Shown: piece after piece, positions 1 through 49,436 of the stretch
How positions within the stretch are numbered: the stretch's first letter is position 1
Layout: every line of letters begins with the position of its first letter
Assembly (NCBI GenBank): GCA_021413735.1
Contig: JAIOPV010000244.1
Location: 1 to 49,436, forward strand
Source of the DNA: Planctomycetota bacterium
GTDB lineage: Bacteria > Planctomycetota > Planctomycetia > Gemmatales > Gemmataceae
Direction: 5' to 3'
Length of the DNA: 49,436 nt
Position numbers and translations under genes: made by a program
The notes under the pieces: model-generated
The model's input: the letters and a program-made list of their open reading frames with translations, nothing else
Databases searched by the model: none
Told to the model about the DNA's origin: nothing

Positions 1-175
1 TCCGACGAGCCGCTGGCAAGAACGAACACCAGCGATGGCCGCTGGATTGACCGACCATGTCTGGTCGTTAGCCGAGTGGTTGGCTTACCCGGCTGTTCAA
101 CGAAAGTAGGACACCAGGGTTCACTGCAGGCACTCAACAAACCACTCGAAGGATTGTTGGGTTCTGCCACTGATC
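1..175. other. Left edge, no gene recognised
   Basis: No supported coding region, RNA gene or repeat was recognised here. A short inverted repeat (GACCGACCA / TGGTCGTT, about positions 48-69) could form a small hairpin. The reading frame of the next ORF is already open from position 110, so the segment may hold the 5' part of a decayed gene. Confidence 0.4.
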
Positions 176-526
176 TTGGACTCGGCAGCAGCGTTGACTG
201 CAACACCAATACCAAACGAACGGTCGCCGCTTGTGGAAACTGCGGGTTTCGTTATTGGCGCACCAGCATTCGCTCGCCGTGGGGATTGGTTATTTGTCAC
301 GAGTCTGATCTTCATGTTCTCCGGGGTGGTAGGGATGCCTCTTGGGATCGGCGTATGTGACCTCTTGGATTGGCGGACCTTTTTAGGAATGATGGTCTGT
401 AGCTTGGTCGCGACGACATGCCTGACGCTGCCCGTGCTCACATTCCTATCGTACCTGACGTCAGATGACAGACCATCCTTTCGCGAGTTGCTCCGGACAC
501 GACGCAGCCGTCGTTCGCATCGCTGA
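176..526 (+). CDS. Small membrane protein, uncertain
   Basis: A 116-residue ORF of no recognised family. It has two hydrophobic stretches typical of membrane helices, around residues 40-62 (starting WLFVTSLIFMFSGVVG) and 68-92 (containing FLGMMVCSLVATTCLTLP), and a basic Arg/Ser-rich tail. The only available start is TTG with no clear ribosome-binding site, and the frame is open upstream from position 110 without an ATG, so the start may be wrong or the gene truncated. It converges with the cupin gene, ending 2 bp before that gene's stop. The helix pattern and codon use look coding, but the call is weak. Confidence 0.4.
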   Translation: MDSAAALTATPIPNERSPLVETAGFVIGAPAFARRGDWLFVTSLIFMFSGVVGMPLGIGVCDLLDWRTFLGMMVCSLVATTCLTLPVLTFLSYLTSDDRPSFRELLRTRRSRRSHR

Positions 527-527
527 C

Positions 528-983
528 TTAGCTCGGCCACGCGGGTTTGCCTTCGACGCCAACGCCGTCGCTCGTGCCGCCGGTCACCTCGCTGTCGGCG
601 CGATACTGAATGCACAAAAAGTACATCGGCTCCGTCGAGTTGTTTCGCCACGCTCGCGGAGCTGACGGACTGATCCGCAACACCGAGCCTTCCGACACGT
701 CAATGCACTCGCTATCAACCAAGAACTGACCCTTCCCAGCCACCACGTAATACACCTCGTCGTTCTCGCGGTGCTTGTGCAGGAACGGAATCCCCTTGCC
801 CGGCGCCACCACGTTCAGCGACATCTCCAGGCCCGCCGACCCGATGAGGCTTCGTACGAACTGCTTGCCCGGCGCGATCCGCGGCACCAGCGGCGGCTCC
901 GAACGGAACTCACTCCAGCCCTCTTTCGGACCAGCGTGGTAGCAGGTGAAATTCGTTCCTCGAATCGTGTCGTCTTCTGCCAT
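528..983 (-). CDS. Cupin-domain protein
   Basis: A 151-residue single-domain cupin, a small beta-barrel fold that usually binds one metal and acts as an enzyme or sugar/metabolite-binding protein. Cupin motif 1 is visible as G-x5-HKH-x4-E-x6-G (GKGIPFLHKHRENDEVYYVV, about residues 63-82), supplying the usual His/His/Glu metal ligands. Motif 2 is weaker (P-R-A-W-R-N, about residues 112-117). The start at 983 was chosen because GGGAG lies 7-11 nt upstream; the longer open frame to 1298 overlaps the next gene's promoter and start. No signal peptide, so probably cytoplasmic. Substrate cannot be inferred. Confidence 0.85.
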   Translation of the reverse strand: MAEDDTIRGTNFTCYHAGPKEGWSEFRSEPPLVPRIAPGKQFVRSLIGSAGLEMSLNVVAPGKGIPFLHKHRENDEVYYVVAGKGQFLVDSECIDVSEGSVLRISPSAPRAWRNNSTEPMYFLCIQYRADSEVTGGTSDGVGVEGKPAWPS

Positions 984-1170
984 CGTGTTACTCCCGACGC
1001 GACTTAATGTCGATTTTATCCAATGCTGATGCGCGATAACCGATACTACCGATACAACTCGATTAACCTTTCGGGTCTTAGGGAAACTGGGTAAGCCAGG
1101 GAACCGAGTGATCGAAATGACCGCTGCCGAACAGATAACGACACCCACCCACTCGGCCACCGCCGGGCGA

Positions 1171-2511
1171 ATGCGCCTCGCCGTGACTCTGGTGGTTGCC
1201 GTCGCGGTCGGGTTCGCCGGCTGTGCCAATCCCGCCTCACGCAACCGTGCCTCGGTTTCGCAAAACCTCGAAACACGATTTGGGCCGTCTGCGAGCATTC
1301 CGCCGAAGAGTTGCCCCGGTGGGCAGGTGCTCGTGCCCGATGGCCTCGCCGACGGTCGCCCAATCTCCGAGGAACAGGCGGTCGTTCTCGCTCTGTGGAA
1401 TAACGCTCACTTCAACGAAACACTGGTCGAACTCGATCTCACGCGGGCCGATCTCATCACGGCGGGGCTGCTGCCGAACCCCGAGTTCGTCTACTTCTGG
1501 CCCGAGGTCGGCAAGCCGCTCAAATACCTCGTCGACTTCCCCCTGGAAAGCCTCTGGCTTCGCCCGATGCGTGTGAAGGCGACCGCAGCGGAGAATGAAC
1601 GAGCAAGTTCCAGGCTTACGCAACTCGCCCTCGATCTCATTCGCGACACTCGGCAGGGGCACGCCGACCTGCGACTTGCACAGGATCGCGTCGCGGTGGC
1701 TGAACGTGCGGCGGCGCTGCGGAAACGCGTTCTCGAACTCGCCGAGGCACGACTCAAGGCCGGCGACATCAGCGCACTTGAAGTATCGACGGCGAAGATC
1801 GATTCGCTGCGTGCCGACCAGGAACTCATTCGCAGCAAGTACGACGTGACCACTGCGGGCGAACGACTGCGGAACCTCACGGGGTTGTCGCAGTATTCGT
1901 TCGCTCTCACTGCGGAAACCACGCCGTTCGAGCCGCGTGCCGACTGGTCGGTTGACGATCTCACGGCCGATGCTGTTCACACACGGCCCGATGCCGTCGC
2001 GGCAGCACAAGCAACAGCGGCCGCCGCGGAACGGTTGCGAATCTCCCGCATCGGTTGGGTTCGCTTCCTGGGGTTGCTCGACGCGACGAGCGGCAAACTC
2101 ACTGGCCACGAGTTCGGCCCGGCTGCTCGCGTGACGGTACCGATCTTCAACTGGAATCAGGGCGGCATCGCTCGTTCCAGGGCGGAACTCGAACAACTCG
2201 AACGCCGACAGCAAACCGTCTACAACCAGATCGTGATGGACGTTCGCACCGCGTTTGCTCGATATGAGCAGGCCCGTGCGGAACTCGACTTCCTCCGTGC
2301 GAAGACGCAGCCGGAAGTGGAAGCCGTGATTCGCCGCACCGAGACGGCGTATAAGGAAGGCAACGTGACGTTCGTGATCGTGCTGGAAACGCAGCGTCAG
2401 TTGATCGACACCATCGCGCGGGATGCTCTGCTTCGCGCCGAGTTGCGGCGATCATGGGCGGAACTTGAACGCTCGGTGGGTCGTCGGCTGCTTCCAGAAA
2501 ATCCGAAATAA
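1171..2511 (+). CDS. Outer-membrane efflux protein, CzcC/TolC-like
   Basis: Outer-membrane factor of a tripartite metal-efflux pump; it would form the trimeric exit duct joined to the adaptor and RND pump encoded next. With the ATG at 1171 the protein has 446 residues and begins with a lipoprotein signal (MRLAVTLVVAVAVGFAGC) whose Cys follows an FAG lipobox, as expected for CzcC-type factors. ATG 1117 and GTG 1108 are in frame upstream and would bury that signal. The rest shows the long helical repeats of the OEP family, including an Ala/Arg/Glu-rich coiled coil around residues 140-230 and a C-terminal repeat of it. Canonical czcCBA order follows. The metal is not evident. Confidence 0.88.
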   Translation: MRLAVTLVVAVAVGFAGCANPASRNRASVSQNLETRFGPSASIPPKSCPGGQVLVPDGLADGRPISEEQAVVLALWNNAHFNETLVELDLTRADLITAGLLPNPEFVYFWPEVGKPLKYLVDFPLESLWLRPMRVKATAAENERASSRLTQLALDLIRDTRQGHADLRLAQDRVAVAERAAALRKRVLELAEARLKAGDISALEVSTAKIDSLRADQELIRSKYDVTTAGERLRNLTGLSQYSFALTAETTPFEPRADWSVDDLTADAVHTRPDAVAAAQATAAAAERLRISRIGWVRFLGLLDATSGKLTGHEFGPAARVTVPIFNWNQGGIARSRAELEQLERRQQTVYNQIVMDVRTAFARYEQARAELDFLRAKTQPEVEAVIRRTETAYKEGNVTFVIVLETQRQLIDTIARDALLRAELRRSWAELERSVGRRLLPENPK

Positions 2512-2788
2512 GACAAGGTGGCGTAATGTGCCTTGGTGTTCGGTGTTGCTGTTTTGCCCTCCCCCCTTGTGGGGGAGGGTGGCGAGGCTTTGCGAGCCGG
2601 GTGGGGGGTATGCCTTCACAACTGTTGAGGCTTTACCCCCCACCCGCCACTCGAAGACTCGTGGCGACCTCCCCCACAAGTGGGGAGGTCAAACACATAC
2701 AGCCCGGCACCATCCAGGTTGTTCCGCCTCCGTTTCTGATGCTCGATCTTCGGGTTTCGTGCTTGGAATTTCAGGCTGAGGCACCCCG
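2512..2788. repeat. 132-bp inverted-repeat element in the efflux operon
   Basis: The 277-bp gap between the efflux lipoprotein and adaptor genes contains a long imperfect palindrome, 2557-2688. Its outer arms (CCCTCCCCCCTTGTGGGGGAG... and its near complement) are roughly 54 nt each, with a 23-nt centre. Each arm also contains its own small palindrome (CTCCCCC-TTGT-GGGGGAG). No open frame of note. It looks like a non-autonomous palindromic repeat rather than a simple terminator, since it stands between genes expected to be co-transcribed. Confidence 0.8.
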
Positions 2789-4153
2789 ATGAACTACCGC
2801 AGCATTGTGTTGACTGGCATCGTTGCGGGGCTAGTTGGAAGCGTTGCCATCGGGGCAGGGTGGTTCTTGCTCGGTTGGAAGCCCAACACCGAAAAGACGC
2901 CACCGCCACCCGTTCCCGCGACCGTGCCGAAGCCCTTCAAGGAAGATCAAGGCACGACGTTCACGCTGACAGCCGACGCCGAGAAGCAACTCGCCCTCAA
3001 GACCGGGAAGGTCGAACGCAAGCCGATGCCGCGTCGCCGCGCGTACGGCGGCGAACTCGTGGTGCCGCCGGGGCGGGCGGTGGTGGTGTCGTCGCCGCTC
3101 GCGGGTACGCTTCAGGTTGCTGACCCCGTGCTGAACGCCACGATGGCGATTTGCGGTCCGATTGCCGCAACGCTTCCGCCTTCACACGACGCGATTCCCG
3201 TTGCCGGAAAGGTCGTGCATCGTGGGCGACCGGTTCTGTATCTGCTGCCGATCCTCGATCCGGTCGGCAGTGCGAATCTGACCGCGACGCGAGTCGATGC
3301 CGACGGCCAAGTGCAGAGTGCGACGGAACAACTGAAGGCGGCTGAGATCGCTCTCGAACGTGCGAAGAAAGTTCTCGCGGGTGGTGCAGGCAGTCAGCGA
3401 ATGGTGGACGAAGCCCAGGCTCTCGTGGATGTCGCGGTGAAGACGTTGGAAGCCGCGACCACACGCCGGAATCTGCTGGCTCGCGTTGTTGGCGAACTGG
3501 AATCGGGCGGTGCCGCTCCGGTCGTGATCGACGCTCCCGCTGATGGCTTCTTGCGAACGGTCTCCGCGTTGCCCGGCCAGTCGGTTCCAGCAGGTGCGGC
3601 TCTCTTCGAGGTCGTGAATCTCGATCAGGTCTGGGTTCGCGTGCCTGTGTATGTCGGCGAGTTGCCGGATATCGACCCCAAGCATTCCGCCGAGATCGGC
3701 AGCATGACGGACCGCACCGGCGACCCCACGCGAACCGCTTCGCCCGTTTCGGCATTACCTGCTGCGAACCCGCTCACGGGCACTGCCGATCTGTTCTACT
3801 CGCTCGACAATCGCCGCTGCATCTTCGAGGAAGCCATCATGGGCTTCGGGGCGTGTACCATTTCGCACCGCGATGTTCTGTACAGCCCCGGTGAGCGAGT
3901 CGGTGTCAGCGTCGCGTTGAAGGGTTCGGCCACGAGCCTGACCGTTCCGTGGGCCGCGGTGGTGTACGACTACCACGGCGGCGCGTGGGTGTACCAGAAG
4001 ACCGCCGACAAAACCTACAGCCGCCGCCGCGTGATTGTGTGGTTCGTGACCGGGAGAACTGCCGTGCTGACCGACGGCCCACCGGTGGGAACGGAAGTTG
4101 TCACGGACGGCGCTGCGGAGCTGTTCGGCACGGAAACCGGGTTCAGCAAATAA
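2789..4153 (+). CDS. RND efflux periplasmic adaptor (HlyD/CzcB family)
   Basis: A 454-residue membrane-fusion protein joining the inner-membrane RND pump to the outer-membrane factor. It starts with a single N-terminal anchor (MNYRSIVLTGIVAGLVGSVA...) followed by a Pro-rich linker at residues 33-45. The barrel-sandwich half-motifs are visible around residues 88-105 (VVPPGRAVVVSSPLAGTL) and again around 246-270 (VVIDAPADGFLRTVSALPGQ). A helical hairpin lies at about residues 165-235, and the beta-barrel domain follows (VVNLDQVWVRVPVYVGEL). The start has GAGG about 8 nt upstream. Position between the CzcC- and CzcA-like genes confirms the role. No His-rich metal site was seen. Confidence 0.9.
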   Translation: MNYRSIVLTGIVAGLVGSVAIGAGWFLLGWKPNTEKTPPPPVPATVPKPFKEDQGTTFTLTADAEKQLALKTGKVERKPMPRRRAYGGELVVPPGRAVVVSSPLAGTLQVADPVLNATMAICGPIAATLPPSHDAIPVAGKVVHRGRPVLYLLPILDPVGSANLTATRVDADGQVQSATEQLKAAEIALERAKKVLAGGAGSQRMVDEAQALVDVAVKTLEAATTRRNLLARVVGELESGGAAPVVIDAPADGFLRTVSALPGQSVPAGAALFEVVNLDQVWVRVPVYVGELPDIDPKHSAEIGSMTDRTGDPTRTASPVSALPAANPLTGTADLFYSLDNRRCIFEEAIMGFGACTISHRDVLYSPGERVGVSVALKGSATSLTVPWAAVVYDYHGGAWVYQKTADKTYSRRRVIVWFVTGRTAVLTDGPPVGTEVVTDGAAELFGTETGFSK

Positions 4154-4367
4154 CATCATGCCTCAAGCAACCCAGGTCGTTGGTCAACGCCCACGGACCC
4201 CAGCCCGTTGGATTCGCCCAAGAACCCAGGCCGTTGGCCTGGGCGGTGGGCGCGCGGTCCTTCCGACCGCAAAGACATGACCGTTTTTTGAGGTCTGACG
4301 GACCGATCTTCCTCAGCCCAGGCCAACGGCCTGGGTTCTGGATTGCCAAATTCGATCCAGGACATTC
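4154..4367. repeat. Clustered short palindromes between adaptor and pump
   Basis: The 214-bp gap holds four units related to CCCAGGCCGTTGGCCTGGG. Full 19-nt units occur at 4225-4243 and 4317-4335 (the second is inverted in its centre), with degenerate copies around 4171-4186 and 4199-4214. A separate small hairpin (GCGGTCC-TTC-CGACCGC) lies at 4253-4270. The two full copies are complementary and could pair across about 70 nt. No gene in this gap. Confidence 0.8.
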
Positions 4368-7300
4368 ATGCTTTCGGCACTCATCGCAAATTCCGTTCGG
4401 CTGCGGGTCGCGGTCCTCGCTGCGTGCGTCGTGCTACTCGTCGTCGGGTCGCGATCCATCCGGCGGGCACCTCTCGACGTGTTCCCCGAGTTCGCGCCGC
4501 CGCTCGTCGAGATCCAAACCGAAGCCCCCGGCCTCTCCACGGATGAAGTCGAATCGCTCGTCACGGTGCCTATCGAGATCGCCCTCAACGGCATCCCGCA
4601 TGTGAAGTACGTTCGCTCGAAATCGGTGCTGGGGTTGTCGCAAGTTGTGCTGGTTCTCGAAACGGGGACCGAGCCGCTTCGCGTTCGGCAAATGGTACAG
4701 GAACGCGTGACTGAAGTGGCCCGGCGACTGCCATCAGTCGCGAACCCGCCGATCATCCTGCAGCCGCTTTCGACCACCAGCCGCGTCATGAAGATCGGCG
4801 TCTGGTCGAAGACGCTTTCGCAACGCGACCTCACCGAAATTGTGCTGTGGACTGTGCGGCCGAAGCTCATGGCCGTGCCCGGCGTCGCGAACGTGGCCAT
4901 CTGGGGACAACGCGACAAGCAGTATCAGGTGCTCGTGAACCCGGCCCGGCTGCGTGCGAACGGTGTCAGCCTCGACGCAGTCACAAGCGCCAGTCGAGAA
5001 GCGGTCGCTCTCGAAGGCGGCGGCCTCATCGACACGCCAAATCAGCGCATTGCCATCCGACACATTCCCGCGATTCGCGATGTGTCCGACCTTCGCGGGG
5101 CGCTCGTAGATGTTGGCAGCGGTGCCCCAATTCCCCTCGGCAAAGTGGCGGATGTCGAGTTCGGTTCGCCGCCGCCAATCGGCGACGCGGTCATCAACGA
5201 CGGCCCCGGCTTGCTGCTGATCGTCGAGAAGCAACCTGAGTCGAACACGCTGGAACTGACGCACCGCGTTGAAGCCGCAATCGAGGAACTGAAGCCGGGC
5301 TTGCAGGATGTCGAGGTCGATACGAGCATCTTCCGGCCGGCGACGTTCATCGAGCGCGCCATCGAAAACTTGAAGCACGCCCTCGCGGTCGGCTGCGGAC
5401 TTGTCGCGGTCATCCTGTTCGTGTTTCTGTTCGACTGGCGAACGGCCGTCATCAGCCTCACGGCGATTCCGCTGTCGCTCGTCGCGGCATTGCTGGCGTT
5501 CACCGCATTCGGGGCAACGATCAACACGATGGTGCTTGCCGGCCTCGTGATCGCGCTCGGCGAGGTCGTCGACGACGCCATCATTGATGTCGAGAACATT
5601 GCCCGCAGGTTGCGCGAGCCGTCGGTAAAGTCCGCGTTCCGGATTGTGCTTGATGCGAGTCTCGAAGTGCGGTCGGCGGTGGTCTACGCAAGCCTCATAG
5701 TGGTATTGGTGTTCGTGCCGGTGTTCTTTCTCGACGGCTTGGCCGGTAGTTTCTTCCGGCCGCTGGCACTCGCGTATGTCGTCGCCATTGCTGCGTCGCT
5801 GTTCGTCGCGTTGACGGTCACGCCGGCGCTGTCGTACATGCTCCTCACCGGACGAGCGCAACACGAAGAACGAGAACCGCCGCTCACGGCGGTTCTCAAA
5901 CGCATCTATCGCTTGCTGCTGCCGCCGCTCATGGCGAGGCCGTGGGCGTGCCTCGCAACGCTCGTGGTCGCGTTCGCACTCACTGGCATCGCCGCTACGC
6001 GGCTCGGGCAAGAGTTCTTGCCGAACTTTCAGGAAACCGACTTCCTGATGCACTTCGTCGAGAAACCGGGCACCTCGATTGAAGCGATGCACCGCGTGAC
6101 CGCTGAGGCGAGCAAAGCACTGCGGAAGCTTGAGGACGACAAGGGAAACAAGGTCGTGCGGAACTTCGGCTCCCACATCGGGCGTGCCGAAGTCGCCGAC
6201 GAACCGGTCGGTCCGAACTTCACGGAACTGTGGATTAGCATTGATCCCGGGGACGACTACCCCGGCGCTGTGAAGCGAGTTGAGCATGTCGTGTATTCGT
6301 ATCCGGGACTGTATCGCGACCTGCTCACATACCTCCGCGAACGCATCAAGGAAGTGCTCACTGGTGCCAGCGCAACGATCGTTGTGCGGCTCTACGGTCC
6401 AGACACGGCGGTGCTGCGATCGAAGGCGAAAGAAGTGGAAGCGGCGATGGCGAAGGTCGAGGGCGTCACGAATCTCAAGGTCGAGCCGCAGGTGTTGGTC
6501 GCGCAAATGGAGGTGCGATTGCGGACCGACGACGCGAAGAAACACGGCGTCACAGCCGGCCACGTTCGGCGTGCAGCGTCAGCGTTGTTGAAGGGCTTGA
6601 AGGTCGGCGAAGTCTTCGATGGACAGAAGAAGTTCGACGTGATGGTGTGGGGCGTGCCCGAGTTGCGAGCGAGTCCGGAAGCCGTGCGTGAGTTGCCCAT
6701 CGACACGCCAACCGGAAAGCACGTTCGTCTTGGGGATGTTGCGGAAGTGCGGATCGTCGCGGCACCGAACGAAGTGAAACGCGAGAATGCGAGCCGTCGG
6801 CTGGATATCACCTGCAACGTGAAGGATCGTGACTTGGGTTCGGTCGCTCGCGACATCGAAACGCAGGTTCGCACGGTCCCGTTCGATCGCGAGTATCACC
6901 CGGAGTTCCTGGGCGAATACGCGGCGCGTCAAGAGTCCACGCAGAAGCTCTACGCTCTCGCGGCTCTGGCGATCGTGGGAATCGTGTTGCTTCTGCACGT
7001 CGATTTCGGCGAATGGCGACCGACGCTGCTGGTGGCGCTGACGATTCCGTTCGCACTCGTTGGTGGCGTGTTCGCTGTGATGCTCGGCGGCGGCACGGTG
7101 TCGCTCGGGTCGATGGTCGGCTTCGTGACAGTGCTTGGCATCGCGGCCCGCAACGGCATCATGCTCGTGAGCCATTTCCGGCACCTCGAAGCGGTCGAAG
7201 GCGTGCCGTTCGGAATCGCGTTAGTGCTGCGTGGCGCCGAGGAACGTCTCGCTCCGATCCTGATGACGGCGCTGGCGACGGGGTTGGCATTGCTGCCGTT

Positions 7301-7460
7301 GGCCATCACCGGGAACAAGCCCGGGCAGGAGATCGAATACCCGCTCGCGGTGGTGATTCTCGGTGGGTTGGTCACGTCGACGCTGCTGAATCTGTTCTTG
7401 TTGCCGCCGCTGTACGCGAAGTTTGGCCGCCCTGTTGGGGTGCCTGTCGGAGAGGGATGA
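4368..7460 (+). CDS. Heavy-metal RND efflux pump, CzcA/CusA family
   Basis: Inner-membrane proton-driven pump of the heavy-metal efflux RND family, expelling metal ions through the adaptor and outer-membrane factor encoded just upstream. Length of 1030 residues is normal for the family. It shows the first helix, the porter motif ([17 protein letters not shown], about residues 52-68), the TM4 acidic motif ([13 protein letters not shown], about residues 396-408) carrying the proton-relay acids, and the second-half repeat with its own TM cluster from about residue 865. The N- and C-terminal halves are recognisable duplicates. The ion cannot be named from sequence alone; Cu/Ag and Zn/Co/Cd pumps both fit. 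The start ATG has AGGA 4 nt before it. Confidence 0.93.
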
Positions 7461-7589
7461 GACAGCGAGCCAAGGGTGTATCCGGCTGAAACCCAAGACC
7501 GTTTGTGGTCCGAAACTGTTTGACCACCCCGCGCCGGGCGTCATATCATCGCGGTAGTTCGTTACTCGTCCGTCGCAAGGACTTTGCAT

Positions 7590-8786
7590 ATGGTCCGTCA
7601 CCTCTCAGCCCTCATCGCTTCGGCGATCATCTTCGCCCTCACCCTTTCACCCACAGCCGCGGGCCAGGCCGAGAAACAGAAAGAGGATCCTCAGGATCCA
7701 GTGTTCGATGGCAAGAAAGCTTCGGAATGGGTCGATACGCTTCGCAATGGAACCTCGGCCCGCCAGCGAGCCCTCGCCGTGGAAGCGCTCTCCAAACTCT
7801 GGATCGAAAAACGATACGAGGAAGCGATCCCGAATATCGGGCGGGCGCTGCGAGTGGATAGTTCCGCAGCCGTACGAACGCAAGCTGCAATCGCGATGGG
7901 CGGCCTTCGCGAAACGGAGATCAAGTTATTCATCGCGGACAAAAACAGCCTCGGCGTCGTGGACATGGTTGATGCGATGGGCATGGAGAAGGAATCGCGA
8001 GTGCGGAAGGAACTCGCCAAGGCAATCGGTCGCTTCCCGGTTGTCGCGAAACTCGCCGTCGTGCAGCTCACGGGAGCACTGAAAGACCCAGATGCATCAA
8101 CCCGCGTCGCAATCGCAGAAGCTCTCACGATCACGGGAAGTGACGGCAAATCGGCGGCGGCTGGCCTCGCACCACTCCTCGCGGACGAAGACAAAGCTGT
8201 GAAGCGGGCGGCGATCATTTCGCTCGGTCGGATTTCCCCAGAAGGGGCCGCGACCATCGCCGAGACAATGGCGAAGATGATCGACACCGAGAAAGAGACA
8301 GACATGCGGATCGAGTTGGTCACCTCGATCGGTTTGCTCGGCGAGAAGTCATCCGCGGTGGTCACGGCCCTGACTGCGCTACTGACATCGCCTGACGACG
8401 AACTTCGCCGTCGAGTTGTGCGCACACTGGGGACTTTCGGAACTTCAGCGAAGCCCGCGGCCGATACGCTTTACAAACTCGCGGGCACCGACAAGTTGAA
8501 AGACATCCGTGTCGACGCCGTTCGTGGTTTCGGCTCAGCGATCGGGCCCGTCGAAGAGAAAGCTCGCGTGAAGGATCTCGTCGCGCTGCTGATCGACCCC
8601 GAGTATGAGGTACGGCTCGCCGTGGTCGAGGAGATTGGTGCGCTCGGCATGGAGTTGTTGGAGGATCAGGAGACGATCAAGGCTCTGCGAGTGCGAGAAA
8701 GCGATCCGCACCCGAAGGTTCGTGACGCGGCGAAAAACGCTCTCGCCAAGATCCACAAGAAGCCCGAGCCGAAGAAAGAGCCTTAA
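7590..8786 (+). CDS. Secreted HEAT-repeat protein
   Basis: A 398-residue exported protein built of HEAT-type helical repeats, a fold used for protein-protein contacts. A signal peptide is present (MVRHLSALIASAIIFALTLS, cleavage probably after ...TAAG). The mature protein carries about seven to eight helical pairs of the pattern R-x-x-A-x-x-A-L-x-x-[IL]-G, for example around residues 50-75, 155-180, 195-215, 270-300 and 335-360. It ends in a Lys/Pro/Glu-rich tail (KKPEPKKEP). The ATG at 7590 was preferred over an in-frame TTG two codons earlier, because AAGGA lies 8-12 nt upstream of it. No enzymatic motif was seen; partner unknown. Confidence 0.8.
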   Translation: MVRHLSALIASAIIFALTLSPTAAGQAEKQKEDPQDPVFDGKKASEWVDTLRNGTSARQRALAVEALSKLWIEKRYEEAIPNIGRALRVDSSAAVRTQAAIAMGGLRETEIKLFIADKNSLGVVDMVDAMGMEKESRVRKELAKAIGRFPVVAKLAVVQLTGALKDPDASTRVAIAEALTITGSDGKSAAAGLAPLLADEDKAVKRAAIISLGRISPEGAATIAETMAKMIDTEKETDMRIELVTSIGLLGEKSSAVVTALTALLTSPDDELRRRVVRTLGTFGTSAKPAADTLYKLAGTDKLKDIRVDAVRGFGSAIGPVEEKARVKDLVALLIDPEYEVRLAVVEEIGALGMELLEDQETIKALRVRESDPHPKVRDAAKNALAKIHKKPEPKKEP

Positions 8787-8838
8787 TTCGTTTTGGAAGA
8801 CTGAGAAGCCGCGATCACTTCCCACTGGAGATGGCCCC

Positions 8839-10122
8839 ATGATTTCACGGGGATTCCACTTGCCGTCGATCGCCCTGCTGGCGGCGACCTGCTTTTTCGG
8901 AGCGCAAGCTGCCCAGGGGCAGCCCAAAGGAGAAGTTCACATCCTCTGGATCGGCAACAGCCTCACGTATTACAACGAGATGCCCAAGATGCTTGCGGAA
9001 CTCGCCGAGGCCGGAGGCCAACGGACCCTTGTGCATCAGCAGGAGACGCCGGGCGGCTGCACTCTGGAAAAGCACTGGAACGACGGCAAAGCACTGACAA
9101 AGCTGCAATCTCGCAAGTGGGATTACGTGGTCATCCAGGAGCACAGCCAACGCCCGCTCAAGGATTCGAAGCCGATGTTCGAATACGCCAAAAAGTTCGA
9201 CGCCGAGATTCAGAAGCAGGGCGGCAGGACTCTCCTCTATCTTCCGTTTCCGCTCGCGAAGGCTCCTGAAAACCAGGAAATACTCACGAAACTGCACCAG
9301 GATCTCGCTGCGGAACTCAAGGCGTCCGTTGTTCCAGTCGGCCCGGCCTGGGCAAAGCTCCAGGCGACGAACAAGCCTCCAAACCTGTTCAACGAGGACG
9401 GAGTCCACCCGAATCGAGCGGGCAGTTACTTGGCTGCCTGCGTCTTCTACAGCTCGATCTATGGCAAGAGTCCGGAAGGACTTCCCGGGAAGATTGGCGG
9501 TCTGAGCGACAAGGAAGCCCGCCAGTATCAGGCGGTTGCATGGAAGGTCACGCAAGACATGGCGAAGGGAGTGAACCTCCTGACTGGCGCCCTCTCCCGG
9601 AACTGGATCACGACCGGCAACTGGACACTGGACAAAGAAAATGTGGTGACGTTGACCCCCCGCAAGGGCGAGGAGGGCTGGAAGCGCTTTGACGATTACC
9701 TCTGGCTGAAAAAGCAGTATCGCGACTTTTCGGCCGAGTTCGAGTTCAAGGTCGAGAAAGGCGGCAACAGCGGCTTCTATTTCCACGTCGGCGACAAGAA
9801 AGATCCATCGAACAAGGGTATCGAAGTCCAGATCAGCGACTCGTCGAACGAGAAGCCGGGAGCGAAACTGAGCCCCAACGATTCGGGTGGTATCTTTCCG
9901 GGGATCGCGCCCACGAAGAACGCCGCCAAACCCGCCGGTGAATGGAATCGGATGAAGGTCATCTGTCGGGCTGGCGAGGTGACCGTGATTCTCAACGGTG
10001 AGGTGGTCAACGAGGTGCCGCTCGACAGTCGCACTCTCAAGGATCGGCCAGCAACCGGATACCTTGGCTTCCAGGATCACGGATTGCCGCTTTCGCTCCG
10101 TAACATCCACGTGTCCGAGTAA
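8839..10122 (+). CDS. SGNH hydrolase fused to DUF1080 domain
   Basis: A 427-residue exported two-domain protein. After a signal peptide (MISRGFHLPSIALLAATCFF, cut near AAQG) comes an SGNH-type esterase domain, with block I as WIGNSLTYYNEMP (GNS in place of GDS; the Ser is kept) and the C-terminal catalytic pair as NEDGVHPNRAG. The second domain, from about residue 255, matches the DUF1080 / 3-keto-disaccharide hydrolase concanavalin-like fold (WKRFDDYLWLKKQY, NSGFYFHVGDKKD, GIEVQI). Together they suggest carbohydrate-ester breakdown outside the cytoplasm. The start was placed where the signal peptide begins; the longer open frame upstream overlaps the HEAT gene. The spacing from that gene is 52 bp, so they may be co-transcribed. 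Confidence 0.85.
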   Translation: MISRGFHLPSIALLAATCFFGAQAAQGQPKGEVHILWIGNSLTYYNEMPKMLAELAEAGGQRTLVHQQETPGGCTLEKHWNDGKALTKLQSRKWDYVVIQEHSQRPLKDSKPMFEYAKKFDAEIQKQGGRTLLYLPFPLAKAPENQEILTKLHQDLAAELKASVVPVGPAWAKLQATNKPPNLFNEDGVHPNRAGSYLAACVFYSSIYGKSPEGLPGKIGGLSDKEARQYQAVAWKVTQDMAKGVNLLTGALSRNWITTGNWTLDKENVVTLTPRKGEEGWKRFDDYLWLKKQYRDFSAEFEFKVEKGGNSGFYFHVGDKKDPSNKGIEVQISDSSNEKPGAKLSPNDSGGIFPGIAPTKNAAKPAGEWNRMKVICRAGEVTVILNGEVVNEVPLDSRTLKDRPATGYLGFQDHGLPLSLRNIHVSE

Positions 10123-10443
10123 GCCCAGCGAAACAGCCCGGGAAGGAAAACCCAGAACTTCTTTCCGCCGTCGCATCTTGGTTATTGTGCTTGGGTGTAT
10201 TGGGTGAAAATGCGTACATCCCAAGCGACGCTAAACCCAAAACCCAAAACACGAAACACCAAAAACAAAACACCAACACACGAAATACGCAACTGTCTGA
10301 TTTTTCGTCTCCCACCCATCACGACCACCCTCACATCGGTTGACTTCGTTCAGGCCCGTTCTAGATACATTGTGGGTGCCCTGAATTTCAGGTGCCACCA
10401 GAATTCTCCATTCTCCAATCGCCCAAGCGAAGGAGCTGCCGTA
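10123..10443. other. 321-bp gap with A/C-rich tract
   Basis: No gene was recognised. Positions 10232-10289 are almost purely A and C with rare G, built of loose repeats of AAACCC and AAACACC. The strand bias is very unlike the surroundings. The rest should contain the promoter of the histidine kinase gene, though no convincing box was found. AAGGAG at 10429-10434 is that gene's ribosome-binding site. Confidence 0.6.
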
Positions 10444-11706
10444 ATGTCCAATCCGGGCACGCTCTCCGCTATGTTGGCGTTCTCGCCCAACTGGTGGCAG
10501 GAGACGACAAGCCCGGCAACCCTGGGGACGCTCCTCATTGCGTGGGCCAAAGTCTGCGGCTGGCAGGCGTGCGGCTTGGTTTGGACCGACGACAATTCGC
10601 TGCCTGTCATTCGCACGGTGCGAACTGGTGCGTTGGCCGATTTGCCAGCACCAACGGAAGTCCCGGACGCGATTCGTCGCCTCCGGGCCGGCGAAACGAC
10701 TGTCATGTACACGGGGCCGGGCGGAACGGGGCGAGTCTTCGCTGCGATTCAACCTCCGGGCCGCTCGGTTGGCGTTCTGTGGGCCGAACGAAGCGTTCAA
10801 TCCTGGACCGATGTCGATCGAACTGCGCTGTCGATGACCGCGAAGATGGTCGAGCGGTCGCCAGCCGTGGCAACGATCATCAGCCCGCGAATCGAGTCGG
10901 AACGGCTCGACCAACGCCTCGGCGACGCAGCGGTCATCGCAGGGCGAATGGCTCACGACTTCGACAACATCCTGACCGGGATCATCGGCTTCTCGGATCT
11001 CGCGGTGCCGTTACTAACAGCCGGATCGCAGGCCGCGAAGTTCGTGTCCGAGATCAGTAAGGTCGGGCAACGCGGAATTGTATTCACTCAACAACTCCAC
11101 CAGTTGAGCCGCAGCGGGCAAGTGAAGCCGAACCCAACGGCAATCGTCGCGGTCGTGGCGAAAGAAGAAACCCGGCTGAAGTCGCTCGGCATCGCGAATC
11201 TGCAGTTCGAGAAAGACATTCCTGCGGGGTTGCCGACTGTGGCAATGGAAGCCGGAGTGCTTCAGACAGTGCTCGGGCATCTCATCGAGAATGCCGGGGA
11301 AGCGTGCCCGCATGGTGGCCTTGTGCGGTTGACCGCGCGAGTGGCTGATTTGTCTGAGAACGACGCCCAGGAATACCTCGGAAAGCCCGGAGTTGGAGAG
11401 CATCTCCTCGTCACTGTGACCGATAACGGCGTGGGGATGAAACCGGAAGTTCGTCGGCGTTTATTTGTTGATCCGTTCTATACGACCAAGGTGCGGCACC
11501 GCGGCCTCGGATTGGCCATCGTTTATCGGGTGTTATGTGCCCATCGTGGTGGAGTCCAGATTGAACCGGTCCCCGAACCGGGACCGGGGACGCAAGTTCG
11601 GGTGGTGCTACCTCTGGCAACCACCCGCACCCCGGCACCCGCCGGAACCCCAGCCGGACATGCTGCCCCGGCTGGCAACGCGAGCGCAACCGCTGTGAGA
11701 GGTTAA
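10444..11706 (+). CDS. Sensor histidine kinase
   Basis: A 420-residue soluble two-component kinase. The N-terminal half (about residues 1-150) resembles a GAF-like sensing domain but has no clear ligand motif. The dimerisation and phospho-acceptor helix has the H-box GRMAHDFDNILTGIIGFSDL (about residues 164-183), of the NtrB/hybrid-kinase style. The ATPase domain has an N-box (LIENAGEACPHGG), G1 box (DNGVGMKPE), F-box (FYTTK) and G2 box (HRGLGLAIVYRV). No membrane helix is present, so the signal is cytoplasmic. A Pro/Ala-rich tail closes the protein. It ends 6 bp before the response-regulator gene, which is the probable partner. The start has AAGGAG upstream. Confidence 0.9.
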   Translation: MSNPGTLSAMLAFSPNWWQETTSPATLGTLLIAWAKVCGWQACGLVWTDDNSLPVIRTVRTGALADLPAPTEVPDAIRRLRAGETTVMYTGPGGTGRVFAAIQPPGRSVGVLWAERSVQSWTDVDRTALSMTAKMVERSPAVATIISPRIESERLDQRLGDAAVIAGRMAHDFDNILTGIIGFSDLAVPLLTAGSQAAKFVSEISKVGQRGIVFTQQLHQLSRSGQVKPNPTAIVAVVAKEETRLKSLGIANLQFEKDIPAGLPTVAMEAGVLQTVLGHLIENAGEACPHGGLVRLTARVADLSENDAQEYLGKPGVGEHLLVTVTDNGVGMKPEVRRRLFVDPFYTTKVRHRGLGLAIVYRVLCAHRGGVQIEPVPEPGPGTQVRVVLPLATTRTPAPAGTPAGHAAPAGNASATAVRG

Positions 11707-11712
11707 GCAACC

Positions 11713-12423
11713 ATGCCGTTTGACATCGAAGAACCTGTGACGCAGACGTTGAAGCCAATGTACAACCACTCGGCGGCCCACAAAGCTCAGCCGGGGATGC
11801 GGGAACTGCAGTCTTCTGGCGACATCCGCATCCTGATTCTCGACGACGACCCCGCAACCTGTTCGGTGATCCAGGCCGCACTATCGAACCGCGACTTCAT
11901 CATCGATGTGGTTTCCGATCCGCAGTTGGTCGAGTCGGCGCTGGCTCAGGAACACAAGTACCACTTGATCGTGCTCGATTACGTGTTACCGGGTCTTGAG
12001 CCGGATCAGGTTTTCTCGTGGATTCGCGAGACGCAGGCCGACGCGAACATTGTGGTCGTCACCGGCTACCCGTCGGTGGATAGCGCTTTGAACTGCCTGC
12101 GTGCCCGCACTTACGATTACCTGACGAAGCCGTTCCAGGTCGATCAACTGCGTGAGATCGTCTTCCGCTGTCTGGAAGGCAAGGGTCTGCTTCGCATGAC
12201 CGAGGACGCGCTACGTGAAGCGCTCGGCACCGCGATTCGCGAACGCCGTAAGGCTCTCGGGCTGACGCTGTCCAACATGAGCGACCGCACGAGCGTTTCG
12301 CTTGGCTATCTGAGCCAGATCGAACTTGGCAAGAACTCGGCGAGCATCGAGACGCTGTATCGCATTTGTCTGGCGCTTGGCATGAAGATGAGCGAGCTGT
12401 TCCAGGCTGTGCAACGGAACTGA
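11713..12423 (+). CDS. Response regulator with C-terminal XRE-type HTH
   Basis: A 236-residue regulator, probable phosphorylation target of the kinase encoded 6 bp upstream. The receiver domain spans about residues 38-155, with the acidic pair DDD near the N-terminus (ILILDDDPAT), phospho-acceptor Asp in HLIVLDYVLPG, the Thr of VVVTGYPS and the Lys of YDYLTKPFQ all present. The C-terminal domain, about residues 165-236, is a Cro/C1-type helix-turn-helix (AIRERRKALGLTLSNMSDRT then SLGYLSQIELGKNSASIETL), with the usual metabolite-independent XRE pattern. Receivers normally pair with OmpR, NarL or Fis-type output; XRE output is uncommon. DNA target unknown. Confidence 0.9.
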   Translation: MPFDIEEPVTQTLKPMYNHSAAHKAQPGMRELQSSGDIRILILDDDPATCSVIQAALSNRDFIIDVVSDPQLVESALAQEHKYHLIVLDYVLPGLEPDQVFSWIRETQADANIVVVTGYPSVDSALNCLRARTYDYLTKPFQVDQLREIVFRCLEGKGLLRMTEDALREALGTAIRERRKALGLTLSNMSDRTSVSLGYLSQIELGKNSASIETLYRICLALGMKMSELFQAVQRN

Positions 12424-12440
12424 CGAATCACGCAAATCCA

Positions 12441-12473
12441 ACGAGACGGACGGGACGATCCCGTCCGTCTCGT
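12441..12473 (+). terminator. Hairpin after response-regulator gene
   Basis: A perfect 15-bp stem with a 3-nt loop (ACGAGACGGACGGGA-CGA and its complement), 17 bp after the stop codon. It is followed by CATTT rather than a strong T-run, so a terminator is likely but not certain. Confidence 0.7.
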
Positions 12474-12488
12474 CATTTCGGGATTTGC

Positions 12489-12604
12489 TTGGCGAACCCC
12501 GAGTGCCAGCGAGGGGTGGCGTTGGTAGAAACGAGGCGGTTGGTGTTTCGCAAAGGCATTTCGTGTTGCGAAGGCACCCTCGCTGGCACTCGGGGTTCGC
12601 CAAA
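12489..12604. repeat. 116-bp MITE-like inverted-repeat unit
   Basis: Two nearly perfect 30-nt terminal inverted repeats, 12489-12518 and 12575-12604 (beginning TTGGCGAACCCCGAGTGCC), enclose 56 nt with no ORF of its own. The arms differ by a single G. The unit lies between the response-regulator terminator and the helicase promoter and has the form of a small non-autonomous element. Confidence 0.8.
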
Positions 12605-12697
12605 ACTCATCGCACATCGCTAATCTCGGGTATCACGTCTGCTTTCCCGGTCGTGTATCATGCTGTGTGTCGCCGCACGCAACACGGGGAACGCAGG

Positions 12698-15121
12698 ATG
12701 CTCCGCGAGGAACAGATCGACATCCGCCGGCAGCGAGCCAAGGCTGTCAAGTTCCAGATCGAGAACCTCGGCAAGAACCGCGTTTTCTCCGATTACCGCA
12801 TCACCAACCCCGACTCCGGCGGGCAATACACCGTCACGGTTCGCGGCTTCGAGGTCGGCGACAACGCCTGCACATGCCCGGATTTCAAGGCGAACACGCT
12901 TGGCACCTGCAAGCACGTCGAGGCGGTTCTCGATCAACTCAAGGATGAACTGCCCGCACATCTTCAGAAGAAGAAAGCAGCTGTCACGCGGCCCGAGATC
13001 TTCCTGCACTACGGCGAACAACTCTGCCTCGGCATCCATCTTCCCCCGCGACATTCCGATAAGCTCGGTCGCCTCGCCACGACCTACTTCGATGAAAACG
13101 GCCTGTGGTCCGGGAAGGGCAAGTACAAGGATCTGACCGACGATGTGGAACGTCTGCCCGAGGCGGTCACATTCTTCTCGGATGCGCTGGAGTTTGTCAG
13201 CGTCGAGATCGAACGCGCGGAGATGTTGGTCCGCGAGCAGGAATGGCGCGCACAACTCGACGCGGGCACGCTCGATCTAAAGTTGCTCACGGTGCCACTG
13301 TACGACTACCAAATGCGGGGAGCGTTGTTCCTCGCATGTCGCGGACGCAGCATTCTCGGCGACGACATGGGTCTCGGTAAAACCGTCATGACGCTCGCGG
13401 CGGTCGAGTTGCTGGCGCGCGAACGCGGCGTGCAGAAGGTGCTTGTCGTCGCGCCAGCGTCGGTGAAGTATCAGTGGGAAGGCGAGATTCGCAAGTTCGC
13501 GGGGCGGCCAGTTCAGATCATCGAGGGCGGTCCTGAAGATCGCCGCGACCAGTACACACAGCCGACGTTCTACCGTCTCGTGAACTACGAACAGGTTGTT
13601 CGTGATCGCGAGGCCATCAACGTCTGGAAGCCCGACGTCGTGGTGCTCGACGAAGCCCAGCGGATCAAGAACTGGGAGTCGAAGACGAGCAAAGAAGTCA
13701 AGAAACTCCGCAGCCGATACGCTATCGTGCTGACCGGCACACCGCTGGAAAACAAGCTGGAGGAGCTTTACAGCATCGTGCAGTTCGTGGACGAACGCCG
13801 CTTCGGTCCGGCGTTCCACTTCCTGTACGAACACCGCGTTCTCGACGAAAACGGCAACCTCAAGGGCTATCGCAACCTGGACAAGATTCGCGAGAAGCTC
13901 GGTCCGATTTTCATGCGGCGAACGCGAGGCGAAGTGCTTACGCAGTTGCCGCTGCGCACGGACAATACCATCTTCGTGGAACTCGCGCTCGCGCAACGTC
14001 TCCCTTACGAAGAACAGCGAATCACGCTCGCCAGGCTCTTGCAGAAGAACTACCTCACCGACCTCGACCGCAAGCGAATCCTGGCGTCGGTCGTGAACAT
14101 GCGAACGATCTGCGACAGCCTGTTTCTGTTCGACCGCCTGACGCGAGTGTCGCCGAAGCTCGACGAGTTCGAGGAACTGATTCCAGAAGTCGTCGGCATC
14201 CAGAACCCCTCCCCAACCCCTCCCCTAAGAGGAGAGGGGCTAAATCCGGCTCCCCCTTCCTTTCCAGGGAAGGGGGTTGGGGGGTCAGGTGCTTCGGATT
14301 CCGATCCTGTCGCGTCGTCGCTTGCGGGCACGCTGAACCTCGGAGCGAAAGCTCCACCGCCGACCGTTCCCGTGAGGGGCGAGGAAACTGCAACGGAACT
14401 TCCACACAAGGCCGTCGTGTTTTCGCAGTGGGAAACGATGATCTTCGAGGCGGCGAAAGTGCTCGACCGAATCGGCGTTGGGTATGCTGTGTTGCACGGC
14501 GGCTTGTCCGGCAAGGACCGCAAGGAAGCCCTTGAGAAGTTCAAGACCGACCCGACGTGCATGGTGTTCCTGAGCACCGACGCGGGCGGCACGGGCTTGA
14601 ATCTTCAGGTGGCCGACACCGTTATCAACCTCGAGTTGCCGTGGAACCCGGCGGTGCTGGAACAACGCATCGCGCGCGTTCACCGCATGGGACAAAACCG
14701 CCCGGTGCGTGTTGTGAACTTCGTGACGCGAGGCACCATTGAGGAGAAGGTGCTGCGAACACTTGAGACGAAGCAAGGGCTCTTCACGGGAGTGTTCGAG
14801 GGCGACGCCGACGAGATTCCGTTCGGAGCCGTGAACGCGACGGGCTTCCTCGACACGATGCGAGAACTCGTGGACTCAGCAGGAGAGCGGGGCGAGGGTA
14901 CGGGGGAGAGAAAACCCGACACGGGGGCAACTATGTCGCTTCCTTCACCTCTCTCCTCTCACCCCTCGATCTGGCACGGTGTCGCGCAGTTCATGGAAGC
15001 GATGTGCGTGCCGCTTGCCGATCCGGCAGCATTGAACCAGATTCCGCCTGAAATACGTGAAAAACTGAAGGCCGCAGCTCTACGAATCACGGCTCAACTC
15101 GGTTCGGGCGGCGGTTCGTGA
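12698..15121 (+). CDS. SWIM zinc-finger SNF2-family helicase
   Basis: An 807-residue Swi2/Snf2-type DNA-translocating ATPase acting on nucleoprotein complexes. An N-terminal SWIM zinc site is present (C58-x-C60 ... C71-x-H73). The helicase core has motif I DDMGLGKTVMTLA, motif II as VVLDEAQRIKN (DEAQ), motif III LTGTPLENK, and motifs V/VI in the second RecA lobe (STDAGGTGLNL; QRIARVHRMGQ). The ATG at 12698 has GGGGAA nearby and starts the conserved part; the longer frame runs back through the MITE-like repeat. Two stretches lack conservation and look like repeat DNA read in frame: about residues 503-567 (DNA 14205-14400) and 728-756 (DNA 14880-14965). Confidence 0.9.
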   Translation: MLREEQIDIRRQRAKAVKFQIENLGKNRVFSDYRITNPDSGGQYTVTVRGFEVGDNACTCPDFKANTLGTCKHVEAVLDQLKDELPAHLQKKKAAVTRPEIFLHYGEQLCLGIHLPPRHSDKLGRLATTYFDENGLWSGKGKYKDLTDDVERLPEAVTFFSDALEFVSVEIERAEMLVREQEWRAQLDAGTLDLKLLTVPLYDYQMRGALFLACRGRSILGDDMGLGKTVMTLAAVELLARERGVQKVLVVAPASVKYQWEGEIRKFAGRPVQIIEGGPEDRRDQYTQPTFYRLVNYEQVVRDREAINVWKPDVVVLDEAQRIKNWESKTSKEVKKLRSRYAIVLTGTPLENKLEELYSIVQFVDERRFGPAFHFLYEHRVLDENGNLKGYRNLDKIREKLGPIFMRRTRGEVLTQLPLRTDNTIFVELALAQRLPYEEQRITLARLLQKNYLTDLDRKRILASVVNMRTICDSLFLFDRLTRVSPKLDEFEELIPEVVGIQNPSPTPPLRGEGLNPAPPSFPGKGVGGSGASDSDPVASSLAGTLNLGAKAPPPTVPVRGEETATELPHKAVVFSQWETMIFEAAKVLDRIGVGYAVLHGGLSGKDRKEALEKFKTDPTCMVFLSTDAGGTGLNLQVADTVINLELPWNPAVLEQRIARVHRMGQNRPVRVVNFVTRGTIEEKVLRTLETKQGLFTGVFEGDADEIPFGAVNATGFLDTMRELVDSAGERGEGTGERKPDTGATMSLPSPLSSHPSIWHGVAQFMEAMCVPLADPAALNQIPPEIREKLKAAALRITAQLGSGGGS
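14205..14288. repeat. Palindromic repeat read in frame within the helicase gene
   Basis: An 84-bp, 28-codon segment with nested inverted repeats: the outer CCCCTCCCCAACCCC against GGGGGTTGGGGGG, and inner CCCCT-CCCCTAAGAGGAG-AGGGG and CCCCCTTCC-TTTCCA-GGGAAGGGGG. It encodes a Pro/Gly-rich stretch (PSPTPPLRGEG ... GVGGSG) between the conserved helicase lobes, at about residues 503-530. The length is a multiple of three, keeping the frame. Confidence 0.8.
14880..14965. repeat. Second probable repeat segment in the helicase gene
   Basis: A G-rich stretch (GAGCGGGGCGAGGGTACGGG) is followed some 40 nt later by a C/T-rich stretch (CACCTCTCTCCTCTCACCCC) that is roughly its complement. It encodes a Gly/Glu/Ser/Pro-rich segment near residues 728-756, outside the core motifs. 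Resembles a degraded palindromic repeat; less certain than the copy at 14205. Confidence 0.5.
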
Positions 15122-15226
15122 CAGTCTTCGGGGCGTAATTGGTACGAACTGTGCAACCTTCCTCTCTCGACAAAGCGACCCGTTGCGGATCAGCGGGTTA
15201 TCATCAATGAGAGCGGAGGAACTTCC

Positions 15227-15631
15227 ATGTCCATCAAGACATTTGCCGTTATGGCTGCAGTGGCCGTCGGCACTTTTGCATTCGCGGATCGGGCTGAAGC
15301 ACAATTCCGTCGTCGTGGGGCGGTCTATTCGGGCTACACGACTCCATACTACGGAAACGCCTACTCGAATGGCGTTTACTCGAACGGTGTCTACCACAAC
15401 GGCGTTTACACGAACGGCGTGATGCAAGCCGGTTACAGTCCATACCACAGCTCGTATTATTCACCTTACTCGAACAGTTATTATAGCCCATATAACAACG
15501 CCTACTACAACGGTTATAATGGCTTGTACTCTGGCTACAACGGCTTCAACAACATCTACAGCTCGACGCCAAGCGGCCTCAACATCGGGACCTCGGGCGT
15601 TATCATCGGTGGCGTTCCGATCATCCGGTAA
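15227..15631 (+). CDS. Secreted Tyr/Asn/Gly-rich repeat protein
   Basis: A 134-residue exported protein of unknown function. It has a signal peptide (MSIKTFAVMAAVAVGTFAFA, cut near RAEA). The mature part is low-complexity, built of short units of the form [YV]-x-N-G-V-Y and S-P-Y-x-x-x-Y-Y, for example YSNGVYSNGVYHNGVYTNGV at about residues 46-65 and the YSPYSNSYYSPYNN region at 78-91. Tyr and Asn together dominate. Such composition is seen in surface or matrix proteins, where Tyr stacking can give fibres, but no such role is shown here. GGAGGAA lies 6 nt before the ATG. Confidence 0.8.
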   Translation: MSIKTFAVMAAVAVGTFAFADRAEAQFRRRGAVYSGYTTPYYGNAYSNGVYSNGVYHNGVYTNGVMQAGYSPYHSSYYSPYSNSYYSPYNNAYYNGYNGLYSGYNGFNNIYSSTPSGLNIGTSGVIIGGVPIIR

Positions 15632-15653
15632 TGAGTGGGAACACCTGAAGCAG

Positions 15654-15685
15654 ACCGAGCCGTGAGGGAAACCTCACGGCTCGGT
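15654..15685. terminator. Bidirectional terminator hairpin
   Basis: A perfect 14-bp stem closed by a GAAA tetraloop (ACCGAGCCGTGAGG and complement), lying between the convergent ends of the Tyr-rich gene (15631) and the esterase gene (15710). It probably serves both transcripts. Confidence 0.8.
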
Positions 15686-15709
15686 TCATTATGTGCCAAG
15701 CAAGTGAAG

Positions 15710-16687
15710 CTACTTCGCGGGCTTCAGCCTCGCACGGATGAACTCGATCACGGTCGCGTGCGTGTCGTCCACGAGCTTCTTGTCGCCGCCGCTGAGTCCG
15801 TGACCTGCCCCTTTCACGGTCAGTAACTCATAGCCGACCAACTTATCGTGAAATGCTTTGCCCATTTCCACGGAGCGTTCATACGGAACATCCGTATCAT
15901 CGGTTCCGTGAATCATCAACGTCGATGGATATTTATCAGTCACGATCCGCACTGGGCAGTACGTATCGAGTTTCGCTTTATCAGTCACGGGGTCGAACCC
16001 GGTCACTTCCTTCGTCCATATTCCATTCTGCCGCAGATAGTGATAGTATCGGCCGCGTGCCTTCCCATCGAAATCAGGTTCGCTGCCGGTAATCGCTTTC
16101 ACGCCGACACCCTTTAAGGCCTCCTCTTTCGAGATCAGCGGCACAGCCTTCCGGTAGTGTTCCGATGGCTTCGAGAGCCAGTCGCCATCGACGTCCCCGT
16201 ATCCCCAATAGGCGACCAGTGCCTTGGGCTTCGGCTTCAGTCGCGTGCCCACCATGAGCGTGAGATAGCCGCCTGCTGAACCACCGCTGACGATCATTCG
16301 ATTCGGGTCGATGTTCAGGAGCTTAGGGCCATCTTCACGCAGCCAGCGGAACGCATCGTCCACGTCGCTGATGATGTCGGGAAGTTTCACCTCGGGTGCG
16401 AGCCGATAGTCGATGGACACGAGTGCGAAGCCTTCTTGGCGGCACAGATCGAGAAGGTTCTTCGGCACACCGGCGCGATTCCCGGTCACGAGTGCGCCGC
16501 CGTGAATCCAGACGAGCACGGGGCGAACGGTCGTGTCGTCGGCACGGTAGACATCGGCCTGGATTTTGAGATCGCCGACCGTTTTGTAGGTATGAGCTTT
16601 CTTCACGAACGCAGGCTGGTCGGCCGTCGCCGGGTTCGCCATCGCGAGCAGAAGCAAGAAGCCGAATGCGGAAGCGGTCGCTCTCAT
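15710..16687 (-). CDS. Secreted alpha/beta-hydrolase (esterase)
   Basis: A 325-residue exported carboxylesterase-like hydrolase of the acetyl-esterase/BD-FAE group. A signal peptide is present (MRATASAFGFLLLLAMANPATA). The oxyanion-hole motif is HGG in VWIHGGALVTGNR (about residues 59-71). The nucleophile elbow is GGSAGG (about 132-140). The acid is probably the Asp of HGTDDTDVPYE and the base the His of VKGAGHGLSGG. All triad elements are present, so it should be active. Substrate may be an acylated sugar or polymer, as with relatives, but this is inference. It is transcribed alone towards the Tyr-rich gene. Confidence 0.9.
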   Translation of the reverse strand: MRATASAFGFLLLLAMANPATADQPAFVKKAHTYKTVGDLKIQADVYRADDTTVRPVLVWIHGGALVTGNRAGVPKNLLDLCRQEGFALVSIDYRLAPEVKLPDIISDVDDAFRWLREDGPKLLNIDPNRMIVSGGSAGGYLTLMVGTRLKPKPKALVAYWGYGDVDGDWLSKPSEHYRKAVPLISKEEALKGVGVKAITGSEPDFDGKARGRYYHYLRQNGIWTKEVTGFDPVTDKAKLDTYCPVRIVTDKYPSTLMIHGTDDTDVPYERSVEMGKAFHDKLVGYELLTVKGAGHGLSGGDKKLVDDTHATVIEFIRARLKPAK

Positions 16688-16715
16688 CGCCGATCTCCGT
16701 GGTTGTGCGAAAGGA

Positions 16716-16743
16716 AACGGGTCGGGATTGCTCCCGACCCGTT
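16716..16743. repeat. 12-bp stem hairpin upstream of esterase
   Basis: Perfect stem AACGGGTCGGGA with loop TTGC. It lies 29 bp upstream of the esterase start on the minus strand, inside its likely promoter or leader. A role in attenuation or as a relic terminator is possible; there is no T-run. Confidence 0.7.
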
Positions 16744-16791
16744 CTGTTCCCGTGGCGTCTACTTCAAGACCTGATTCGCGGAAGGCTCACG

Positions 16792-16893
16792 GCACCGCCG
16801 TGTCAGGGGTGACCGGTTTCGTCCCGAAACCGCGATCGGCGGGGTTGTCCCAGACCGGGGCGAAACCGGTCACCCCTGACACGAAAGCGGTGC
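16792..16893. repeat. 102-bp inverted-repeat unit
   Basis: Perfect 22-bp arms at 16800-16821 and 16861-16882 (starting GTGTCAGGGGTGACCGG) surround a 39-nt centre. The pairing is continued outside by GCACCGC (16792-16798) and GCGGTGC (16887-16893). It has the shape of a small palindromic interspersed repeat; no ORF. Confidence 0.85.
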
Positions 16894-16941
16894 TGGAACA
16901 GCCTTCCTCGATTGGGATGTCAGACGAATCGCTCGGACGAC

Positions 16942-16989
16942 GCAACATCGTCCTGTCGCAAAACGACGGGCTAAACCAACCACGAGAAC
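16942..16989 (+). repeat. Direct repeat, copy A
   Basis: About 46-48 nt centred on ATCGTCCTGTCGCAAA and ending CAACCACGAGAAC. It matches 17668-17713 with roughly five differences. Not coding in any supported frame. Confidence 0.75.
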
Positions 16990-17154
16990 GAGGTGAGAGT
17001 ACCCGTCGAAGCGACGCTCCGCAAGCATTCACAGATTGCGGATTGTTCCGACAATGTCCGGCATAGCAGTTGCACCAATTATCCTGGTCGAACGAGATGT
17101 TGCTCGTTCGGCTTGGTTTTCTGGGCAACCCCCAACATCTCCTTGGAGGCAGTT

Positions 17155-17463
17155 ATGGTTCGTCGGGCATTCGCGTTGGTGGCAGTGGCAGCGTTGTTCG
17201 CATTCAGTGGGCAAGCATTTGCCGAAGACAAGGCCGGCACCCATGAGGGGAAGGTCGTCAAGGCAGAAGCTGGCAAGCTGACGATGTCGGACAAGGATGG
17301 CAAGAATGAACACACGCATGCCGTACCTGCTGATGCCAAGGTGAGCTGCGATGGCAAGGAGTGTAAACTCACAGAACTGAAGGCCGGTTCGTCCGTGAAG
17401 GTGACCACCGAGAAGAAGGGCGACAAGGTTGTCGTGACGAAAGTCGAAGCGAAGACGACCTGA
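17155..17463 (+). CDS. Small secreted protein, DUF5666-like pattern
   Basis: A 102-residue exported protein. It has a signal peptide (MVRRAFALVAVAALFAFSGQ, cut near AFAE). The mature 75 residues follow a beta-rich pattern, GxVVKAxxGKLTMSDKDGK, then VPADAKVSCDGKECKL, then LKAGSSVKVTTEKKGDKVVV. This resembles small single-domain beta-barrel proteins of the DUF5666 type common in planctomycetes. It has two Cys (in CDGKEC) that could form a disulfide or bind metal. GGAGG lies 5 nt upstream of the ATG at 17155; the longer frame upstream runs through noncoding repeats. Function unknown. Confidence 0.8.
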   Translation: MVRRAFALVAVAALFAFSGQAFAEDKAGTHEGKVVKAEAGKLTMSDKDGKNEHTHAVPADAKVSCDGKECKLTELKAGSSVKVTTEKKGDKVVVTKVEAKTT

Positions 17464-17515
17464 CAATCGGCTTCAACAAGAACTGGCCGGGCCGCAGAGA
17501 TGATCCGCGGCCTAG

Positions 17516-17552
17516 CGTCGTTTTCGTTTTCGTCTTCGTTTTCGTCGCGTCT
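17516..17552 (+). repeat. TTTTCG hexamer tract
   Basis: About six tandem units of CGTTTT/CGTCTT, a simple-sequence tract. Not in a supported gene. Confidence 0.75.
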
Positions 17553-17667
17553 CCTCCCCCGACCTGGATTGGGGAAGGCTGTTCCAACACCGTTGTCCAA
17601 GCCTTCGCGAATCGTGCTGCGCACCTTTGTGCATCGTGGTTCGCAAAATCATGGACAGCGTACGGGT

Positions 17668-17713
17668 AGCATCGTCCTGTCGCAAAGCGACGAGCGAAAT
17701 CAACCACGAGAAC
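17668..17713 (+). repeat. Direct repeat, copy B
   Basis: Partner of 16942-16989, in the same orientation, 0.7 kb apart; the small gene at 17155-17463 lies between the two copies. The last 13 nt (CAACCACGAGAAC) are identical. Confidence 0.75.
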
Positions 17714-17984
17714 ACATCAGAAGGTAACCCGGCTCGAAGCCGCGAACACGCGTGTTCTTGGGATTGGCGACGACCTGCGAAGCCGCAAGCCGCTTCAACA
17801 CAGAGGTCAAGCCGGTCGCGGCTTCGCACACATCTACACGATTTGCTTGACCCATCACCCTGTCGGGTTTAACATTCAACTCTACCCGCCTGACTGCACT
17901 CCGGTGCGCCAAGAACTCCGGGTTCATTCCCGGACTCGCCAAAACTGAATCGCTCGCCAGGTTCGCTCCAACGGAGATCTCCAT

Positions 17985-20654
17985 ATGCGCCGGCTCGTGT
18001 TCGGCCCTCTCATCTTGATTGCGTGCGGCACCACCGCCGCTCAGCAAGCGCCACCCGGATTGCCCAGCGCACGCATTTCCAACGTGTTTCCCACCGGAGC
18101 CAAGGCAGGGCCGACGCATGTCATTCGTGCCTTCGGCGCCGTGCTGAAGTCCGACGACGATGTGACGATCATCGGCTCCGACCTCGACGAACCTGAGAAA
18201 CTGTACTTCTCGCATCCGGGCATCAAGGGCGTATACATCGCGCCACCGCTGCCGCCCGTCGATCCGAAGAAGAAAGACATGCCGCCAATGGTGAAGGCGG
18301 CCCCCAACGGACCCCACAAATTCAAGGTGACCGTTGCTGCCGATGTGCCTCCGGGAACTTACGATCTGCGCGTCATCGGCAAGTACGGAGTCAGCAATCC
18401 GCGTGCGTTCGTCGTCGGCAACATCAACGAGGTTCGCGAGAAGGAACCGAACAACGACGTGCCCGAAGCTCAACGGGTGGACATCGGCACCACGGTGAAC
18501 GGCGTTCTCAGTGCCGCCACCGACGTGGATTACAGCGTCTTCACCGGCAAGAAGGGGCAACGGGTCGTGGTGTCGTGCTTGGCTTCGTCCATCGACACGC
18601 GAGCCACGCCGATGATCGAAATCTTCGACGTCGGTGGTCGCAAGCTCGCCGTGAACCGCAACTACCGCGATAGCGATGCCGTCGCCGACGTGATCCTTCC
18701 CGAAGATGGCGATTACTACATCCGTCTGTTCCAGTTCGCGTATCAGGGCGGCGGGGCCGACTTCGGGTATCGCCTCACGATCAGCACCGGCCCCTGGATC
18801 GACGCAGTGTTCCCGCCGATCGTCGAGCCGGGCAAGCCCGCACAAGTTACCCTGTACGGCCGCAACCTGCCGAACAGCCAATCCGCCGACGGCTTCACAG
18901 TCGATGGCCGACCGCTGGAAAAGCTCACGGTCACGATCACGCCGCCAGCCGAACCCACAGCACTCACCCGGCTCTCGGTTCGCGGACGAATCGAACCAGT
19001 GACCGCGTTGCAGGACGGTTTCGAGTACACATTCAAGGGGCCGAACGGCCTTTCGAACCCGGTGCCGATCTACTTCGCTCGGGAGAAGTTGGCCATCAAG
19101 AAGAACGCTGGCGGAACCACCGCTGCGACAGCCGAAGCACTTCCGGTTCCATGCGAACTGGCAGGCTTCATCTCGCGGCGTGGCGATTCCGACTGGTACA
19201 GCTTCGACGCGAAGAAGGGCGAGCAGCTCTATGTCGAAGTCGCGGCCGAACGCATCGGCACGCAGGCAGATTTCTTCTTCTCGATCCGCGACCACAAGGA
19301 CACGAAACGCGATCTGTCGGGCGAGCAGGACGACGACCCCGATAGCCTGCATCCGAGCGGATTCTACACTCGCACCTCGGACCCCGCGCCGTACAAGTTT
19401 ACCGCTCCCGAAGACGGCAAGTATTACGTCGTCGTTGGCTGCCGCGAAGCGAGCGTTCTGACTGGTCCGCGTTCCACGTATCGCCTGCGAGTCAGTCCCG
19501 CGAAGCCGGATTTCCGTGCCGTCGCGATGCCGTATAGCAGGCATTACCAGAGCGGTGCGAATGCGTGGCAGGGCGGCACTCAGGCTTACGACGTCTACGT
19601 TCATCGCATCGACGGCTACAACGGTGCGATCTCTATCGTGCCTGAAGGATTGCCGGCGGGTGTGACCGCGAAGCCGCTGACCATCGGGCCGACGACTCGT
19701 TGGGGCGTGTTGGTGTTGAATGCGGCTCCGGGCGCTGCGGCGTTCGTCGGACCGATTACAATGAAGGCATCTGGCACCGGTCCCGATGGCAAGCCGCTCG
19801 TTCGCGAGATTCGCCCCGCCACGGTTACATGGGGTACGTCGCAGCCAAACTCGAACGTGCCAGTCATCGCGAGACTCGATCAGTCGTTCATTCTCTCGGT
19901 GCGACCCGAGAAAGCGCCGTTCACGCTGATACCTGAGCCTGCGAACGCAACCACGAAACTGAACGGCAAAGACGAGAAGTTGACGTCGTTGACCGTGAAG
20001 CAGGGCGACAAGTTCACCGTGCCGTTGAAGGTGAATTGGGTGTTGCCAGACAAGCAGAACGTCACGCTGACCGCGGAACCAACGGCACCGAACCCGCAGA
20101 ACTCGCCGGTCACGGTGCAGATTCCGACGCAGCCGACGAAAGAGAAGCCGGAGGGCGTGCTGAACTTCGACGTGAAGCCGACCGCTCCTCCGGGCGTGTA
20201 CTCGATCACGGTGAAGGGCGTCGCACAGGTGCCGTTCACGCGTGACCCGATGGCGAAGGACAAAAAGGGCGGCAACGTTCCCGCCGAGGAGTTCACCGAG
20301 CCGATTCTCGTGACGGTCATTCCGCTTTCGGTGGCGAAAGTGACTGTCGGCGCGATCCCGAACAACACGCTCAAGCTCGGCATGTCCGGCGAGATGACCA
20401 TCAAGGTGGAACGTCAGTTCGAGTACGCCGGCGAGTTCAAGGTGAAGTTCACGCCACCGATGGGCACAATGGGCGTGACGGCCGACGAGGTCACCATCCC
20501 CGCTGGCAAGGATGAGGTGAAGTTGGTGGTGAAGGCCGCCGCGGATGCGAAGCCGGGGGCCGTAAGCAACGCCGTCGTGACCGTGACCGCTGTGTACGAT
20601 CAGAAGCACACCATTACCCACGAGGCCAAGGTGACCTTCACCGTGGCGAAATAA
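17985..20654 (+). CDS. Large secreted protein with pre-peptidase C-terminal domains
   Basis: An 889-residue exported protein of the planctomycete PPC-domain type. It begins with a signal peptide (MRRLVFGPLILIACGTTAAQ). A first beta domain is followed by a PPC domain near residues 150-265, recognisable by EKEPNNDVPEAQ and DVDYSVFTGKKGQRVVVSC, and a second near residues 365-505 (GDSDWYSFDAKKGEQLYVEV). Ig-like or TIG-like modules flank them. No protease catalytic motif was seen, so it is more likely a binding or scaffold protein. The start has GGAGA 8 nt upstream. It lies 51 bp before the cytochrome/WD40 gene, and such pairs are common in planctomycetes, suggesting joint action at the cell surface. 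Confidence 0.85.
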   Translation: MRRLVFGPLILIACGTTAAQQAPPGLPSARISNVFPTGAKAGPTHVIRAFGAVLKSDDDVTIIGSDLDEPEKLYFSHPGIKGVYIAPPLPPVDPKKKDMPPMVKAAPNGPHKFKVTVAADVPPGTYDLRVIGKYGVSNPRAFVVGNINEVREKEPNNDVPEAQRVDIGTTVNGVLSAATDVDYSVFTGKKGQRVVVSCLASSIDTRATPMIEIFDVGGRKLAVNRNYRDSDAVADVILPEDGDYYIRLFQFAYQGGGADFGYRLTISTGPWIDAVFPPIVEPGKPAQVTLYGRNLPNSQSADGFTVDGRPLEKLTVTITPPAEPTALTRLSVRGRIEPVTALQDGFEYTFKGPNGLSNPVPIYFAREKLAIKKNAGGTTAATAEALPVPCELAGFISRRGDSDWYSFDAKKGEQLYVEVAAERIGTQADFFFSIRDHKDTKRDLSGEQDDDPDSLHPSGFYTRTSDPAPYKFTAPEDGKYYVVVGCREASVLTGPRSTYRLRVSPAKPDFRAVAMPYSRHYQSGANAWQGGTQAYDVYVHRIDGYNGAISIVPEGLPAGVTAKPLTIGPTTRWGVLVLNAAPGAAAFVGPITMKASGTGPDGKPLVREIRPATVTWGTSQPNSNVPVIARLDQSFILSVRPEKAPFTLIPEPANATTKLNGKDEKLTSLTVKQGDKFTVPLKVNWVLPDKQNVTLTAEPTAPNPQNSPVTVQIPTQPTKEKPEGVLNFDVKPTAPPGVYSITVKGVAQVPFTRDPMAKDKKGGNVPAEEFTEPILVTVIPLSVAKVTVGAIPNNTLKLGMSGEMTIKVERQFEYAGEFKVKFTPPMGTMGVTADEVTIPAGKDEVKLVVKAAADAKPGAVSNAVVTVTAVYDQKHTITHEAKVTFTVAK

Positions 20655-20660
20655 TTCGGT

Positions 20661-20681
20661 GGTCGCCCCGATGGGGCGACC
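20661..20681 (+). terminator. Short hairpin between two secreted-protein genes
   Basis: Perfect 9-bp stem GGTCGCCCC-GAT-GGGGCGACC, 6 bp after the stop codon. No T-run follows, and the next start is 24 bp away, so it may slow rather than stop transcription. A very similar hairpin is at 46682-46705. Confidence 0.6.
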
Positions 20682-20705
20682 GCTCAACATAACCCGGAGA
20701 CCTCC

Positions 20706-22211
20706 ATGCGTCGGTTAATCGCATTCGCCCTGATGGTGTTCGTCGCGCATTCCGCGATTCCTCAAGAGCCCAAGAAAGACGAGTTCCCACCGATTCCGGT
20801 CATCGACCTGAAACTCACCAAGGACGTCGAGTACGGAGCGGACATCGAGCCGATCTTCAAGAACAAATGCTTCGTCTGTCACTCCGGAAACGTGATCGAC
20901 TCCAACGGCAAATACGACATGAGCACCTACGAGAAGGTGATGAAGGGCGGCGCGAAACGCGGTGCGAAGGTCGTTCTCCCCGGCAAGTCCGCGGATAGCT
21001 TCCTCTTCCAGTCGTGTGCCCGCCTCGTGAAGCCGATGATGCCGCCGAAGAGCGAAGAACCGCTCTCGTCGAAAGAATTGTCGATGGTCAAACTGTGGAT
21101 CGACCAGGGCGCGAAAGCACCGACCACGAAGGCCGTCAAGGAAAAGATCATCGTGAACCTGCCGCCGGCGCTCGTGAAGCCCGTGCGAGCCGTCGCTGTG
21201 TCGCCGGATGGCAAAGTGGTTGTCGCCAGCCGAGGGAATCAGGTTCACGTCTTCGAGGTGAAGACGATCCCGGCCGAGAAGAAAGGCGACAAGGACAAGC
21301 AGGAGTGGGCGTTCTCGAAGACGCTCGTTGATCCAACTCTGAAGACGCCAGACGGCAAAGACCCGAAAGCCGCACACATCTCGCTCGTCGAGTCGATGGC
21401 GTTCTCGCCAGACGGCAAGACGCTCGTGACCGGCAGTTTCCGCGAACTGACGATGTGGGACTTCGAGAAGGGCACGCCGAAGACTCGCATCGGCGACTTC
21501 GCCGACCGTGTGTGTGCCATCTCGTATTCGACCGACGGCAAGTTCTTCGCGACCGGCGGCGGCGCTCCAACCGAAGACGGCGAGATTCGAGTTTACACCG
21601 CTGACGGCAAGCTCGTGACCGACATCAAGAACGGTCACAGTGACACGGTGTTCGGCGTTGCTTTCAGTCCCGATGGCAAACTGCTCGCGACCTGCGGAGC
21701 CGACAAGTTCGTGAAGGTCTTTGAGCTGCCGACGGAGCCCGGCAAACCTGCGAAGTTCGTGAAGTCGTTCGAGGGGCACACGCACCACGTCATGGGGGTT
21801 GGCTGGACGCCAGACGGCAAGAAACTGGCGTCGTGCGGCGCGGATAACTTCGTGAAGGTGTGGGACTACGAGAAGGGCGAGAAGATCCGCGATATGGCGG
21901 GGCACACGAAGCAGGTGACGAATCTGTTCTTCGTGGGCAAGACGCCGCAGTTCTTGACCGGCAGTGGCGACAACAGCGTTCGGATGTGGAACGCCGAGAA
22001 CGGCGGTGCCGTTCGGACCTTCCCCGGCGCTGTCGACTTCGTTTACTCGGTGAGTTCCAGCACCGACGGCACGGTGGTTGCCAGCGGATGCGAAGACGGC
22101 ATCTTGCGGGTGTACAACGGCACGAGCGGGGCACTACTGAAAGCCGCGCTGCCCCCGGACGCCGAACCGAAGAAGGAAGAACCGAAGAAAGAGGAGCCGA
22201 AGAAGAAGTAA
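20706..22211 (+). CDS. Cytochrome-c-like domain fused to WD40 repeats
   Basis: A 501-residue exported protein of the planctomycete cytochrome-c/WD40 type. After a signal peptide (MRRLIAFALMVFVAHSAIPQ) comes a cytochrome-c-like domain with a haem-attachment motif C55-x-x-C58-H59 (NKCFVCHSG) and a likely axial-Met region (KPMMPPKS). From about residue 155 there are about seven WD40 units, each with S-P-D-G-K followed by V-[KR]-x-[FW]-[DE] (for example FSPDGKLLATCGADKFVKVF), which should close a beta-propeller. It ends in a Lys/Glu/Pro tail (EPKKEEPKKEEPKKK). Redox role is unproven; the haem motif is intact. GGAGA precedes the start. Confidence 0.9.
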   Translation: MRRLIAFALMVFVAHSAIPQEPKKDEFPPIPVIDLKLTKDVEYGADIEPIFKNKCFVCHSGNVIDSNGKYDMSTYEKVMKGGAKRGAKVVLPGKSADSFLFQSCARLVKPMMPPKSEEPLSSKELSMVKLWIDQGAKAPTTKAVKEKIIVNLPPALVKPVRAVAVSPDGKVVVASRGNQVHVFEVKTIPAEKKGDKDKQEWAFSKTLVDPTLKTPDGKDPKAAHISLVESMAFSPDGKTLVTGSFRELTMWDFEKGTPKTRIGDFADRVCAISYSTDGKFFATGGGAPTEDGEIRVYTADGKLVTDIKNGHSDTVFGVAFSPDGKLLATCGADKFVKVFELPTEPGKPAKFVKSFEGHTHHVMGVGWTPDGKKLASCGADNFVKVWDYEKGEKIRDMAGHTKQVTNLFFVGKTPQFLTGSGDNSVRMWNAENGGAVRTFPGAVDFVYSVSSSTDGTVVASGCEDGILRVYNGTSGALLKAALPPDAEPKKEEPKKEEPKKK

Positions 22212-22219
22212 CTTGGGTT

Positions 22220-22270
22220 TCGCCGCTTGCGGCGTCGCGCTCCACCAGAGCGCGACGCCGCAAGCGGCGA
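22220..22270 (+). repeat. 51-nt hairpin, family member 1
   Basis: A perfect 23-bp stem with 5-nt loop CACCA, left arm starting TCGCCGCTTGCGGCGTCGCG, 8 nt after the cytochrome/WD40 stop codon. Followed by GAATTTTCC. It shares length, ends and position with the hairpins at 25791 and 28490. May act as a terminator or mRNA 3'-end stabiliser. Confidence 0.9.
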
Positions 22271-22387
22271 GAATTTTCCTCCCATCTCTGAATTTTTTGC
22301 AATCCGTCCGACGGGCTGCCTCGTCCATATCGTTAAGCCGTTCCCTTCTTCCGGCTTCGCTCGCTCGTTTACCCTGGAGTTCACTGA

Positions 22388-23044
22388 ATGTTCACCGCTC
22401 TCACGCTGTCGTTGGCGCTTGGTGCGCCCGTTCCAGCCCCGACCGCTCCGGTCGCCACCGGTGTTGCCCCACGAGTCATGGAACTCAAGGCAGACGCCAA
22501 CGGTAAGGTGATGGTCACCATCACCCGCATGGAAAAGCTTCAGGTTGGAGTTGGTGCCGCGATCGCTCCCGCTCCTGGTGGTGCAGCTCCCGCTCCGCCG
22601 GCCGTCGCCGTGCGAGAAATCCCGATGATGAAGGTCGTTGAACTCGGCGAAGTGAAGGATCTGACTTTCACGACCGCTGACGGCATGAAGGTGGACACGG
22701 AAGCCGCCATGAAGAAGTTGGCGGGCGGCGCGATCGTCGTCATCACCAGCGACGGCAAGCCAGTCAGCCCTGCGTTCCTGAAGGTCTTCAAAGACGACAC
22801 GCTCGTTCTCGTCTCGCCGGAATTCACCGCCCCAATTGGCGGCTTCGGTGGCGGCGTCATCGGGCCAGTCAAACCGTTCCCAGGTGGCATTCGTCCGCTG
22901 CCTCCGATCCAGGTTCAACCGGGCGTGGTTCAGCCTGGCGTGATCCAGATCGTTCCGATCGGCCCAGGCGGCGTGCAGATCGAAGTTGCCCAGCCGGTGC
23001 CGGTTCCCGTGAACAAGGTTCCGCAGCCAGCTCCCGTGAAGTGA
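22388..23044 (+). CDS. Secreted hypothetical protein, paralogue A
   Basis: A 218-residue exported protein of no recognised family. It has a short N-terminal hydrophobic signal (MFTALTLSLALGAPVPAP). A core near residues 70-145 contains KVDTEAAMKKLAGGAIVVIT, SDGKPVSPAFLKVF and DDTLVLVSPEF. A Pro/Val/Ile-rich tail repeats units such as PGVVQPGVIQIVP. The same core pattern (a rule-like GG-A-x-[IL]-[LV]-V-[IT]-x-D-G-K-P motif, then LK-x-[FV]-x-x-D) occurs in the next gene, so the two are tandem paralogues. GGAG lies about 10 nt before the ATG. Function unknown. Confidence 0.8.
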   Translation: MFTALTLSLALGAPVPAPTAPVATGVAPRVMELKADANGKVMVTITRMEKLQVGVGAAIAPAPGGAAPAPPAVAVREIPMMKVVELGEVKDLTFTTADGMKVDTEAAMKKLAGGAIVVITSDGKPVSPAFLKVFKDDTLVLVSPEFTAPIGGFGGGVIGPVKPFPGGIRPLPPIQVQPGVVQPGVIQIVPIGPGGVQIEVAQPVPVPVNKVPQPAPVK

Positions 23045-23068
23045 TTGACGATTCTGATGTGTATGCAC

Positions 23069-23091
23069 ACGGCCGGGAGAATCCCGGCCGT
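23069..23091 (+). terminator. Hairpin terminator
   Basis: Perfect 10-bp G/C-rich stem ACGGCCGGGA-GAA-TCCCGGCCGT, 24 bp after the stop of paralogue A, followed by CTTCG. Likely an intrinsic terminator, without a strong T-run. Confidence 0.7.
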
Positions 23092-23227
23092 CTTCGTAAA
23101 GTTGAAGATTGTAAAACGTCGGCTAGAGGCTTTACAGGCACTCTCTGGCAGCGTAAATTGTAACCTACTTTCACCTGCCGAAAGCCAGACTCAAAACTCG
23201 CTTTGTCCAGCCCCGAGGAACTTCCCC

Positions 23228-24292
23228 ATGCTGCCCTCCTTGCTCGTCGCTGTGACGCTCACTGCACCCGGTGCGCCGGTGCCGAAGGATACTGTTCCGA
23301 ACACCACGGGGCCGGCTCCTCGCATCGTTGCGGCAAAGGCCGATTCGGCTGGAGCGGTCTGGATCACCGCACAGGTGTATCAGAAGCAAAAAGTGACCCA
23401 GCAGTTCTTCACGGTCGAGAACGGCAAGCAGGTCATGAAGCAGCAGGAAATCGAGCAGGTTGTCCCGAACTACATCCGCAAAACAATCGGCGACTTCGGA
23501 GGGAAGTTCGGCACGGTTGAAGGCACGACGCTCAGCGCCGATGAGGCGACTCGCCGAGTCAAGGACGGAGCGACGCTGCTCGTCACGGCTGATGGCAAGC
23601 CGATCGACGCGGGCTGGCTCAAGGCTGTCGCCAGCGACACCATCATCATGACGACCGAGGGATTGGGCGAGGCTCACTTCGTTAGCGGGAACGCTCCGTA
23701 TCCCTCGACGACTTCCCCGCGGTTGGTGATGCTCGGCACCGACGACAAGGGTGAAGTGCGTGTGCCCGTGAACCCGAACAGCACGAACCCGAACGGTCAG
23801 GTCTACAACGAGTTCGGCGGTCGTGGTGGTTTCCGTGGCCGCGTTGTGATCCAGAACGGCATCGACAACTTCGATGGTTCTGTTCTGCCGCAACCGACAG
23901 CCGCGACTCCGGCGGGATCGGATGGCAAGAAAGCACTCACGGACATCAAGTTCGACGCTTACGACGTGACGGGCAAGTTGGTTTCCCGCAACGAGGCGCT
24001 CACCCGATTGAAGGCTGGCGGGTTGACGATCGTCGCGGGCGATAATCGCTTCCCGGATTCGGACTACCTCAAGGCGTTCCGCGAGGATTTGCTCGTGATC
24101 GTGTCGCCTGAGTTGGTTTTCCACCCTGGGCAGACGAATCCGTTCGACCGCCCGACCACCAAGGTCGCCGCACCTGCCGGCGCGCAACCCGCGAATCCGG
24201 TACAGGCTGTCCCGGCTATCAGGATTGCCCAACCGGCCGTCATCAAGCAAGTTCAGATCCAACGAGCGATTCAGATCCAAGTCGAAAAGTGA
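23228..24292 (+). CDS. Secreted hypothetical protein, paralogue B
   Basis: A 354-residue exported protein related to the preceding one. It starts MLPSLLVAVTLTAPGAPVPK, and the same APVP motif follows the signal region in both genes. It carries two copies of the shared core: one near residues 100-140 (VKDGATLLVTADGKPIDAGW) and one near 255-300 (LKAGGLTIVAGDNRFPDSDY then FREDLLVIVSPELVF). So it is about twice the core of paralogue A, probably from internal duplication. It ends in an Ile/Gln/Val-rich tail. The start at 23228 has GAGGAA 8 nt upstream. The longer frame from 23045 crosses the terminator hairpin. Function unknown. Confidence 0.8.
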   Translation: MLPSLLVAVTLTAPGAPVPKDTVPNTTGPAPRIVAAKADSAGAVWITAQVYQKQKVTQQFFTVENGKQVMKQQEIEQVVPNYIRKTIGDFGGKFGTVEGTTLSADEATRRVKDGATLLVTADGKPIDAGWLKAVASDTIIMTTEGLGEAHFVSGNAPYPSTTSPRLVMLGTDDKGEVRVPVNPNSTNPNGQVYNEFGGRGGFRGRVVIQNGIDNFDGSVLPQPTAATPAGSDGKKALTDIKFDAYDVTGKLVSRNEALTRLKAGGLTIVAGDNRFPDSDYLKAFREDLLVIVSPELVFHPGQTNPFDRPTTKVAAPAGAQPANPVQAVPAIRIAQPAVIKQVQIQRAIQIQVEK

Positions 24293-24310
24293 TCCCGGTT
24301 CCTGGGATGA

Positions 24311-24350
24311 GCCGCTTGCGGCTTTGCCTGCGTGCAAAGCCGCGAACGGC
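24311..24350 (+). repeat. Imperfect hairpin after paralogue B
   Basis: A 17-bp stem with two mismatches around a 6-nt loop (CTGCGT), left arm GCCGCTTGCGGCTTTGC, 18 bp after the stop codon. It shares GCCGCTTGCGGC with the 51-nt hairpin family but differs in length and loop. Possibly a terminator. Confidence 0.7.
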
Positions 24351-24466
24351 CATGACCAGAGATTCACCGATTACTCATCTGGAATGTCATTGCCTCTCGC
24401 GGACATCTCGTTTAGTCTCACATTGCTGCTCTCGTTCCCACCGCCTCCCACTTCCACACTGCCACC

Positions 24467-25786
24467 ATGACCCCGTTGAACCGTCGCGCCTTCCTCGGAT
24501 CGTCCCTGGGCGGACTGACTGCTGCCGTTGCCAGTCCCGCCCAGGCCAAAGTCGAGGAAGCTCCCGCGCCCCGCAAGATCGAAGAACTGCCGACGAACCT
24601 CGGCCCCCAAGAAACACTGTTCCTCACGTGGTCGCAAGATCCGACCACGACCATGACGGTTCAATGGATCGGGCCAGCGATCGCCGCGCCGACATCCGTT
24701 CGCTACGTCACCCGCACGGGGATCAACTGGAAGGCGGAACCGACCATCACGCGGCCGTTCCCCAAGACGAACCTCAAGGTTCACCGGGCCGAACTCACGG
24801 GATTGACGCCCGGCACCGAGTATCTGCTGCAACTCGGGACGACGCCACAAGTGTTCCGATTCCGAACGATGCCAGCGAAGGCGAACGACACGTTCACGTT
24901 TGTGTCGGGCGGCGATTGCGGCGTGAACGCCCACGCGGTGGCGAACAACATTCTCGCCGCGAAGCAGGAGCCGTACTTCACGTTCATCGGCGGCGACCTC
25001 GGCTACGACAATGGCACATCCGCGACGAGCGCCCTGGGCTTCATCCGCAACTACGCCAAGAACATGATCGACCCGAAGGGTCGGCTCATTCCGCTGGTGA
25101 CGTGCCTGGGCAACCACGAAGTGCGGGGTGGTTACCGTGGCAAGCGTGAAGACGCAACGTTCTTCTTCCCGCTCTTCGAGGGGCTGTACAAGGAGCGGTC
25201 TTACGCAACACTCGACTTCGGCGACTACCTGAGCCTCGTGACGCTCGACACGGGGCACGTCTCGCCGATTAAGGGCGAACAGACCGACTGGCTGGAAAGC
25301 ACCCTGCGAGCGCGAGCAGAGCGACCGCACTTGATCGTGGCGAATCACGTTCCGGCGTATCCGTCGTTCCGTCCATCGGGATCGACGACGAAGCCCATGA
25401 AGAACGGCATCCTCGATCTGTTCGCGGCGCTTCCGGGAGCCGGCACCGGCGACGAGAACCGGAAGTTCTGGTGCCCGCTATTCGAGCGTTATGGCGTCGA
25501 TGCTGTGCTGGAACACCACGACCACACCTTCAAGCGGACGCACCCGCTGATCGACGGAAGGCGGAGCAAGTACGGTGTGCCGTATCTGGGCGACGGTTCG
25601 TGGGGCCAGTTGCGTGCGCCATCGCCGCCCGAGGCGCGATCGTATCTGGCGAGCGTCGGCAAGGCGTATCACTTCACCGTTCACAAACTGGAAGGCGAAC
25701 AGCGGTTCCATGTGGCGTTGGAAGAGTCCGGCCGCATCGCGGACATCTGCAGCACCACCGGCAAACGCCCCGCGCTCCGGGGATAA
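24467..25786 (+). CDS. Purple acid phosphatase-like metallophosphoesterase, Tat-exported
   Basis: A 439-residue exported phosphatase. A twin-arginine signal is present (NRRAFLGSSLGG). An N-terminal fibronectin-like domain (about residues 45-135; LFLTWSQDPTTTMTVQWIGP) precedes a calcineurin-type catalytic domain, the purple acid phosphatase layout. Metal-binding motifs are GGDCGVN, GGDLGYDNG, GNHE, ANHVP and HHDHTFKR, in the expected order. Variation from the plant consensus (GDxG as GGDCG, GHxH as HHDH) does not remove the His/Asp ligands. It should release phosphate from esters outside the cytoplasm. The kinase-PstS gene begins about 3 kb downstream on the other strand. Confidence 0.88.
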   Translation: MTPLNRRAFLGSSLGGLTAAVASPAQAKVEEAPAPRKIEELPTNLGPQETLFLTWSQDPTTTMTVQWIGPAIAAPTSVRYVTRTGINWKAEPTITRPFPKTNLKVHRAELTGLTPGTEYLLQLGTTPQVFRFRTMPAKANDTFTFVSGGDCGVNAHAVANNILAAKQEPYFTFIGGDLGYDNGTSATSALGFIRNYAKNMIDPKGRLIPLVTCLGNHEVRGGYRGKREDATFFFPLFEGLYKERSYATLDFGDYLSLVTLDTGHVSPIKGEQTDWLESTLRARAERPHLIVANHVPAYPSFRPSGSTTKPMKNGILDLFAALPGAGTGDENRKFWCPLFERYGVDAVLEHHDHTFKRTHPLIDGRRSKYGVPYLGDGSWGQLRAPSPPEARSYLASVGKAYHFTVHKLEGEQRFHVALEESGRIADICSTTGKRPALRG

Positions 25787-25790
25787 GTTT

Positions 25791-25841
25791 TCGCCGCTTG
25801 CGTCGTAGCGCTCATGTGGAGCGCTACGACGCAAGCGGCGA
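25791..25841 (+). repeat. 51-nt hairpin, family member 2
   Basis: A perfect 23-bp stem with 5-nt loop ATGTG, left arm starting TCGCCGCTTGCGTCGTAGCG, 4 nt after the phosphatase stop codon. Relative to the copy at 22220 it differs at two positions in the left arm, and both are matched by changes in the right arm. Confidence 0.9.
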
Positions 25842-25923
25842 TCATCATTTCCACATCTCGCCCACACACACTTCGTCGGGTATCATTCCCTGAAGCGCTG
25901 CCGCGTTTCAGGACCCACCCGCC

Positions 25924-28482
25924 ATGCGATTTCCCTTCCTCTGCTCGGGCCTTTCCCTCGCCAGCCTGCTTCTCACAGTGAGTTCCGCGTCCGCGGTGAT
26001 TAAGAAGCTCACGCATCTCGACGAGGTGCTGGAGTCTCAGAAGTTCATCTTCATCGCGTCGGTCGATAAGGTCGATCCGGACAAGCCCTCGGCGATCTTC
26101 AAGGTCGAAAAGAAGCTCAAGGGCGAGCCGCCGTTCGACCGCATCCCCGTGAACATGACGGGCGACGACGATGCGAAGAAAGCCGGCGACACGAAAACGA
26201 TCCTCGAACGCCTCGATCCGAGCCGCAAGGTCGTGATCTTCGCCGTGAAGCAGAACGGCTTATACGAGGCGATGGCGTTCGTCGAAGGTTCGTGGTTCTC
26301 GCTGCAAGGCACGCCCGACCCCGAGACGAAAACCATTCGTTGGGCGTTCCTTCACGGCGAACCGTTCTTACGTCGCACGTTCAAGGGCACGACTGCCGAG
26401 ATGGTGAAGGTGATCGAGGACGGGCTGGCGAAGAAGGCCAAGCCGCCGATGGCCGACGAGAACGAGAAGCCCGGCTTCGGGCCACCGGTGGAGAAGCCCA
26501 AGAAATGCGGAATGGGGAATTCGGAATGCGGAATGCAAGACCCCGGTATTCCTTCCGCCTTCCGCCTTCCGCCTTCCGCCTTGCTGGGCGTGATCCCCTC
26601 CGTCGTGCTGCTCGGGCCGCTTGCGATCATCGCGGCACTGTTCCCTGGCGTGTTTGCTCGCATGGCCATCGGCATGAAACGCTGGCGGGCGTTCCTCGTT
26701 GTCGCCAGCATCAACAGCACGCTCGCGCTTGTGTACTGGCTCGTGCAAGAATACCTCCCGAACGGTCGAGCGTTTGGGCTGAAAGCGTTCACGATCTACC
26801 TCACGGTGATCGCGTTTGTCGGGCTGCTGTGGTCTGGACGGCGGTATCGGCGAATGGTGGTCGAAGACCCCACACTCACCAACGTGCCCGGCAAGACGGA
26901 GATCTATTCGCTCGCGGGACTGTCGGCGTTCGCGGGGCTGTCGGCGTTGTTCGTTGCGTGGTTCGCGGACTGGCAATGGCACACAAACCTCGAACTCCCT
27001 CTGCGTGAGTTCACGTTCATCGGAATCGCCATGTTCGTCGCCACGCTCTACGCCGGTTACCGCTACATCACTCGCACTGTCGATCACCTGCCGAACGGCA
27101 CACCGGTTGATCGTCGCCTCAGTCTCTCGGGCGAATCGGTCGGACTCGCGACGCTCGTGCTGTGCGGCTTCACATTCCTGATGGCGGGCGGATCACAGGG
27201 AACAATCGCAAGCAGCACCGAAACCGGTGACGCCGACGCCATCGGCCCACGGTTGGTCAACGCGAAGGCTGTCGAGTTGTACGAAGTCGATGATGGCCAG
27301 AATGAGCCGCTTCAGTGCGAAGTTCTCTCGGGCGTCGTTGCGGTCGGCGATCGACTCTATCTCGGGCTGCGAAACAATGGGTTTCCCGTCGGCGGGCGAT
27401 TGGTCTGCGTGAACCCCGAAACGGGCGAACAGCTTTGGTCGTTCCGCGAGAAGTTGAAACCGATCTTCTGCACGCCCACGGTCGTTGACGGAAAGGTGTA
27501 TTGCGGCGAAGGGCTTCACGAAGACACCGAGTGCCGGATGTTCTGTGCGAATGCGACCGACGGAAAGGCCGCTTGGGCTGAGCCGATCAAGACGGGCAGC
27601 CACACGGAAGGTGCTCCGGCGGTCGCGAACGGCAAACTGTTCTTCCCCGCAGGCGACGACGGCTTGATTGCAGCCGACACGAAAACCGGTGGTCGGCTGT
27701 GGCAGTTCAAGGGCGGCAAGGACGCGGGCATTCACGTCGATGCAGCGCCGGCTGTCAGCGGCAACCGCGTGTTCATCGGCAGCGGGTTGTACTCGTTCGT
27801 CGCGGTGGCACTCGATACGGAGTCGGGCAAAGAGCTTTGGCGAACTGATCTGAAACTGCGATCGTTCGGCGCTCCGTTCGTGCTGGGGAAGTTCGTGTAC
27901 TACGGCGTCGGCACCGGAAACATGGTCGCCGACACGCACGACTACCCCGAAGAGGGCGGCAAGAAAGACGGGGTTGCGGCGGGTGCGGTCGTGTGCCTCG
28001 ATGTGGAGACAGGCAAGGAAGTCTGGCGGTTCGACTTGCCGCGTTCGGTTCACACGGGGCTTGCGGGCGATGCGTTCAGCGTCTACGCCACGGCACGCGA
28101 TGGGCACGTGTACGCCATTGACCGCAAGACCGGCAAACTCCGGTGGAAGACGCAGATCGGCAGCGCGTTCATGGCACCGCCTGCCGTGGCGACGTCGGGC
28201 GGGATTCCCGTGGCGGTGTATGCCGTGAGTCGCGAGGGAACTGTGGCGTGCCTGAACCCGCACACGGGACGCGTCGTGTGGCAGAAGTCGCTGCCCGGTT
28301 ACAAGTGGGACGGCAAAGAAGAGAACGGCGTGCTGAGTGGGCCGACCGTGGTGACGACCCCGACCCCGACCGGCAGCAAACGCACGATTTACGTCGGCGG
28401 CATGAAGGTCGATCCGGACAATCCCGCGAAGAAGACCGCCGCCGTGTTCCGCTTCGAGGATGAAGTTGGTGAGGGGAACTGA
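25924..28482 (+). CDS. Membrane protein with PQQ-type beta-propeller
   Basis: An 852-residue envelope protein. Signal peptide (MRFPFLCSGLSLASLLLTVS), then a domain of unknown type (about residues 25-190). About six membrane helices follow at roughly residues 222-245, 252-275, 280-300, 322-345, 353-375 and 392-414. The C-terminal half, from about residue 430, is a PQQ-like propeller with blades of the pattern [VL]-x-x-x-T-G-[KE]-x-[LV]-W (ETGEQLWSF, ESGKELWRT, ETGKEVWRF, KTGKLRWKT, HTGRVVWQK). Its function is unknown; propellers of this kind often serve as scaffolds and no quinoprotein active site was recognised. A repeat-derived insert lies at residues 194-220. Confidence 0.82.
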   Translation: MRFPFLCSGLSLASLLLTVSSASAVIKKLTHLDEVLESQKFIFIASVDKVDPDKPSAIFKVEKKLKGEPPFDRIPVNMTGDDDAKKAGDTKTILERLDPSRKVVIFAVKQNGLYEAMAFVEGSWFSLQGTPDPETKTIRWAFLHGEPFLRRTFKGTTAEMVKVIEDGLAKKAKPPMADENEKPGFGPPVEKPKKCGMGNSECGMQDPGIPSAFRLPPSALLGVIPSVVLLGPLAIIAALFPGVFARMAIGMKRWRAFLVVASINSTLALVYWLVQEYLPNGRAFGLKAFTIYLTVIAFVGLLWSGRRYRRMVVEDPTLTNVPGKTEIYSLAGLSAFAGLSALFVAWFADWQWHTNLELPLREFTFIGIAMFVATLYAGYRYITRTVDHLPNGTPVDRRLSLSGESVGLATLVLCGFTFLMAGGSQGTIASSTETGDADAIGPRLVNAKAVELYEVDDGQNEPLQCEVLSGVVAVGDRLYLGLRNNGFPVGGRLVCVNPETGEQLWSFREKLKPIFCTPTVVDGKVYCGEGLHEDTECRMFCANATDGKAAWAEPIKTGSHTEGAPAVANGKLFFPAGDDGLIAADTKTGGRLWQFKGGKDAGIHVDAAPAVSGNRVFIGSGLYSFVAVALDTESGKELWRTDLKLRSFGAPFVLGKFVYYGVGTGNMVADTHDYPEEGGKKDGVAAGAVVCLDVETGKEVWRFDLPRSVHTGLAGDAFSVYATARDGHVYAIDRKTGKLRWKTQIGSAFMAPPAVATSGGIPVAVYAVSREGTVACLNPHTGRVVWQKSLPGYKWDGKEENGVLSGPTVVTTPTPTGSKRTIYVGGMKVDPDNPAKKTAAVFRFEDEVGEGN
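26504..26583. repeat. GCGGAAT / CCTTCCG repeat read in frame in the PQQ gene
   Basis: A left tract of GCGGAAT units (26506-26536) and a right tract of four CCTTCCG units (26551-26580) are roughly inverted repeats. The segment keeps the frame and encodes KKCGMGNSECGMQD and then PSAFRLPPSALL, just before the first membrane helix. Related to the GGCGGAAGGC tracts in glnE and beside feoB. Confidence 0.8.
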
Positions 28483-28489
28483 TCTGTTT

Positions 28490-28540
28490 TCGCCGCTCGC
28501 GGCGTAGCGCTCTTGTGGAGGGCAACGCCGCGAGCGGCGA
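28490..28540 (+). repeat. 51-nt hairpin, family member 3
   Basis: A 23-bp stem with 5-nt loop TTGTG, left arm starting TCGCCGCTCGCGGCGTAGCG, 7 nt after the PQQ-gene stop. Two unpaired positions in the stem. It stands between convergent genes (the kinase-PstS gene ends at 28548). Confidence 0.85.
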
Positions 28541-28547
28541 AACCCAG

Positions 28548-31070
28548 TTATCGTTTCAGCCGGTAGAACAGCGCGTCGAGTTTGTCCGAGAAGTTCTTCG
28601 ACAGCGGGGCGTAGCGAAGGTCGGTCGTGTACTTCTGGCCTTCGTGCGTCGCCCATTCGAGGAAGTCCACCACCTGTGGGTCAGGCTTCCCCTCTTTCGG
28701 CATCGGCAACAATGCCCACGTCGCCCCGGTGATCGGATACGCCGTCTCAGACTTGCGATCCACCAGCGAGAACACCAGATCATCGGGGATGCCATTCCCC
28801 AGCGAGGCGGCCGCTGCCGTCACATTCTCGAACGTCGGCGGAACCACCGTCCCCTGCCGATTCTTGATGAGCCCATAGCGCAGGTTCAGTTGCAGGGCGT
28901 GCGACAACTCGACATAGCCAATCGCGCCGGTCGTGCTGTTCACGAGATCGGTCACCCCGTCACTCTTGGCGGCACCCTTGCCGAGCGGCCATTTCACGGA
29001 TGCGCCCTTGCCCGCTTTCTCCATCCATTCCGCACTGAAGGCGCTCAGGTAATCCGTCCAGATGAAGGTGGTGCCGCTGCCATCGGAGCGGTGCGTCACC
29101 GTGATCGGGCGGTGCGTGAGCTTGTCCTTCGCCATCGGGTTGTTGATCAGGATCGCCTCGTCGTCCCAGTGGGTGATGCGACCGAGGTAAATGTCCGCGA
29201 GAATCGGCCCCGTGAACGTGAGCTTCTCCGGGCCGAGTTCCGGCAGGTTGTAGATCGGCACGACCGCACCCAGCACGATCGGGATATGCCGCACGTCGCG
29301 GCCCTTGTCCGCGAGTTGCTTGAGTTGTGCCGCGGTCATCGGTGCGTCGGTGCAACCGAACTGAAGGCTGCCGTCGATGACGCCTTCAATTCCCTTGCTG
29401 GAACCGACGCTCGCGTACTTCAGGGTTTGTTTCTTATACAGCCCGGTCCAGTGATCCATGATCGGCCGCGCGAACGACGACCCAGCGCCGCTGATCGTGC
29501 CCACCGGAGTTGGCACCGGCGTCGGATTCGTGTCTGGTGGCGTTGGCGGAGTGGGTCGAGTCACCAGTGGCAGGACAACGGGTGGAGGTGCCTGGGAAGT
29601 CGATCGACTTTCGGGCCAGGACAGCACCGCGAGACTTGCGACCGCGATTGACCCAATGACGCCGCCGGCAATCCAGGTCCATTTCGGTGAGCGTTTGCGT
29701 TGCGGCTCGGTCACGCGGCGTTCGGGCTCTGGTTCGCTCAGTTTGCGAGTCGGTTCTAGGCTGACGGCTGGCGTGTCGCGGCGGGCATCCGAAGCCGGGG
29801 CAACCGAGATGGCTCCCGAATCCGGCGTTGCTCCTGCTGAGTATGCGACGGTTGACGGCGGCCGATCGTTGAACAACGACCCCGAAAGCGGTCCGAGTTT
29901 GCTGACTGACAGAGACGACGAAGAGCTGGTCGTGGAGGGTGTTGTTGGTTGCGGACACAACCCAAGGCGAAACGAATTTGCTGCCAGTTTCGGCATCGAC
30001 TTCGTGTCCGGTGGGGCAGGGGTCGGCTTACTGAACTCGACGAGCGCGGCTGCAACCTCGGCTGGCGTCTGGTAGCGATCCTGCGGCTTCTTCTCCATCA
30101 TCCTTGCGACGACTGCTTCCAACTCTGCCGGCACCTGTGGCGAATGCTTGCGAATCGGGACGGGTTGTTGCATCTGGTGAGCCATCATCTTCTGGGCGAA
30201 GATGTCGGTGTCGAAAACCATCTTCCCCGTGAGCAGGAAGTACAGACTGCAACCGAGGCTGTAGATGTCGGCGCGGATATCGACTCGACTGCTATCGACA
30301 GCCTGTTCCGGAGCCATGAAATCGGCGGTTCCGAGAATCACCTTGGAATCGTAGCGTTCCGTGACTCCCTGATTCCTGCGGGAATCCACGAGGAACCGCG
30401 CGAGCCCCAGATCGAGAACCTTCACAACCCCCGCACGGTCGAGGATCAGATTCGACGGCTTGATGTCGCGGTGAACGAGGCCCGCTTCGTGTGCGTGCTG
30501 CAATCCCTCGGCAGCTTGTCGAACGTAATCGGCGGCCCGGTTGGCGTCGAGCGCTCCGTGCCCCACGACGTATCGGCTCAGATCGACGCCATCAAGGTAT
30601 TCCATCACCATGAACGGGGCACCGCGAGTCTGATCGACGTCGAAGACTCTCGCAATGTTCTTGTGATCGAGTGCCGCGACCGCCTGAGCTTCACGATAAA
30701 ACCGTTCGATGTTGCCTTGCGACTGCGAAGCGTTCGCGGAATTCGTCGGGCTGACGCCAAGCACCTTGACCGCGACGAGCCGGTGAAGCAGCAGATGTTC
30801 ACACAGGTAGACTCGACCCATGCCGCCGGTGCCGAGGTGATCGAGGATCTTGTACTTCGTCGTGAGAAAGAAGCCTTGCGGTCGCCCTTTCAAGAGCACC
30901 TTGGCCTGGAAGGGCGTGAGCATGCCATCACGAACGAGGCGGGTCGCCATCGTCATCGCGGGCTCGCCAACGCCAACGAACGCACGGTACGGCTTCAGAC
31001 GCTCAGGAGTGAGGAGTCGACTCGCTTCCGTGAGCGTGAGGAAGTCGGCAGCGGTTGACTCGGTCAGCAT
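28548..31070 (-). CDS. Ser/Thr kinase fused to PstS-type phosphate-binding domain
   Basis: An 840-residue probable receptor kinase. A Hanks-type Ser/Thr kinase domain fills residues 73-345: GTGGMGRVY loop (80-88), Lys102 in VAVK, HRD 200-202 with RDIKPSN, DLG at 220-222 and APEQ 254-257. A Ser/Thr/Pro-rich linker (350-462) and one membrane helix (465-484) follow. Residues 525-840 are a full PstS phosphate-binding protein: GAGSSFARP, VGSSKGIE, TDAPMT, DIYLGRITHWDDEA, and RSDGSGT (661-667), which matches the E. coli PstS phosphate loop, with Asp575 in place of its Asp56. Expected topology is kinase inside, binding domain outside. The start lacks a good ribosome-binding site; ATG 31115 is in frame upstream. 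No pst transport gene lies nearby. Confidence 0.93.
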   Translation of the reverse strand: MLTESTAADFLTLTEASRLLTPERLKPYRAFVGVGEPAMTMATRLVRDGMLTPFQAKVLLKGRPQGFFLTTKYKILDHLGTGGMGRVYLCEHLLLHRLVAVKVLGVSPTNSANASQSQGNIERFYREAQAVAALDHKNIARVFDVDQTRGAPFMVMEYLDGVDLSRYVVGHGALDANRAADYVRQAAEGLQHAHEAGLVHRDIKPSNLILDRAGVVKVLDLGLARFLVDSRRNQGVTERYDSKVILGTADFMAPEQAVDSSRVDIRADIYSLGCSLYFLLTGKMVFDTDIFAQKMMAHQMQQPVPIRKHSPQVPAELEAVVARMMEKKPQDRYQTPAEVAAALVEFSKPTPAPPDTKSMPKLAANSFRLGLCPQPTTPSTTSSSSSLSVSKLGPLSGSLFNDRPPSTVAYSAGATPDSGAISVAPASDARRDTPAVSLEPTRKLSEPEPERRVTEPQRKRSPKWTWIAGGVIGSIAVASLAVLSWPESRSTSQAPPPVVLPLVTRPTPPTPPDTNPTPVPTPVGTISGAGSSFARPIMDHWTGLYKKQTLKYASVGSSKGIEGVIDGSLQFGCTDAPMTAAQLKQLADKGRDVRHIPIVLGAVVPIYNLPELGPEKLTFTGPILADIYLGRITHWDDEAILINNPMAKDKLTHRPITVTHRSDGSGTTFIWTDYLSAFSAEWMEKAGKGASVKWPLGKGAAKSDGVTDLVNSTTGAIGYVELSHALQLNLRYGLIKNRQGTVVPPTFENVTAAAASLGNGIPDDLVFSLVDRKSETAYPITGATWALLPMPKEGKPDPQVVDFLEWATHEGQKYTTDLRYAPLSKNFSDKLDALFYRLKR

Positions 31071-31220
31071 GGTGTGACTGGGTAGGAGTGTGTGAGCAGA
31101 TGCACCGCTTCGCATCTCCCAAAGGGTAGAAGGCGTAGACGAATACCGTGTGAAGGCTGGGTGAAGAGAAAGGGAAAGTATTGAGTCTTCGAGCGGGGGT
31201 CCGTTGTGGCTGAAAAGTGG

Positions 31221-31275
31221 GTCAGGCTTTCGAGCCTGACACCAGAGGCTGAAGAGGCAGGCTCGAAAGCCTGAC
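31221..31275 (-). terminator. Hairpin pair downstream of epimerase
   Basis: Arms of 18 nt (GTCAGGCTTTCGAGCCTG at 31221-31238 and its exact complement at 31258-31275) with a 19-nt loop. Each arm is itself a small palindrome, CAGGCT-TTCG-AGCCTG and its mirror, so it could also fold as two TTCG/CGAA-type hairpins. It follows the epimerase stop on the minus strand and probably terminates that transcript, though it has the look of a dispersed repeat. Confidence 0.75.
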
Positions 31276-31287
31276 CGACAACTGAAC

Positions 31288-32223
31288 TCACCCCATCTGT
31301 GACTTGTACCAATCGAGCGTGAGCCGCAACCCGTCCGCGAACGAGACTTGCGGAGCGTATCCCAACTCGGTTCGGATGCGGTCGATCTTCGCACGCGAAT
31401 GCCGAATGTCGCCTGCGCGTTCCGGCCCGTGGATCGGCACCGCCGACGTGCCCAGGATCGTGTTTAGTTCTCGCACGAGATCCAACAGCGTGATCGAGTT
31501 GCCTGTGCCGACGTTGTATACCGCTCCCGAAACTCCAGGCGTGGTTGCCGCGAGAATCAGCGCATTCGCCACATCCGACACATACACGAAGTCACGCGAT
31601 TGCAGACCGTCGCCGTGAACGGTCGGCGTTCGACCAGCACTTAACGCCGCAGTGAAGATCGCAATCACGCCGGAATACGGGCTGTCGGGCCGTTGCCGGG
31701 GACCGAACACGTTGAAGAATCGCAGTCTGACGGTTTCGAGGCCGAACGTCGCCGCGAACGCCTGACAGTAGAACTCGCCCGCGAGCTTCGCCGCCGCATA
31801 CGGCGACAACGCCACCAACGGCGTCTCTTCACTTTGGCCGGCCGGGTCGCTCGCGCCACCGTAGGCGCTCGCACTTCCGGCATACACTACACGTCGCACG
31901 CCGGCTTTCCTCGCTGCGTTCAGCACGTTCAGCGTGCCGGTCGCACACACGGCATGACTCGTCGCGGGATCTTCGATGCTCTTCGCCACCGACGCCAGCG
32001 CCGCGAGATGGTACACGACTTCGCAGCCCGCAACGGCCGCTTCCAATGCTGCTGGGTTCGTGACGCAGCCCTCGCACACCTCGACGCCATTGGCGATATT
32101 GCTTGGGAGCCCCGTCGAGAAGTCGTCGAAGACCCGCACGGCCCGCCCCTGAGCGCGAAGGGCATCGACAAGGTGCGACCCAATGAAACCCGCACCGCCC
32201 GTTACCAGACACAACCCATCCAT
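31288..32223 (-). CDS. NAD-dependent epimerase/dehydratase (GalE-like)
   Basis: A 311-residue extended short-chain dehydrogenase, most like UDP-glucose 4-epimerases acting on nucleotide sugars for surface polymers. The Rossmann NAD-binding motif is TGGAGFIGSH (about residues 8-17), with the Asp-Asp after strand 2 (VFDDFSTG) preferring NAD. Active-site Ser (SASAYG) and the YxxxK pair (YAAAK, about residues 148-152) are present. RFFNVFGPRQ and QSRDFVYVSDV are typical of the sugar-binding half. Length is normal. The start codon is shared with no neighbour; the sigma-factor gene is transcribed away from it. Exact sugar unproven. Confidence 0.9.
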   Translation of the reverse strand: MDGLCLVTGGAGFIGSHLVDALRAQGRAVRVFDDFSTGLPSNIANGVEVCEGCVTNPAALEAAVAGCEVVYHLAALASVAKSIEDPATSHAVCATGTLNVLNAARKAGVRRVVYAGSASAYGGASDPAGQSEETPLVALSPYAAAKLAGEFYCQAFAATFGLETVRLRFFNVFGPRQRPDSPYSGVIAIFTAALSAGRTPTVHGDGLQSRDFVYVSDVANALILAATTPGVSGAVYNVGTGNSITLLDLVRELNTILGTSAVPIHGPERAGDIRHSRAKIDRIRTELGYAPQVSFADGLRLTLDWYKSQMG

Positions 32224-32378
32224 AGAGTGCCCCGCTTGCCAGTGCTTCGCCCAAACCGCCTAGAATAGCGGGCGTTGCTCGGAACGGTCGCCAAAAATCT
32301 TCGCTCCGCACGGACGAACTACCCTTCTGACTGAAACCCGTCTCCCGTCGTTGGGGTATTTCTTCACAGAGGGCCGCC

Positions 32379-32957
32379 TTGACCGCTGACGCCGCACTCG
32401 TCTGCCGTTGCCTCACCGGGGACCCGACAAGCTGTCGGGAACTCGTCGTGCGCTTCCAGGCCGACGTGTTCGGAATGTGTCAGCGATTGCTTGCGAATGC
32501 CCACGACGCCGAAGACGTGACGCAGGAAGTGTTCCTCCGCGTGTTCCGCAGCCTCGGCAAGTGGGATAAAGCTCGCCCGCTGCGGCCGTGGGTGATGACC
32601 ATCGCCGTGAACCGCTGTCGAACGTGGGTCAGCCGGCGAGTAAACCGCCCCGAACTCGCGGACTACCTGCACGAGACGCCCGACCACCGACCAGCCGACG
32701 ATTCCATCGAGATGCGAACGGAGATTCGTGCGGCGGTCGATGCTCTGCGGGACGAGTACCGCGAAGTGTTCGTCTTGTTCCACGAGCACGGTCAGAGTTA
32801 TGAAGAGATCGGGGAAGTTGTCGGCCGTCCCGTTGGAACCGTGAAAACCTGGCTGCACCGAGCACGCCTCGAACTGTTGGAACGCCTCCGAACCCGTGGT
32901 CTGGTTCCCGACGAATCGACCACCGACAAGCCCCCGGCCCGTGGCGAACGACCATGA
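32379..32957 (+). CDS. ECF-type RNA polymerase sigma factor
   Basis: A 192-residue sigma-70 family factor with only regions 2 and 4, which directs RNA polymerase to a small stress or envelope regulon. Region 2 covers about residues 20-90 (DAEDVTQEVFLRVFRSLGKW). Region 4 covers about 115-165, with helix-turn-helix SYEEIGEVVGRPVGTVKTWL. The start is TTG at 32379 with GAGGG 5-9 nt upstream. The gene overlaps the next by four bases (ATGA), indicating coupled translation with its probable anti-sigma factor. The 155-bp gap to the divergent epimerase gene should hold its promoter; no box was assigned. Confidence 0.9.
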   Translation: MTADAALVCRCLTGDPTSCRELVVRFQADVFGMCQRLLANAHDAEDVTQEVFLRVFRSLGKWDKARPLRPWVMTIAVNRCRTWVSRRVNRPELADYLHETPDHRPADDSIEMRTEIRAAVDALRDEYREVFVLFHEHGQSYEEIGEVVGRPVGTVKTWLHRARLELLERLRTRGLVPDESTTDKPPARGERP

Positions 32958-33679
32958 CACATCCCACACCCGAAGACCTCATCAGCCCGATCTGTCGGCC
33001 GACCGTGGACCGCCTGCAACTCGTTCTCGATGGCGAATTGGAAGCGAACGCCATCGAGAACGATCCGCATCCTGCTGTCTGCGTTGCGTGCCGAGAACGG
33101 GTTGCCACCGCGAAATTGATGCTGTCGGTTCTCGCGTCACCTGAGGCGGTTGTGGTTCCGTCTGGGATGGCTGATCGGATTGTGACGGCTGTGCGGGAAG
33201 ATCGATACTCGCGGATTCGCCGCCGCTCTTACGCCGCGTCTCTGGGTGTTCTGGCAACGCTTGCCGCGGCGCTCATGTTGGGCGCGTGGATCACCCCAAA
33301 GCAACCGATAGTGCATCACCCGGAGGATTGGATCGTCAAACCGCAACCCGAAGTCGCGCCGGCACCGCGTGAGGTCGCACAGGCGAAGCCACTGCGGATC
33401 GGCGACGAACTCACGAAGGCTGGCATCGCTCTCCGAGAAGCCCCAAAGGCGATCACCGAACCTGCGTCGGCCGCTCCCGAGTTGTTCACGAAACTGTCGA
33501 ACGCAATCACGCGACCGATTGAGCCGATGCCCGAAGAACTGGAACCTGCCCGCAGCACGCTCTCCGAGTTGCCCGATGTCGCGCTCACGGGGTTGGAACC
33601 GCTCACCGATACCGCACAGAAGGCGTTCTCGCGATTGATGCGTGACGTCGGCACCGTCAACGTGAAACCGAAATCGTAA
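32954..33679 (+). CDS. Probable membrane anti-sigma factor
   Basis: A 241-residue protein that probably holds the preceding sigma factor inactive at the membrane. The N-terminal cytoplasmic part has a zinc-binding anti-sigma pattern, His then C-x-x-C (HPAVCVACRERV, about residues 38-49), though the usual spacing is not exact. One membrane helix follows, about residues 95-112 (AASLGVLATLAAALMLGAW). The outer part, about 125 residues, is Pro/Glu/Ala-rich with no known fold. Position and translational overlap support the role more than similarity does. It ends 9 bp before a secreted-protein gene, making a three-gene unit. Confidence 0.75.
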   Translation: MTHPTPEDLISPICRPTVDRLQLVLDGELEANAIENDPHPAVCVACRERVATAKLMLSVLASPEAVVVPSGMADRIVTAVREDRYSRIRRRSYAASLGVLATLAAALMLGAWITPKQPIVHHPEDWIVKPQPEVAPAPREVAQAKPLRIGDELTKAGIALREAPKAITEPASAAPELFTKLSNAITRPIEPMPEELEPARSTLSELPDVALTGLEPLTDTAQKAFSRLMRDVGTVNVKPKS

Positions 33680-33688
33680 CTGATTCCC

Positions 33689-35407
33689 ATGATTCGCTCG
33701 CTCACCATTTTCGTGCTGCTCATCGCCACGACGCCAACGTTCGCAGCGCCGCCACGCGATGAACTCCTTCGCGTCGCACCGCCAGACGCGGCACTGCTCG
33801 TCGTTGTGCAGAACGCCAAGGGACACATTCGCTCGCTCACGGAATCGCCGTTCGTTGAGTGGTTCCCGTCCACGGCGTTCGGCAAGAAGCTCCTCGTGTC
33901 GGTCGATCTGAAGCAGTTTCGCGATGTCGCCACCACCATCCTTCCCGCTCTCGGAACGAGCCCGCAAGCGGTTCTCGATGATGTGTTCGGCGATGCCGTC
34001 GCGTTCGCGTATTCGCCCGCTCCAGAAGGCAAACCCGGCGAAGAGCGAGCCGTGATTCTGATTCGCCCCGGTAAGCCAGAATCGCTCGTGAAGATCCTCG
34101 AGAAGCTGAACGAGATCCAGAAGAACAACGGCGAACTCAAGGCGATCTCACGCCGTGTACACGCAGGCGCGGAATACTTCGAGCGTCAGAAGCCCGAGGG
34201 TGCCGGCGAATTCTACTGCTTCCGCAACGGCGTGTTCGCGTTCTCCACGAGCGAATCCGACATCAAAGCCGTCCTCGACCGCGACAAGACCGAACCGAAA
34301 GACAAGCCGCCGGTTCTCGTCGCTCGCATGCAGAAGCTTGGCGTCGCCGATGCCGCCGTGGTGGTTCTCGTGAACCCGCGACCGCTCGATGCCGAAGTGA
34401 AGGCCAAGATCGCAGCCGCGAAGCCGGACGAACAACGACTCTTCAAGCGGTTCGAGCAACTCTGGACGGGCCTCGAATTCGCTGCGATTTCGGTCTCGCT
34501 CGACAAGGAAGCGGAACTCAGTTTGTCGCTGCGATTCCACCCGGAGAAGTTGCCAGCGGATTTGAAGTCGTGGCTCATTGGCCCGCACGAATACAACACG
34601 GCGCAATACCTGATCCCCGAGAAGGCGCTCGCTGGGTTCGCGGGTCACGCCAAGGCTTCCGAACTGCTCGATCTTGTCGCGTCGCTCGCTCCCATGCCGG
34701 ACGGCAAGCCTGGGGTGAAGGAGTGGGTTGGCAAAACGTTCGGCTCGATTGTCGGGCAGGACAAGTTGCCGTTGGTGCTGGAATCGCTTGGGCCGAACTG
34801 GGCCGCGTGGGCGGTATCGCCGACGAAAGATGGCTTCCTTCCGACGGTCGTGGCTGCGGTGGAAGTGAGCGGCGACGGCGACAAGCGAGCGAGCGCCGAG
34901 AAGACGCTGCTGCAAGCGGTCGAGTTCGGCTTCCAGAGCGTTCGCGTGGCGTACAACACGAAGCACGCGGATCAAATCGAGTTGAAGGAAACAAAGGACG
35001 CGGACACGGGCGTCGTCATTCGGTCGTTGGTGAACGACAAGGGATTTCCGGCGGGCTTTCGACCGTCGTTCGGGCTGACGCAGGGATATCTGGTGCTGGC
35101 CACGTCGCCAGAAGCGATCAAGCAGTTCAAGCCGCCGGTGCAGGACGGCCCATTGATGAAGGGCTACACGCTGTTGGCGAAGGTCTCGGGCACAGAAACC
35201 CGCAAGTACCTTCAGACACACGGGGACAAGTTAGCGAAGTTCCTCGCCGAGATCGGAACCGGCGACGCGAAGACGCTTCAGGGACACATTGAGGGAATCG
35301 TTGCGGGGTTGGAGTTGGTGGACACGGTCGATCTGATTCACCGCGACATCGAGAACGGCATGAAGCTCTCGGTGCGAGTCAAGACCACCAAGCCTCTCAA
35401 GAAGTGA
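33689..35407 (+). CDS. Secreted protein of unknown function
   Basis: A 572-residue exported protein, not recognised. It has a signal peptide (MIRSLTIFVLLIATTPTFAA). The mature part is rich in alternating alpha/beta segments with motifs such as VAPPDAALLVVVQN, FRNGVFAFSTSESDIKAVLD and LGPNWAAWAVSPTK. The layout resembles large planctomycete proteins that begin with a PADALLVV-type motif, sometimes annotated DUF3352, but this is not firm. It lies 9 bp after the anti-sigma gene in the same direction, so it may be a sensor or target of that pathway. Confidence 0.7.
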   Translation: MIRSLTIFVLLIATTPTFAAPPRDELLRVAPPDAALLVVVQNAKGHIRSLTESPFVEWFPSTAFGKKLLVSVDLKQFRDVATTILPALGTSPQAVLDDVFGDAVAFAYSPAPEGKPGEERAVILIRPGKPESLVKILEKLNEIQKNNGELKAISRRVHAGAEYFERQKPEGAGEFYCFRNGVFAFSTSESDIKAVLDRDKTEPKDKPPVLVARMQKLGVADAAVVVLVNPRPLDAEVKAKIAAAKPDEQRLFKRFEQLWTGLEFAAISVSLDKEAELSLSLRFHPEKLPADLKSWLIGPHEYNTAQYLIPEKALAGFAGHAKASELLDLVASLAPMPDGKPGVKEWVGKTFGSIVGQDKLPLVLESLGPNWAAWAVSPTKDGFLPTVVAAVEVSGDGDKRASAEKTLLQAVEFGFQSVRVAYNTKHADQIELKETKDADTGVVIRSLVNDKGFPAGFRPSFGLTQGYLVLATSPEAIKQFKPPVQDGPLMKGYTLLAKVSGTETRKYLQTHGDKLAKFLAEIGTGDAKTLQGHIEGIVAGLELVDTVDLIHRDIENGMKLSVRVKTTKPLKK

Positions 35408-35412
35408 TCGGC

Positions 35413-35437
35413 TGTGTGGCTACGCCGCAAGCGGCGA
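35413..35437 (+). repeat. Truncated 51-nt hairpin, family member 4
   Basis: A right half only: TGTGTGGCTACGCCGCAAGC then GGCGA, 5 nt after the stop codon of the secreted-protein gene. It matches the loop plus right arm of the other family members. The left arm is missing, so it cannot form the long stem. Confidence 0.7.
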
Positions 35438-35447
35438 AACCATCCCA

Positions 35448-35633
35448 TCACAACTGCGGCAACGAATACCGCCCCTTCTGCTCAGGTTCGGGCGGGGCCG
35501 CACACTTCCCACAACCCGCGCCGCAACCCTTCTCCGACTTGCCGAACCACGCCTTCCACCACGAGCGCAGAACGTAGCCCGCCGCGGCCGCGATCAGCAC
35601 GCCGACAATCACCAGTTGCGTTGATTCAGACAT
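35448..35633 (-). CDS. FeoB-associated Cys-rich membrane protein
   Basis: A 61-residue membrane protein next to feoB. One N-terminal membrane helix (LVIVGVLIAAAAGYVLRSWW) precedes a Cys-rich segment GCGAGCGKCAAPPEPEQKG with three Cys, the pattern of FeoB-associated Cys-rich proteins. Its role is probably in FeoB assembly or redox handling of Fe(II). It follows the feoB stop by 3 bp, so they are co-transcribed. Confidence 0.85.
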   Translation of the reverse strand: MSESTQLVIVGVLIAAAAGYVLRSWWKAWFGKSEKGCGAGCGKCAAPPEPEQKGRYSLPQL

Positions 35634-35636
35634 CGG

Positions 35637-37907
35637 TCACCCCATCGCATCGATAATCATCGAACCAAACTGGAACGTGACCATCGCCCCGAGATACGCC
35701 AGCACCGTCATGTACACGAACGTGAACGCGGGCCACGCCCAACTCTTCGTCTCGCGACGGATCACCGCAAGCGTACTCGCACACTGGCAGCACAACGCGA
35801 AGAACACCATCACCGACATCGCCACAGCCACGCCGTACTTGCTGCGAATCGGATCCTTCGACCAATCATCCTTCACGGCCTTCGCCAATCCAGCCGCCTT
35901 CTCCTTCGCTTCCTCGTCAGCGTCGTCGTTACCGATCGCCTTCGTGTCCACGTCGCCGACATCGTAGATCAACCCAAGCGTGCCGACGATCACCTCGCGA
36001 GCGGGGAAACTCGCCAGCGCCGCCATGCCGATCTTCCAGTCCCAACCCAACGGTCGGAACACCGGTTCGAGGTACAACCCCGTGCGGCCGAGGTAACTGC
36101 TGCGCTTCCATTCACCGTTGAGGTGATCGGCTTGACCCGCTGCCTCTTCGAGTTTCTCCAACTCTGCTTTCTCGTCGTCGGTCGCGTCGGGTTTTGCCTT
36201 CAATTCCTTGAGTTTATCCTCGTTGCTCTTGGCGGCTTCTTCGGCTTTCTCAATGCGATTGGGATATGATTCGCCGTTCGCGTCGCGATGCGGGAAGTAG
36301 AGCAGTGCCCACACGAGAATCATCGCCGCGAAGATGAACGTGCCCGCCCGCAGCGTGAACGCCCAACCCGCCTCCAGCATTCGTCGCAGCACCGCGAAGA
36401 TTTTCGGTCGGCGGTACGCGGGCAGTTCCATCACGAACACCGGCGTCGCGCCCTTCAGCAGCGTTCGCTTAAGCACGAGGGCGACAAGCGGAGCCACCAC
36501 GAAGCCGATCATGTACAGCGCGAACAGCACCAACCCCGGCACCCACGAGGAGTAGCCTTCCTTCAGGAACGCACCGATCAGCAGCACGTACACCGGCAGC
36601 CGCGCCGAACAGCTCATCAGCGGCGCAACAACAATCGTCGCCAGTCGGTCGCGGCGGTTCTCGATCACCCGCGTTGCCATGATGCCCGGCACCGCACACG
36701 CCACGCTCGACAACAACGGAATGAACGACTTCCCGCTGAGGCCGCAGCGACTCATAAGGCGGTCCATGAGGAACGCCGCACGAGCCATGTAACCGCAGTC
36801 TTCGAGGAACGCGATGAAACCGAACAGGATCATGATTTGCGGCAGGAAGATCAGAACGCTGCCGACTCCCTTCACGACGCCATCCACTAGCAACGCCCGC
36901 AGCGGCCCCGACGCCATGTTCCCTTCGATGCCCTTTGCGATGTCTTCGCGAACGCCGTCGATGCCATCCATGAGCGGCTTCGCCCACAGGAAAATCGACT
37001 GAAACATCAGGAACATCACGACGAGGAAAACCAGCGTTCCCCAGACACGATGCGTCAGGACTTTGTCGAGCTTATCCGTGAATGCAACGGGTCGCACGGC
37101 AGGTCGCGTGACGCCGACGGCGACAGCAGCACGAACCCAGGCGAACCTGGCTCGGGCTTCGACACCCGGAACCGAGTGCCCTGCGTCCGCGAGGCGTTGC
37201 CGGGCTTCCGCGAGCTTCTGCTTGAGATCCTGACCGTGATGTTCGACCTGCCACGCCTCGACATAACCGCCGACATCAAGGAGCAATCTTCGCGTGAGGA
37301 AGCCGGGCACATCCGCACCGAGTTCGGTTTGCAGCGAGGTAACTTCCTTCTCGAACGCTTCCGGGAACGCGGGGCCGACGGGTGCCTTCGCCTCTTCGGC
37401 GGCAGCGAGCATTGCTTGCGTAAGGGCTTCGATGCCGATGCCCTTGTTCGCTTGAATCGGAATCACCGGCACGCCGAGTTTCGCACTCAACGCGGTGCAG
37501 TCGATCTTGACGCCCTGTGCCTCGGCCGCATCAATCATGTTCACGGCAACCACGACCGGTTCACCGAGATCGAGGAGCTGGCTGGTGAGGTAGAGGTGCC
37601 GATCGAGGTTGGTGGCGTCCACGATGGAGAGAACGACATCGGGGCGCGGTTCTTCGGGGCGGCGACCGAGGAGCAAATCGACCGCGACCATTTCATCAGG
37701 GCTGCGTGCCGCAAGGCTGTATGTGCCGGGCAAGTCGATGAGATCGACGGTTAAACCGCCCGCGGTGAACTGCCCCTTCTTCATCTCGACGGTGACGCCG
37801 GGATAGTTACCGACACGCTGTCTCAACCCGGACAGCGCATTGAACAGGGTCGATTTCCCGGCGTTCGGGTTCCCGACCAGAGCAACGGTGAGCGTTTTGG
37901 TGAGCAT
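35637..37907 (-). CDS. feoB: Ferrous iron transport protein FeoB
   Basis: A 756-residue Fe(II) transporter with an N-terminal GTPase. G1 is GNPNAGKST (about residues 11-19), G3 is DLPGTYSL, and G4 is NMID. A helical domain follows and then the membrane core, beginning near residue 280, with the Cys/Pro-rich GATE motifs (SFIPLLSSVACAVPGIMATR) recognisable. A charged coiled segment (about residues 555-620) lies between membrane helices. The start ATG is preceded not by a ribosome-binding site but by repeat sequence (GGCGGAAGGC units on the other strand), so initiation may depend on leader structure or on an alternative start. Confidence 0.93.
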   Translation of the reverse strand: MLTKTLTVALVGNPNAGKSTLFNALSGLRQRVGNYPGVTVEMKKGQFTAGGLTVDLIDLPGTYSLAARSPDEMVAVDLLLGRRPEEPRPDVVLSIVDATNLDRHLYLTSQLLDLGEPVVVAVNMIDAAEAQGVKIDCTALSAKLGVPVIPIQANKGIGIEALTQAMLAAAEEAKAPVGPAFPEAFEKEVTSLQTELGADVPGFLTRRLLLDVGGYVEAWQVEHHGQDLKQKLAEARQRLADAGHSVPGVEARARFAWVRAAVAVGVTRPAVRPVAFTDKLDKVLTHRVWGTLVFLVVMFLMFQSIFLWAKPLMDGIDGVREDIAKGIEGNMASGPLRALLVDGVVKGVGSVLIFLPQIMILFGFIAFLEDCGYMARAAFLMDRLMSRCGLSGKSFIPLLSSVACAVPGIMATRVIENRRDRLATIVVAPLMSCSARLPVYVLLIGAFLKEGYSSWVPGLVLFALYMIGFVVAPLVALVLKRTLLKGATPVFVMELPAYRRPKIFAVLRRMLEAGWAFTLRAGTFIFAAMILVWALLYFPHRDANGESYPNRIEKAEEAAKSNEDKLKELKAKPDATDDEKAELEKLEEAAGQADHLNGEWKRSSYLGRTGLYLEPVFRPLGWDWKIGMAALASFPAREVIVGTLGLIYDVGDVDTKAIGNDDADEEAKEKAAGLAKAVKDDWSKDPIRSKYGVAVAMSVMVFFALCCQCASTLAVIRRETKSWAWPAFTFVYMTVLAYLGAMVTFQFGSMIIDAMG

Positions 37908-37911
37908 GATT

Positions 37912-37975
37912 AAAAGGCGGAAGGCGGAAGGCAGAAGGCGGAAGGAAGACAAGAAACGAAGCAGAAAAACAAAAG
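37912..37975. repeat. GGCGGAAGGC tract, left flank of the four-helix-bundle ORF
   Basis: A purine-rich tract with four GGCGGAAGG/GGCAGAAGG units followed by AAGACAAGAAACGAAGCAG. Its near complement forms the tract at 38348-38461, on the other side of the small ORF, so the two flanks are inverted relative to each other. Confidence 0.85.
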
Positions 37976-38329
37976 TCAGGACCGTGCTTTCGTAGTTTTG
38001 ATTGCGGCGACGGTCATGCGGATGAGTTCATCGGCTTCTGCAAGCAAATCACTCATTCGCTCCGATTCCACGATTCCAGATTCAACGAGTAACTCTAACC
38101 AAAGCATGGTCTCATCGAGTTCTTGCTCAACGATGCCGAGTTTGGCGAGAAACTCGGAGTTTGAGCGTGCTCGACACGCTTCGCGGTAATTGGCCGCAAC
38201 GCTTGTCCCAGATCGCAAGACTTGCTTGCCCAACACTTCGGTCTCAACTCGTTTCGGTAACGCTCCAAACATGCGGATGACCCGAAGCGCGAACTGCTTG
38301 GTGCGATCCCGCATTTGGTCGTTTTTCAC
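37976..38329 (-). CDS. Four-helix-bundle protein (23S rRNA IVS/S23 family)
   Basis: A 117-residue all-helical protein of the four-helix-bundle family first found inside 23S rRNA intervening sequences (TIGR02436-like). Conserved pieces include the QVLRSGTSVAANYREACRAR motif (about residues 36-55), EFLAKLGIVEQELDET and WLELLVESGIVE. It is a GTG start (38329) with GGAG 8 nt upstream. It sits between feoA and feoB, where no such gene belongs, with inverted GGCGGAAGGC tracts on both sides. This suggests a mobile cassette inserted in the feo operon. Its molecular role is not established; relatives accompany 23S introns and diversity-generating elements. Confidence 0.9.
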   Translation of the reverse strand: MKNDQMRDRTKQFALRVIRMFGALPKRVETEVLGKQVLRSGTSVAANYREACRARSNSEFLAKLGIVEQELDETMLWLELLVESGIVESERMSDLLAEADELIRMTVAAIKTTKARS

Positions 38330-38347
38330 CTGTCCGACTCCGAAGTG

Positions 38348-38461
38348 TTTTCCGCCTTCTGCCTTGTGTTTTCTGTCTTCTCTGTTTCCGCCTTCCGCCC
38401 TCTGCCTTCCGCCTTTGGGACGCCTTCCGCCCTCCGCCTTTGGGACGCCTTCCGCCTTTGC
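38348..38461. repeat. GCCTTCCGCC tract, right flank of the four-helix-bundle ORF
   Basis: A pyrimidine-rich tract of GCCTTCCGCC/GCCTTCTGCC units, the complement of the type at 37912-37975. It contains a 24-nt direct repeat (38409-38432 and 38434-38457; core CCTTTGGGACGCCTTCCGCC). No supported ORF. Confidence 0.85.
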
Positions 38462-38469
38462 GTAAGACC

Positions 38470-38697
38470 TCAGACGATGCGAACGCTGATGCCAGCAGCC
38501 TCGGCTTTGCGGAGGGTCAGGCGGGTGTTGCCGAGGCGTATCTCGATGGGGTCGCCGAGCGGGGCGCGGCCAAGAAACTCGACCGTCTCGCCTTCAAGGA
38601 GACCGAATTCGTAGAGGCGTTGCACGAGGGCGGGTTCGCCGGTGACCGCGAGAACTTCGGCTTGCTGACCGACGATGAGTTCGCTGAGGGCGGGCAT
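38470..38697 (-). CDS. feoA: FeoA family protein (second copy)
   Basis: A 75-residue SH3-like FeoA protein, which helps FeoB activity at the membrane. The family pattern is visible as VTGEPALVQRLYEFGLLEGE, then VEFLGRAPLGDPIEIRLGNT, then LTLRKAEAAGI. It lies 1 bp after the first feoA. Two successive feoA genes are common in bacteria. The link to feoB is interrupted by the inserted cassette at 37912-38461. Confidence 0.88.
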   Translation of the reverse strand: MPALSELIVGQQAEVLAVTGEPALVQRLYEFGLLEGETVEFLGRAPLGDPIEIRLGNTRLTLRKAEAAGISVRIV

Positions 38698-38698
38698 T

Positions 38699-38923
38699 TC
38701 ACGACACCGGACGCACGAGGATTTGCGAGCACTCGCCGCCGCGCAGACAGAGCTTGCAGCCGTTCACGTCGAGCAAGCACGGACTACCCGACTGCACAAC
38801 ACGAACGCGACAACCTTGCCGGATGCCGAGTTCGGCGAGTCGGCCAACCCACGCCGCTTGACCGGAGACCTCTTCGATCTCGGCCGTCTCGCCAGAACGG
38901 AGCATATCCAAGGGCATCAACAT
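38699..38923 (-). CDS. feoA: FeoA family protein (first copy)
   Basis: A 74-residue FeoA-like protein, first of the feo unit. It shows GQAAWVGRLAELGIRQGCRV, VVQSGSPCLLDVNG and LCLRGGECSQI. Unlike its neighbour it carries four Cys, including C-x-x-x-x-x-x-C pairs near the C-terminus, which might bind iron. GAGG is 5 nt upstream of the ATG at 38923. It shares the SH3-like fold length with the second copy, but similarity is low. Confidence 0.85.
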   Translation of the reverse strand: MLMPLDMLRSGETAEIEEVSGQAAWVGRLAELGIRQGCRVRVVQSGSPCLLDVNGCKLCLRGGECSQILVRPVS

Positions 38924-39307
38924 CGAAGCCTCGCGATCCGCAACCCGATGTCTTGTTGAGATTCAGTCTCAGATAGTGTGGCTGGAAAAGTGTCGTCCGT
39001 CAAGACGGCATCGGCGAGATTGTCGAGTTCAGGTCATTGATCGCTTGGTTCCGGACGCTTCGAGATTGGTTCCGGAGGTGGGAAAATGTGACCGTAAGTT
39101 CATCAGGTTGGTGGTCAAAATGCCGCAAGCCATTCGCCCTGTGTGAGATGGGCTTCGGATGTGTCTCGCTGCCGATGTTCTGATGGACTTTCTTCCGGAC
39201 GAATCGGATGGTTCCGGGTCTGAAATGGATGGTTCCGGACGTGGGGTGGGGAAGTGGCCCGGAATCAATGTGAAGCGCCGAAACCGCCTCCGATTGCTTG
39301 ACAATGC
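38924..39307. other. 384-bp gap with TTCCGGA repeats
   Basis: No gene was recognised; a minus-strand ORF of 103 residues (39000-39311) has no coding character. Five copies of TTCCGGA or TTCCGGG, mostly within GGTTCCGG, occur at 39045-39056, 39066-39076, 39190-39200, 39208-39218 and 39229-39240, with periods of about 20 nt in each cluster. This resembles the multiple short repeats at some insertion-sequence ends, but no transposase remains. Confidence 0.55.
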
Positions 39308-42300
39308 TCACGGATTGCGTTCGCGAGTGGTGATTGCGTCGTAGCGTGTTCGCACATCGGCGGTGATGCGTTTCAGTTCGGCGAGGAACTTCCCAGACGA
39401 ATCGAAGCCGAGTCGATGAGCCAGCTTCGCGAGATCGTTGGCGTTCTCGGGAATTTCGGTCAATGGGCGGTCTGTCACGATTCGCAGCCGCGCCTCGACC
39501 AATCGCAGGAACGAGTAGCCATCACGCAACGCCGTCGCGTCGTCGGCCGGGAGCAAAGACGCAGCCTCCAGCGAGTCGAGCGAATCCCACACGTTCGGCT
39601 TCAACACATCCGGGTGCTCACGGCCATACTTCAACTGCAGTAGTTGCACGACGAACTCGACATCGACAATTCCACCCGGCCCACGTTTCAGGCTGCGGGC
39701 GTTCGCCGTGACTTCCAGCTTTTGCCGCATTCCGCGAATCTCGTCGGCGAGTTGTGGACACCACGCTTTGCCGAGCATCGCGGCTCGAATCGCGGCGGTC
39801 ACATCAGCAGCGAACGCCGGTTCGCCACGCACAACCCGTGCTCGCGAGAGCGATTGCCGTTCCCACAGCATGCACCCCGACCCGCTGAAGTATCGCTGAA
39901 ACTCCGCCAGCGGCAGCACGAGGTTCCCGGATTTGCCGGTGGGTCGCAATCGCATATCGACCGCGTAGAGCCGCCCCATTGGTCCCATGCGAGAGGTTGT
40001 GCGAATGATCTTCTGCGCCAACTCCGTGAAGAACTGTGCGTTTGGTTCGCCGCTGTCGGTGGTGCCGTCTTCCTCGTAGACCAGCAGCAAATCGAGGTCG
40101 CTGTGATAGCTGATTTCACGACCGCCGAGCTTCCCCAAACCAAGCAACGCGTATCGACAGGGCGGAAGGCGGTAGGCAGAAGCCGGAATAGAGTCGGTGT
40201 CTTCTGCCTTCGTTTCCGCCTTCTGCCTTCCGCCTTCCGCCTTCCTCAAGGGGCTTCCCCAGCGTGTCCGCACTTCCGGTTCCACCAACTCCACGACCTG
40301 ATTCAACACCGTGTCGGCGACATCCGAAAGCGCTGCGGTTGTCAGACGTACTTCCACTTTGCCGAGCAGGTCGCCGACGCCAATGCGAAGGAACTCCTTG
40401 TCTTGAAAGCTGTGCAGAATCGGGTCCAGGTCGCTCGCACCGCGGCACAGTTCGGCGAGTTCGGCCCGTAACTCCTCTGCCGTTCGCGGTTGATCCAACA
40501 CGAGGCTATCGAGGAGTTCGTCGATCATGCCCGGGTTGTTGATGAGCAACCCCGACAGAAACGGACTGCCGGCGCACAAATCGACATACAACCGCAGACT
40601 CGGCGGATTGGAACTGAACAACTCCCACAGCACAGCCTTCGCCCCGAGCGACACCGAGACGCGTTCGAGTTGCGTGAGCGCTTCGTCGGGGTCGGGCGTC
40701 TCGGCGACGGCACGCAGCAGTTGCGGGGCGATGCTCGCGAGGAAGTGCCGACACCGCCGTGCGGAAAGAAACGGCACCGACTCACGAGCCAACTGCGACA
40801 GATTGGCGAACGCCTTCGGCACATCCTGGAACGGGTAGCGACCGAGAACGGCTCGCACCGTGGCTTCGTCCGGATCGGGATCGAGGATGAGGTCGGCCTC
40901 CGGCTCCTCCTTGCCGCCCGCATCGGCGAACGTCTGGTGAAGCAGGTGGTTCAGGATAATCCGATCCTGGTCGGTCTTGTTGCTCAGATCCTTGATGAAC
41001 TGATCGAGCGGATCCGCTGGCAGTTCGCGAGTATCAACGGCCGATGGAGCTGATTCGTACTCGTCGAGGGGTGACCGACGCTGCGGAGATAGTGCGGAAG
41101 GCGGAATGCCCTCAAGCAAGGCGGAAGGCAGAGGGCGGAAGGCGGGAAGAGTATCTATTGCGTCTTGGTCCGCCTTCTGCCTTCCGCCTTCCGCCTTTGG
41201 AACGTATCCCATTCGCAGTGCGAGCTTTCGCAACTCATCGCGTGATGCCGGCAACTTGTGCGTGTGCAGATCGAACAGCAGTTGCAAGCGGTGTTCGGTC
41301 TTGCGAAGGAAGCGGTACGCATCCGACAGAATGTACGTTTCCTGCGGCGTCAGGCAGCCAGCGATCTCCAGGGATTCCAGGGCGAGAAGCGTGTTTCTCT
41401 GACGAACCGCTGGCAGATCGCCACCGTTCAGCAGTTGCAGGAACTGCACCGTGTACTCGATGTCGCGAATGCCACCGCGACCGGTTTTCACGTCGGCCGG
41501 GATTTCCGGGTGGGCCAATTCGCGTCCGCCGTTGCTCGCGGCTGAGCCACTTCGGCCGGCACGCTGTTCCATCTGCCGCTTGAGTGCCTTCACCTCGTTG
41601 ATTTCCGCGAAGCTGAAATACTTCCGGTAAACGAACGGCTCGACAGCCACCAGAAACTCACGAGCCAGGGCGGCATTCCCCGCGACGTGCCTCAGCTTGA
41701 TGAGCGCCTGGCGTTCCCATGTCCGACCCATCGTGTCGTAGTAGCTCAGCGTGCTTGCCATGCTTTGAGCGAGCGGGCCGCGATTGCCTTCGGGCCGCAA
41801 TCGCAGATCGACACGATACGCGAAGCCACGGTCCGTCGGCGTCTGAAGCAAACGGATGACATCCTGCACGACGCGGGTGAAGAATTCCGCGTTCGACACG
41901 CCCGTTCGCCGACCGGTTGTTTCGCCGTCGTGGTCGTAGACGAACATCAGGTCGATGTCGCTGGAATAGTTCAACTCGTCGCCGCCGAGTTTGCCGAAGG
42001 CCAGCGCCGTGATCTGTGCGGACGCGACACCAGCTATGGTTGGCGTCCCGAACCGGTTCGCGACCGTTCGCATCGCGTATTGCAGTGCAATCTCGATGGA
42101 GGAATCCGCCACGCGAGCGAGTTCGCGGGTGACTTCTTCCAACGGCCGATCACGGATCACGTCGTTGATGCCGATCCGCAGCGTGTGCCGATTACGGAAT
42201 CGGCGAAACGCACGCAGCACGGCGGGATCGTCTCCGGCGGCTTCCACTTCGTTGCGCAGTTCGGCGGTGAGTTCTGCGGTCGAAGGGCTGCGTCGCGGGG

Positions 42301-42634
42301 CGGCTCGCACCGAATCGAGGAACTCCGGGTACGTCGTGAGCGTGTCGGCGAAGAACTGCGACGTGGCGAGCAACTGGAGAACCGCGTCGAGTCCGCGAGC
42401 GCGTGATTCGAGTAGATGCGGGAGTTGCTGCCGTGCAACGGGCTGAGCGAGTAACCGTTCGAGGTTGTTCAGCGCCATGTCGGGGTCGGCGGTGCGCGGC
42501 AGCAACCGAGCTACCGGAGTGACGATGTCGGCAAATGCCTTCGCGCCGAGATGACTCGCGAGGGCGGCAAGATTGCGTTGCCCTCGGTCGGCATCACGGA
42601 CGAGTTTCAGGATGGGTTCTTCGTGCGCGGACAT
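39308..42634 (-). CDS. glnE: Bifunctional glutamine synthetase adenylyltransferase/deadenylase
   Basis: A 1108-residue enzyme that adenylylates glutamine synthetase when nitrogen is plentiful and removes AMP when it is scarce. Two nucleotidyltransferase domains are present: N-terminal GKLGGDELNYSSDIDLMFVY (about residues 222-241) and C-terminal GKLGGREISYHSDLDLLLVY (about 837-856), both with the paired Asp for metal. Flanking motifs such as GREVSH-type RAGRSGSAASN... and the HLLHQTF helix fit the family. It is longer than usual because of two in-frame repeat inserts (about residues 478-514 and 797-825). The start at 42634 begins the conserved region; the frame is open farther upstream. Confidence 0.93.
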   Translation of the reverse strand: MSAHEEPILKLVRDADRGQRNLAALASHLGAKAFADIVTPVARLLPRTADPDMALNNLERLLAQPVARQQLPHLLESRARGLDAVLQLLATSQFFADTLTTYPEFLDSVRAAPRRSPSTAELTAELRNEVEAAGDDPAVLRAFRRFRNRHTLRIGINDVIRDRPLEEVTRELARVADSSIEIALQYAMRTVANRFGTPTIAGVASAQITALAFGKLGGDELNYSSDIDLMFVYDHDGETTGRRTGVSNAEFFTRVVQDVIRLLQTPTDRGFAYRVDLRLRPEGNRGPLAQSMASTLSYYDTMGRTWERQALIKLRHVAGNAALAREFLVAVEPFVYRKYFSFAEINEVKALKRQMEQRAGRSGSAASNGGRELAHPEIPADVKTGRGGIRDIEYTVQFLQLLNGGDLPAVRQRNTLLALESLEIAGCLTPQETYILSDAYRFLRKTEHRLQLLFDLHTHKLPASRDELRKLALRMGYVPKAEGGRQKADQDAIDTLPAFRPLPSALLEGIPPSALSPQRRSPLDEYESAPSAVDTRELPADPLDQFIKDLSNKTDQDRIILNHLLHQTFADAGGKEEPEADLILDPDPDEATVRAVLGRYPFQDVPKAFANLSQLARESVPFLSARRCRHFLASIAPQLLRAVAETPDPDEALTQLERVSVSLGAKAVLWELFSSNPPSLRLYVDLCAGSPFLSGLLINNPGMIDELLDSLVLDQPRTAEELRAELAELCRGASDLDPILHSFQDKEFLRIGVGDLLGKVEVRLTTAALSDVADTVLNQVVELVEPEVRTRWGSPLRKAEGGRQKAETKAEDTDSIPASAYRLPPCRYALLGLGKLGGREISYHSDLDLLLVYEEDGTTDSGEPNAQFFTELAQKIIRTTSRMGPMGRLYAVDMRLRPTGKSGNLVLPLAEFQRYFSGSGCMLWERQSLSRARVVRGEPAFAADVTAAIRAAMLGKAWCPQLADEIRGMRQKLEVTANARSLKRGPGGIVDVEFVVQLLQLKYGREHPDVLKPNVWDSLDSLEAASLLPADDATALRDGYSFLRLVEARLRIVTDRPLTEIPENANDLAKLAHRLGFDSSGKFLAELKRITADVRTRYDAITTRERNP
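40161..40245. repeat. GGCGGAAGGC inverted-repeat element inside glnE (C-terminal)
   Basis: A left arm of GGCGGAAGGC units (40161-40192) and a right arm of GCCTTCTGCC/GCCTTCCGCC units (40201-40245) can fold into a long hairpin. Read in glnE it encodes LRKAEGGRQKAETKAED then ASAYRLPP, directly before the second catalytic motif. No stop codons, frame kept. Confidence 0.88.
41094..41200. repeat. GGCGGAAGGC inverted-repeat element inside glnE (linker)
   Basis: Left arm 41094-41151 and right arm 41168-41200, same units as the copy at 40161. Encodes KAEGGRQKADQDAID then FRPLPSALLEGIPPSALS between the two halves of the enzyme. Frame kept. Confidence 0.88.
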
Positions 42635-42808
42635 GCGGTCATCATACCGCTGGAAGGAAGCCGGGCGAACGAGATGACCTGTTGCTTGCGGCGTTGGCAA
42701 GGAAAAGGAAGTGGTTGCGGCGTTTCTCATTGATTCCGGGCGACAGGCACACCCATCCCCGGAACCATGTTACTCGTTGCGGCTAATTCTTGGCTTTCGC
42801 TCTATCCA
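42635..42808. other. Gap between SGNH hydrolase and glnE
   Basis: 174 bp, no gene or repeat recognised. It should hold the glnE promoter, unless glnE is read through from the SGNH gene upstream. No promoter box was assigned. Confidence 0.4.
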
Positions 42809-44152
42809 TCACTTTGCAGGCGCGGGCACGATATCGAAGTGAAGCGTCTGCGGTTTCGCAGCTTCACGAATCTTCACATCGGCCTCTTCGACCTTCTTCC
42901 CGAGAGCCGCGAGATCTTCCGACAACTTCGGATCGGCTTTCGCGGAAAGCGTCTTCGAGAGAGTTCGCCAGTTTCCGACGATGCCTTCCTTGTCCGCCAC
43001 CGCCTTCAGCACCGCTCGCATCTGTGCGATCACCGGATTCACGGTCTTCGCCATCGGTTCGGGTTGGAGCGCAGTCAGGTTCACGCCTTCAGCGAGCTGC
43101 TTCGCGGTGTACTTCCCAGACGCGATCCCACCGATCTTCAGCAGGTAATTTCCATCCTTGAGGTTGCCCACCTTCAGCGTGTACTGACTCAGCGCCAGCA
43201 CATCCGGAGCGATCGCCAGTGCGGAACGGCCATCGTCAGGAATCGGGAACGGCAGGCACTCGTCGAGCCGATCGAACGAGACACCGCCGGCATCGTTCTT
43301 CAATCCCGTGACCACGCAGCCCTTCGCGTCAATGCGACCACCTTCGGCGTCGATGGCCACGGTGCTGACGAAGCCCTGGGCACCGAGGTCTTTCAACATC
43401 GCCGCTGCCATCATCAGTTGTCCTGGGGGGCCAGGGTGAACTGCGTCGCCGGTCAGATTCACTCCCATCGCCGGATTCTTCTCCTGTGCTGCGAGGAATG
43501 CTCGCAGTTGTTCGACGCCAGCGATTGAATCGTCGGCGGCGGCGAGCTTCAGATCGTTGATAGCCGAATGAATCTTCTCGCGGGGCTTATTCTTGCCCCA
43601 CACGTCCACCAGTGCGTGGAACTGGTCGGCGTAGGGAATCTTTTCCTTCTCGCTGAAGGTCTTCAGAGCGGTCGCGTACTCGCTGAGCCGGACGTTCCGA
43701 CCGGCGGCCTTGGCCATGATCGTGCCGTCGTTCACGGGGCTGGCGGAAAGGATGATCGGCTGGGCGCCGCTCTTGCGAATTCGCTCGACCATCGTGCCCA
43801 TCTGCTTGATGAACGCATCAGTTGGCGTACCGCCAGCGTCGTTCATGCCAAGCTCGACCGACACAATGGTTGGCTTCCAGCCTGCGATGTCGTAATCGAA
43901 GCGCGCGAGTGTGCTCGGGATGGTGTGACCGCCGACGCCCGAGTTGCGGAATGCGAACTTCAGCTTCGGATAGCGTGCGTAACAGAACGCCTCGAAGTAG
44001 TTCGAGTGCTGATGCTGGGCTGTGATGCTGTCGCCAGCCATCACCCACACGTCACCGTCTTTGAGCGGGAAAGATGTGGGGTCAGCGGCGGTTGCTGGGG
44101 TCGCCAGGAATCCGAGGATGGCGAGCAACGCGAACGAACAGACACGACGCAT
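42809..44152 (-). CDS. Secreted SGNH/GDSL-family esterase
   Basis: A 447-residue exported esterase. Signal peptide MRRVCSFALLAILGFLATPA, cut near ATAAD. Block I is WVMAGDSITAQHQ (GDS intact), block II has the Gly in SGVGGHT, block III is ELGMNDAGG, and block V is DAVHPGPPG, so the Ser/Gly/Asn/His set is complete. The C-terminal 200 residues lack a named domain and end in a helical Lys/Glu-rich part. The start has GGGAG 8 nt upstream. It lies 93 bp after the copper amine oxidase gene on the same strand, with no clear functional tie to nitrogen use. Confidence 0.9.
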   Translation of the reverse strand: MRRVCSFALLAILGFLATPATAADPTSFPLKDGDVWVMAGDSITAQHQHSNYFEAFCYARYPKLKFAFRNSGVGGHTIPSTLARFDYDIAGWKPTIVSVELGMNDAGGTPTDAFIKQMGTMVERIRKSGAQPIILSASPVNDGTIMAKAAGRNVRLSEYATALKTFSEKEKIPYADQFHALVDVWGKNKPREKIHSAINDLKLAAADDSIAGVEQLRAFLAAQEKNPAMGVNLTGDAVHPGPPGQLMMAAAMLKDLGAQGFVSTVAIDAEGGRIDAKGCVVTGLKNDAGGVSFDRLDECLPFPIPDDGRSALAIAPDVLALSQYTLKVGNLKDGNYLLKIGGIASGKYTAKQLAEGVNLTALQPEPMAKTVNPVIAQMRAVLKAVADKEGIVGNWRTLSKTLSAKADPKLSEDLAALGKKVEEADVKIREAAKPQTLHFDIVPAPAK

Positions 44153-44245
44153 GAGAGGCTCCCTGAGAGGAGTGAGGTGGGCACGAACACAGACGAAGTG
44201 ATCGTAGCCCGCAGCTCCCTCAACCGCCAGAAGCCGCCGTGTGAA

Positions 44246-46153
44246 TCAATGACAGCAACTCTTCGCTTCGACTTTCTTCGGTTCGCTTGGGGGCACATCG
44301 TTCGCGGGGTTCATGTCGAAGAAACCGGACGGCTTCAGCAGGAACCCGATGTATGCCGTCGGCATCACGGGGTAGTCCTCGGGCCGCGGAATGTGCGTGT
44401 GCCCGAACGTGTACCACAACACCACATCCGTATCCGCAATCGGACGGTCGGCGTCGGTCCACTTCAGCAGGCCGTCGCCGCCGGTGCTCTGGTTCGGGTA
44501 GTCGCCGGCCGCGTACTTCTCACCCTCCGCGAACGGCGTCACCCACACATGATGATTCACGAAGCCCGCTCGTTTCCGCCACCACGCATTCGGCGACGCC
44601 AACGGATACGAGTTGTCGCCCGGCAGGAAGCGATACCCCACCGGATCGCCGACCGCATTCAGCACGCGAGGGTTCGTCACCTTCCAGGTTCGTGCCGTTT
44701 CGAGATTGAGGTGAGCGCGTGCTTGCTTCTCGGTTTCGAGCGTCGTCGCCTTCGCACGGAAAGCGTTCTCGTAGGGGTTGTTCTCATCCACGGGATCAGC
44801 GACCACATCCACGCGCTGCACCGTGTTCGCATTGCCATCGAGGTTGAAGTCGAGCCGCACATTGAAGAAGTGCTGATGATTCGGAGCGTAGAGTTGCGGC
44901 GCGATCATCGTGCCGAACGGTGGCTTCTCGCCCGGCCGCGTCGCACCCAGCGACAGAATGCCCGTTAGCTTGATCTCGAACTGAATGTTGCCGTCCTGGT
45001 AGAGATACCAGAAGAAGCCGTACTCGTAGTTCTCGACCGTGGACACCGACGAAATCACGAGTCGCCGTGAACGCCGCACCTCGGGCGAATCGGGCAGCCG
45101 TCGATCCGTGTGCTTCCACAGGATGCCGTAGTCTTCCTCGTGCATGCAAATCGCGTTCGGGATTCGCAACGGATTGCCGCGACTGTCGCAAAGGTGAGCG
45201 TCGAGGTAGTGAATGTGCCCGAGGCAATCGCAGCCGAGTTGCAGGCTGTTCGCGCACATGCCCATACCGTACTCGCCGACATCGAACGCGTTCTTGCGAA
45301 CTTGCGTGGCGGTCGGGTCGCCATATGGCACGACCATTTCCGTCAGCGATGCCCGATAAAGGATGCTCCGATCGCGGCCCTTGTCGCGGTAAGCGATGTT
45401 GTGCAGCGTCATCCCTTCGCGAGCGTTGAAGCCAACGACGAACGACCAGTTCTGCCACGCAACCTTGTTGCCATCGACGGTGAAGCTCGGGCCTTCGGGC
45501 TGCGTGATCGCGAGCGGTTTGATGTCGGTGCGTTTCCCAGGTACGCGATCCGCGGCGTAGTTGCCGGCCTGCGGCGGAAGCGGCCACTGCCCGTATTCCT
45601 CGACGCGAAGCACCTTCATCTTGTTGAGATCGACCACGGGACGAATGCCTTCGATGGGGCGAACGTAGCCGTTGTCGGTGGGGTCGCTGCGGACGAAGCA
45701 CAGCGGGCGTGCGAGTCGCATCCCCTTCTCTTCGGCTGTGCCGTAGTAACCGGCGCTCCAGATATCGACCATCACGAGCTTCGTGTCGGTGATGCCGTAC
45801 TGCTTCTTCAACGCGGCCGCGAACTCGGGACAGTTCAGGACGGCCTGTTCGCACTCGACCTGCTCGTCGATGGTCATCGTCGGCTGCACATCCGGGATGT
45901 GCTTGTACGCCGTTACCGTGCCCGCAGTGAGGTTCACTTCCGTTTCGAAGCACGAGTTCGTGGCGTTGTCGAACAGCACCGCTGCCGCGTGTCTGGGCAA
46001 CTTCGCGCCACCGTGAATCTCAGTTTTGAGGGGTTCTTTCAGCATGACGCTGACGAAGCGTGTGGTCGGCGTGATTTTTCCAGAATCGCGGAGAACCTGC
46101 ACAGCGATTGCGACTTCCGCGGCGGAGAGCGGTTCGAGCGGGTGACGCGGCAT
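44246..46153 (-). CDS. Copper amine oxidase (topaquinone)
   Basis: A 635-residue primary-amine oxidase that turns amines into aldehydes, ammonia and peroxide. The topaquinone precursor is Tyr376 in the N-Y-E-Y motif (ENYEYGFF, codon 45026-45028). The catalytic-base Asp is in FDVGEYGMG (Asp291), and the first two copper His are in NHQHFF (426, 428); the third is probably in NHHVWVTPF. No signal peptide, unlike many family members, so it may be cytoplasmic. A C-terminal KSCCH tail could bind metal. The start was set at 46153; an upstream start would cross the PII terminator. Released ammonia could feed glutamine synthetase. Confidence 0.92.
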   Translation of the reverse strand: MPRHPLEPLSAAEVAIAVQVLRDSGKITPTTRFVSVMLKEPLKTEIHGGAKLPRHAAAVLFDNATNSCFETEVNLTAGTVTAYKHIPDVQPTMTIDEQVECEQAVLNCPEFAAALKKQYGITDTKLVMVDIWSAGYYGTAEEKGMRLARPLCFVRSDPTDNGYVRPIEGIRPVVDLNKMKVLRVEEYGQWPLPPQAGNYAADRVPGKRTDIKPLAITQPEGPSFTVDGNKVAWQNWSFVVGFNAREGMTLHNIAYRDKGRDRSILYRASLTEMVVPYGDPTATQVRKNAFDVGEYGMGMCANSLQLGCDCLGHIHYLDAHLCDSRGNPLRIPNAICMHEEDYGILWKHTDRRLPDSPEVRRSRRLVISSVSTVENYEYGFFWYLYQDGNIQFEIKLTGILSLGATRPGEKPPFGTMIAPQLYAPNHQHFFNVRLDFNLDGNANTVQRVDVVADPVDENNPYENAFRAKATTLETEKQARAHLNLETARTWKVTNPRVLNAVGDPVGYRFLPGDNSYPLASPNAWWRKRAGFVNHHVWVTPFAEGEKYAAGDYPNQSTGGDGLLKWTDADRPIADTDVVLWYTFGHTHIPRPEDYPVMPTAYIGFLLKPSGFFDMNPANDVPPSEPKKVEAKSCCH

Positions 46154-46201
46154 GGTGGTGATTGGGTTGAAGGTGACGGGCGCACGCCTGAGGGTACACA
46201 A

Positions 46202-46229
46202 AAGCCCACCCGTTGCAACGGGTGGGCTT
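46202..46229 (-). terminator. Terminator after the PII gene
   Basis: A perfect 28-nt palindrome AAGCCCACCCGTTG and complement. On the minus strand it is followed by TTTT (46200-46203), the intrinsic terminator form. It separates the PII gene from the amine oxidase, so the latter may have its own promoter in the short 48-bp remainder. Confidence 0.8.
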
Positions 46230-46257
46230 GGGGTGAACGACATTCTGTCGTTGTAAA

Positions 46258-46611
46258 TTACGGTCCAATCGCTTCGCCGCCGCGTTCGCCTGTGCGAATC
46301 CGGACAGCGTCTTCGAGCGGCAGCACGAAAATCTTTCCGTCGCCGATGGTGCCCGTTTCGCCGCTGCGGGCCGAGTGAACGATCGCCTCGATGGTTGCCT
46401 CAACGAAAGGCTCGGTTACGGCAATCTCCAGCTTCAACTTCGGCACAAGGCGAATCTGCACCTCCGTGCCGCGGTAGACTTCGGTGTAACCGCGCTGACG
46501 ACCGCAACCGCGGACATCGCTGACGGTCATGAGGTAGACATCGCGCTCAGCGAGCGCCTTCTGCACATCTTCGAGCTTTTCAGGGCGGATGATCGCAACA
46601 ACAAGTTTCAT
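46258..46611 (-). CDS. glnB: PII nitrogen-regulatory protein (GlnB/GlnK)
   Basis: A 117-residue trimeric nitrogen and energy sensor that binds ATP/ADP and 2-oxoglutarate and can block Amt pores. The N-terminal MKLVVAIIRPEKLEDVQKAL, the T-loop region from GRQRGYTEVYRGTEV and the C-terminal GDGKIFVLPLEDAVRIRTGE are all typical. In the T-loop, residue 51 is Val (GTEV) where enteric PII has the uridylylated Tyr51; Tyr46 and Tyr42 are present. So the usual modification site is absent. Whether to call it GlnB or GlnK cannot be settled from sequence, but the place next to amt favours GlnK function. There is no strong ribosome-binding site. Confidence 0.93.
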   Translation of the reverse strand: MKLVVAIIRPEKLEDVQKALAERDVYLMTVSDVRGCGRQRGYTEVYRGTEVQIRLVPKLKLEIAVTEPFVEATIEAIVHSARSGETGTIGDGKIFVLPLEDAVRIRTGERGGEAIGP

Positions 46612-46653
46612 GGAATCGGTCGTGTGGTTGTGGGGTGGAGGAGAACGTTAAGT

Positions 46654-46705
46654 GGCTGCGCCGTCGGAGCAGCCTCAACACAGGTCGCCCCAGTTGGGGC
46701 GACCT
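46654..46705. terminator. Two hairpins between amt and PII genes
   Basis: A hairpin GGCTGC-x-CC...GG-x-GCAGCC (46654-46674) is followed by a perfect 11-bp stem AGGTCGCCCCA-GT-TGGGGCGACCT (46682-46705). The second strongly resembles the hairpin at 20661. They could reduce read-through from amt into the PII gene or end the amt transcript. Confidence 0.65.
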
Positions 46706-46720
46706 CGAAACGTCGGACGA

Positions 46721-49261
46721 TCAGGTCGCCTTCACCGCCTTCACCGACTTGCCAAGGTGCTTGGTGAGGAGAGCAGAGAGCCGCTTCGCCACTTCAGCCT
46801 GATCGCCACCACGGAACTTGAATGTCGTCCCGCGAACGGTCGTGACATACGGGTAGACCGCCAGGAAGTTCGGATCGACCGGGCCATCCGTTGGCTGGCA
46901 CAGGTCGGTCCAGACCTTCATCAGTTCTCCGGCCTCGGTCCCGTTCAGTTGAAGCTCGAACCGACCGTTGCCGTTGCCCTTTGGTGCTGCCGCAGCGCGA
47001 GGTTCGGTGTTGACCACCGTCACCGATTCCGTTGCAGGGCTGAAGTCGAAGCCGACTTCGCCGTGTTCCGTGCGGTCAAGCCCATCGGCCTCACCCTTCT
47101 CGTTCGTCTTGAACCGACCGAGCGTGATTGCTTGCGTCAGAACACACAGAAGCAGGCTCCCGACGAACGCGAACACCACCGAGATACCCGCAGCCTTGAT
47201 CTGAATCATCAACTGCGACATCGAGGTCTTCTTGTTCGCATCCTGCGTGTCGATGATGCCCTTGAGTTGTGTGATCTCGTTTTCCATCGTGGTGACAGCA
47301 CCCGCCGCGACGCCGGCCTCGGCTTCCAACTTCGACAGGTCTTCCTTTTCCTTCTTGGTCTTGTCCTTGGCATCCGTGAGTGCGTCGGCCTTGTCATCTC
47401 GCTTGCCGGGTTCGGCAGCATCGAATGCTTCTTGTGCAGTTGTTTCTGCCTTGGCAAGTTCTTCGAGTTTCGCGGTCAACTCCGTGTTCTTCGTGTCGAA
47501 CTTCTTCTTCGCTTCCTCGGCCTCTTTCTTCAGCTTCTCCAACTCTGGGCTGTCAGTCGGCTTGCCGTCCTTCATGACAGGCTTGATCTTCTCGTACTTC
47601 GCGCGGTGAGCGGTGAAGGCCAACATTCCGTCTGCACTTGCGGACTGAACCAACTGAGAGCAGAACACGCCGGTCAACACGGCACCGACGAACCCGCCGA
47701 CGCCGTGAACACCGAAGGCGTCGAGAGAGTCGTCGTATCCGAGCTTGTTCTTCAGCGCTACAGCGAGGTAGCAAATAACCGCAGCCGCCACGCCGATGCA
47801 CAGGCCGCCGCCGATGTACACGAAACCGCTCGCTGGCGTCACCGCGACCAAGCCCGCAACGATTCCCGACGCCAGCCCCAGAGCCGTTGGCTTGCCCTTG
47901 TGAATCCACTCGACGAGCATCCACATGAGACCAGCAGCAGCCGCAGCAGCTTGCGTTGCGGCGAACGCGGAACCCGCAAGATTATCGCTACGAACCGAGC
48001 TACCGCCGTTGAACCCGAACCAACCGAACCACAGGAACCCAGCACCGAGAAGCGTCAGCACCATGCTGTTCGGGTGAGCGATGGTCTTCGGGTAGCCATG
48101 CCGTTTGCCCAATACGAGGCAGCACGCGAGGCCGGCCATGCCAGCCGCGATGTGAACGACCGTTCCACCAGCGAAGTCGAGCGCACCCATCTTGCCGAGG
48201 AATCCAATCGCCGCCGCTCCTTGTTTCGCGGCTGGTACCGTTGGGTCGAACCAGTCCCACGCCCAAACCATGTGAGCAAGCGGGCAGTAGATGAACGTGA
48301 CCCACAGAATCATGAAGATGCAGAACGGCCAAAAGCGGATACGTTCAGCGATTGCACCCGAGATTAGAGCTGGGGTGATGATCGCGAACATGCCCTGGAA
48401 CATGACGTGAACGTAAACCGGAATGTCGTAGCCCGGCAGGTTCGCGCTCGCTTCAATTCCCTTGAGGAAGAGGAGATCCGAACTCCATCCAACGAGGCCA
48501 CCCGCATCGACTCCCATTGCGCTAATCGTGAATGCCGACGGACCGAATGCAAGGCTGTATCCGATCGCGAGCCAGTACACGCCGACCACAGCGAGAGCGG
48601 CCATGCTCTGCATCATCGTGGCGAGAACGTTCTTGCGACGCACCATACCGCCGTAGAACAGCGCCAGACCCGGAACCATGAACAGCACGAACGCGCTACT
48701 GGTCAGCATCCAGGCGGTGTCGCCGCGCTGCTTTCCAACGGTTGCGGCTGCCCCGATGTCGCCGGTCACCTTCTCGCTGGCCTTCTTGGCCTCTTCCGCG
48801 CCCTTCTCCAACGCGCTGATCTTCTCACCTGCTGCTTTCGCATCGCCGCTGCCAGCTTTCGCTTCGGCCGCAATTTTCTCGGCGGCGTCTGCTTTCGCGA
48901 TCGCATCCGCAGCGGACTTCTTCGCGTCAGCAAGGCCATCGGTCGCTTCTTTCGCTGCTTTCGTCGCAGCTTCGATCTTCGCCTCAGCCGCTTTCACCGC
49001 TTTTGCTTCATCGGTGAGCTTAGTTTTCAGCTCGATGAGTGATGCTTTGAGGTCATCAACATCTTTTTGGCTCACCGTGGACTTCGATGGCGGAGTCTCC
49101 TTGTCCTTTGAGTCGAGGTCTTTGTCCTTGACTTTGTCTTTGATCTCCTTGATTTCTTTGTCCTGCCCAATTTTCGGGCTATGAGACTGTGCCCGGTTCG
49201 TGGGCAACGCGGCACACGCGAGAAGGAGGCTCGCTGCGACTAGCAACCGACGGGAACTCAT
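46721..49261 (-). CDS. Ammonium transporter with coiled-coil and C-terminal extensions
   Basis: An 846-residue Amt-family protein, about twice the usual length. Signal peptide (1-24); Ala/Lys/Glu-rich coiled coil (65-165); Amt core from residue 182, with pore His370 (GTVVHIAAG), His519 (FGVHGVGG) and Asp362 (ALDFAGG). A second charged coiled coil lies at about 555-680, between what should be TM10 and TM11. The final helix (690-710) is followed by the normal cytoplasmic tail (EHGEVGFDF) and an extra domain of about 95 residues (VTVVNTEPR ... KAVKAT). With standard topology both coiled coils are outside and the extra domain inside, facing PII. AGGTGA precedes the ATG. A probable sigma-54 promoter lies upstream. 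Confidence 0.93.
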   Translation of the reverse strand: MSSRRLLVAASLLLACAALPTNRAQSHSPKIGQDKEIKEIKDKVKDKDLDSKDKETPPSKSTVSQKDVDDLKASLIELKTKLTDEAKAVKAAEAKIEAATKAAKEATDGLADAKKSAADAIAKADAAEKIAAEAKAGSGDAKAAGEKISALEKGAEEAKKASEKVTGDIGAAATVGKQRGDTAWMLTSSAFVLFMVPGLALFYGGMVRRKNVLATMMQSMAALAVVGVYWLAIGYSLAFGPSAFTISAMGVDAGGLVGWSSDLLFLKGIEASANLPGYDIPVYVHVMFQGMFAIITPALISGAIAERIRFWPFCIFMILWVTFIYCPLAHMVWAWDWFDPTVPAAKQGAAAIGFLGKMGALDFAGGTVVHIAAGMAGLACCLVLGKRHGYPKTIAHPNSMVLTLLGAGFLWFGWFGFNGGSSVRSDNLAGSAFAATQAAAAAAGLMWMLVEWIHKGKPTALGLASGIVAGLVAVTPASGFVYIGGGLCIGVAAAVICYLAVALKNKLGYDDSLDAFGVHGVGGFVGAVLTGVFCSQLVQSASADGMLAFTAHRAKYEKIKPVMKDGKPTDSPELEKLKKEAEEAKKKFDTKNTELTAKLEELAKAETTAQEAFDAAEPGKRDDKADALTDAKDKTKKEKEDLSKLEAEAGVAAGAVTTMENEITQLKGIIDTQDANKKTSMSQLMIQIKAAGISVVFAFVGSLLLCVLTQAITLGRFKTNEKGEADGLDRTEHGEVGFDFSPATESVTVVNTEPRAAAAPKGNGNGRFELQLNGTEAGELMKVWTDLCQPTDGPVDPNFLAVYPYVTTVRGTTFKFRGGDQAEVAKRLSALLTKHLGKSVKAVKAT

Positions 49262-49436
49262 CAGGTCACCTTTCGGAGGAAGAGTTAGGCGGTAATACCC
49301 AGGAATGCGGCAAAATCAGGGGTGCTGCATATTCGGGCACGACAACCGTTCCCGCAATGCATGGACGGTGCCGCTGAGAACAATCCGGATAGAATGATGT
49401 AACTCGCTGCTAAATCAGAAGATGTGAATACTTGAG
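49262..49436 (-). other. Leader and promoter region of amt
   Basis: 175 bp upstream of amt, no other gene. It holds the amt ribosome-binding site AGGTGA (about 49265-49270) and the sigma-54-like box listed separately. Confidence 0.6.
49359..49373 (-). promoter_or_regulatory. Candidate sigma-54 promoter of amt
   Basis: On the minus strand the sequence reads CGGCAC-N5-ATGC. This matches TGGCAC-N5-TTGC at 8 of 10 defined positions and has the invariant GG and GC at exactly the right spacing. The transcription start would fall near 49347, giving an 85-90-nt leader. Sigma-54 control of amt is well known in other bacteria; no NtrC-like sites were identified here. Confidence 0.55.

Follow-up and report, generated by a model that had tools for sequence, protein, structure and literature searches.

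A planctomycete gene family joining a Hanks-type Ser/Thr kinase to a PstS domain: candidate one-chain phosphate receptors

The fused gene and its predicted layout

The window, a stretch of 49,436 nucleotides from a planctomycete of the family Gemmataceae (GCA_021413735.1, contig JAIOPV010000244.1), carries a gene that joins a Hanks-type Ser/Thr kinase to a complete PstS phosphate-binding domain. The gene reads along the minus strand, from an ATG at 31070 down to 28548, and encodes 840 amino acids plus a stop. The coordinates of the initial annotation hold on this strand; the plus strand of the same stretch is interrupted by stops. The longest open frame at the locus begins at a GTG at 31394 and would encode 948 amino acids; the ATG at 31070 is favoured because the first start of an orthologue (L080) sits at the aligned position. 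The features of the gene are as follows.

28548..31070, minus strand: kinase-PstS fusion coding sequence, 840 amino acids (open frame; start backed by L080)
30891..31070, minus strand: residues 1-60, short helical N-terminal region with TPFQAK at 52-57 (alignment; model helices)
30066..30854, minus strand: residues 73-335, Hanks-type Ser/Thr kinase (PF00069, E 2.8e-49; motifs)
29679..30065, minus strand: residues 336-464, Ser/Pro-rich linker, predicted cytoplasmic (pLDDT under 50; model of low confidence from 377)
29616..29678, minus strand: residues 465-485, single predicted membrane helix with basic residues ahead (hydropathy 1.92; 4 K/R before, 1 after)
29499..29615, minus strand: residues 486-524, Pro/Thr-rich linker, predicted outer (sequence; low pLDDT)
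28551..29498, minus strand: residues 525-840, complete PstS phosphate-binding domain (PF12849; PDB matches; model pLDDT 92.9)
29070..29090, minus strand: residues 661-667, RSDGSGT phosphate loop (motif; PhoX contact list in the available part of PMC5439949)
Ser532, Phe533, Ser557 and Asp575, minus strand: other predicted phosphate contacts (comparison with the same part of the PhoX list)

Pfam matches, motifs and hydropathy together confirm the architecture first proposed for this chain, a complete Hanks kinase followed by a predicted membrane helix and a full PstS domain. Pkinase (PF00069) was matched at 73-335 of the 840-residue protein and PBP_like_2 (PF12849) at 516-808 (E 1.9e-34). The kinase motifs comprise VAVK with Lys102, HRD at 200-202, DLG at 220-222 and APE at 253-255; a motif check thus found Lys102, HRD and DLG exactly where they had been reported. 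Across 11 aligned proteins, Lys102, Arg201, Asp202, Asn207, Asp220, Gly222 and Glu255 were invariant. With both the Pkinase domain and the motif set in place, the protein is by its motifs a Hanks-type Ser/Thr kinase, with predicted activity. The N-terminal region (residues 1-60), including TPFQAK, is conserved in part across the fused family described below.

Hydropathy was scanned in a 19-residue window rather than with a dedicated predictor. The sole hydrophobic stretch between the two domains was found at 465-483, with four Lys or Arg residues just before it and one just after. The same scan revealed no hydrophobic N-terminus in the window protein, and no signal peptide or lipobox belonging to the PstS domain itself was seen by eye. 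All 19 fused proteins of the family have an inter-domain hydrophobic segment (mean hydropathy at least 1.45), with at least as many Lys and Arg residues before it as after. Since more basic residues lie ahead of the hydrophobic segment than behind it, the kinase is predicted to face the cytoplasm and the PstS domain the exterior. By prediction, then, the protein has the layout of a receptor Ser/Thr kinase, with a cytoplasmic kinase, one helix and an extracytoplasmic sensor. A free periplasmic or lipid-anchored PstS serving PstCAB looks different, since here PstS forms the C-terminal half of a chain in which a kinase and a hydrophobic stretch precede it. In the full-length AlphaFold model, the kinase and PstS domains were mostly confident, residues 377-523 between them were of low confidence, and the membrane helix was placed without confidence; with this and a pTM of 0.45, the model makes no prediction of the relative arrangement of the domains.

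Several other features were observed elsewhere in the window. Nitrogen control genes lie close together on the minus strand, namely a GlnE-like adenylyltransferase gene (39308-42730), a P-II protein gene (46258-46611) and an ammonium transporter gene (46721-49261), with a lipase-like gene and a copper amine oxidase gene between them. An iron uptake cluster at 35637-38923 starts with FeoB, matched in Pfam, and continues with three small proteins assigned by eye, one of four-helix type and two that are FeoA-like. A 7-base repeat, CTTCCGC, is found at 26552-26583, 37913-37944, 38385-38441, 40165-40244 and 41124-41198. An 18-base probe for it gave 16 matches in the window with at most two mismatches, where none was expected, and 20 exact matches in the same genome; a reversed-pattern control was uninformative, because the probe reads the same backwards. 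Some copies form opposed pairs about 50-70 bases apart. The repeat also lies inside a propeller/membrane protein gene (25924-28482), where it is read in frame as FRLPPSA, and inside the glnE-like gene.

Distribution and descent of the fused family

A search with the PstS domain gave matches in 95 of the 397 genomes of a class sample and in 64 of 95 genomes of the window's own family. The survey of planctomycete genomes that the initial annotation had called for thus yielded at least 19 kinase-PstS genes in at least 14 of the 397 class genomes, counts that are lower bounds because at most five candidates were scored in many genomes. A kinase stood in the same frame in 19 of 64 distinct PstS-type frames. 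The 14 carriers comprise 12 of the 95 genomes of the window's family (5/19 in its genus group) and two genomes of another family of the class. When class matches with an open frame of more than 600 residues were considered, 19 of the 21 were fusions, and the other two (G087 and G376) were long PstS frames without a kinase. None of the fused sequences was dropped from these counts; partial pieces ending at a contig end or a frame change (L006, L007, L062 and L069) were not counted as fused, and the short pieces L075 and L076 of G045, together with sequence duplicates, were handled separately in the count of distinct frames. In the draft genome G089, regions resembling the kinase and PstS parts of this family adjoin in different frames (L050, 8191-10364), probably representing a family member with a broken frame.

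In a collection of 84,980 genomes of named species, a pattern-based scan matched 422 stretches, of which 394 were confirmed; the best 80 were taken, representing 79 loci. Ten fused genes were confirmed at nine loci among these best 80 of 394 confirmed stretches. They come from genomes within the 14 carriers and add names, not numbers; among the named carriers are Zavarzinella formosa DSM 19928, Limnoglobus roseus PX52 and, as a draft, a genome labelled Schlesneria. The complete chromosome of L. roseus PX52 has two fused copies. The other 70 loci, from many phyla, had no kinase in frame, at least four of them (L082, L086, L101 and L114) being cut by a contig end. Thus, no fusion outside Planctomycetota was seen in the 79 loci drawn from the best 80 of 394 confirmed stretches, a sample that leaves room for distant fusions. 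In a sample of 149 genomes of Actinomycetota, 56 had a PstS match, and the four open frames longer than 600 amino acids had no match to the window's kinase. The long frames L150 and L116 contained no Pkinase domain in Pfam.

An assembly error without homologues elsewhere had been named as an outcome that would undo the reading of this gene. Such an error is rejected, as 14 genomes carry the fusion, one complete chromosome has two copies of it, and the kinase domains of its homologues group together. The kinase-PstS architecture is far beyond chance and recurs in other genomes.

An unrooted tree was built from 52 kinase domains, comprising the 19 fused ones and 33 near non-fused kinases. The latter were the 15 best of the window's own genome and 18 high-scoring ones from the three named genomes of Zavarzinella, Limnoglobus and the Schlesneria draft, and do not represent a whole kinome. 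All 19 fused kinase domains fell on one side of a branch with 100/99 support. In the PstS tree, a 79/91 branch has the stand-alone proteins on one side and the fused proteins and contig-end pieces on the other; the partial pieces fall among the fused sequences, and if these pieces are treated as a separate category, five changes of the fused label are required. Because the fused kinase domains group together, the trees suggest one fusion event, followed by descent, duplication and loss.

The window gene was compared with two orthologues by dN/dS, with values that are rough because dS is high. These were 0.07-0.17 for the PstS domain and 0.08-0.14 for the kinase, versus 0.30-0.41 for the linker at 346-464 and 1.1-1.3 for the membrane segment (19-20 codons), which is hydrophobic yet not conserved in sequence. 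As judged from these estimates, the kinase and PstS domains are both under purifying selection.

The predicted phosphate site and pst genes in the carriers

Solved PstS proteins match the sequence along the full length of the domain (E 2.9e-63 for 8ods and 1e-58 for E. coli 1ixh), and the 19 distinct sequences found in the solved-structure search are all named phosphate-binding or phosphate-transport proteins. Structure prediction of residues 525-840 and comparison with PstS, the check originally suggested, returned a PstS fold. Folded alone with 17 relatives, the domain gave a model with pLDDT 92.9 and pTM 0.90, and its first 20 Foldseek matches were PstS/PhoX proteins, several with bound phosphate. 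The best structural overlay was with X. citri PstS 8ods (Z 40.6 over 308 residues, rmsd 2.6, 38% identity), the next entries being tied; E. coli PstS 2abh gave Z 39.9.

The available part of a study of X. citri PhoX lists Ser34, Ser62, Asp80, Arg159, Gly164, Thr165 and Asn201 as phosphate contacts, reports that Ser replaces Thr at the first contact position in the X. citri proteins, assigns to an aspartate of E. coli PstS the recognition of phosphate and the discrimination of other oxyanions, and names two regions of PstS for permease docking (PMC5439949). The window protein keeps six of these seven contacts (Ser532, Ser557, Asp575, Arg661, Gly666 and Thr667), with Ser532 being the same Ser for Thr as in X. 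citri. At the position of Asn201 it has a Ser, as do 9 of 41 stand-alone proteins. The RSDGSGT loop was located by motif check at 661-667, in agreement with the initial annotation. The E. coli PstS contact numbering used below (Thr10 to Thr141) agrees with the PhoX list at an offset of 24. Asp56, Arg135, Asp137 and the SGT motif, in this numbering, are all present in the window protein and in the two orthologues nearest to it. The phosphate contacts of the window protein are nearly intact, and the domain would be expected to bind phosphate.

All nine ligand-region positions, allowing Ser for Thr at 10, are kept in 12 of the 19 fused members, and the other seven differ at one or more of them. 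Changes were found at position 56 (to E or G) in 2/19, at position 11 (to L) in 3/19 and at position 137 in 3/19. With regard to the permease-docking surface, alignment columns 39, 58 and 112 were more variable in fused than in stand-alone PstS, a difference too small to support a conclusion. Among stand-alone proteins, two neighbouring PstS-type proteins of G006 (L064, 8552-9640 and 10220-11311) have Val at 11 and His at 56, hinting at another ligand for these two.

The window's own genome encodes just one other PBP_like_2 protein. Its gene adjoins a PstC-PstA type gene, the product of which is 69% identical to its counterpart in G016, and a divergent ABC ATPase gene, probably pstB. PstC/PstA-matching permeases were found in 13 of the 14 carriers, and a separate binding protein likewise in 13 of 14 (for G045, contig-end pieces only). 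With both present in so many carriers, it is unlikely that the fused copy acts as the sole binding protein of a transporter. A draft genome, G019, has the fusion with no other PBP_like_2 protein and no permease match, an absence that carries little weight at 92% completeness and about 1430 contigs.

In the stretches scanned, 17 of the 19 fused genes had no permease gene beside them, and two adjoined pst genes. In G016, the fused gene and a pstCA gene converge, with 9 bases between them. In G008, it lies directly upstream of pstS-pstC-pstA on the same strand (L043, 13496-15835, with 15992-17122 as the second coordinate pair). The ligand positions of this G008 copy read PLSDRDGGA, with several contacts lost, whereas those of the neighbouring transport PstS are normal (TFSDRESGT). 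The G008 copy is therefore probably without the usual phosphate binding, to judge by these residues, which suggests that some members may read the transporter or another ligand. Weak PstB-like ABC ATPases near the fused genes of G008 (C412), G026 and G228 scored 69-103 bits, versus 614 for the true one, and were set aside as generic.

A search for PhoU (PF01895), a component of the canonical Pho system, gave no match in the window's own genome, which is 95.7% complete; a control found PhoU in 13 of 14 genomes. Matches were missing from 14 of the 19 genus-group genomes, whether or not they carried the fusion. Within the family, 7 of 12 fusion carriers had a PhoU match, as compared to 63 of 83 other genomes, and loss of PhoU as a partner of the fusion was rejected on these numbers. 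Because seven family carriers have a PhoU match and most genus-group genomes show none, with or without the fusion, the fusion is not a simple replacement for PhoU.

The purple acid phosphatase near the window's gene, which had been put forward as evidence, was rejected as conserved context, since no homologue of it turned up in the stretches scanned around the other fused genes. Neighbours recurring in at least three genomes were limited to prepilin-like and other genes of common appearance, ABC ATPases of a generic kind and two genes common to G007, G008 and G045.

A candidate receptor kinase for phosphate

Phosphate sensing in bacteria is usually described as indirect, PhoR reading the transporter via PhoU. 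In the PhoR/PhoU/PstSCAB system, as in the fusion, sensing starts at a PstS-type domain; there, however, the information reaches a histidine kinase by way of the transporter and PhoU, whereas the fusion places the binding domain and a Ser/Thr kinase in one chain. Its PstS domain shares the fold of the PstSCAB proteins (E. coli 2abh, X. citri 8ods) over its whole length and nearly the same phosphate contacts, but it forms the outer, C-terminal half of a predicted membrane kinase and stands apart from stand-alone PstS in the tree.

The nearest parallel is PknD of M. tuberculosis, a receptor Ser/Thr kinase with a six-bladed beta-propeller sensor, encoded in a predicted operon with pstS2 according to the accessible portion of PMC3322341. 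PknD also has an inner kinase, an outer sensor and a genetic link to a phosphate-binding protein, but PstS2 is a separate protein, whereas in the fusion PstS is itself the outer domain. The PASTA kinases PknB and PrkC have a kinase inside, a membrane segment and an outer ligand-binding domain (PMC6213207, in the part available); their PASTA domains, which are not of the binding-protein fold, interact with peptidoglycan, whereas the sensor of the fusion is PstS. A phosphate signal likewise passes through PstS to the P. aeruginosa chemoreceptor CtpL, but CtpL is no PstS-fused kinase: it is a chemoreceptor that binds a separate phosphate-loaded PstS (PMC4926252).

Taking PstS and the receptor kinases PknD and PknB as analogues, we propose that the window protein is a receptor Ser/Thr kinase with a single membrane pass and direct sensing of phosphate, a reading to which we assign a probability of about 0.6. 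At the outer surface of the inner membrane, the PstS domain would close on inorganic phosphate. Through the membrane helix, closure would alter how two receptor chains pair or are oriented, provided that the receptor dimerises, and this change may raise or lower trans-autophosphorylation of the cytoplasmic kinase. The kinase would then hand the signal to downstream targets, along a route bypassing PstSCAB, PhoU and PhoR. More tentatively, the family as a whole may consist of one-chain phosphate receptors of single origin, in which PstS was captured once and which, in the window's genus group, stand in for the route through the transporter and PhoU; in this extended form the proposal is possible but doubtful.

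The same architecture could also serve to report on the transporter. A tethered PstS would dock on PstC/PstA in the manner of free PstS, and the kinase would read whether it is docked or displaced, that is, the transport state or permease occupancy rather than phosphate by itself. The fused genes beside pst permease genes in G016 and G008, the lost phosphate contacts of the G008 copy and the PstC/PstA matches in 13 of 14 carriers are all consistent with such coupling. It is harder to reconcile with the 17 of 19 fused genes that have no permease gene beside them, with the phosphate contacts kept in 12 of 19 members and, to the small extent that absence from a draft counts, with G019, where the fusion occurs without another PBP_like_2 protein or a permease match. 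We consider transporter coupling unlikely.

Drift of the PstS domain towards another oxyanion or small molecule, in at least part of the family, would account for the changes at positions 56 (2/19), 11 (3/19) and 137 (3/19). However, the window protein and the two orthologues nearest to it retain Asp56, Arg135, Asp137 and SGT, and it is this aspartate that discriminates phosphate from other oxyanions in E. coli PstS, according to the available part of PMC5439949; a receptor for another ligand is thus rather improbable. The broken frame of G089 and the poor binding site of one member might instead suggest that the fusion is decaying or silent in signalling, one of its two parts, kinase or binding domain, having ceased to matter. 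Against such decay stand the dN/dS values of 0.07-0.17 obtained for both domains when the window gene is compared with two orthologues, the invariant catalytic residues and the presence of the fusion in two families of the class, which make it very improbable. Direct sensing of phosphate by a receptor kinase is the reading that we prefer.

Transmembrane Ser/Thr kinases with outer sensors are already known, as is PstS; what is new is their fusion into a receptor kinase with PstS as its sensor. The initial annotation knew of no described phosphate receptor of this architecture, and we likewise found none in the open-access literature, judged mostly from listings. The pair may sit without comment among the 307 architectures that were counted for planctomycete kinases in a survey from 2024, the available part of which names WD40, TPR, sulfatase-modifying, DUF1080 and tubulin-like domains on these kinases (PMC11032199). 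The same part gives about 100 Ser/Thr kinases per planctomycete and remarks that kinases of like architecture form no highly supported clades (PMC11032199), a remark to which the kinase-PstS family looks like an exception.

The window's own genome has 152 Pkinase matches. To our knowledge, few planctomycete kinases have a known ligand. Because the ligand of the fused protein can be predicted from its residues and the domain should express easily, the question of what a planctomycete receptor kinase senses becomes directly testable. If the proposed reading is true, the fusion would provide these bacteria with a direct route from outside phosphate into Ser/Thr phosphorylation.
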